Shown here in pieces: positions 1-34,526 of a stretch of 34,526 nt of DNA (position 1 is the stretch's first letter; each line of letters starts with the position of its first letter). The stretch spans positions 1 to 34,526 of the forward strand of contig JAJCZB010000034.1 of NCBI GenBank assembly GCA_029262595.1, read 5' to 3'. Made by a program: the position numbers and the translations under genes. Origin of the DNA: Candidatus Babelota bacterium. GTDB taxonomy: Bacteria; Babelota; Babeliae; Babelales; Vermiphilaceae. The notes beneath the pieces are model-generated. The model had not been told where the DNA came from, ran no database searches, and saw only the letters and a list, made by a program, of their open reading frames with translations.

Positions 1-55
1 GAGCGCTGCTTTGACGTAGCAGAGGTCAGCGGTTCGATCCCGCTCGTGCCTACCA
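1..55 (+). tRNA. tRNA-Val(GAC), 5' part missing
   Basis: Only the 3' two thirds of the tRNA lies in the window. The anticodon stem is CTGCT (6-10) paired with AGCAG (18-22). It encloses a 7-base loop with anticodon GAC at 13-15 and the invariant T at 12. The T arm (AGCGG, loop TTCGATC, CCGCT) and an encoded CCA at 53-55 follow. GAC reads GUC/GUU valine codons. The acceptor and D arms lie upstream of the window edge, so pairing of the acceptor stem cannot be checked. Confidence 0.9.
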
Positions 56-74
56 AAATTGAAAGTGAATTATG

Positions 75-103
75 TTGCATACCCTGAATTGTGATTGTAT
101 TAT
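75..103 (+). promoter_or_regulatory. candidate sigma70-type promoter for rpsO-pnp
   Basis: TTGCAT (75-80) and TATTAT (98-103) are separated by exactly 17 bases. They lie between the tRNA end and rpsO. Transcription from here would start near 110, just ahead of the AAAGAGGT ribosome binding site. This argues against the upstream GTG at 91 as the rpsO start, because that codon would lie inside the promoter. Prediction from hexamer match only. Confidence 0.4.
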
Positions 104-123
104 ATAGCGTAAAGAGGTTGATC

Positions 124-396
124 GTGGCACTAGACAAAAAAGAAAAAGCAAAGATTATTACTGATTTTGGGCAGAACGCTCAAGATACAGGTTCATCTGC
201 GGTGCAAATAGCATTGTTGACGCAACGTATTAATGATTTAAATGAGCATCATTGCAAGATAAATGCTAAAGATTTTAGTTCACGCCGTGGCTTGGTTAAG
301 TTGGTTTGCAATCGCAAACGGCTTTTAAAGTATCTGCTAAAAACAGATGAAGCGAAATATAAAGAGCTTATTGAAAAGCTTGGGCTTCGCAAATAA
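124..396 (+). CDS. rpsO: 30S ribosomal protein S15
   Basis: Ribosomal protein S15 binds the central domain of 16S rRNA early in 30S assembly. From the GTG start at 124 the protein has 90 residues, the normal family length (about 89). It carries the typical core: the DTGSSAVQIALLTQRI stretch, the SRRGLVKLV stretch, and the C-terminal ending EKLGLRK. The reading frame is open back to a GTG at 91, but an AAAGAGGT Shine-Dalgarno sequence 5-6 bases before 124 and alignment with the family N terminus (VALDKKEKAKII) favour 124. It lies directly upstream of pnp, the classic rpsO-pnp arrangement, in which the two are often co-transcribed. Confidence 0.96.
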   Translation: MALDKKEKAKIITDFGQNAQDTGSSAVQIALLTQRINDLNEHHCKINAKDFSSRRGLVKLVCNRKRLLKYLLKTDEAKYKELIEKLGLRK

Positions 397-442
397 AACA
401 GCCATAGCGTGATATACACTTAATTACTTATTGTAGGTTCTA

Positions 443-2530
443 ATGGTAAAAACGTTTCGTTTAGAAGATTTTCAATACGAGGTACAGATCGGCAAGTATG
501 CACAACAAGCTGATGGCGCTGTTTGGTTACAGCGTGGTGGTACAGTTATGTTGGCGACAGTCGTTTCTGCGCCGTCTAAAGAGTTTCCTGGATTCTTTCC
601 TCTTACGGTAGAATACAGAGAGCAATTTGCAGCAGCTGGAAAAATTCCGGGTGGCTACTTCAAACGAGAAGGTAGACCAACTGAAGGGGAAGTTCTTACT
701 TCCCGTTTGATTGATCGTGCTATTCGGCCATTATTTCCTGCAAATTATTTTGATCAAGTGCAAGTTATTATTACGGTATTTTCAGTAGATAAAGAGCATC
801 CGCCACAATCATTTGCTCTTACTGCTGCATCGCTTGCGCTTTCTATTTCACAAATTCCATTTTTAGAGCCGGTGAGCTCTGTTGAAATGTCTCGCGTTGA
901 TGGCAAGTGGATCCTCGGCGCTTCGTATGATAATACGGAATTGGCTGACGGTCGGGTTGTAGTTGCGGGAACTAAAGATGGTGTTGTCATGGTAGAAGGT
1001 TCAGGAAATGAGCTTTCTGAAAGTGATTTTCTTGATGTTATGTTTGAAGGACATGAAAGCATCAAAAAAATTGTTGCATGGCAAGAAAAAGTTCAGGCAG
1101 AAGTTGGTAAGACAAAAGACGTGCCTGAGTCGAAATACAATTTTGATGAATGGCGTTCACGTGCTTCAAAATTTTTGACTACAGATCGAGTTTTGAGCAT
1201 TTGTGAAGCTGATAAAATTAAACGCGATATAACGTTAAGCGCATTGCGTGAGCAGTTCATTGAAGAAAATAAAGCTTTTCTCGAAGAAACTGACACTCCG
1301 CAATCATTGGCTGGTTATCAGTTTGAATCAGCATTAAAAGAGAAATTGACTGCGTACATGTTTGAAAAAGACGAACGTATCGATGGTCGTGCTTTTGATA
1401 AGATTCGTGATATTTTTGTTGAGGTGGGAGTACTTCCAAATACGCATGGTTCTGCAATGTTCCAGCGTGGGCGTACACAAGCATTAGTAACTGTTACTCT
1501 TGGTAGTGGAGATGATGCACAGCGAGCAGAGACTTTGCTCGGTGAAGACGAAAAGTATGATGGTTCATTCATGCTTCATTACAATTTCCCTCCTTATTCA
1601 GTCGGTGAAGCGCGCTTTTTAAGAGGCCCTGGTCGACGTGAAATTGGACATGGTAATTTAGCTGCATCTGCACTGAAATATGTTCGTCCAAACAAAGAAG
1701 ATTTCCCATACACTATTCGTGTTGTTTCCGATATTTTGGAATCAAATGGTTCTAGCTCGATGGCAACTACTTGTGGTGCTACTATGGCATTGATGCAAGC
1801 GGGTGTACCTCTTTCAAAAATGGTTGCTGGTAACGCAATGGGATTGATTAAAAGTGATGATGGCCAGTTTAAAGTTCTTTCCGATATTACCGGATTTGAA
1901 GACAACTTTGGTTTGATGGATTTTAAAGTAGCTGGTACTGACGTTGGTATTACCGCTATTCAAATGGATATCAAACATAAAGGTGGCTTGCCTCGTGAAA
2001 TTTTTGAACGAGCGCTTGAACAAGCTCGTGGTGGCAGGCTCTTTATCTTGGATAAAATGCGCGAAGTAATGACTGAGCCAAGTAAAGAACTATCTCCATT
2101 GGTTCCCCGTGTTACGACTCTTAAAATTAATACGGAAAAAATTGGTGCGGTTATCGGCTCTGGTGGTAAAACCATTCGTGAAATTATTGCTGAAACGGGA
2201 ACTCAAATTGATATCGAACCAGACGGATTGGTTAAAATATTTGGTGATGCAAATGCCAAAACTGATTTAGCAATTCGCTGGGTGAAAACTCTTGTTGGTC
2301 AGATTATTCCGGGAGATATTTTTGACGGAAAAGTTCGTCGATCTGCTGAGTTTGGCTTGTTCGTTGAGTTGGTTCCTGGTGTGCAGGGATTAGTTCATAT
2401 TTCTCGAATTCCACGCGATAAGCAAAGTACATTCATGAATGACTATCAAAATGATGACGATGTACGCGTGAAAGTTCTTGATTACGATGATTCAAACGGA
2501 CGTATTAGTCTTCAAATAATGGATAAATAA
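443..2530 (+). CDS. pnp: polyribonucleotide nucleotidyltransferase (PNPase)
   Basis: PNPase is a phosphate-dependent 3'-5' exoribonuclease that works in mRNA decay. The 695 residues show the full family architecture: a first RNase PH domain (about 10-215), an all-helical linker, a second RNase PH domain (about 310-545), a KH domain with a GSGG loop at 572-575, and an S1 domain (about 620-692). The paired active-site aspartates of the second core correspond to D487 and D493 in EDNFGLMDF; a third acidic position seen in E. coli is Leu here. Length matches the usual 690-720. Start ATG at 443 has a weak AGG 6-8 bases upstream. It follows rpsO by 46 bases and precedes rph, so this block is an RNA-processing cluster. 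Confidence 0.98.
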   Translation: MVKTFRLEDFQYEVQIGKYAQQADGAVWLQRGGTVMLATVVSAPSKEFPGFFPLTVEYREQFAAAGKIPGGYFKREGRPTEGEVLTSRLIDRAIRPLFPANYFDQVQVIITVFSVDKEHPPQSFALTAASLALSISQIPFLEPVSSVEMSRVDGKWILGASYDNTELADGRVVVAGTKDGVVMVEGSGNELSESDFLDVMFEGHESIKKIVAWQEKVQAEVGKTKDVPESKYNFDEWRSRASKFLTTDRVLSICEADKIKRDITLSALREQFIEENKAFLEETDTPQSLAGYQFESALKEKLTAYMFEKDERIDGRAFDKIRDIFVEVGVLPNTHGSAMFQRGRTQALVTVTLGSGDDAQRAETLLGEDEKYDGSFMLHYNFPPYSVGEARFLRGPGRREIGHGNLAASALKYVRPNKEDFPYTIRVVSDILESNGSSSMATTCGATMALMQAGVPLSKMVAGNAMGLIKSDDGQFKVLSDITGFEDNFGLMDFKVAGTDVGITAIQMDIKHKGGLPREIFERALEQARGGRLFILDKMREVMTEPSKELSPLVPRVTTLKINTEKIGAVIGSGGKTIREIIAETGTQIDIEPDGLVKIFGDANAKTDLAIRWVKTLVGQIIPGDIFDGKVRRSAEFGLFVELVPGVQGLVHISRIPRDKQSTFMNDYQNDDDVRVKVLDYDDSNGRISLQIMDK

Positions 2531-2568
2531 GAGACTATATTTTGAATCTATGAGGTTTGAGAGGCGCT

Positions 2569-3372
2569 ATGAAACGATCTGATGGACGTAAGCACAATGA
2601 ACTTCGCTCTCTCAAGCTATCCCATAATATCTATGAATATACGCCCGGCTCAGTATTAATTGAGCTGGGCAAAACTAAAGTACTTTGTGCAGTGACGTTA
2701 CAACCAACTGTTCCTCATTTTATGCGAGGTAAAGGGACTGGATGGCTCACAGCAGAGTATGCGTTATTACCTGCATCCACTTCTTGCCGTACGCAAAGAG
2801 AAGTTTCTGCGATGCGCCGTAATCATCGATCCGTTGAGATATCTCGTCTTATTAGTAGATCGCTTCGCACTATTATTAATTTTTCAGCACTTGGAGAGCG
2901 AAGCATTATGGTAGATTGCGATGTGCTTCAAGCAGATGGCGGAACAAGAACGGCTTCGATTATAGGAGCGTTTGCTGCTCTTTCAATGGCACAAGCACAA
3001 TGGAAAGCTGACGGTGTTATTACAGAAGATATTTTGGAACATACCATTGCTGCTATTTCTGTAGGCGTGTTACAAGACAAGTCTTTGGTTCTTGATCCGG
3101 ATTATCACGAAGATAGTTCTGGTATCGCGGATATTAACTTTATTATGACGCACTCTGGTGACGTCATTGAAGTGCAAGGTGGGGCTGAGCAAGAGCCGAT
3201 TGCGTGGCAACAGATGATCAATGCAGGTGAGCTTGCACGAGAAGGTATGCGAAGCATTGCTACTTTTTTGCAAGAAAATTCTTTTAAGGCGCCTCAGCAA
3301 AACAAAGGGATGCAGAAAAATAAATCCGCTTTGTTTAGCTTGAAAAGTCGCCAGCCAGATATTTCTCTATGA
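2569..3372 (+). CDS. rph: ribonuclease PH
   Basis: RNase PH is a phosphorolytic 3'-5' exoribonuclease that trims tRNA and other RNA 3' ends. The protein starts with the family-typical RSDGRKHNELR and contains GTGWLTAEYALLP, the QREV segment, the SRSLRTIINFSALGER stretch and LQADGGTRTASIIGA with its conserved Asp residues. From ATG at 2569, preceded by GAGAGG at 5 bases, it has 267 residues. The frame is open to a TTG at 2557, but that would place the start inside the Shine-Dalgarno sequence. Bacterial RNase PH is usually about 240 residues; the extra roughly 30 residues form a Lys/Gln-rich C-terminal tail. Its TGA overlaps the next start by 4 bases (ATGA), suggesting translational coupling. 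Confidence 0.95.
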   Translation: MKRSDGRKHNELRSLKLSHNIYEYTPGSVLIELGKTKVLCAVTLQPTVPHFMRGKGTGWLTAEYALLPASTSCRTQREVSAMRRNHRSVEISRLISRSLRTIINFSALGERSIMVDCDVLQADGGTRTASIIGAFAALSMAQAQWKADGVITEDILEHTIAAISVGVLQDKSLVLDPDYHEDSSGIADINFIMTHSGDVIEVQGGAEQEPIAWQQMINAGELAREGMRSIATFLQENSFKAPQQNKGMQKNKSALFSLKSRQPDISL

Positions 3373-4304
3373 TGCGTCTTTCATCGGTGTTAACGAGTAG
3401 TCCTTCAAAGGCTGCCGCGGCAAAGTCCGTAATCTGCTTAAAATCTTCAAACTACCCTCTTCTTTTTGGTCGTGCATTTTCGATGTATTATGCAGAGCAG
3501 CTTGGTTTGGCTTTTTGCTATCAAAGTATGCAAGCGGATAATCAATCTGCGGCTATGGCGGCATTGCAAACATCATTTCTCGGATCAACGTCTTGCTATT
3601 GGCTTGGATCTTTTGATGACCTTTCAAAAAGTAAGCAAAAAGTATGGGCAGAGTTTTTTAAAAAATATACGGGCCCGCATACGCTTATTGTATTTAGTAG
3701 CGCTTCTTTTTCCGCTCCTGATATAGAAACGATTGAATTGCCAGATGTTGTAGATGGCTTATTGTTTCAAAAAATAGCTCAGATGCTTGGGCAAAAAAAA
3801 GTTTCATTTCAATCGCCCCTCTTTGGGCAGACGAATAAAATATCACTTGATGAAGCGTATTTGTTTGTGAAATATGATGGCGTATTGGGTAAGGGTTCAG
3901 CAACATTTGCAAAAGATTGGCTGCCCGATATGGTTGTACCCGAAGTGTCACTTTTTTCATTGAGCCAAGCACTCTTTGATCGTAAAGCATCTTCTTTTTT
4001 TCGACTATGGAAGCAGCTTGCGCATCGGTATGCAGCACCATTTTGGATTACTTTTTGGTCTGAGCAGATGTGGCGCGCGTATCATTATATTTTGTATCAA
4101 AAAAAGGGTAAGCAGCTCGACGCGAAAAAAATGGGATATCGACTGCCGTTTTCCTTTTTAAATCGCGCCTGGCGGAATTATACGCTAGAAGAACTCAAAT
4201 CCTATCATCACTTTCTGTATGATATGGACCATCATGTAAAAAATGGCGGGAGTACCCATATTCTTGATCTTTTCTATGCGATGGTTTTGGAGAAGAACCG
4301 CTAA
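3369..4304 (+). CDS. probable DNA polymerase III delta subunit (HolA-like)
   Basis: Likely clamp-loader delta subunit, which opens the beta sliding clamp during replication. The match is to the general HolA pattern, not to a catalytic motif. Length is 311 residues. The N-terminal half alternates strands and helices (for example TSCYWLGSFDDL and HTLIVFSSASF). The C-terminal half is helical, reading FRLWKQL, FWSEQMWRAYHYIL, LEELKSYHHFLYDMDHHVKNGG and ending in a leucine-rich helix. The late D..VKNG segment resembles the delta C-terminal helical collar region. No P-loop is seen, as expected for delta. It overlaps rph by 4 bases, so both are probably translated together. A diverged or unrelated protein cannot be excluded; a structure-based search would decide. 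Confidence 0.55.
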   Translation: MMRLSSVLTSSPSKAAAAKSVICLKSSNYPLLFGRAFSMYYAEQLGLAFCYQSMQADNQSAAMAALQTSFLGSTSCYWLGSFDDLSKSKQKVWAEFFKKYTGPHTLIVFSSASFSAPDIETIELPDVVDGLLFQKIAQMLGQKKVSFQSPLFGQTNKISLDEAYLFVKYDGVLGKGSATFAKDWLPDMVVPEVSLFSLSQALFDRKASSFFRLWKQLAHRYAAPFWITFWSEQMWRAYHYILYQKKGKQLDAKKMGYRLPFSFLNRAWRNYTLEELKSYHHFLYDMDHHVKNGGSTHILDLFYAMVLEKNR

Positions 4305-4320
4305 CTCTTCGTGTTATATC

Positions 4321-4974
4321 TTATTCTGATAAACGATCAGGTTGAATGATTCCACCAGAAATGATCATTGCCATGGCTTCTTGGCGAGTCAAGTCGATTG
4401 CTTTAAAGTTACTCTCGGAGAGAATAACAAAATACCCACTGGTGGGATTGGGCGTAGTTGGAATGAAAATATTGAAGAATTTTTCTTCTTTTTCAGGAGC
4501 GATGCTAAGGGGCAGTTCGCTTGTTAAAAAGCCGAGACTATAAATCCCTTTCCGGGGAAACTCAACGAGTACCACTTTTTTAAATGTTATTTTATCCTGT
4601 ACGGAAAAGGCATGCACCAATTGCTTAATGCCGGAATATACCGGGCGGATAAGCGGTATTTTAAAGAGGAGCTTTTCTAATTGATGTATGAGATTGCGCA
4701 GCACTAAGGTACGAATCACAACTCCAAAAAAAACAATGCCGAGCAGTAAAAGAAAGCCTTGATTGGCTATCGCTCTATAAGGGACAGTCGCAATAAATTC
4801 TATCGGATGCTCAATAAATTTTTGTACCGGGCTGAGCCAGTTGATAATCAGGCGAGCAGAGAGAAGAAATAGTCCCATAGTGAGCGTGAAGGGCAATATA
4901 ACGAGTAGCCCATTAATAAATGCTCGGGTGAAGTAGTGGCTCACTGATTGTAAAAAAGTGCGCTTGTGTGCCAT
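4321..4974 (-). CDS. DUF502 family membrane protein
   Basis: A 217-residue integral membrane protein of the DUF502 family, whose function is unknown. Two hydrophobic segments are visible: one around residues 20-43 (INGLLVILPFTLTMGLFLL) and one around 70-90 (GFLLLLGIVFFGVVI). The family-typical segment IPLIRPVYSGIKQLVHAF follows, then a soluble C-terminal half with TTPNPTSGYFVIL. The frame is open further upstream into glmM, but ATG at 4974 is chosen because AAGGG lies about 6 bases before it and because the protein then begins with a basic N terminus before the first membrane helix. It is the last gene of the cdaA-like/cdaR/glmM operon, 10 bases after glmM, and converges with the holA-like gene 16 bases away. 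Confidence 0.85.
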   Translation of the reverse strand: MAHKRTFLQSVSHYFTRAFINGLLVILPFTLTMGLFLLSARLIINWLSPVQKFIEHPIEFIATVPYRAIANQGFLLLLGIVFFGVVIRTLVLRNLIHQLEKLLFKIPLIRPVYSGIKQLVHAFSVQDKITFKKVVLVEFPRKGIYSLGFLTSELPLSIAPEKEEKFFNIFIPTTPNPTSGYFVILSESNFKAIDLTRQEAMAMIISGGIIQPDRLSE

Positions 4975-4984
4975 GAGGCCCTTT

Positions 4985-6301
4985 CTATTGCAATTCTTTT
5001 TCAAGTGCTTGTGCGAGGTGAGAGCAAATTCGATGCGTTGCATCCGTTTCTCGGTCTTCTACCATGACTCGCAGCAAGTTTTCCGTTCCTGAATATCGAA
5101 CATGTAATCGACCAGAATCGAGTTGCTTTTGGTATTCTGCTATGATAGCCGCTATTGCCGGTTCTTTCAAATCTTTTTTATGTACGATGGGGACATTAAT
5201 CAGTTTTTGTGGATAGCTATCAAATGTTTGCATAGACCAGTTATCAGTATGCACGATACTTTCTAGAACGCGCAATGCTGTTGCAATCCCATCGCCGGTA
5301 GATAAAACATCGTGAAGAATAATGTGCCCGGACTGCTCGCCTCCTAGCAGGAAGTTTTGCTCATTTAACTTTTGCGCAATCCATCGATCGCCGACGGGAG
5401 TTCGGAGTAATTGCTTGTTTTGCAGAGAAAGATAATGTTCAAGTCCTTGATTAGACATTACAGTGCCAACGAGGACGGATTGCTTTGTGTAGTGAGGATG
5501 ATTGCTCAAAAGTGCGAGCATATCATCACCATTTTTAATTTCCCCATCTTGATTCACGAGAATTACTCTATCTCCATCTCCATCAAACGCACATCCTAAA
5601 TCAGCTTTATACTGGATCACTGCCTTCTGTACTGATAGCGGGTGGAGCGCCCCGCAATCTTCGTTAATGTTTCTGCCATTGGGAGCATTGTGCATGGTAA
5701 TAACGCGCGCACCTAACGCAGAAAATATCGCAGGTGCCACAGCATGGACAGCTCCATGTGCGCAATCCAAGACTATGGTTTTTCCTTTTAAGGACAAAGT
5801 TTGAAAGCGTGCCGTGATTGTTTCTGTATAGAGTTGTGCGGCATCTTTAAAAGTACAAGTAGTGCCAAACTGATTATAGGTGCTTGGCCTATTGCGATGA
5901 TATTTGTTGCTGATACTTATTTCTTGATCTTGATTAATTTTTCCTGCTTTTCGATCAATAATTTTGATGCCATTGTCTTGGAAAGGATTATGAGAAGCTG
6001 AAAGAATAATACCACAATCAAAGTGCGAGTTGCCGGCAAGTAGATGTGATACGGCAGGCGTAGGAAGCACTCCTGCATGATGTATTGTGAGAGGATGCAT
6101 AAGCAAGCCTGTCCCTAAAGTGTGCGAAAACCAGTCTGCTGACTCGCGGGTATCCTGCACCATGAGTACGTGTGCGTTTGTACCATAGGTGTCTCCTATC
6201 CATTCGCCCAGTGCTTTTCCGAGACGAATGGTATCTTCAACTGTAAAAGGAAATATTCCAATCGCGCCACGGATGCCATCCGTACCGAAAAGATTGCTCA
6301 T
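4985..6301 (-). CDS. glmM: phosphoglucosamine mutase
   Basis: GlmM converts glucosamine-6-phosphate to glucosamine-1-phosphate on the way to UDP-GlcNAc, the precursor of peptidoglycan and lipopolysaccharide. The 438 residues carry all alpha-D-phosphohexomutase landmarks. These are the N-terminal FGTDGIRG, the catalytic phosphoserine loop SASHNP (101-106, Ser103), the metal-binding DGDGDR (240-245), the sugar-binding GGEQSGH (320-326) and a C-terminal phosphate-binding RYSGTENLLRVM. Length is typical. A moderately good AGGTTGG ribosome binding site precedes ATG at 6301. It lies 16 bases after cdaR in the conserved cdaA-cdaR-glmM order. Confidence 0.97.
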   Translation of the reverse strand: MSNLFGTDGIRGAIGIFPFTVEDTIRLGKALGEWIGDTYGTNAHVLMVQDTRESADWFSHTLGTGLLMHPLTIHHAGVLPTPAVSHLLAGNSHFDCGIILSASHNPFQDNGIKIIDRKAGKINQDQEISISNKYHRNRPSTYNQFGTTCTFKDAAQLYTETITARFQTLSLKGKTIVLDCAHGAVHAVAPAIFSALGARVITMHNAPNGRNINEDCGALHPLSVQKAVIQYKADLGCAFDGDGDRVILVNQDGEIKNGDDMLALLSNHPHYTKQSVLVGTVMSNQGLEHYLSLQNKQLLRTPVGDRWIAQKLNEQNFLLGGEQSGHIILHDVLSTGDGIATALRVLESIVHTDNWSMQTFDSYPQKLINVPIVHKKDLKEPAIAAIIAEYQKQLDSGRLHVRYSGTENLLRVMVEDRETDATHRICSHLAQALEKELQ

Positions 6302-6317
6302 AATACCAACCTAATTT

Positions 6318-6695
6318 TTATTTTTTAATCAGTTCAACTGTTGGGTTTGATGGGGAATAGTGTACCAACTTAATTGATTCCGGTAAAAAGATTGTTTCGG
6401 GGGTAATCGTGAGTAAATTTTTACCCTCTTGAAGGCGTGCTGCATCAACGTGAATTGCAAGATCGCGTGCATCAAGCGAGCGGAGTACCGTCCGTTTTCC
6501 TGCTATTTTTAGAGAGAGCATTTCAGGAGCTTTTACGCTGTTTTCTTTTTGAACATTATAAAAACAAAGAGGTATGGTTATCCATGCAGTAGTCGTATGA
6601 GAGTTGCCAAAAATATACCAGAATGTGTAGCCGAGTAATAAAGAAATTACTTTAAGGGGTACGTTGCGTGAGGTTTGTTTGGCTCGTGACTCCAT
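6318..6695 (-). CDS. YbbR-domain protein, CdaR-like
   Basis: CdaR-type proteins are membrane-anchored regulators of the diadenylate cyclase CdaA in Firmicutes. This 125-residue protein has a basic N terminus, one membrane helix (about 13-30, PLKVISLLLGYTFWYIFG) and a single extracytoplasmic domain fitting the YbbR pattern: ITIPLCFYNV near 40, then the VRSLDARDLAIHVDAARLQEG-like middle and LPESIKLVHYSPSNPTVEL at the end. CdaR proteins usually carry several YbbR repeats; here there is one. The start ATG at 6695 has AGGA about 8 bases upstream and lies 44 bases inside the preceding gene. Identification leans on its position between a cdaA-like gene and glmM. Confidence 0.75.
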   Translation of the reverse strand: MESRAKQTSRNVPLKVISLLLGYTFWYIFGNSHTTTAWITIPLCFYNVQKENSVKAPEMLSLKIAGKRTVLRSLDARDLAIHVDAARLQEGKNLLTITPETIFLPESIKLVHYSPSNPTVELIKK

Positions 6696-7500
6696 AACTC
6701 AATCCTTTTTTAGGTAGCGGTATCTGATAACTAATAAGCTTTTTAATGAGCGTGTGCGCTTGCTCCATCATCAAACCTTTTTTAACGATACCGTTATGAA
6801 CAATCGAGTAATCATGTTGGGCAGCATCGGCAAAGAGGATGACGGCATCAGTTTTTGTCGTATAAGCGACTGCATCATCGATCCATGCGACTTTGGTTTG
6901 GTATGCATCGGGATGCCAACTTGCTTTAAAATTCACATTTATACCACGCAACATTCCAGCGCTTGAAATCCAACACAGGTATTCAGGACGCGATACTTTA
7001 TTAAAAAGGAGAGAAATCAGACCATCAGTTATCGGCACATCAAGTAATTCCGGACTATGTAAGTGCGGGCTGAGCGCATCGGTGTGCTCAATTAAAATAA
7101 TGATATTTTTATTATGAGTAAGCATTGTAAGCGTTGCCTTCATAATGGATGAAAGCCAGTCAGGAGAGGGCGCTTGAGTGGCAAGGGTAATGTTTTTGAG
7201 CGATACAAAATTGCGTTGTAATACCTGTTGGTGCATAAACATAAAGAGCATTGCAACAGCGGGAGAGAAAAGTAGAAGCATTGAAGAAAGAGTAGTGAGC
7301 TCTAATCCATGCGTTGCAAAGATGAAAAAGAGGTAGCCATAGAAGTATGCCAGTAGATTTTTATCGTGGTCCTTTTTTAACCAGAGAGCGCTATAGTAAA
7401 ATGCCGTAGATATGAGCATTATTTCAGTTATATCGCTCCATGTTGTCAGTGCCCATGTGGAGGAGATAGTGTGTGATAGTGCGTTAAAAAAATCTGTCAT
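6652..7500 (-). CDS. degenerate CdaA-like (DisA_N fold) membrane protein
   Basis: It occupies the cdaA position upstream of cdaR and glmM. CdaA makes cyclic di-AMP at the membrane. The N-terminal 100 residues match the CdaA membrane region well: a WSDITEIMLI start, three hydrophobic helices (about 22-40, 50-66 and 70-90) and a following MHQQVLQRNF. The soluble part keeps the fold outline (KNIIILIEH near 132, LISLLFNK near 161, TDAVILFAD near 217). However, the DGA catalytic motif aligns with PEYLCW (172-177) and the RHR motif with the QTKVAWI stretch near 201, so both are gone. Start ATG at 7500 has GGAG 8 bases upstream. Probably catalytically dead or repurposed; its function is unknown. Confidence 0.72.
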   Translation of the reverse strand: MTDFFNALSHTISSTWALTTWSDITEIMLISTAFYYSALWLKKDHDKNLLAYFYGYLFFIFATHGLELTTLSSMLLLFSPAVAMLFMFMHQQVLQRNFVSLKNITLATQAPSPDWLSSIMKATLTMLTHNKNIIILIEHTDALSPHLHSPELLDVPITDGLISLLFNKVSRPEYLCWISSAGMLRGINVNFKASWHPDAYQTKVAWIDDAVAYTTKTDAVILFADAAQHDYSIVHNGIVKKGLMMEQAHTLIKKLISYQIPLPKKGLSYGVTSQTNLTQRTP

Positions 7501-7643
7501 GATTAAAACTCCTTTTTTCGATACGTTATTTGATGCTACATCATGAGGCATCATGGCGCAATGAGAAAGGAGATTTTTCTCACTTTTTGCGTTACTGTAG
7601 TATAGTACTTAAAAACATAAGACATGAATATAAGGTTATTACT

Positions 7644-8645
7644 ATGGAACAAAAACAAATTGTATTAACGGGAGACCGCCCGACGGGCCCACTTCATTTG
7701 GGGCACTATGTGGGATCACTTGCAAATAGACTTGAGCTTGAAAAGAAATATAAACAGTATGTGATGATCGCTGATGTGCAAGCGCTTACTGATAATTTTG
7801 AGCATCCGGAAAAAATACGAAGAAATGTACTTGAGGTCGGCCTTGATTATTTAGCGGTTGGGCTGGATCCAGACAAGACTACCTTTTTTATTCAATCAAT
7901 GATTCCGCAAATCGCTGAGCTTACGATGTTTTATTTGAACTTAGTCACCGTGAGCAGGCTTGAGCGTAATCCAACGGTGAAGACTGAAATTAAAGATCGC
8001 AATTTTGAGCGAAGTCTTCCCGCAGGATTTCTCATGTATCCAGTCAGCCAAGCAGCTGATATTACGATTGTGAAAGGGACCCTTGTTCCTGTTGGCGAAG
8101 ATCAGCTTCCTATGATTGAGCAAACAAATGAGATTGTGCGCAGCTTTAATCGCATTTATAAAACGGATGTGTTGCATGAAGCAAAAGCATTGATTTCTAA
8201 TGTACCGCGTCTTCCCGGCACGGATGGTACGAAAATGAGTAAATCTGCGGGTAATGCAATTTCGCTCGGAGATTCTCTGGACGACATTTCCAAAAAAGTA
8301 ATGAGTATGTATACCGATCCTGATCATGTTCGCGTTGAGGATCCGGGGAAGGTAGAAGGAAACGTGGTATTTACGTATCTCGATGTATTTGATTCAAACA
8401 AGCAGGAAGTTGCGCAGTTAAAAGCGGAGTATCAAAAAGGTGGCTTGGGAGATGTGAAGCTCAAGCGCCGCCTCATTGATATATTGGATGCATTTATTGC
8501 TCCGATTCGTGAGCGGCGTGAGCAGCTTGCAAAGGATCCAAACTATGTGATGAACGTCCTTTTAGACGGTACCAAGAAAACCTTGCACGTAGCAGAACAA
8601 ACCATGTACGATGTGCGCAGAGCAATGCTATTGGATTATAAATAA
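7644..8645 (+). CDS. trpS: tryptophanyl-tRNA synthetase
   Basis: TrpRS charges tRNA-Trp with tryptophan and is a class I synthetase. With start ATG at 7644 the protein has 333 residues, close to the usual 325-340. It shows the class I signature PTGPLHLGH at 13-21 (HIGH-type) and KMSKS at 197-201. It also carries family landmarks: DVQALTDNF, the LTMFYLN segment, [11 protein letters not shown] and PVGEDQ. The frame is open another 38 codons upstream, but AAGGTT about 7 bases before 7644 and the family N terminus support the later start. It diverges from the cdaA-like operon and is followed 14 bases later by a small membrane-anchored protein. Confidence 0.97.
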
Positions 8646-8659
8646 TAAAAGGGGTTTAT

Positions 8660-9172
8660 ATGAAACGTCGTGGTCGTATAGCGATTAGCTTGGGGACTGG
8701 GGTGGTGATTGTTGGTCTTTTGGCTGTTTCGTTTGTTAATTTTTTTTATCGCTCTGATATTGTTACTAGTACAGTTATTACGCAAGATATTAAGCGCTTA
8801 TCTGGTATTTTTCAAACCATTCATGAGCAGTGTACTATTCTCGGATTTGATAACCAGCAAAACAGAATCAACTTTTTAAACACGTGTAATTTTACTGGAT
8901 CTGAAGTTGGCCCCATGAATTTGGCGCGCCCTGAAAAATGGCAAGGGCCATACGTGCAAGATAATCCTACCATTCAATCAAAAGAGTTTATGGTAGTGCG
9001 GACTAAGCAGGGCTACTTTATCACTCCAGGCAAAGGCGTTCGTTTGCCGAATGGCAAAGTGATTGGCAAAGATATTGTGTTCGATGAGAATGCAGATATC
9101 AAATCGATGATGGATGATAAAAATGCACTTTCATTTAAAGGCGAATCGTTTGCGCAGAAGTTGAATATATAG
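8660..9172 (+). CDS. membrane-anchored protein of unknown function, possibly pseudopilin-like
   Basis: I do not recognise a named family. The 170 residues begin with a basic stretch (MKRRGR), followed by one long hydrophobic helix (about 7-30) and a soluble domain of about 135 residues. That domain contains two Cys residues (in QCTILGF and NTCNFTG), a WQGPYV segment near 95 and a C-terminal part rich in short strands with Gly turns. The overall plan (one N-terminal helix, then a small alpha/beta head with W.GPY) recalls pseudopilin heads of the GspG type, but the FTLIE-type prepilin cleavage motif is absent. A strong AAAAGGGG lies 8 bases before ATG. It is probably co-transcribed with trpS. 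It converges on the helicase gene with only 2 bases between stops. Confidence 0.7.
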   Translation: MKRRGRIAISLGTGVVIVGLLAVSFVNFFYRSDIVTSTVITQDIKRLSGIFQTIHEQCTILGFDNQQNRINFLNTCNFTGSEVGPMNLARPEKWQGPYVQDNPTIQSKEFMVVRTKQGYFITPGKGVRLPNGKVIGKDIVFDENADIKSMMDDKNALSFKGESFAQKLNI

Positions 9173-9174
9173 TT

Positions 9175-11439
9175 TTATATCACTTGTAAAAAACGAGACA
9201 TTATTTTTTTGATGCCAGATTTAAACTTCACTGTGATGATAATGTTGGCATTTTTTTTATCCACGTCTTGCACGAGTCCCATGCCGAATGTTTTGTGGCG
9301 CACTGGTTGATTGCGTTTAAATCCTGATGAGAGCTTTTCTGGCTTGTCTTGCTTTGCAAAAGTAGGCTTTGTTTTTTTATTCACCGATTTACGCGCGGGC
9401 TTTGCTGATATTTTATCTTTAATCAGCGATGCAAACTGTGCTTGTTTTGCAGCAATCTCTGGCTGATTAAATCCGAGCCAGTCAGCGCAAAAGTGGCGAA
9501 TTTGAGAATGGTTCCAGTATTGCGCATCATCTCGTGTAACTAATTTTTTCGGCAGTTCATCTAAAAATTGAGATGATAATTGATCTACCATTTGGCCATA
9601 CGTATATCTAAATTTTGCATGAGAAAACAGTAGATAGTTTTTGGCGCGCGTTATGCCGACGTAAAATAAGCGGCGTTCTTCTTCAAGTGCGTCGTCATTT
9701 TCATAGAGTGCGCGCGAAGTGGGCAAAATGCCTTCTTCAAGGCCCGCCAAAATCACGATATCAAACTCTAATCCTTTAGCTGCATGGAGCGTCATTAAAA
9801 GGACTTTGTGCTCGTCATCATCCGAGGCGATGAGCTTTTCTTGCATGAGCGCAACTTCGTCTAGAAATGCAGAAATAGTTTGCACTTTTTGCGCTTCAAA
9901 ATGGCTCATTGCATTGAGTAGTTCATTCACGTTTTCTATGCGCGTTTGCGCATCATCGCCTTCATAGGTTTTTTTCAAGTAGGCGGTGTATTCAATACGA
10001 TCAAGAATTTTTTGAGCGGCTTCTCTGGGTTTGCTTTCAGGCTCGATCTCATCAAATATATGAATAAATTGAGAGAGCGCTTTTTTCTTTGATGGAGGCA
10101 ATCCTTCGCTGAGTTGCTCGGCTGCTTGCTTGAACGTTAAAAACGGCTGTTCAGTCATTACTGCGTAGAGCTTCTCTTCAAACTTTGCGCCAAATCCGCG
10201 AGCGGGCGTATTCAAAATACGAAAAAGTGATGCGCGATCAAACGGGTTCATAACTAATTTAAGATACGCAAGCAAATCTTTAATCTCTTTACGCTCATAA
10301 AATTGTACGCCACCGATAATTTTATATGGGATACCATTCTTTAAAAATGATTCTTCAATTGCTCGTGATTGCGCGTGCGTGCGATAAAGTACTGCCATTG
10401 AAGGAGTATCAGTTTGTTCACGAGCGATCGATGCAAGTTGGGTGATTACGTCTGCTTCTTGGTATTCAGACATACACGTGATTTGCTTAGTGCGATTTGT
10501 GCCGGTGCGATCAGACCATAATTTTTTTGGATTACGCTGCGTATTATTTTTAATAACAGTATTAGCTGTTTCTAGTATGGGCTGTACAGAGCGATAATTT
10601 TGCTCAATGGCAATGCGCGTGGTGCCGGTAAAATCTTTTTTAAAGTTGAGCATATTAGTAACAGTCGCGCCACGCCATGCATAAATGGATTGATCTTCAT
10701 CGCCTACTGCGCAGATAGAATCAAGGACAAGTTTTTTGGTGCGCAGCGCCATTTGTTTGAGTAGCTCGTGCTGCACAAGATTGGTATCTTGATACTCATC
10801 GACCATTACGTGCCTGATATTACTTTGGAACTGCTCTTTAAACTTTTTATTTTTTTTAAAGAGGCGTACAGTCTCAAGCAGTAAATCATCAAAATCGAGC
10901 GTTTTGCTTTCTCGTTTTTCTTTTTCGTATGCGGTGTAAACGTCCGGCAGTAAAGGGTGATCAAACAGTTCAACTGCAGGCCGTGAAAGGGCGGTAAGTT
11001 TATTTTTAGCATTGGAAATTTGGTAGCCTGCTTGACGCGCAGAAAGTTGCTGGTGCATGTTGGCGCGATGTAGAATACCAGAAAGAAGTTTTCTTTTATC
11101 GTCTTCGTCTAAAATTGAGATAAATGGGTTTTCTAAAAGCGCGCTATTTTCTTTTAAAATGCGAACGCAATATGAGTGAAAGGTTCCTACAAACGGAAGA
11201 TCTTTATCTGATCCAATAAATCCTGCAATACGCTCTTTCATTTCAGTAGCGGCTTTATTAGTAAAAGTCAGCGCGATAATTTCACGAGCAGGAACACCGT
11301 TATCAACAATTAAATGCGTAATGCGTGCGGTAATAACGCGTGTTTTTCCCGATCCTGCGCCAGCGACGACTAAAAGAGGGCCCGTCACATGCTCTACAGC
11401 TTTTTTTTGTGGCGTATTGAGTGAGATTTTTGTACTCAT
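9175..11439 (-). CDS. pcrA: UvrD/PcrA-family ATP-dependent DNA helicase
   Basis: Superfamily 1A 3'-5' helicase acting in nucleotide excision repair and removal of recombination intermediates. The 754 residues show the Q-motif region LNTPQKKAV, Walker A AGAGSGKT (26-33), motif Ia TFTNKAA, motif II DEYQDT (214-219), motif III GDEDQSIYAWRGA, motif IV QNYRS, motif V TLHAAKGLEFD and motif VI EERRLFYVGITRA. The last 50 residues (HKTFGMGLVQDV...VKFKSGIKKI) match the Tudor-like C-terminal domain that lets PcrA/UvrD bind RNA polymerase. A Lys-rich linker of about 40 residues precedes that domain. The Shine-Dalgarno sequence before ATG 11439 is poor (AAAAAGC). Monocistronic, divergent from the DUF421 gene. 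Confidence 0.95.
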   Translation of the reverse strand: MSTKISLNTPQKKAVEHVTGPLLVVAGAGSGKTRVITARITHLIVDNGVPAREIIALTFTNKAATEMKERIAGFIGSDKDLPFVGTFHSYCVRILKENSALLENPFISILDEDDKRKLLSGILHRANMHQQLSARQAGYQISNAKNKLTALSRPAVELFDHPLLPDVYTAYEKEKRESKTLDFDDLLLETVRLFKKNKKFKEQFQSNIRHVMVDEYQDTNLVQHELLKQMALRTKKLVLDSICAVGDEDQSIYAWRGATVTNMLNFKKDFTGTTRIAIEQNYRSVQPILETANTVIKNNTQRNPKKLWSDRTGTNRTKQITCMSEYQEADVITQLASIAREQTDTPSMAVLYRTHAQSRAIEESFLKNGIPYKIIGGVQFYERKEIKDLLAYLKLVMNPFDRASLFRILNTPARGFGAKFEEKLYAVMTEQPFLTFKQAAEQLSEGLPPSKKKALSQFIHIFDEIEPESKPREAAQKILDRIEYTAYLKKTYEGDDAQTRIENVNELLNAMSHFEAQKVQTISAFLDEVALMQEKLIASDDDEHKVLLMTLHAAKGLEFDIVILAGLEEGILPTSRALYENDDALEEERRLFYVGITRAKNYLLFSHAKFRYTYGQMVDQLSSQFLDELPKKLVTRDDAQYWNHSQIRHFCADWLGFNQPEIAAKQAQFASLIKDKISAKPARKSVNKKTKPTFAKQDKPEKLSSGFKRNQPVRHKTFGMGLVQDVDKKNANIIITVKFKSGIKKIMSRFLQVI

Positions 11440-11565
11440 ATGCTTTTTTCGGTCTAAGGGTTTCAGTGATGAATAGTATAAAGTGTTTTGCTTTATTTTC
11501 CGAGAGCAAATTTTTTATAGTGCTCATGATGGATTTGTGAAAACATATAGTGCAGAGGAAAATAC

Positions 11566-12120
11566 ATGAATTGGATAGTAGATGAACTGTATCGTCTTTT
11601 CATTGGCTCTGAGTTTGAGTGGCTTCATTTATTTGAAATTATGTTTCGAACAGCATTTATGTTTTTTTATACCATTTTAAATGTGCGATTAATGGATAAA
11701 CGAAGTATGGGAATGCTGAGTCCCTTTGAAATTATTATTATTATTGCGCTTGGATCAGCGGTAGGCGATCCTATGTTTTATCGAGAAATTCCGCTCGTGT
11801 ATGCCATGGTAGTTATTTCTACGATTGTTTTTGCAGAGCGAGTAATCACTAAAGTATCAATGTTAAGTAGTTTTTTTGAGCGTCTGATTAATGGTGACCC
11901 AGTATTGATTATACGCGGCGGGCAATTAGTTAAGAGCGCTATGAGCGATCAAAATATCTCAAAAGAAGAGATCTATTCCCTTTTGCGTATGCGGGGAATT
12001 TTGCGCTTGGCGGACGTTGAATATGCGTACCTTGAGCCTTCGGGTAGCATCAGCATTATCAAGAAAGATGGAGCTCTTGGTGGGGATGTTATTCCTGAGA
12101 GCTCACGAATAAGGGCATAA
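11566..12120 (+). CDS. DUF421 family membrane protein (YetF-like)
   Basis: A 184-residue protein of the DUF421/YetF family, a group of membrane proteins of unsettled function. Hydrophobic segments span about 22-40 (EIMFRTAFMFFYTIL), 54-72 (FEIIIIIALGSAVGD) and 76-92 (PLVYAMVVISTIVFA). A cytosolic alpha/beta domain follows with the family pattern INGDPVLIIRGGQLV, an EEIYSLLRMRGI segment and VEYAYLEPSGSISIIKK. AGAGGA precedes the ATG by about 8 bases. It converges on a second, diverged DUF421 gene with only 6 bases between the two stop codons. Confidence 0.87.
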   Translation: MNWIVDELYRLFIGSEFEWLHLFEIMFRTAFMFFYTILNVRLMDKRSMGMLSPFEIIIIIALGSAVGDPMFYREIPLVYAMVVISTIVFAERVITKVSMLSSFFERLINGDPVLIIRGGQLVKSAMSDQNISKEEIYSLLRMRGILRLADVEYAYLEPSGSISIIKKDGALGGDVIPESSRIRA

Positions 12121-12126
12121 GTATTT

Positions 12127-12636
12127 TTAAGTTCTTTTTTCAATAAAGTTAATGGTGCCATCGCTTGCAAGAATGGCAGATTCAACTTTGTTGAAATTAT
12201 TTGTATGTAACTGTGCATTAAGTTCATTAAGAAGCTCTTGCTCAGTGATATAGTACTTGCGCATTTTGGACCACTGTATTTCACCGTCTTTTAACAAGAT
12301 TGATGGCTGGCCTTTTACAAAATCTTCTATTGAAGGAGAATAGTAAGCAAGCAAGGTCATAAGGCCATTTAGCATTGTTAATGCAACGATAGTTGCTAAA
12401 ATAGGAATAAAAGAGCTGCCATCTATTATGGCTTGTGCGAAAATAGAACCAAGCATAACGAACAAAATAAAATTGAAGGGGGTTCGTACTCCAATTAATT
12501 TTTTATTAAAACGTGCAAGACTTATTCCTACAAAATAGATGATAATACCACGAATGATCATCATAAGCGCATCGGGTATTGTCATAAAATTAAATCCAAA
12601 TGAATCCAAAAGGTAATCTAAAATTGAATTCCACAT
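12127..12636 (-). CDS. DUF421 family membrane protein, second copy
   Basis: A 169-residue protein with the same plan as its convergent neighbour: membrane helices near 19-38, 53-70 and 74-96, then a C-terminal domain with VKGQPSILLKDGEIQ, the ELLNELNAQLHTN segment and VESAILASDGTINFI. The two copies share layout but little direct sequence, so the duplication is old or one was acquired separately. Start ATG at 12636 has a good AAGGAGAG about 5 bases upstream. It lies 23 bases downstream of hpt on the same strand and is probably co-transcribed with it. Confidence 0.82.
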   Translation of the reverse strand: MWNSILDYLLDSFGFNFMTIPDALMMIIRGIIIYFVGISLARFNKKLIGVRTPFNFILFVMLGSIFAQAIIDGSSFIPILATIVALTMLNGLMTLLAYYSPSIEDFVKGQPSILLKDGEIQWSKMRKYYITEQELLNELNAQLHTNNFNKVESAILASDGTINFIEKRT

Positions 12637-12659
12637 ACTACTCTCCTTTTTTTTCTTTG

Positions 12660-13268
12660 TTATGAAACTAATGTATAAATCGCCGGGAGATTTCTTCCCA
12701 ATTGCGCATAATCCAAACCATACCCAATTACAAAGTCCGGCGCAATCTCAAATCCTACATAATCGAGTGGGAAATCGAGATTGGAAAGTTTTTTATCAAG
12801 TAAAGTAGCGATACGAATGGAGCTTGGATTTGAATGCTGCAAAAGACCGCGTAAAAATTCCATTGATAAGCCAGTATCCACAATATCTTCAACGATGATC
12901 ACATCGCGGCCGGAAATGTCTGTGCTCAATGCTTGCAATACATTTATGCTTCCAGATGATCTGGTTGCATTCTGATAGCTTGATATTTGTAAAAAAGCCA
13001 CTTCGCATTCTAAATCAACCGCTTTCACTAAATCAGAGAGAAACATAAACGCACCTTTTAATACGCCAATAAAAATTGGGCGCTTGCCCGCATAATCTTT
13101 TGTGATTTGTGCGCCGAGCTGCCGAATGCGTGCTTCAATGTCCGTTTGGCTGATGCTTACTTCAAATGTTTTGTCATGTAGGGTGACGCGTTGTGGAGTA
13201 CTCATAACAATTGATTCCATTGAGAGTAAAAGAAGTGTGAGTGCTATATATGAAGCTTTTTTGTGCAT
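12660..13268 (-). CDS. hpt: hypoxanthine phosphoribosyltransferase with N-terminal signal peptide
   Basis: HPRT transfers phosphoribose from PRPP to hypoxanthine or guanine to make IMP or GMP. The PRPP-binding loop VIIVEDIVDTGLS is at 123-135. Other family landmarks are GVLKGAFMFLSDL near 68-80, AFLQISSYQN and the C-terminal DFVIGYGLDYAQ. The enzyme core begins at about residue 23. Before it is an extra segment, MHKKASYIALTLLLLSME, which has the basic start and hydrophobic core of a signal peptide. The upstream ATG at 13268 has a good AAAGGG Shine-Dalgarno sequence 5 bases away. The internal ATG at 13205 would give a normal cytosolic enzyme but has no good ribosome binding site. The longer form is therefore preferred, though dual starts are possible. 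Confidence 0.9.
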   Translation of the reverse strand: MHKKASYIALTLLLLSMESIVMSTPQRVTLHDKTFEVSISQTDIEARIRQLGAQITKDYAGKRPIFIGVLKGAFMFLSDLVKAVDLECEVAFLQISSYQNATRSSGSINVLQALSTDISGRDVIIVEDIVDTGLSMEFLRGLLQHSNPSSIRIATLLDKKLSNLDFPLDYVGFEIAPDFVIGYGLDYAQLGRNLPAIYTLVS

Positions 13269-13308
13269 GATGCCCTTTCAGTGATGTGTACGCTTTTTAT
13301 TTGGGCAA

Positions 13309-13337
13309 AGTGTAGCGATGGGAGATGCAAATGTCTA
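13309..13337 (-). promoter_or_regulatory. candidate promoter for hpt-DUF421
   Basis: On the minus strand TAGACA (13337-13332) and TACACT (13314-13309) are 17 bases apart. The -35 matches consensus at five of six bases and the -10 at four of six. The predicted start, near 13302, lies about 35 bases before the long-form hpt ATG, so the transcript would include the signal-peptide codons. Confidence 0.4.
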
Positions 13338-13354
13338 GCGGAGTACAGTTTAGG

Positions 13355-13382
13355 GTGACAAAATCAAAATATAAGGTAGTAT
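13355..13382 (+). promoter_or_regulatory. candidate promoter for the M48-like gene
   Basis: GTGACA (13355-13360) and TAGTAT (13377-13382) with a 16-base spacer lie 50 bases before the ATG at 13432. They sit back to back with the hpt promoter in the 163-base divergent region. Hexamer match only. Confidence 0.3.
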
Positions 13383-13431
13383 TTGCTGCATTTAAGGTCC
13401 AATGAGTAATCGTATTAAAGAGAGGATTTCT

Positions 13432-14214
13432 ATGAAGATTTTTAAAGCAGCTCTGCTTATTTCACTTTGTTTTCTTGCAAATCATATGCGCGCATTGCCG
13501 GGCCATCCGAGCGATCGGCTTCTTGCGCAAATTTTGGTTGGCGGATGGGGGTGTGCTGATCTTAAACCGCAAAATGAGCGATTTGTGCGTGACATGGCCT
13601 ATGAAATGGGATTGAAAAACCCAGAAGCGATTTATATTAAGCGGTTGAGCCAGCATGTAATACGCGATGGCGTTTATGAAAGAAGTGAGATGCCGGTACA
13701 GATTCCTGGGGTTACAGCGTTCGTCACGGGCCCTACATTTAATGATTATACTGCCATGGCCGTGCATTGTTTTGGATTTGTAAGAAGTATTTTTATCGAT
13801 GAAAAAGTATTTGAAACGCTTTCATTAGATGAAAAGAGATTTGTCGTTGGGCGAGAATTAATGCGTATTAAGCAGGATCACTTAATAAAAAGAGCTGCTA
13901 CTGCTACAGCCGTTGCTATGACGGTAGTAGGGGCTCCGTTATTGCCTTTTGCCGCTCCATACATTGATCGTAGTTATGATATGAGCGCGGATCTAGAGGC
14001 GGCAAAGCAACTCAAAGTATTTAATGCAGCGATTGCGTATTATCGCGGGATGAGCAAATACAAAAAAGAGTGTTCAGACGATTTGCGCCCATGGAAGCTC
14101 GCTAAGCTGAAAAGAAAGATTGGAAAGTTATTGGGATGCTTGTTTACTACGCACCATCCATTTCGCAAAAAAAGAAACATTTTGCTGCACGAGAAATCAA
14201 TATACGGCAACTAA
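13432..14214 (+). CDS. exported M48-like protein without the zinc site (pseudopeptidase)
   Basis: A 260-residue protein with a signal peptide (MKIFKAALLISLCFLANHMRA). Its middle follows the layout of M48 metallopeptidases: a GVTAFVTGPTFNDYTAM segment (as in the NAFA..G..I part of M48), then SIFIDEKVFETLSLDEKRFVVGRELMRIKQDH. The zinc motif HExxH is replaced by RELMR (141-145), so both His ligands are missing, and the later E-x-x-x-D element appears as DMSADLEA (183-190). A hydrophobic stretch (about 156-177) follows. Catalysis of the M48 type is not possible with these residues. ATG at 13432 is preferred over 13402 because AGAGGA precedes it and the signal peptide then starts cleanly. Its stop codon overlaps that of the convergent sodC. 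Confidence 0.6.
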   Translation: MKIFKAALLISLCFLANHMRALPGHPSDRLLAQILVGGWGCADLKPQNERFVRDMAYEMGLKNPEAIYIKRLSQHVIRDGVYERSEMPVQIPGVTAFVTGPTFNDYTAMAVHCFGFVRSIFIDEKVFETLSLDEKRFVVGRELMRIKQDHLIKRAATATAVAMTVVGAPLLPFAAPYIDRSYDMSADLEAAKQLKVFNAAIAYYRGMSKYKKECSDDLRPWKLAKLKRKIGKLLGCLFTTHHPFRKKRNILLHEKSIYGN

Positions 14215-14762
14215 TTTTTTGCAATGCCGATGACGCCGCAGCCGATGCGTGCGCCTGCATTTCCGGTTGGTTGTGATACATAGTCATCCGGATCTGCGTG
14301 CACGATCAGTGAGCGGCCGATAATGGAGTGAGGGCCATTCAGCGTGGTGTGTTGATCAATGAGTTCGTAGATTGCGTTACCTTCACTATCGGCAATTACA
14401 TTTCCTAAATCACCAACGTGGCGGTCTGAATCTTTCGGGCCGCCATGCTTGTTATTTGTTGGATTAAAATGCGCTCCTGCGCATACTGCATCTTCGCATG
14501 AGCAATCGCCAAATTCATGCACGTGAAAGCCATGCTTTCCGGGAGTGAGTCCGTGCATGCGAGCAGTAATATGGAGACCGTCTTTTTTTTCTTCAAAATT
14601 AACCACACCCGATAGCGAGTTGCCTTTCGTTGGATGAATCACGGATTCTGCTTTTGTTACTCGTTGGTAAAGGGGAGAGTAATAATAAAAGTGCGCCCCG
14701 ATGCCAAGTGAGACGATACTGCATGCGATGAGAATAAGCGTATGCAAAAATATGTTTTTCAT
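14211..14762 (-). CDS. sodC: Cu/Zn superoxide dismutase, membrane-anchored or exported
   Basis: SodC converts superoxide to hydrogen peroxide and oxygen outside the cytoplasm. All metal ligands are visible: H80 and H82 (GFHVHEFGDC), bridging H98 (GAHFNP), H106, H115 and D118 (RHVGDLGN) and H155 (LIVHADPDD). The disulfide pair is C87 and C175 (GCGVIG). Two further Cys (C89, C94) sit close to C87. The first 25 residues are a long hydrophobic segment without an obvious cleavage site, so it may stay as a membrane anchor. The nearest Shine-Dalgarno (AAGG) is about 12 bases upstream, so translation may be weak. It lies downstream of the glycosyltransferase cluster but is separated from it by a long inverted repeat. 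Confidence 0.95.
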   Translation of the reverse strand: MKNIFLHTLILIACSIVSLGIGAHFYYYSPLYQRVTKAESVIHPTKGNSLSGVVNFEEKKDGLHITARMHGLTPGKHGFHVHEFGDCSCEDAVCAGAHFNPTNNKHGGPKDSDRHVGDLGNVIADSEGNAIYELIDQHTTLNGPHSIIGRSLIVHADPDDYVSQPTGNAGARIGCGVIGIAKN

Positions 14763-14802
14763 GTGTATTCTGTACCTTTTTAGGAAACTGTTTATAGGAT
14801 TG

Positions 14803-14934
14803 CATCCTTCGATACATTCGACTTCGCTTATGCTGCGTAGAACACTCAGGATGAGCGGGAACTATATTTAAAGCTTATTTTTTACGCTCGTCCTGAGTGA
14901 TTTTGAGCGAAGCATAAAATTGTATCGAAGGATG
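14803..14934. repeat. long imperfect inverted repeat between glycosyltransferase cluster and sodC
   Basis: The left arm (about 14803-14859) and right arm (about 14884-14934) are inverted copies. The outer 14 bases, CATCCTTCGATACA, match exactly, and the inner CACTCAGGA-GAGCG block matches at all but one base. The middles of the arms differ in length and sequence, and a loop of about 25 A/T-rich bases separates them. It could be a terminator for the glycosyltransferase operon, a small non-autonomous element, or a dispersed genomic palindrome. No second copy is seen in this window. Confidence 0.8.
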
Positions 14935-14939
14935 GAAAA

Positions 14940-16241
14940 TTATTGTGTAGGCGCCATCATTTCAAGCTCTCGTTTAACTTTTTCAATCACGTCACTCCAT
15001 TCTCCTTGGCGTGTTTGTTTAAAAAGACGCATAGTTGGATACCACGGAGAATCGGATCGATCTTCAAACCATCGAAAATCGGCAGCAAATGGAAGCATCA
15101 CCCATACTGGAACTCCGAGTCCGCCAGCAAGATGTGCAATAGAGGTGTCAACAGTTATTACAAGATCAAGTTGCTTCATGAGAGCTGCAGTATCCATGAA
15201 GGCACCAGAAGTGCGATCGAGTTGATCAAAAACGTGGACATTTGGATATGCGTTGAATTGTTTTACTTGCTCATTTTCTCTCACTTGTAAATTATAAAAA
15301 TGCACGTTGGGTGTAGAGAAAAGTGGCATGATTTCAGATGCGTGCATACCGCGCGGACCCGGGTTCACTGTATTTGAGAAAAAGTCACGCATCTTAGTGC
15401 TTGCAAAGCAAATGCCGACTTTTAGTCCGTTGTCTTGAACTATTGCTTGTTGCCATTGCTCGCATAATTGTGCATCCGCATGCAGGTAGGGAACGTCTTT
15501 TGATGGTGCGCGTAAGGTCTCTCGCATAGCTAATGTGAGACGGTCAGCAGTGAGGGCGTAAGTAACGTCGTGCAACGGCTTGGGCTGCTTGCAGGAAATA
15601 ACGTCTACTAAATATGGGCATAAAGAAAGGAGGGGTATAAGCTCGGGGCGAACATAGGCCAAAATATATGCGCCTGCTTCGTATAAATGTTTTGCATACC
15701 GCACAATTTGCATTACATCGCCATGGCCATTCCATTCAGAGCTTAAATCAAGCAGTACAATTTTATTATGTACGTCTGCGTTGCTCCATTTTAAATCGTT
15801 TACGTTGCATAGTTTGAGTGCGTAATACCAATCCATATCGCGTAGATAGAGGGGAAGAAGTTTTGTACGTAGCTCTGCGTTATTTGGTTCTGCACCAAAA
15901 TGCTTTTCAATAATGTCTCGTGCGAGAGCTGAATGGCCTGCGTGATATGCTGCCAAGGCGTATGCATAAATATATTGTGTGTGATCACTATTATGCTCGT
16001 AGGATTGCTTTAAGTAGTGGAGTGCCTTGGGGCCGTCTTGCGCGCAATGATGCACGAGTCCGATACCGTAGAGTGCTTCTGGGTGGTTGGGGGATTGAGT
16101 GAGCGCTTGATCAAAAAATGCAAGAGCAACATTTTTATTTTTTTGTCGCAGTGCAGCGTTGCCCTTCTTAATGAGTTCATCAGCCGATTCTGCATGCATG
16201 CACGATGAGATCAATGCGATCATCACAATTATTTTTTTCAT
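14940..16241 (-). CDS. exported TPR / GT9-like glycosyltransferase, paralogue 1
   Basis: 433 residues. A signal peptide (about 1-17, ending MHA) is followed by three to four TPR-like helical repeats (about 20-150). The C-terminal domain follows the GT-B fold pattern of family GT9-like transferases: WNGHGDVMQIVRYAKHL (N-terminal lobe), LKVGICFAS (start of second lobe), SGAFMDTAALMKQLDLVITVDTSIAHLAGGLG and the closing FRWFEDRSDSPWYPTMRLFKQ. The usual GLGD loop reads GHGD, a deviation from its paralogues. The acceptor and donor are unknown. It is the last gene of the cluster, overlapping the previous one by 4 bases (ATGA), with a distant AGGA as ribosome binding site. GT function is inferred from family resemblance. 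Confidence 0.82.
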   Translation of the reverse strand: MKKIIVMIALISSCMHAESADELIKKGNAALRQKNKNVALAFFDQALTQSPNHPEALYGIGLVHHCAQDGPKALHYLKQSYEHNSDHTQYIYAYALAAYHAGHSALARDIIEKHFGAEPNNAELRTKLLPLYLRDMDWYYALKLCNVNDLKWSNADVHNKIVLLDLSSEWNGHGDVMQIVRYAKHLYEAGAYILAYVRPELIPLLSLCPYLVDVISCKQPKPLHDVTYALTADRLTLAMRETLRAPSKDVPYLHADAQLCEQWQQAIVQDNGLKVGICFASTKMRDFFSNTVNPGPRGMHASEIMPLFSTPNVHFYNLQVRENEQVKQFNAYPNVHVFDQLDRTSGAFMDTAALMKQLDLVITVDTSIAHLAGGLGVPVWVMLPFAADFRWFEDRSDSPWYPTMRLFKQTRQGEWSDVIEKVKRELEMMAPTQ

Positions 16242-17530
16242 GAGTTATTATTCCTGTGAGTAAAAATAAGTTCAGTTAGTTTTTGTTTGATGGTAATTAC
16301 AACTTCCGTCCAGTCGCCATAGCTGCGTTGGCGAAAGAGGTGAACATCTGGGTAGAGAGGAGAGCGTTCTTGATCGGTAAACCAGCGATAGTCCGGCTCG
16401 CATGAAAGCAGGAGCCAGACAGGCTTGCCCAAGGCGCCTGCAAGATGCGCAATAGAGGTATCTACCGTAATAACCACATCCATATTCATAATTAAAGCAG
16501 CGGTATCCATGAAACGTCCATGTGATTCGTCAAAATCATCGCTATAGTGCGTGATGGCCAATGGACTCTCGATTGGATCAGTACTTTTTTGGAGGCTATA
16601 AAAGGCAATCCTGGAATCGGCGAGTGGTGCGAGCGCTTCAAGTGAAATACTACGTGGGCTGGGAATTACTTTTTCGGTAAATCGATCGCGTACAAAATTG
16701 CTTCTCCAGCAAAGGCCCACTTTCAACTGTGCATTGTTTGCAATGCGATTGCTCCAAAATGTAACCAATTCGGGGTCTGCTGTTAGGTAGCTTTTTTGTG
16801 GCGTACGCATCATAATGCGATTTTTGTTTTGCAGTAAGAACGACGCAATGCAAATGTCGTACTTCTGATCGTATGCGGGAAGGGGATCGTCTTTTGTGAT
16901 GAGTTGATCAATGAAAGCACATCGTTTTAAAAGATGGTGTAAGGGAGCCGGCGCTTTGACGATTACATATGCTCCAGCTTGTTTGAGTGCTTGTGCATAC
17001 CCAGCAAACTGAATGACATCCCCTAATCCGTTGCCTGCTTTATCGCTATCAAGCAAAATACTTTTTCCATATATATTTTCGCCGTACCACCACAGCTGAG
17101 GGGATTGTATTGCGACTGCTTTACTCCACTGTTTGCTGCGAATATACAATTTGAAAAGCGCGCTTTTAACTTGATCGCTTTGATTAGTTTGATACACCGT
17201 TTCGTAATGCTCAAGCGCTTTGCTGAGATTACCACTCATGCGGTAGGCGGTTGCGCAATTATACCTCGTATTAGCATGATGAGGCTGCAGTTTGAGTGCG
17301 CGTTCATAATAAACGGCTGCTTGCGTATAGTCATGTATCAAAAAAAGGGTTGTTGCTGTTTGTAAGAGTACGCTTACATCTTGAGGATTGGCTTGTTCTG
17401 CTTTCTGCAGAAGGGTAAGCGCTAGCGATGCATTTTTTTCTCGTAAGGCGGTGGCAACCTCTTGAGTATATTCATGTGCAAAAGAGCATGCACTTATTAG
17501 TAGTAACGCGGAGACGCAGAATGATTTCAT
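16238..17530 (-). CDS. exported TPR / GT9-like glycosyltransferase, paralogue 2
   Basis: 430 residues with a signal peptide (about 1-18, ISACSFA). Three to four TPR units cover about 20-145, including a canonical one ending YYERALKLQPHHANTRYNCATAY. The transferase domain has GNGLGDVIQFAGYAQAL, LKVGLCWRS, HGRFMDTAALIMNMDVVITVDTSIAHLAGALGKPVW and YRWFTDQERSPLYPDVHLFRQ. All motif positions present in the larger paralogues are kept, so it is likely to be active if they are. The start ATG overlaps the stop of the upstream DUF6165-like gene by one base (TAATG) with GGAG about 6 bases before, which indicates translational coupling. Confidence 0.84.
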   Translation of the reverse strand: MKSFCVSALLLISACSFAHEYTQEVATALREKNASLALTLLQKAEQANPQDVSVLLQTATTLFLIHDYTQAAVYYERALKLQPHHANTRYNCATAYRMSGNLSKALEHYETVYQTNQSDQVKSALFKLYIRSKQWSKAVAIQSPQLWWYGENIYGKSILLDSDKAGNGLGDVIQFAGYAQALKQAGAYVIVKAPAPLHHLLKRCAFIDQLITKDDPLPAYDQKYDICIASFLLQNKNRIMMRTPQKSYLTADPELVTFWSNRIANNAQLKVGLCWRSNFVRDRFTEKVIPSPRSISLEALAPLADSRIAFYSLQKSTDPIESPLAITHYSDDFDESHGRFMDTAALIMNMDVVITVDTSIAHLAGALGKPVWLLLSCEPDYRWFTDQERSPLYPDVHLFRQRSYGDWTEVVITIKQKLTELIFTHRNNNS

Positions 17531-18000
17531 TAATACTCCGAGTACTGTTTTTCTTCGATGATTGCAGATCCAGTTAGTTCATTGATAGCGCGCTTGATGC
17601 GGCATCGTTTATCGTTGGTGAAATAAACTGAACGACAAATTTTAATAAATTCAGTATCAAAACTTTTTTGGGCTTCTTTTGCGCGAATAGCATCTTCAAT
17701 ATTCCATAATTTTTGGTTGACCTGTAAAAGTTGTTGCTTGAGCTCGAGTAATCTTTTTTCAATTGCAGGCGTTATGATCTTTTTTTTCTCAATTGTTTCT
17801 TGTAAGCATTTGAGTTCAAAGGCTACATTTGCTCGTTGTTGTTCGTTTGTAAAGCGCGCTACTTTAATTTCCAAAATGGTCATTTTATCAAACAGTTCTC
17901 CTACCGATACAGGAGTCGATATTTTTTGGGCATCCAAAGCAATTGCTCCAGAAATACTTAATAGCGATAGAACGAAAAGTGAAGTGTATTTGTGCTTCAT
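17530..18000 (-). CDS. exported DUF6165-like protein
   Basis: 156 residues with a signal peptide (about 1-21, ending in GAIALDA). The remainder is almost wholly helical. It matches my recollection of the DUF6165 pattern: VSVGELFDKMTILEIKVARF near 30-50, a long amphipathic helical part with KRLLELKQQLLQVNQKLWNIEDAIRAKE, FIKICRSVYFTNDKRCRIKRAIN and a final EEKQYSEY. The family function is unknown. It is encoded between two TPR-glycosyltransferases and overlaps the next start by one base, so it should be made together with them. A role as a partner or regulator of the transferases is inference from position. The C-terminal coiled part of paralogue 4 is another helical add-on of similar size. Confidence 0.7.
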   Translation of the reverse strand: MKHKYTSLFVLSLLSISGAIALDAQKISTPVSVGELFDKMTILEIKVARFTNEQQRANVAFELKCLQETIEKKKIITPAIEKRLLELKQQLLQVNQKLWNIEDAIRAKEAQKSFDTEFIKICRSVYFTNDKRCRIKRAINELTGSAIIEEKQYSEY

Positions 18001-18041
18001 TTAAATACTCTCTTCTTTTAGTGTTAAAAAAACTTTTATTT

Positions 18042-19448
18042 TTAGTGCGTTGTATATATCTCGTTAAAAAATGTCTCATGTAATTTTTTTATTATTGATT
18101 CCCAATTAAAAGGTTTTTCTTGTTGGAAAATACGCATAGTTGGGTACCACGGAGTATCGGATCGCCCAGCGAGCCAGCGCCAATCAGCATTGAAAGGAAG
18201 CAGAAGCCATGTTGGCCTTCCCATTGCACCAGCTAAATGAGCGGTAGCGGTATCGGTACTTATAATGAGATCCAGTGAGTGCATGAGGGCAGCGGTATCC
18301 ATAAAGCTGCCGTGCGTCTCATCAAATTCTTGGCCAAATGCTTTAATAGTGACGTTTTCTGGAAGCGCATTCAATTGGTCGAGGCCTTCTTTTTTTTGCA
18401 GGCTATAGAGTGTAATTCCGGGCGTTGATGCGAGGCTGTAAAAGTGAGAAAGTGGAATGCCACGGCGTGCGATGGGAAGTCGAGAGACATCATTGTGCGT
18501 ATCGGGCTGCCAACAAATACCAATTTTGAAGTTGGTGTCGTTTTTCAGTTGCTCTTGCCAGTAAGCAAGCCGTTCGGGATCAGGAAAAATATAGGGAATG
18601 TTTTGTGGGATTGTGCGTTCATCATCTTCAAAAAATGCTGCCAAACTCATAAGGGTTGCTTTTGCATGATATCCAGGAATCGGATCGATATTGGTTACAA
18701 GGGTATCGATATAGTGGCATCGCGACAAAATGGGAATTAGCGGTGCTTGCACTACTACTGTTACATGTGCGCCCATTTCTTTTATGCGCTGTGCATATCG
18801 GATAAAGTTGAGTGTATCTCCCAGGCCTCCTTCGTATGTAAGTAGGATACGTTTGCCGGCAATCGTGCCATTGGCAATGTAGGCTCGCAGTTCAGGGGAG
18901 TCTTTTCCCTGTTGCGTTATATTCCATGCATGCTCTTTCCATCCGTCAGCGTAGTTTCCTTGTGCGAGATGGGCGAAAGCGAGTCCCAAGTGGGCTGGCG
19001 CATAGTCGGGATGATGTGAAACGATGTGCTGATACAGTTTGATTGCAGTGGTATAGTCGCCAGCGGTTTTGAGTGAAAATCCTGCATTATATAATACGGA
19101 AGTGAGACTGGGGTTGTGCTCCAATATTTTTTTGTATGCGTTGAGTGATTCTTGTAATTTTCCGATTCGGCATGCATATGAGCCGAGTTGAAAAAGCCAT
19201 TGTAAATTGTTGGGTTGTAGCTGGGTTGCCTTTTTTAAATGAAACAATGCTTTTTCATAATAGTCATATAGGTCGAGCGATGCTAAATAATCACCATAAG
19301 AAAAATGAGCGTTCGCGCTTTCAGGCTCTTGCGCGATCCGGGCGTCATGTTGATCGATTGTTTCTTGTATCGTGCTATCAAGTGCATCGGCATGCATTAG
19401 TATGCTGCATGTGAGTGCTAGGATGAGTGCGTTGCGCGTACGTATCAT
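18042..19448 (-). CDS. exported TPR / GT9-like glycosyltransferase, paralogue 3
   Basis: 468 residues. The N terminus (MIRTRNALILALTCSILMHADA) is a signal peptide. About four TPR units span 40-180, for example LYNAGFSLKTAGDYTTAIKLYQ. The transferase half has YEGGLGDTLNFIRYAQRI, FKIGICWQPDTHNDVSRLP, HGSFMDTAALMHSLDLIISTDTATAHLAGAMGRPTW and WRWLAGRSDTPWYPTMRIFQQ. Relative to its neighbours the VDTS stretch reads STDTAT. A 32-base segment (18508-18539) is identical to one in paralogue 5. Its start overlaps the stop of paralogue 4 by one base, with GGGAAG inside the paralogue 4 coding end. It is followed 41 bases later by the DUF6165-like gene. Confidence 0.84.
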   Translation of the reverse strand: MIRTRNALILALTCSILMHADALDSTIQETIDQHDARIAQEPESANAHFSYGDYLASLDLYDYYEKALFHLKKATQLQPNNLQWLFQLGSYACRIGKLQESLNAYKKILEHNPSLTSVLYNAGFSLKTAGDYTTAIKLYQHIVSHHPDYAPAHLGLAFAHLAQGNYADGWKEHAWNITQQGKDSPELRAYIANGTIAGKRILLTYEGGLGDTLNFIRYAQRIKEMGAHVTVVVQAPLIPILSRCHYIDTLVTNIDPIPGYHAKATLMSLAAFFEDDERTIPQNIPYIFPDPERLAYWQEQLKNDTNFKIGICWQPDTHNDVSRLPIARRGIPLSHFYSLASTPGITLYSLQKKEGLDQLNALPENVTIKAFGQEFDETHGSFMDTAALMHSLDLIISTDTATAHLAGAMGRPTWLLLPFNADWRWLAGRSDTPWYPTMRIFQQEKPFNWESIIKKLHETFFNEIYTTH

Positions 19449-21415
19449 TATTCTTCCCAGGTCGCGATTTTTTCTGTAACGCGTTCTCGCATTTCAGAAA
19501 GTAGGTAGAGTGCGCGGAGTTCTTTTACGAATTCGGGGTTTTGCAAAGACACGGAAAGAGAGCTTAGCTTTTGAGCCTTTTGTTTAAACTTAGCTTCAAG
19601 AAGCGTTTGTTCTTTTTTTAATTGTTCTACGGTTGTCATGCCACACACAGCTGGTTGTTGCGTGTGTTCCTTTGTAAGATCAGTGGGTTGTTTATTAATC
19701 AACTCTGAAGGCGATACAAGTGCTTCAAGTTCTTGGCAAATAGTATGTATCACTGTGTCCCAATCGCCATGCTTTGTTTGCCGAAAGAGTCGCATGTTTG
19801 GGTACCATGGTGTGTCAGTTCGTTTAATCATCCAGCGCCAATCAGCAGGCTCGGGCAAGAGCGTCCATACAGGCGTACCAATTGCAGCGCTTAAATGGCA
19901 GATAGAGGTATCAACTGAAATTACTAAGTCGAGATTTTTAATCACGGCGGCAGTATCCATAAAACGCCCACGGCTTTGATCAAAGTTTTCTTCAAAGGTG
20001 ACGAGCTTAAAATCATCAGAAAGAGTATTGAGTTGATCAACTCCGGTTTCGCGTTGAAGACTATAAAACGTAACGCCTTTTACGCTGCCTAATTGTGCAA
20101 AGGTTGCAAGAGCTGCAGATTTAGCGGCAACTACCGCCCGCAGGAAGGGAGTACTGTATTTATTGTTTCCTTGCCAGCAAATGCCAACCTTTAACTGAGT
20201 ATCTTTTTGCAATCTTCGTTTCCAAAATTCTACGAGCGTTGGATCTGGAGTAATGTATGGAATATCCCGAGGGATGGTCTTTTCATCTGATTTCAAAAGA
20301 AGAGGGAGGGTTAAAAGAGGTGCATGCACATCGAAGTCTGCTGGAACTGCATCAAGAGTAACGACTTGATCAATATAGGGGCAGCATCGAGAAATAAACG
20401 TTTGCAGTGGGCGTTGGGATGCAAAAATAATGGTGACATTGTAGAGATTTTTTAAATGTTTTACATAGCGAACAAATTGAAACGTATCGCCCAGTCCTTG
20501 TTCAGCGTGAAGTAGAATGGTTTTACCGTTCAATGATGAGCCGTCCCATTGTGGGTGCGTAAAGTTGCGCGGCGTAAGCTGGGTATTTCGTTGCCAGCGC
20601 CACTCGTACTCCGGCCAGCCGTTTTTAAAATCTCCTGATGCAAGATACGCAAGCCCTAAACTAAAGTGCGCTTCGGCGTGGTCTGGCTTATGTTTGAGCA
20701 CAGCTTCATAATAGGGCATTGCCTCTTCGATGCGGCCCATTTTTTTCAGTGTGTATGCGGTGTTATATAAAATGCCAACACCAGTAGGATTTCCTTTAAG
20801 GAGATCAAAATATATTTCTACCGCTTTTTCCAGGTGGTTTGTGGTATTGAGTGTGTTTGCATATTCAAATCGTACGTTAGCATCCTGAGGGTTTTTTTGT
20901 AAAAACCGTTCAAAGTAGGGCAGCGCATTTTCAAACTGTTCTTGTTCGCACAAAAGGCGTGCAACGGTAAGTGCGGCATCGATATTATTTGCATCAAACT
21001 GTATTGCTTGCTGAAAATGCTTGATTGCTTGATCAAGTAAGCCGCGTCCTTGTAATAATTTTGCGAGTTGCAGATGCGCTTTGGGGTAATCGAGTCGTTG
21101 TAAAATTGCATCTTTATAGGCTTCGATAGCGCCATCTATATCGTTTTTTCTTTCGAGTGCAAATCCTAAATTGAAATGTGTTTGCGGGACAATAGGTTTT
21201 GCTTCTTTTGCTTTGTTTAAATTGGAAATGGCAGTATCGAGGTCATTCTTACGTAGCGCGTCAGTGCCGCGATTAAAGTAGTCTTCAAAGGTGAGCTTTT
21301 GCTCGGATGCGGGGCTAATTTCTTTTGCGTCAAATTCTGCCATTGCATCGCTTGCTTGGATGGTAATTCCAGCGCAGATGATGCATAAAAAAAGAAAGGG
21401 CTTCACGTGCTTCAT
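19448..21415 (-). CDS. exported TPR / GT9-like glycosyltransferase with C-terminal coiled coil, paralogue 4
   Basis: 655 residues, the longest of the group. Signal peptide about 1-21 (CIICAGITIQASDA). Seven consecutive TPR units lie between about 44 and 285, ending in the family-typical YLASGDFKNGWPEYEWRW. The transferase part has HAEQGLGDTFQFVRYVKHL, LKVGICWQGNNKY, RGRFMDTAAVIKNLDLVISVDTSICHLSAAIGTPVW and WRWMIKRTDTPWYPNMRLFRQ. After it comes an extra segment of about 70 residues with a heptad-like helical tail (EQLKKEQTLLEAKFKQKAQKL onward), absent from paralogues 1-3. AAGGA precedes ATG at 21415 by about 6 bases. It begins 22 bases after paralogue 5. Confidence 0.86.
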   Translation of the reverse strand: MKHVKPFLFLCIICAGITIQASDAMAEFDAKEISPASEQKLTFEDYFNRGTDALRKNDLDTAISNLNKAKEAKPIVPQTHFNLGFALERKNDIDGAIEAYKDAILQRLDYPKAHLQLAKLLQGRGLLDQAIKHFQQAIQFDANNIDAALTVARLLCEQEQFENALPYFERFLQKNPQDANVRFEYANTLNTTNHLEKAVEIYFDLLKGNPTGVGILYNTAYTLKKMGRIEEAMPYYEAVLKHKPDHAEAHFSLGLAYLASGDFKNGWPEYEWRWQRNTQLTPRNFTHPQWDGSSLNGKTILLHAEQGLGDTFQFVRYVKHLKNLYNVTIIFASQRPLQTFISRCCPYIDQVVTLDAVPADFDVHAPLLTLPLLLKSDEKTIPRDIPYITPDPTLVEFWKRRLQKDTQLKVGICWQGNNKYSTPFLRAVVAAKSAALATFAQLGSVKGVTFYSLQRETGVDQLNTLSDDFKLVTFEENFDQSRGRFMDTAAVIKNLDLVISVDTSICHLSAAIGTPVWTLLPEPADWRWMIKRTDTPWYPNMRLFRQTKHGDWDTVIHTICQELEALVSPSELINKQPTDLTKEHTQQPAVCGMTTVEQLKKEQTLLEAKFKQKAQKLSSLSVSLQNPEFVKELRALYLLSEMRERVTEKIATWEE

Positions 21416-21437
21416 TAAAAATCCTTTTTTGATGTCT

Positions 21438-23300
21438 TTAGGAGAGTCTTTCTATTATTTGTTCAAAAAATTGTTGTTGCTCTGGAGTGGGGCGGTGTGG
21501 TTGTAATTCAGTGGTTTCCGGGGGGTTATTTTTTGACTGCATTATTTCTTGAATTGCTTTTACGATTTCTTGAAGAGGCGTTTGCCAGTCTCCTGCAGTG
21601 GGTTGTCTAAAGAGACGCACAGAGGGATACCATGGAGAATCAGATCGATTAAGCAGCCAGCGCCAATCGGCAGGAAAAGGCAGCATAATCCACGTTGGCA
21701 CGTTCATTGCCGCGGCCAAATGGCATACTCCTGTGTCTACTGATATTACAACATCAAGTTGTTTCATTACAGCAGCAGTGTCCATAAAAGCACCGTGTTG
21801 TTTGTCGAATTGCTCATCAAAGATGATGAGAGAGTCTTTAAAGGTGCATCCGGGTATTTGTTCTAAACCATTTATTTGTTGGAGCGAATAGATGCTAACG
21901 CCAGGTAATTCTGAAAGCGGCTGCATTGCTTGTAATGGCAATGATTTTTTTGCAACGGCGCGACGAAGAGACAGAGTGTTGTATTGCGAATTTCCTTGCC
22001 AACAAATACCAATTTTGAAGTTGGTGTCTTGCGCGAGTTTTTCTTTCCAAAAAGCTTCGCGCTGACCATCAGGAGCAAGGTAGGGAATATCCGCAGGAAT
22101 AGTTTCAAGGCGTGTTCGTACTACGTATGGAATACTCATTACGTGTATTTGGTAATCGCATGTAGGAAGGAATTGGCGGCGGGGAATCACTTGATCAATA
22201 TACGGCTGCATTTTTAAAAGGGAGGTGAGTGATGCTTGTGTTTCAAAAATGAGACGAGAATAGGGATATTTTTCTTTAAGCAGTTTTAGGTAGCGAACAA
22301 ATTGAAGGGTGTCCCCGAGTCCTTGTTCTGCATAAATAAGAATACTTTTCCCGTCGAGCGATTCGCCCTTCCATTCGGGAGCGTTACTTTTTTTAGAGTT
22401 TTCGCTGTACGCTTTCCAGCGCCATTCATATTCTGCCCATCCTTTTTCAAGGTCTCCAAGAGTGAGATAAATTGAGGAAAGGCTAAAATGAACGGGGGCA
22501 TAATCAGGTTTTTTGGCGAGTACTTGCTGATATATTTCCAATGCACGATCAAGTTTGCCCATTTTCTTGAGAGTAAAGCCAAAATTATACAGCGCGGAAA
22601 ATGCGTTGGCATTTTTTTGGATTATACGTTGATACCATTCGAGTGCATTTTCATATTCATCAAGCATGTTATATGCGTTCGCAAGATCCATCATGACATG
22701 CACATTATTGGGTTGTAATGCGCAGGCCGTACGGTAGGGGTGGATTGCATTTTCCAATTGGTCTACGTGCCGATATAGATTTCCTATTTGATGCCATGCT
22801 TCAAATGAGTTTGGATCCAGTTGTGATGCTTTTTTAAAGGCCATGAGCGCGCGGGCAATTTGTTGCGATTTCTCATACGCGCCTCCGGCATGGAGCGCTG
22901 CGTTTAGATGTGAGGGATCGAGATCGAGAGCTTTTTGGAACTGTTCCGCTGCCTTGTGCCATTCTTGCTTATGTTGATAGCAAAGGCCGGTATTAAAATG
23001 CATGGAGGCGTCTTGATGCCCTAAACGCCCGGCGTGTTCATACTGGCGCATTGCTTGCTCTTGTTTACGTTGGGAATAATAGAGATTACCCAGTTTAACA
23101 AGCGCGTGCGGATTATCGGGATGATGGCTGAGCGCTTTGGTGTACAGTAATTCAGCTTTTTCGTGCTTGCCAATCTCTTCAAAGTGATCAGCAAGTTCAG
23201 AATATTCTTGAGACAACGCATGATGTTCATTGGGAGGTGGCATATCTGCCGAAATTGCAAGAACGAGACAAAGCGGTAACAAAAATAGATGTTTGTTCAT
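21438..23300 (-). CDS. exported TPR / GT9-like glycosyltransferase, paralogue 5 (first gene of the cluster)
   Basis: 620 residues with signal peptide about 1-18 (LLPLCLVLAISA). About eight TPR units fill 30-290, more than in any other copy. The transferase region has AEQGLGDTLQFVRYLKLL (324-341), FKIGICWQGNSQY (428-440), HGAFMDTAAVMKQLDVVISVDTGVCHLAAAMN (502-533) and WRWLLNRSDSPWYPSVRLFRQ (546-566). A Pro/Gln-rich tail follows. The order TPR then GT-B recalls eukaryotic O-GlcNAc transferase, though the catalytic half looks like GT9, not GT41. Being first, it probably carries the operon promoter. Its AAGGG ribosome binding site is in the loop and its ATG in an arm of an 11-bp inverted repeat. 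Confidence 0.87.
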   Translation of the reverse strand: MNKHLFLLPLCLVLAISADMPPPNEHHALSQEYSELADHFEEIGKHEKAELLYTKALSHHPDNPHALVKLGNLYYSQRKQEQAMRQYEHAGRLGHQDASMHFNTGLCYQHKQEWHKAAEQFQKALDLDPSHLNAALHAGGAYEKSQQIARALMAFKKASQLDPNSFEAWHQIGNLYRHVDQLENAIHPYRTACALQPNNVHVMMDLANAYNMLDEYENALEWYQRIIQKNANAFSALYNFGFTLKKMGKLDRALEIYQQVLAKKPDYAPVHFSLSSIYLTLGDLEKGWAEYEWRWKAYSENSKKSNAPEWKGESLDGKSILIYAEQGLGDTLQFVRYLKLLKEKYPYSRLIFETQASLTSLLKMQPYIDQVIPRRQFLPTCDYQIHVMSIPYVVRTRLETIPADIPYLAPDGQREAFWKEKLAQDTNFKIGICWQGNSQYNTLSLRRAVAKKSLPLQAMQPLSELPGVSIYSLQQINGLEQIPGCTFKDSLIIFDEQFDKQHGAFMDTAAVMKQLDVVISVDTGVCHLAAAMNVPTWIMLPFPADWRWLLNRSDSPWYPSVRLFRQPTAGDWQTPLQEIVKAIQEIMQSKNNPPETTELQPHRPTPEQQQFFEQIIERLS

Positions 23301-23341
23301 TGAGCACTACCCTTTTTTGTGGTGTAAGTGAGTGCTCAATG
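23298..23341 (-). promoter_or_regulatory. perfect 11-bp inverted repeat enclosing the ribosome binding site and start codon of the first glycosyltransferase
   Basis: On the minus strand CATTGAGCACT (23341-23331) is repeated in inverted form as AGTGCTCAATG (23308-23298), with 22 bases between. The last three bases of the second arm are the ATG of the gene, and the AAGGG Shine-Dalgarno sequence lies in the loop. In RNA the start codon would be base-paired. As DNA, the two half sites could be an operator. A TAGTAT -10-like hexamer lies immediately upstream (23349-23344); if it is used, the transcript would begin inside the first arm. Confidence 0.7.
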
Positions 23342-23391
23342 TGATACTACAGAATTTTGGAAATGTAAAATGTGCTGGTTGATATTGCTGG

Positions 23392-24528
23392 TTATGACTC
23401 AGTCGTTTTTTTTATTTGAGAAGAAGGGTTCCACTGTTTTAGGTATTCAACAAGCGGCTTTAAACCCTCTTTGTTGTTTGCTGAAATTAAAATATGGGGT
23501 TGGTACTCTTGGGCTTGTACGGCCAATTCATTTGCATCGTCAACTTTATCAATTTTATTAAATACGTAGAGCATCTTTTTTTCAACGCCCAAACTCAGCA
23601 ATATTTCGTGCACTATTTTAATATGACTCTGCCAATTAGGATCGGAGGAATCAATGACATGCAAAAGAAGATCGGCAAACTGCAATTCCGAAAGTGTTGA
23701 TTTGAACGCTTCGATTAAATGGTGAGGCAATTGCTGAATAAATCCAACGGTGTCCGAAATAACTCCCTTTTGTTTTCCATTAAAAGAAAGAGCGCGCGTT
23801 GTGGTATCAAGCGTGGCAAAGAGTTTATCTTCTGCAAGTACGTCGCTTTTAGTGAGTGCGTTTAAAATGGTAGATTTTCCTGCGTTGGTATACCCGATCA
23901 GACACACAAGAGGTACTTGATTGTCAAGGCGCCGTTTTCGTTGTACAGCGCGAGATTTGGAAAGCGTTTCCAGATGGCGTTTCATTTTTAAAATTTGCTG
24001 CTCGATGTGGCGGCGCTCGCGTTCTTTTGCTTTTTCACCTGGACCACCGCGCAAACCGGTAATGCCGGATTGTTGCTCTAAATGGATTCCCTTACCAGCA
24101 AGTCGTGCTTTGTTATGTTGCAAAAGGGCGATAGCAACTTGCGTTTTACCTTCAGAAGAAAGGGCCGCTTTTTCAAAAATGTCCAAAATTAAATCAGTGC
24201 GATCCATTACTTTGCAACCAAGAAAATCTTCTAGGTTACGTATTTGGACGGGAGATAAGCGTTCAGAAATAATAACTCGTTGCGCCCCGCGTTCTTCGCA
24301 TTCATTTTTAATCGTTTGGAGCTTGCCTTTACTAATAAAGGTTGCTGGCTCGATATCTCTTAACTTTATAATGATCATGTGTTCGTAAGGAATGCCGTCG
24401 CTTTTTACTAAATTTTCAAATTCTTCAAAGTATGAATGCATGTAAACAGCGCGATTATACGGAGCATCTATCGCCACGAGAATAGTTTTTGGTATTTCTT
24501 CAGTGAGATAATAAGGTTTTCTTGCCAT
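23392..24528 (-). CDS. hflX: GTPase HflX
   Basis: HflX is a ribosome-associated GTPase that can split stalled or stressed 70S particles. The 378 residues contain the N-terminal HflX domain with ATFISKGKLQTI and the SPVQIRNLEDFLGCKVMDRTDLILDIF segment. A glycine-rich GPGEKAKERERR linker and coiled coil (about 155-200) follow. The G domain has G1 GYTNAGKS (212-219), G2 Thr within ATLDTTTR, G3 DTVGF (259-263), G4 NKID (324-327) and G5 SA near 345. All nucleotide-binding residues are present. There is no clear Shine-Dalgarno sequence before ATG 24528. It is on the same strand as the glycosyltransferase cluster and ends 91 bases before it. Confidence 0.96.
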   Translation of the reverse strand: MARKPYYLTEEIPKTILVAIDAPYNRAVYMHSYFEEFENLVKSDGIPYEHMIIIKLRDIEPATFISKGKLQTIKNECEERGAQRVIISERLSPVQIRNLEDFLGCKVMDRTDLILDIFEKAALSSEGKTQVAIALLQHNKARLAGKGIHLEQQSGITGLRGGPGEKAKERERRHIEQQILKMKRHLETLSKSRAVQRKRRLDNQVPLVCLIGYTNAGKSTILNALTKSDVLAEDKLFATLDTTTRALSFNGKQKGVISDTVGFIQQLPHHLIEAFKSTLSELQFADLLLHVIDSSDPNWQSHIKIVHEILLSLGVEKKMLYVFNKIDKVDDANELAVQAQEYQPHILISANNKEGLKPLVEYLKQWNPSSQIKKTTES

Positions 24529-24579
24529 TTGAATATGCCGATTGGAAGGGTGTAAACGGTTCTTTTTTTAGATGTTTTA

Positions 24580-24607
24580 ATCATAGCAGAACAGTATTCA
24601 GGGTCAA
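24580..24607 (-). promoter_or_regulatory. promoter for hflX
   Basis: On the minus strand TTGACC (24607-24602) and TATGAT (24585-24580) are 16 bases apart, each matching consensus at five of six bases. The predicted start leaves an untranslated leader of about 45 bases before the hflX ATG. This is the best-matching promoter in the window. Confidence 0.55.
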
Positions 24608-24685
24608 GAAAACTGGGTTTTTTACACCATTATGATAGTATTGAGCAATTTTAAACATGAAAAATTCACCTTAAGCGGAGGCCTT

Positions 24686-26116
24686 GTGAAACGATTATCA
24701 TTACAGTTTTATATGTGTGCGTTTCTTTTTATTTTTTCTTGTTTGCATGGCAATGATAAGCCTGATTCGTATGCTGAAGTTGAAGATACAGAATACACGT
24801 TTGCCCAGTTAGCGGGCGTGGATGAGGTTGTGGAGGATCTGCAAGACTTTGTCCATTTTTTAAAAGATCCTGATGATTTTACTCGATTGGGAGCGCGTGT
24901 ACCAAAGGGCGCATTACTCGTGGGCCCTCCTGGAACGGGCAAAACGTCTCTTGCGCGGGCGTTGGCGGGAGAAGTTGGATGTGAGATTTTACTTGCAAAT
25001 GGAGCAGAGTTTGACCAGAACTATGTAGGCGTTGGTGCCGCGCGTATACGAGAGCTTTTTGATCAGGCTCGCGCGTGCGCTCCGTGTATTCTTTTTATTG
25101 ATGAAATAGATGCCGTGGGTATGAAAAGGACAAGTGATGATGCGAGGGGGGGGCGTGAGACGTTAAATCAACTATTGTCCGAGATGGATGGTTTTGTTCA
25201 GCCAGAAGCGCCAGTCATCATATTGGGAGCCACGAATCGTCCTGATATTCTTGATCTAGCGCTTACTCGTCCGGGTAGATTTGATCGAACTATTGAGGTT
25301 CCTAACCCAACGGTACACGGCCGGTTTGGAATTCTTAAGCTTCATGCTAAAAACAAAAAAATTTGCGATGATGTTGACCTAGAATTGCTTGCTCGCGGGA
25401 TGCCAGGCTCTTCTGGGGCGGATCTTGAAAATCTGCTGAATGAGGCTGCAATTATTGCAACACGCAAAAAGAGAGGTGAAATTACGAGTGCGGATATTGA
25501 AGAAGCGCGAGATAAAATTTTACTTGGAAAAGCAATAAAGAGTATCGTTTTAACTGACGATGAAAAACGGATTACTGCGTACCATGAAGCAGGACATACG
25601 CTTGTGCGCGTGTTAAGCGATGGAGAAGATGATTCGTTTCATAAAGTTACGATTGTTCCTCGCGGAAGAACGTTGGGTGTAACGCATGCCATCCCTACTC
25701 GAGAAAAATATACGCAGTCTGAACAGGAAATGCGTCATATTATTCGAGTTGCGCTTGGCGGTAAAGCAGCCGAAGATCTCGTATTTGATAAGCAATTTAC
25801 AGGCGCGTCGGGAGACTTAAGAAAAGCGACTTCCATCGCGCGTGCGATGGTATGTGAGTATGGAATGTCTGAGGCGCTTGGATTGATGGTGTATGATAGG
25901 CGCGTTCATGCAGGGCCGGCTACCAAACAAGTACAAGATGAAATACAAAAAATGCTGCAAGAAGAATATCAAGCAACAAAAAAGTTTCTTGAGGCGAATC
26001 GGGCGCAATTAGATGCATTGGCGGGCGAGCTTTTTAATCAAGAAACGTTATCTGCTCAGCAAGTATATCAATTACTCGGCATACAGCGATCATCAGATGT
26101 GAACGCATCACAGTAA
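24686..26116 (+). CDS. FtsH-like AAA protease with a single N-terminal hydrophobic segment
   Basis: An ATP-dependent zinc metalloprotease of the FtsH type, with 476 residues from GTG at 24686 (GGAGG 4 bases upstream). Walker A GPPGTGKT is at 80-87, Walker B ILFIDE at 135-140, the second region of homology with RPGRFDR at 195-201, zinc motif HEAGH at 300-304, and the third ligand D377 is in TGASGDLRKAT. All catalytic residues are kept. Normal FtsH (about 610-650 residues) has two membrane helices around a periplasmic domain. Here there is only one short hydrophobic stretch (about 4-20, ending FIFSC), then about 20 acidic residues before the AAA domain. The stretch could be a signal peptide, lipoprotein signal or anchor. 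It heads an operon of exported proteins. Confidence 0.9.
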   Translation: MKRLSLQFYMCAFLFIFSCLHGNDKPDSYAEVEDTEYTFAQLAGVDEVVEDLQDFVHFLKDPDDFTRLGARVPKGALLVGPPGTGKTSLARALAGEVGCEILLANGAEFDQNYVGVGAARIRELFDQARACAPCILFIDEIDAVGMKRTSDDARGGRETLNQLLSEMDGFVQPEAPVIILGATNRPDILDLALTRPGRFDRTIEVPNPTVHGRFGILKLHAKNKKICDDVDLELLARGMPGSSGADLENLLNEAAIIATRKKRGEITSADIEEARDKILLGKAIKSIVLTDDEKRITAYHEAGHTLVRVLSDGEDDSFHKVTIVPRGRTLGVTHAIPTREKYTQSEQEMRHIIRVALGGKAAEDLVFDKQFTGASGDLRKATSIARAMVCEYGMSEALGLMVYDRRVHAGPATKQVQDEIQKMLQEEYQATKKFLEANRAQLDALAGELFNQETLSAQQVYQLLGIQRSSDVNASQ

Positions 26117-26132
26117 TCACAGAGGGAAATCA

Positions 26133-26975
26133 ATGAAAAATATATTACGCGGATGGGCGTTGCTACTTATAGTTTTTTCAGTGGGGATGTGTTGCGCTGT
26201 GGAAGAGAAAAAGCCAGGCCGAATACGGCGCTTTGTGCCAGGAAATCCTGATCCAAGCAGAAGAAAATATTCCCCGCAGGAGAAATTGGAGCTTTGGGAT
26301 AAAATTACCATCGCGTTTCAAGAACGCGATGAATCTGTGATTAGTGAATTGCAAGAATTAGCGCAAGAAGAGAAAGTAAGGATGCGTCGCTTTTTGATAA
26401 AAATAAAACATTTATTTGAATGCATTAAACAGTTTTTAGTTGATGATGGAATCACAAGCAATCGCAAAAAAGAACAAGATTGGAATGCAGCGTTGCACGC
26501 TTTGAGGTTTTATGATTCGTTTTTTTATAATGGCTTTGGGGTAAGCTTAAAAAAGAAGTCGATTATCAAGAAGCTTCTTTTTTTGATACAGAGTGACAAC
26601 ATGAATGCTTCAAATCAAGCTGCGGCTAACTGGTGTGAAATTGAAAGTAAATATAAGATAGACATAGCTGGTTTTACGGATGAAGAAGAAAAAGTTATAC
26701 GTTCTTTTGTTTTTGATTTAGATGGCAGCATGAAGCCGCTTTTTCTTGTGGCTTTGCTCATAACTCAGAATGATGCGTTTCCTGTTTTTGTTCATTTTTT
26801 TAAATGGTTTCCAACCACGGCAGTATCGATAGAATCATTGTATGATCGATCCGCGTTGCACGTGGTAAGGAACGATCAGGTGTTTTTATTTGCGTGTGAT
26901 CTACTTATTGATTCATGTAATGAAAAAATTGAAGCGCTATCAGAAACTGAAGAAACTGTTATAATTACGGCATAA
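26133..26975 (+). CDS. exported protein of unknown function
   Basis: I do not recognise a family. It is 280 residues with a signal peptide (about 1-22, LLIVFSVGMCCA). A Pro/Arg-rich stretch (KPGRIRRFVPGNPDPSRRKY, about 27-46) follows, then a mostly helical body with many Lys, Glu and aromatic residues. No catalytic motif or repeat is obvious. GAGGG lies about 7 bases before the ATG. It begins 16 bases after the FtsH-like gene and is followed by another exported unknown, so the three probably form one transcript. Being a substrate, adaptor or regulator of the protease is only a positional guess. Confidence 0.75.
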   Translation: MKNILRGWALLLIVFSVGMCCAVEEKKPGRIRRFVPGNPDPSRRKYSPQEKLELWDKITIAFQERDESVISELQELAQEEKVRMRRFLIKIKHLFECIKQFLVDDGITSNRKKEQDWNAALHALRFYDSFFYNGFGVSLKKKSIIKKLLFLIQSDNMNASNQAAANWCEIESKYKIDIAGFTDEEEKVIRSFVFDLDGSMKPLFLVALLITQNDAFPVFVHFFKWFPTTAVSIESLYDRSALHVVRNDQVFLFACDLLIDSCNEKIEALSETEETVIITA

Positions 26976-27011
26976 TTACACTATTTAACATTTACAACTA
27001 TGGGATGTTTT

Positions 27012-27590
27012 ATGAAAAACACAGCATTTGTTTTATTGCTTAGTTCGTCTCTTATTGCGTCTGCAGCCGATGAGCCTGTTGGAAGCCCAGTGAATCCAAT
27101 GGATCATATGGTGATGCGTGGTGAGCAGCTTGCGCAGGGTGTTTATAGTGACTCTGAAGTGAAACAGGCTTTTGGCGACTTAATGCAAGCCCATCTTACG
27201 TTTTTGAATGTTACGTTTCGTTCAGTTGCCAATAAATTGACGCTCGAGGAAAAAGCTCTTGCTCAAATGGCGCTGCGTTTGCTTTCAGATATTGTCACTG
27301 ATCCCATTGTGCGCGAAGTCATTTCTCGTGGTGATGTTAACAATATAAGTGAATCAGAAAGAGCGTATTTGAATGCGAAGCTTCAGCCGTTAGAAGCTTT
27401 TGCCGTTATTGCTCCAGCACTTGGAAAGCTTTTAGAAGAGAATGTTATGGTTACTACTACCATAGAAAGTGAAGGGTGTACATATACTCAGACAAATCCA
27501 AAGCCAGAATATATTGCTTCCTTTCTACTTTTGGCTCTGGATCAAATAGCTCAAGTTCTTAAGGATGCTCAAAGCGCTGTTCAGCAGTAA
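27012..27590 (+). CDS. exported helical protein of unknown function
   Basis: 192 residues from ATG 27012, chosen over 27000 because the signal peptide MKNTAFVLLLSSSLIASA then starts cleanly and GGGA lies about 7 bases upstream. The mature part is predicted mostly helical (DSEVKQAFGDLMQAHLTFL; LTLEEKALAQMALRLL; FLLLALDQIAQVLKDAQ), with one Cys and a short polar insert (ESEGCTYTQTNPKP). No known domain is recognised. It is the third and last gene of the FtsH-like operon: a clear hairpin terminator begins 28 bases after its stop. Confidence 0.72.
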   Translation: MKNTAFVLLLSSSLIASAADEPVGSPVNPMDHMVMRGEQLAQGVYSDSEVKQAFGDLMQAHLTFLNVTFRSVANKLTLEEKALAQMALRLLSDIVTDPIVREVISRGDVNNISESERAYLNAKLQPLEAFAVIAPALGKLLEENVMVTTTIESEGCTYTQTNPKPEYIASFLLLALDQIAQVLKDAQSAVQQ

Positions 27591-27612
27591 GCATCCATAT
27601 AAAGCACAGTTA

Positions 27613-27641
27613 AAAATGGGGTGCTTAATGCGCCCCGTTTT
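27613..27641 (+). terminator. rho-independent terminator after the FtsH-like operon
   Basis: The stem GGGGTGC (27618-27624) pairs with GCGCCCC (27630-27636) around loop TTAAT, with one G-T pair. It is extended by the flanking A-tract and T-tract (AAAAT before, GTTTT after) to about 12 pairs. The U-run after the stem is short but adequate. It separates the operon from ffh. Confidence 0.75.
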
Positions 27642-27665
27642 GCTATTCAGCCTTTTGTAGAAAAG

Positions 27666-27674
27666 TGGTATGCT
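27666..27674 (+). promoter_or_regulatory. candidate extended -10 promoter for ffh
   Basis: TGG followed by TATGCT fits the extended -10 form TGnTATnnT. It lies between the upstream terminator and the ffh start, about 40 bases before the ATG. No good -35 hexamer is present, which is tolerated for extended -10 promoters. Hexamer match only. Confidence 0.35.
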
Positions 27675-27715
27675 ATGCATTGAATATATCGCATTAGATA
27701 AAAGGATTTTGCAGC

Positions 27716-29050
27716 ATGTTTGATTTTTTATCACAAAAATTTTCATCAATATTTTCTTCTTTTTCCGGCAAAAAAACACTGGATCAGAAATCGGTGGATC
27801 AGGCGCTGAGCCAGGTAAAAGATGCACTTCTTTCGGCAGATGTGCCGTATGATTTGGTTGAGCAATTCACTCAGTCAATTAACGATGAGCTTGTTGGCCA
27901 AAAGATAATCGGGAGTTTAAAACCTTCTGAACAACTTTTAAAAGTAGTGAACGATAAGTTGCTCGCTTTTCTTGGAGGCACGGATAATCGAACGTTTTCA
28001 GTTACTATTCCATCAGTGCTGATGGTGATGGGTTTGCAGGGATCTGGGAAAACGACAACCATTGCAAAGCTGGCGTATCATTTAAAAAAAGAAGCAGAAA
28101 AGCGAAATAAGAAACGACGCATTTTGGTAGCGTCCGTTGATTTTTATCGTCCAGCAGCGGTTGATCAGCTTGAAGTCATGGCTGGAAAGGCTGGCGCTGA
28201 TTTTTATCGAGCTCAGGCAGAAAAACCACTCCAAGCAGCTCTTGAAATTCATAAACATTGGCAAGACAATCGATATGAAATTTTATTGTTAGACACTGCA
28301 GGGCGCTTGCATGTTGACAGTGCAATGTTACAAGAATTGCAGGCAATTGATCGTGAATTGCAGCCAAAGCAAAAAATATTGGTTTTGGATGCCATGACGG
28401 GCCAAGAATCTCTTGCGGTGGCCCGAGCCTTTGATCAAGCCATTGGCTTTCAGTCAGCGATTCTCTCTAAAACTGATAGTGATAGTAAGGGTGGAGCTGC
28501 ATTTTCATTTAGATATGCTCTGAAAAAACCAATTGTATTTATTGGTACCGGTGAAAAGGTGGATAATCTTGATTTGTTTCATCCAGAGCGAATGGCAAGC
28601 CGTATGCTTGGAATGGGGGACATAAAGTCACTGATTGAGCGTGCGGAGGAAAAGATAAAGAAGGGTGAGCAGGAGCAAATGGCCAGCTCATTCGAGCGCG
28701 GAAAGCTCACTTTAGAGGATTTTGCCCAGCAAATGGACATGGTAAATCGCCTTGGGTCGCTTTCTTCGGTGATGAAATATATTCCTGGCATGGGAGGGGC
28801 TCAGATTCCTGCTGGAGCGCTTGAAGAGGGACAGCGGGAAATGAAGCAATTTCGGGCCATAATAGGCTCTATGACGCTCAAAGAGCGCCTCTATCCGCGA
28901 CTTCTGAACGATTCTCGCAAAGGCCGGGTAGCTCAGGGGGCCGGAGTTGCGGTGGGTCAGATAGATAAATTGCTTTCCCGATTTGATCAAATGCAGCAGT
29001 ATGCTAAACTAATAAGGAAATCGGGAGGCTTTCGATCCCCCTTTAAATAG
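27716..29050 (+). CDS. ffh: signal recognition particle protein Ffh
   Basis: Ffh binds signal sequences and 4.5S RNA and targets nascent membrane proteins to the translocon through FtsY. The 444 residues hold an N domain (about 1-95), the GTPase G domain with G1 GLQGSGKTTT (106-115), the DFYRPAAVDQL motif (142-152), G3 DTAGR (193-197), LDAMTGQ, and G4 in SKTDSDSKGG. A C-terminal M domain (about 295-444) includes KLTLEDFAQQMDMVNRLGSL and the helix-turn-helix part MKQFRAIIGSMTLKER. Length is family-typical. AAAGGA lies about 10 bases before the ATG. It leads the rpsP-khpA-trmD-rplS block. Confidence 0.97.
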   Translation: MFDFLSQKFSSIFSSFSGKKTLDQKSVDQALSQVKDALLSADVPYDLVEQFTQSINDELVGQKIIGSLKPSEQLLKVVNDKLLAFLGGTDNRTFSVTIPSVLMVMGLQGSGKTTTIAKLAYHLKKEAEKRNKKRRILVASVDFYRPAAVDQLEVMAGKAGADFYRAQAEKPLQAALEIHKHWQDNRYEILLLDTAGRLHVDSAMLQELQAIDRELQPKQKILVLDAMTGQESLAVARAFDQAIGFQSAILSKTDSDSKGGAAFSFRYALKKPIVFIGTGEKVDNLDLFHPERMASRMLGMGDIKSLIERAEEKIKKGEQEQMASSFERGKLTLEDFAQQMDMVNRLGSLSSVMKYIPGMGGAQIPAGALEEGQREMKQFRAIIGSMTLKERLYPRLLNDSRKGRVAQGAGVAVGQIDKLLSRFDQMQQYAKLIRKSGGFRSPFK

Positions 29051-29085
29051 TAAAATCTCTATATTTAACGCTAAGGACTTTCAAT

Positions 29086-29442
29086 ATGCCTGTTGCTATT
29101 CGTCTTTCTCGTATTGGCACAAAACACAAACCATTCTTTCGTGTGGTAGTAGTTGATTCACGTAAAAAGCGTGATGGTGAGTGCATTGAAAACATCGGAA
29201 CATACGATGCGATTAAAAGTGAACTTGTTCGATTTGATGCAGAGCGCTACGACGCATGGGTTAAGCAAGGAGCTCAGCCATCAGACTCAGCTAAGAAACT
29301 GTATCGTCTTTTTAAAAAGAAAAATGCAGTAACTGATGCTTCTCCAGCAAAACCTGCAAAGACTTCTGTAAAAAAAGATGCGCAACCTAAAAAAGCAGTA
29401 ACCGAAAAAGATACTGAAGCATCTTCATCAACCTCGGCGTAA
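29086..29442 (+). CDS. rpsP: 30S ribosomal protein S16
   Basis: S16 stabilises the 5' domain of 16S rRNA. Residues 1-80 match the family: MPVAIRLSRIGTKHKPFFRVVVVDSRKKRDG, then IENIGTYD and the WVKQGAQPSDSAKKLYR segment. S16 normally ends near residue 80-90; here a tail of about 35 Lys/Ala/Thr/Ser-rich residues is added, as in several other phyla. AAGGA precedes the ATG by about 8 bases. It begins 35 bases after ffh and heads the ribosomal/tRNA-modification block. Confidence 0.97.
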   Translation: MPVAIRLSRIGTKHKPFFRVVVVDSRKKRDGECIENIGTYDAIKSELVRFDAERYDAWVKQGAQPSDSAKKLYRLFKKKNAVTDASPAKPAKTSVKKDAQPKKAVTEKDTEASSSTSA

Positions 29443-29458
29443 CCATACAAGGTAGTGC

Positions 29459-29689
29459 ATGACAAAAGAGTTGGTTGCTCACATTGTAAAGCAACTTGTG
29501 AGTTATCCCGATGACGTACAGATCGCAATTGTTACGTCTGGGGATAAAAATCTTATTGAGATAACCGTTAACGAACAAGATCGCGGTAAAGTTATTGGCA
29601 GAGAAGGGCAAATTATTAAAGCTATTCGAATGCTTGTTAATGCGCTTAACGCTGATAATAAAAAAATAGCAGTTGACGTTGCTCGATAG
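29459..29689 (+). CDS. khpA: KH-domain RNA-binding protein KhpA
   Basis: A 76-residue single KH-domain protein of the KhpA (YlqC) family, small RNA-binding proteins that in Gram-positive bacteria act with KhpB. The GxxG loop is in VIGREGQIIKAIR (about 45-57), with flanking EITVNEQDRG and an ending KKIAVDVAR. Length matches the family. AAGGT is about 6 bases before the ATG. It lies between rpsP and trmD, its usual place. Confidence 0.92.
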   Translation: MTKELVAHIVKQLVSYPDDVQIAIVTSGDKNLIEITVNEQDRGKVIGREGQIIKAIRMLVNALNADNKKIAVDVAR

Positions 29690-29694
29690 GCACC

Positions 29695-31017
29695 ATGAAC
29701 ATTTCTATAGCCACCGTTTTTAATGAATTATACGAATCGTTTTTAAAAACCAGTCTGATAAAGCGTGCTCAAGAGCGTGATCTTGTCTCAATTTCCACTT
29801 TAAATTTTTTTGATTGTGTACAGCCAAAAGAGCGTATTGATGCGCCAACTTTTGGCCCCGGTGCTGGCATGCTTATTAAGCCTGCAGTAGTTGAGTGCGC
29901 GGTAGAGACGCTTGAGCGTAAGCATGGGCCGGCATTCAAAATTTTCTTTTCTCCCCAAGGCAAAAAACTTACTCAGCCACTACTTAAAGAAATTGCCCAA
30001 AAAGCTGCGGAAAAAAAACATGTGATGCTTTTGCCTGCCCGATATGAGGGAATGGATGCGCGCGTGGAAAAAGAGTATGCGGACGAAATTATATCCGTAG
30101 GCGATTTTGTACTCATGGGCGGCGATATTCCCGCTATGATGTTTTTAGAGGGGTTTCTTCGGCTCATTCCGGGGGTGGTTGGAAAAGAAGAATCGGTACT
30201 AGAAGATTCGTTTTCAGGGGCATTTGTAGATTATCCAGAGTTTACTGAGCCGCTTACCTGGCACGACATGACAGTCCCGGAGATAATTCGCTCAGGGAAC
30301 CATAAAGCTATTGATGAATGGCGCTACAATGAAGCTGCAAAAAAGACAGTAATACAGCACTTTGATTGGCTGAAAAGCTCAGATATGACGTCTGAGCAAA
30401 AAGAAAAAGCAGCACAATTTATTCCTTCTCACTACGTGGTATTGATGCATGGAGATGTGTTGGTTGGTCCGGATAAAAGGGTAGGGACAACCTCTTTGAT
30501 GTCTATTGATATGCACGATATTGCGCGTTCGTCTTGCACGTATGGGGTGAAAAACTTTTTCATAGCAACCCCGCTTAAAGACCAACAAGCGGTAGCCCGC
30601 CATTTTCTTTCTTTTTGGCAAAAAGGGGCTGGTGCCGAATACAACAAAAAACGGCATGATGCGATCAATTTGGTACATATTGCCTCCTCACTTGATGAGG
30701 TAATAGCAGAAATTGAGAAGAAAGAGGGTGAGAGGCCAGTATTGCTTGCTACGTCAGCACGGCAGGCAGATGAGAAAAAAGCTATAACGTATTATGACCA
30801 AGAGAAGGTATGGGAGCATCAAAAGCCGGTATTAATCGTGCTAGGGACTGGCTCAGGGCTGGCTCCAGAGGCTTTCAATCGATGCGATTACGTGTTGGGC
30901 CCGATACACGGATTTACTGATTTTAACCATCTATCCGTTCGATCGGCTACTGCGGCAATTTTAGATCGTTGGCTGGGGATCAACGAACGATATGGAAAAA
31001 AATTGTCAGCAGGCTGA
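29695..31017 (+). CDS. trmD: TrmD tRNA (guanine37-N1)-methyltransferase fused to a second RNA methyltransferase domain
   Basis: TrmD methylates G37 of tRNAs to prevent frameshifting. Residues 1-240 are TrmD: RYEGMDARVEKEY (116-128), ISVGDFVLMGGDIPAM (133-148), EDSFSGAFVDYPEF (170-183, with the catalytic Asp171) and SGNHKAIDEWR (200-210). The usual PYGGGAGM appears as TFGPGAGM (52-59). Residues about 246-440 form a second domain resembling the SPOUT-type SAM-dependent RNA methyltransferase family (Methyltrn_RNA_4). It has the HDIARSSCTYGVKNFFIATPL and FTDFNHLSVRSATAAILDR segments. In some bacteria that domain is a separate gene next to trmD; here it is one 440-residue chain. It starts 5 bases after khpA. 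RimM, often encoded before trmD, is absent. Confidence 0.93.
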   Translation: MNISIATVFNELYESFLKTSLIKRAQERDLVSISTLNFFDCVQPKERIDAPTFGPGAGMLIKPAVVECAVETLERKHGPAFKIFFSPQGKKLTQPLLKEIAQKAAEKKHVMLLPARYEGMDARVEKEYADEIISVGDFVLMGGDIPAMMFLEGFLRLIPGVVGKEESVLEDSFSGAFVDYPEFTEPLTWHDMTVPEIIRSGNHKAIDEWRYNEAAKKTVIQHFDWLKSSDMTSEQKEKAAQFIPSHYVVLMHGDVLVGPDKRVGTTSLMSIDMHDIARSSCTYGVKNFFIATPLKDQQAVARHFLSFWQKGAGAEYNKKRHDAINLVHIASSLDEVIAEIEKKEGERPVLLATSARQADEKKAITYYDQEKVWEHQKPVLIVLGTGSGLAPEAFNRCDYVLGPIHGFTDFNHLSVRSATAAILDRWLGINERYGKKLSAG

Positions 31018-31043
31018 TTTTGGGCTATATTAGAGGATATAAT
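31015..31043 (+). promoter_or_regulatory. candidate internal promoter for rplS
   Basis: A perfect TATAAT (31038-31043) lies in the 65-base gap between trmD and rplS. At 17 bases upstream is the poor -35 TGATTT (31015-31020). This could give rplS extra transcription independent of trmD, which would suit the higher demand for a ribosomal protein. Inference from the -10 match. Confidence 0.35.
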
Positions 31044-31082
31044 TGATCATTTATTATCATGATATGACAAGGACAGGGCGCC

Positions 31083-31514
31083 ATGAAAGCTAGAGGCTAC
31101 ACAAAAGAAACGATTGTAAACGTTGGAACGGGTTCTTCTTTGCCAACTTTTAATGTGGGTGATACGATTGCGCTTCATTTGCGTGTAAAAGAAGGCGATA
31201 AAGAACGGGTTCAGGTATTTCAAGGCGATGTGATTGCCTTAAAACAAAATGGCTCATCCAGCTCTTTTACCGTTAGAAAAATAGGTGCTCACAATATTCC
31301 AGTTGAGCGAATTATTCCATTCCATTCTCCTTTGATAAAAGATATTCAAGTAATTAAACGAGGTGATGTACGCCGTGCTAAATTGTACTATGTGCGTGAT
31401 CGCGTTGGGAAAGCTGCTCGTATTAAAGAAAAACGAGACACAAAGAAAACTGAAGTTCCGGAAGTTGTAGTACAGCCGGTAGCTGCAGCACAAGTAACTG
31501 AAGCTGCAAAATAA
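31083..31514 (+). CDS. rplS: 50S ribosomal protein L19
   Basis: L19 lies at the interface of the ribosomal subunits. The core (about 20-115) matches the family: FNVGDTIALHLRVKEGDKERVQVFQGDVIA, the SSFTVRKI segment, VERIIPFHSPLI and RRAKLYYVRDRVGKAARIKE. A C-terminal tail of about 25 Val/Ala/Lys-rich residues extends beyond the usual length. AAGGACAGGG lies before the ATG. It is the last gene of the block and is followed by a strong terminator. Confidence 0.97.
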   Translation: MKARGYTKETIVNVGTGSSLPTFNVGDTIALHLRVKEGDKERVQVFQGDVIALKQNGSSSSFTVRKIGAHNIPVERIIPFHSPLIKDIQVIKRGDVRRAKLYYVRDRVGKAARIKEKRDTKKTEVPEVVVQPVAAAQVTEAAK

Positions 31515-31535
31515 GCTTTTCTCTTAGTTAGATTT

Positions 31536-31569
31536 AAATGGAGTGCTTTCGGGCACTCCATTTTTTTTT
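31536..31569 (+). terminator. strong rho-independent terminator after rplS
   Basis: The stem AAATGGAGTGC (31536-31546) pairs perfectly with GCACTCCATTT (31553-31563) around loop TTTCGG, followed by an uninterrupted T-run to 31569. In the other direction the same stem is followed only by TTTAAATC, so it may weakly terminate the convergent gene at 31571 too. Confidence 0.93.
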
Positions 31570-31570
31570 C

Positions 31571-32509
31571 TTAGAACACAATGCTCCCATGCACCCAGAT
31601 AGAGAACGTTCTCGTGTCTATTTTTGGCGCGTAGCTTACGTTGAATCCAGCCCCATAGACAATTGGTTTGTCAAACAGCGCTTTAAATTTTGCCTGAGAA
31701 AAAGAGGCGTATACTGTGTGGCGATACACGCTATCAGCTTTAATAGTTTCGGTTGGTAAAATGATTGCTTGATTTGAAAAGAGCGTTCCATCGTAGCCGC
31801 CTTCAAAAATAGTTTTTCGATGACGATATTGTGCTGTGAGTAGCATGTCTGTGCTATTGCCGGGTTGAATTTTTGATCCAGCAGGTAAAATAGGGCACCA
31901 GGATCTATTAAAACCGTGAATAAAACGAATTTGTGCAATCGTGGCAAATGATCGTTTTCGTTCGCTCAAAAAGCTATAAGAAATTTCTCCACCAATGCCA
32001 AGGTTATAAAAACGCGTTCCTAAAAGGGGAGTATGCCGATCTTCTAAGTTAACAGATCGTTTTGTTGGTAATCCAACAAGACCGTATCCAATAAGCTGCA
32101 TTTTTTTTCCCACAAAGTGCCGATACCCAGTGGTGAGTACAATATCATCAAAACCAGTGCGAGAAGCTTTAAAAGGATCTGTGCCCGTAAATGTACCATG
32201 ATCCGTTGCAATTGCGGTTGTGCCTGCTATCCACCAATGCTTTGAGTGCACATATCTAAAGTTTATAATGGCGCCTCCGGCTCTGCGTTGCTCACAGCCA
32301 TTTAAATTGGTGCGCGCATCGATTAGAGGGCGTCTTCTGCTGAAATATAATGGCACAACCGATGTTAAGATACGTGATTTCATCTGCTCAAGTACAGCAG
32401 CTACGGCAAATACGCGGCGTACTCTGAGGTTGTATACAAGTGTTACAGCATGTGCAGGATTGCTAGTAGCCAGCAAGAAGAGAGCGAGTATTGAGACTGT
32501 TTTTTTCAT
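31571..32509 (-). CDS. probable outer membrane beta-barrel protein
   Basis: 312 residues with a clear signal peptide (MKKTVSILALFLLATSNPAHA, cleavage after AHA). The mature protein alternates short amphipathic strands with charged or Gly/Asn turns (for example GGAIINFRYVHSKHWWIAG, DIVLTTGYRHF, GGEISYSFL, RHTVYASFSQAKF). It ends in the strand TFSIWVHGSIVF with a terminal Phe, the usual recognition mark for the BAM machinery. No named porin family is recognised. The Shine-Dalgarno sequence is weak. It lies 16 bases after a small basic exported protein and is probably co-transcribed with it. Confidence 0.75.
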   Translation of the reverse strand: MKKTVSILALFLLATSNPAHAVTLVYNLRVRRVFAVAAVLEQMKSRILTSVVPLYFSRRRPLIDARTNLNGCEQRRAGGAIINFRYVHSKHWWIAGTTAIATDHGTFTGTDPFKASRTGFDDIVLTTGYRHFVGKKMQLIGYGLVGLPTKRSVNLEDRHTPLLGTRFYNLGIGGEISYSFLSERKRSFATIAQIRFIHGFNRSWCPILPAGSKIQPGNSTDMLLTAQYRHRKTIFEGGYDGTLFSNQAIILPTETIKADSVYRHTVYASFSQAKFKALFDKPIVYGAGFNVSYAPKIDTRTFSIWVHGSIVF

Positions 32510-32525
32510 AGTGACTACAGATCGG

Positions 32526-32783
32526 TTACTTTACTTTTTTTGTTCGTTTAGCCCGAGAATTATTTTTTCTCAATTTTTTTCGTACAGTTTCTCTATATTT
32601 TTTGAAAGGACGTTTTTTGGGTTTTGTTTGCTTTGATGAAAAATAAAGAGGTGTATTATACATTGGGCTAGCGGGGCCAAAGCGACGCTGGAAATGTGTA
32701 TTAAATTGCGATTCTACTGCGAGGAGCGCGCTTGAGAAAAATATGAGCAAAAGTTGCAGCATTTTTTTTGTAAGGTTGCGCAT
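32526..32783 (-). CDS. small basic exported protein of unknown function
   Basis: 85 residues from ATG 32783, chosen because AAGGA is about 7 bases upstream and the protein then begins with a signal peptide (MRNLTKKMLQLLLIFFSSALLA). The frame is open to 32885 but that start has no support. The mature part of about 60 residues is extremely basic: the last 40 residues are mostly Lys and Arg (KPKKRPFKKYRETVRKKL). No family is recognised. Such a tail could bind nucleic acid, phosphorylated glycans or acidic surfaces. It precedes the barrel candidate gene. Confidence 0.65.
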   Translation of the reverse strand: MRNLTKKMLQLLLIFFSSALLAVESQFNTHFQRRFGPASPMYNTPLYFSSKQTKPKKRPFKKYRETVRKKLRKNNSRAKRTKKVK

Positions 32784-32805
32784 ATGTTTTTCCTTTTTTA
32801 TTGTT

Positions 32806-32834
32806 ACCATATGTTCCATTGCATAAAAGCGCAA
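32806..32834 (-). promoter_or_regulatory. candidate promoter for the basic protein / barrel pair
   Basis: On the minus strand TTGCGC (32834-32829) and TATGGT (32811-32806) are 17 bases apart. They lie just past the terminator of the glycine-zipper genes. Predicted start near 32799, about 16 bases before the gene. Matches are moderate. Confidence 0.35.
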
Positions 32835-32845
32835 TACTTGCACAT

Positions 32846-32883
32846 AAAAAGCAGGCAATTCCTCATAAAGAAGAACTGCCTGC
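32846..32883 (-). terminator. rho-independent terminator after the glycine-zipper genes
   Basis: On the minus strand GCAGGCAGTTC (32883-32873) pairs with GAATTGCCTGC (32861-32851), with one mismatch, around an 11-base loop. It is followed by TTTTT (32850-32846). It lies 36 bases after the stop of the upstream gene on that strand. Confidence 0.8.
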
Positions 32884-32918
32884 ATGTTTGGTGGGATGGA
32901 ATTCCTACCTAACGGTAA

Positions 32919-33431
32919 TTATCGGCGAGCGCTCGCGATTGGTTGTTGGCGAACACCAAGATTTTGTTTAACTCTGCTGATGTCTCTCTGGGTTGAGTTA
33001 ATTTGTTGTTCAACTTTAGAAAGACGTTTTTGCACTCTGTTTCGACGTCTTTCAGAAGTAGCTGCCTTTAGATCATCGCGATATGACGCTGCTCTATCTT
33101 GTTGTTTAGCGAGTTTGCGCTCTAAGCGATCGAGTTTGCGATATGGATCTCTTCCACGAGAGCGTGAGCTTCCTGCAATGGCCCCGACTCCAAGTCCAAC
33201 AGCTGCGCCAATTCCAGCACCTCTGCCTCCCCCAAGGGCTCCACCAAGGGCTGCGCCACCAAGACCGCCAAAAAGAGCGCCTCGGCCTGCATCAGCCTGT
33301 ATTGGTTTTTTATATCCAGCAGATGCAACTAAAAGAAGAATGACTAACAGAGATGGTACGCCTTTTCTCTGCAGAGTTTGTCTGTTGCGGTTGAACAGTA
33401 GCATGTGTTTTTTTGAAATAATTCTCTTCAT
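32919..33431 (-). CDS. glycine-zipper protein with C-terminal coiled coil
   Basis: 170 residues. A basic N terminus (about 1-23) is followed by a hydrophobic stretch (about 26-40, PSLLVILLLVASAGY), which may be a signal or anchor. Residues about 48-88 are a glycine zipper (GALFGGLGGAALGGALGGGRG then AGIGAAVGLGVGAIAG), a pattern that packs helices in membranes or oligomers. The last 75 residues are very basic and heptad-like (RKLDRLERKLAKQQDRA; RVQKRLSKVEQQI). GGAGA precedes the ATG by about 6 bases. It lies 26 bases after a second glycine-zipper gene. Confidence 0.75.
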   Translation of the reverse strand: MKRIISKKHMLLFNRNRQTLQRKGVPSLLVILLLVASAGYKKPIQADAGRGALFGGLGGAALGGALGGGRGAGIGAAVGLGVGAIAGSSRSRGRDPYRKLDRLERKLAKQQDRAASYRDDLKAATSERRRNRVQKRLSKVEQQINSTQRDISRVKQNLGVRQQPIASARR

Positions 33432-33457
33432 TTTGTCTCCAATGGGTTTATTTATTA

Positions 33458-33883
33458 CTAATTATTTACTTTGATGTGCCTACGTGCTGCGAACGTTGGT
33501 TGAGAATCAAACTCATCTGAAGCTTGAAGGCCGTTACGCTGAGACCTTCTGCTTTTCGGTTTTGATTCATAGGGCGTCGCATTTTCTCGTCGTCGGCGTC
33601 GGTTTCTTATAACTCGTCGAGCGATTAGACCGCCAGCGAGCCCTCCAACTCCAAAACCAAGGGGAAACCATTTTGCGCTTCCCGCAATGGCTGCGATTCC
33701 TCCACCAGCTCCACCACCGATAAATACACCAGCAACCTTTTTAGCTCGGTCGCTTGTTGCGTGAATTGATTGCTTATTAAAAAGTGCTACCGCTACGCCA
33801 AGCAAAAGAATGCCAACCAGCATTGGTCGAGACGCATTTTTTATTACGGCAAATATTCGTTTTTTAGTGCCAGAACGCTTCAT
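33458..33883 (-). CDS. glycine-zipper membrane protein
   Basis: 141 residues from ATG 33883, with AAGGA about 6 bases upstream; the frame is open to 33916 but without support. A basic N terminus precedes a hydrophobic helix (about 21-35, PMLVGILLLGVAVALF). A glycine-rich second hydrophobic part follows (about 52-90, VAGVFIGGGAGGGIAAIAG and FGVGGLAGGLIARRV), then a strongly basic tail (RNRRRRREN) and a Ser/Gln-rich end. The layout matches its downstream neighbour, so the two are probably related and co-transcribed. No named family is recognised. Confidence 0.72.
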   Translation of the reverse strand: MKRSGTKKRIFAVIKNASRPMLVGILLLGVAVALFNKQSIHATSDRAKKVAGVFIGGGAGGGIAAIAGSAKWFPLGFGVGGLAGGLIARRVIRNRRRRRENATPYESKPKSRRSQRNGLQASDEFDSQPTFAARRHIKVNN

Positions 33884-34095
33884 GGCTTCCTTTTTTTTAT
33901 TGCCTGACGAACACACTCTCTCTAATATCTATGTAAATTTTACAAGTTGAATATATTAAATTGCAAGAGTTTTTACAATTAATGGCTATGAGAGGTCGAT
34001 TAGGCGCTAATTATAGGGGTGCCGCGTTAGGTAGAAGTGTAACGTGAGGGTTTTTGAAAGAAAGGCGGAAGTGTGGGTTTCTTTTTAGTATTTTG

Positions 34096-34110
34096 AACTC
34101 GCTACGAGTT
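34096..34110. other. small perfect hairpin downstream of murC
   Basis: AACTCG (34096-34101) and CGAGTT (34105-34110) form a 6-bp stem with a 3-base loop, 17 bases after the murC stop on the minus strand. Flanking bases are A/T-rich. There is no T-run on the minus strand after it, so it is at best a weak terminator for murC. The remainder of 33884-34126 holds only the leader of the glycine-zipper gene; I see no gene there. Confidence 0.35.
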
Positions 34111-34126
34111 TTATTTCTATGAGAAA

Positions 34127-34526
34127 TTATAGAAGCGTTGGAATAATGCGATTTATTTTACCTGCTCCCAAGAATAAAATGAGATCTTTTTCTTGGATGT
34201 CAGCATCGATGGTTTCTTTTATAGTTTGAAAGTGAGGGTCCAGGGGGGTGTAGGATATTGAAAAGGAAGGGTGGTGGGTTTTGAGTGTTTCAACAAATTG
34301 TTTGCTGGTGACTCCGGGTATGGGCGCTTCGTTTGCGGGGTGGATGTCTGTGATGATGAGGTGATCGATGGGGCTTTTTAAAAATGTATCAATGAAGGAC
34401 TGCCAGAGTGTATGGGTACGCGTGTAGCGATGGGGTTGAAAAACGACGATGAGTTTGTTCTGAGCTCGTTTGCGTGCAACGGTAAGGGTGTAATCAATTT
34501 CTGTGGGGTGGTGTCCGTAATCGTCA
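34127..34526 (-). CDS. murC: UDP-N-acetylmuramate-L-alanine ligase, C-terminal part (runs off the window)
   Basis: Found by translating the minus strand in from the window end: an open frame of 132 codons ending at TAA 34129-34127, with the start beyond the edge. The visible part is the C-terminal Mur ligase domain: DDYGHHPTEIDYTLTVAR at the very edge, then VVFQPHRYTRTHTLW, ITDIHPANEAPIPGVTSKQF and a final LILFLGAGKINRII. These are specific to MurC among Mur ligases (DDYGHHPTE and FQPHRYTRT). MurC adds L-alanine to UDP-MurNAc in peptidoglycan synthesis. It ends about 240 bases before the glycine-zipper genes on the same strand. Its presence indicates that the organism keeps at least part of the peptidoglycan pathway, in agreement with glmM. 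Confidence 0.93.
   Translation of the reverse strand, partial: DDYGHHPTEIDYTLTVARKRAQNKLIVVFQPHRYTRTHTLWQSFIDTFLKSPIDHLIITDIHPANEAPIPGVTSKQFVETLKTHHPSFSISYTPLDPHFQTIKETIDADIQEKDLILFLGAGKINRIIPTLL

Follow-up and report, generated by a model that had tools for sequence, protein, structure and literature searches.

A cluster of TPR-glycosyltransferases with predicted export signals and a DUF6165 partner in a Dependentiae genome

Six neighboring genes of a Dependentiae bacterium encode five proteins with TPRs followed by a GT9-like glycosyltransferase domain (TPR-GTs) and one DUF6165 protein, and export of all six proteins is well supported by their predicted signal sequences. On balance, we slightly favor a reading in which the glycosyltransferases (GTs) of this exported set would glycosylate, with the TPRs choosing protein acceptors, at a site outside the inner membrane where host metabolites are at hand.

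The window, the whole 34,526-nucleotide stretch of DNA analyzed here, is contig C34 of a MAG of 1.45 Mb (94% complete), and its nearest named relatives by sequence are Candidatus Dependentiae/TM6 MAGs. By analogy with cultured relatives (PMC6561590), the source organism probably has an intracellular, parasite-like lifestyle. The rest of its genome was surveyed as a sample of contig stretches. Four contigs of the MAG (L221, L222, L226, and L236) encode proteins of foreign look that have no leaders, and they are likely contamination. A search for viral contigs gave one locus.

Organization of the cluster

The six genes lie head to tail on the minus strand at 14940-23300 (Table 1). An earlier note had proposed this arrangement of five TPR-GT9-like genes and one DUF6165-like gene with overlaps of 1–4 bases or short gaps, and both the open reading frames and Pfam agree with it. 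The genes at 14940-16241 and 16238-17530 share 4 bases (ATGA), a 1-base TAATG overlap occurs twice (at 17530 and at 19448), and the gaps are 41 bases (18000/18042) and 22 bases (21415/21438). The ATGA and TAATG junctions support the annotated start codons of three cluster genes.

All five TPR-GT copies of the genome lie in this cluster. When the cluster was sought in related genomes, as the note had advised, TPR-GTs were found in 24 of 51 relatives, with copy numbers of up to 14. A congener (G001) has the identical gene order, DUF6165 included, and each copy in the window is nearest to its counterpart there. Frames of 895–1194 aa with two or three TPR-GT units in two relatives (L139 of G018 and L146 of G036) suggest gene fusions in expanded clusters.

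Downstream of the cluster, a long, imperfect palindrome (14805-14939; folding z of −8.7) matches the genome at 26 places, fully or in part, and is a repeat element. The window also encodes two convergent DUF421/YetF-like membrane proteins (11566-12120 and 12127-12636).

Table 1. Positions of the cluster genes, their predicted leaders and motifs, and other leader-bearing enzymes of the same genome. Positions refer to the window unless a locus is given.
Feature	Position	Strand	Remarks
TPR-GT9 protein 1	21438..23300	-	620 aa; GT-B domain after eight TPRs
TPR-GT9 protein 2	19448..21415	-	655 aa
TPR-GT9 protein 3	18042..19448	-	468 aa
DUF6165 protein	17530..18000	-	156 aa; fourth gene in reading order
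TPR-GT9 protein 4	16238..17530	-	430 aa
TPR-GT9 protein 5	14940..16241	-	433 aa
Predicted signal peptide, protein 1	23250..23300	-	MNKHLFLLPLCLVLAIS^AD; G001 orthologue also has one
Predicted signal peptide, protein 2	21338..21415	-	cleavage between residues 20 and 26
Predicted signal peptide, protein 3	19392..19448	-	von Heijne-type scan
Predicted signal peptide, DUF6165 protein	17938..18000	-	homologues in Alphaproteobacteria align from residue 25-31 onward and have no leader
Predicted signal peptide, protein 4	17477..17530	-	possible lipobox ISAC
Predicted signal peptide, protein 5	16191..16241	-	possible lipobox ISSC
GLGD motif, protein 1	22311..22322	-	residues 327-330; GT9 catalytic-Asp motif
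DTGVCH motif, protein 1	21720..21737	-	residues 522-527; GT9 donor-site motif
Hypoxanthine phosphoribosyltransferase (Hpt)	12660..13268	-	predicted signal peptide; TIGR01203, 187.8 bits from residue 37
PurA	L224 (C41) 4089-5420		leader; complete enzyme
GuaB	L224 (C41) 8413-9915		leader; complete enzyme
GuaA	L224 (C41) 10085-11665		leader; complete enzyme
PRPP synthetase (Prs)	L224 (C41) 12821-13864		leader; complete enzyme
GT2, Gmd, Fcl, ManC operon-like run	L180 (C61) 629-4793		predicted signal peptides on Gmd, Fcl, and ManC; N-terminal anchor on GT2

Predicted export signals

A Sec-type signal sequence was called on all six cluster proteins in a von Heijne-type scan (scores of 6.2–12.6, threshold 3.5), bearing out the signal-peptide-like start seen earlier on each. 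The predictor is home-made and combines a von Heijne-type weight matrix with a hydropathy rule; it was calibrated with housekeeping proteins of the window and shuffles as controls. No signal was called on UvrD, HflX, Ffh, the FtsH-like protease, or other housekeeping proteins of the window, and whole-protein shuffles were called at 5–6%. By prediction, the leaders have the n-, h-, and c-regions of a Sec substrate at the true start. Those of the TPR-GTs have a mean n-region charge of +1.9, against −0.9 for the first 15 mature residues, which corresponds to a C-terminus-out orientation. Lipoprotein anchoring was rejected as a general rule, with a possible lipobox in just two of the six proteins here and in 2 of 80 among relatives.

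The leader is conserved across Dependentiae. Among 93 TPR-GTs from 21 genomes of this group, 67 were called at the longest start and 80 within 60 codons, and many of the 13 uncalled proteins are visibly hydrophobic at the N-terminus. The corresponding counts outside Dependentiae are 10 and 21 of 74, and the contrast is truly larger because four of those ten called copies are stray Dependentiae sequences (L061) that slipped into the set. In Planctomycete and Proteobacterial homologues the domain is mostly right at the N-terminus, and Alphaproteobacterial TPR-GTs and DUF6165 proteins start directly at the domain without a leader. Other open reading frames at the same loci were called at the longest start in 44% of cases in Dependentiae (49/111) and 12% elsewhere. 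Signals were found on 49 of 106 proteins in the contig sample of the source genome, and 44% of Chromulinavorax proteins have signal sequences (PMC6561590). Because nearly half of the proteins bear a signal, a signal alone does not set the cluster apart.

The first 25 residues are 12–35% identical to those of the G001 orthologues, whereas whole proteins are 54–67% identical, with dN of 0.26–0.38 and dS of 2.2 or more. On these comparisons, the predicted leader is drifting but maintained, on putative enzymes under purifying selection. In a tree of GT domains, 97 of 102 Dependentiae domains fall in one clade (support 0.75); the data are consistent with a leader that would have been gained once, early, in Dependentiae TPR-GTs.

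Glycosyltransferase and TPR domains

Pfam identified TPRs in all five long proteins, followed by a GT9-like part of about 280 residues. Three proteins exceed the cut-off of PF01075 (GT9) (25.4, 25.1, and 23.7 vs 22 bits) and two fall narrowly below it (18.6 and 19.3). TIGR04414 (BAHT/TibC protein heptosyltransferases) was hit in one protein only, at 17.3 bits vs a cut-off of 200. The fold prediction proposed in the note gave a GT9 fold for the GT half (model ma3206b5de46f, pLDDT 94), with 1psw, 3tov, and 2gt1 as top matches. The model resembles WaaF, the GT9 protein 3tov, WaaC with ADP-heptose, and TibC, and a profile match to 3tov aligned the GD and D-x-x-x-x-H motifs. In WaaC, the corresponding residues serve catalysis and donor binding. 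Together with the GxGD and DTxxxH motifs, this fold upholds the assignment as a GT9-like domain. Across Dependentiae GT domains the GxGD Asp is kept in 98%, the DTxxxH Asp in 99%, and the His in 96%, about as in cytosolic homologues. The TPR-GTs are probably catalytically active. Characterized GT9 members are cytosolic, whereas those described here have predicted signal sequences.

Exported non-enzymes, in which the GT-B domain would have become a scaffold or lectin that binds glycans or nucleotides, seem quite improbable to us. The QG that follows GICW is less strictly kept in Dependentiae than in other groups, and a nucleotide sugar is not expected in an ordinary periplasm, both of which would suit a binding protein. 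However, the catalytic Asp, DT, and His positions are kept in 90–99% of 102 Dependentiae domains, and the donor enzymes appear to be exported too (see below).

In the AlphaFold model of protein 1, eight TPR helix pairs span residues 23-291. The repeat number drops along the cluster, as judged from the length preceding the GT half, which fits the earlier count falling from about eight. The note had likened the proteins to O-GlcNAc transferase. The TPR/GT-B layout is indeed shared, but the proposed kinship was rejected: the modeled GT half matches GT9 heptosyltransferases, and no GT41 family appears among the Pfam hits shown for the cluster proteins. SPINDLY is the top match of the full-length model (TM of 0.3–0.4), driven by the TPRs.

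The DUF6165 protein

The fourth protein matches PF19662 (DUF6165) with 34.8 vs 27 bits. DUF6165 was found in 21 of the 51 relatives, and every one of them belongs to the 24 that have TPR-GTs (p = 2e-11); in Dependentiae it lies inside the cluster or, in several cases, is fused to a TPR-GT frame. It also adjoins or is fused to TPR-GTs in Alphaproteobacteria and stands beside ADP-heptose genes in Sulfitobacter, and Caulobacter alone among 14 control genomes has it. Nothing relevant emerged from the literature on DUF6165 or on glycosyltransferases in Dependentiae or Babela in the searches made. At the cluster ends of G021, G026, and G028 (L140, L143, and L145) a short, divergent GT remnant shares a frame with DUF6165.

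Leader-bearing enzymes of sugar-nucleotide and purine metabolism

Enzymes of nucleotide sugars and nucleotides are textbook cytosolic proteins. In the same genome, ManC, Gmd, Fcl, GalU, and several GTs have signals or anchors joined to complete enzymes. The question raised in the note, how exported GTs would find a donor, was the right one, and these enzymes offer a likely answer to it. NCBIfam profiles match Gmd and Fcl from residue 24 (580 bits, cut-off 415, and 495 bits, cut-off 500, respectively), GalU (on C7, with an N-terminal membrane segment) from residue 42 (288 bits, cut-off 327), and ManC from residue 28, below the cut-off because the model takes in a second domain. The leaders are directly ahead of complete domains, with profile position 1–4 at residue 23–42.

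Where the Gmd locus was retrieved, 21 of 22 genomes in family f1 and one of 8 outside it have a Gmd with a leader (p = 3e-5). Four f1 genomes (G009, G016, G025, and G026) have kept a second Gmd without a leader. In the Gmd tree, a single clade unites the copies with leaders apart from that of G015, whose putative leader is a separate gain; G012 lies inside the clade without a called leader. Genes with leaders near the exported Gmd loci encode GT2, GT6, Gly_transf_sug, UDP-glucose dehydrogenase, and sulfotransferase-domain proteins. One sulfotransferase-domain protein with a leader (L215 14122-14949) lies beside exported Gmd/Fcl. Exported transferases of the GT6 family, the blood-group ABO type, are encoded at L213 13921-14676 and L243 12118-12876 (the latter assigned by likeness only). 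The other GTs of the source genome, including separate cytosolic GTs at L243 5904-11231, have no leader, so leaders are confined to some of the GTs. GDP-fucose can be named as a candidate donor. It was rejected as an established donor because the distributions of Gmd and TPR-GTs do not track each other: seven f1 genomes with an exported Gmd lack TPR-GTs, and no exported Gmd accompanies the exported TPR-GTs of G036 and G040.

Purine enzymes have leaders as well (Table 1). Hpt, in the window and outside the six-gene cluster, is complete after residue 36. Serine hydroxymethyltransferase, a PurN-like formyltransferase, and a deoxynucleoside kinase in the genome sample also bear leaders, and none was found there on LeuRS, ribosomal S1, TypA, AtpA, DnaJ, PurM, or PurB; the leader-bearing families were confirmed by profile and the leaderless ones named by eye. 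GuaB is rare in relatives, and all five complete copies, from five genomes, have the leader. The genome encodes two secretins (C66) and a TLC-type nucleotide carrier, and the cluster proteins could possibly pass beyond the outer membrane via the secretins. We tentatively suggest, at a little under even chances, that in a lineage of Dependentiae exported enzymes sustain a self-supplying purine-nucleotide and glycosylation metabolism outside the inner membrane, either within the cytosol of the host or in a periplasm open to it. Purine nucleotides, GDP-fucose, and UDP-glucose would be made there and used by exported transferases, and the carrier could bring products home.

It is very improbable, in our judgment, that these N-termini are not export signals and that the proteins remain cytosolic. 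The home-made origin of the predictor, the usual retention of nucleotide-dependent enzymes inside the cell, and the unusual number of leader-bearing metabolic enzymes would fit such a view. It conflicts with the start codons backed by the ATGA/TAATG overlaps, with the leaders directly preceding complete domains, with the Gmd pairs with and without a leader in the four f1 genomes, and with the lack of leaders on the foreign-looking contigs of the same MAG.

Proposed function

We infer the donor, the protein acceptors, and the compartment as follows. The TPR-GT/DUF6165 module, cytosolic in other phyla, would have gained signal peptides and multiplied in Dependentiae. Its products here would be five Sec-exported GT9-fold glycosyltransferases, the TPR superhelix of each picking acceptor proteins, with the exported DUF6165 protein as their partner. 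The site of action would most likely be the cytosol of the host or a periplasm whose small molecules are shared with that cytosol. Such a site is favored because the substrates of the exported enzymes, among them GTP, PRPP, NAD(P)H, and sugar phosphates, would be at hand there; an ordinary periplasm would leave these enzymes without a use. Donors would come from the host cytosol and from exported makers, namely ManC, Gmd, and Fcl (GDP-fucose) and the outward-anchored GalU (UDP-glucose). The targets would be host proteins or the exported and surface proteins of the parasite itself.

In the main alternative, which we consider unlikely but serious, the exported proteins would work in the periplasm and modify the envelope of the bacterium itself (its LPS, S-layer, or pili), with donors diffusing in from the host or produced on site by co-exported enzymes. 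The lipobox fit in two of six proteins and the longer N-terminal anchors of some relatives' TPR-GTs would place them there; relatives within GT9 modify LPS and autotransporters, and cytosolic homologues are located in envelope polysaccharide or heptose loci. However, most leaders look cleavable, the TPRs and the multiplication to as many as 14 copies suggest protein acceptors, and the same genome encodes separate GTs of the cytosolic kind that usually builds envelope glycans.

If the action on protein acceptors with host metabolites at hand is correct, leaders added to cytosolic enzymes, with a cytosolic twin sometimes kept, would amount to metabolism moved outside the cell. The ways in which intracellular parasites exploit or rewrite the metabolism and glycosylation of their protist hosts would then become open to testing, and the uncharacterized TPR-GT9/DUF6165 module would gain a setting.

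Comparison with known systems

The note had regarded the cluster as a candidate undescribed system. The TPR-GT and DUF6165 module is known to annotation in Alphaproteobacteria, and what appears to be undescribed is its export. The paper on Chromulinavorax destructans emphasizes ankyrin proteins and hydrolases, and its main text contains no word beginning with glycosyl (PMC6561590). The closest counterparts, in Alphaproteobacteria (e.g., Paroceanicella and Azospirillum plasmids) and Planctomycetes, have TPRs and then the same GT domain, with about 38–47% identity over the GT half. They differ in having no signal peptide.

FlmG of Caulobacter, a cytosolic flagellin O-glycosyltransferase in which the TPR domain binds the acceptor and the GT-B domain transfers the sugar (PMC7591256), is similar in layout, judging from its description, with N-terminal TPRs and a C-terminal GT-B domain. 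Unlike the cluster proteins, it is soluble and cytosolic, and its donor is pseudaminic acid. WaaF/WaaC and TibC, whose folds match the GT half best, share the GD and D-[TS]-x-x-x-H motifs, but they lack TPRs, are cytosolic, and are only 12–15% identical. SPINDLY, which uses GDP-fucose, and O-GlcNAc transferase (GT41) likewise place a TPR superhelix before a GT-B domain, whereas the GT half of the cluster proteins is GT9-like.
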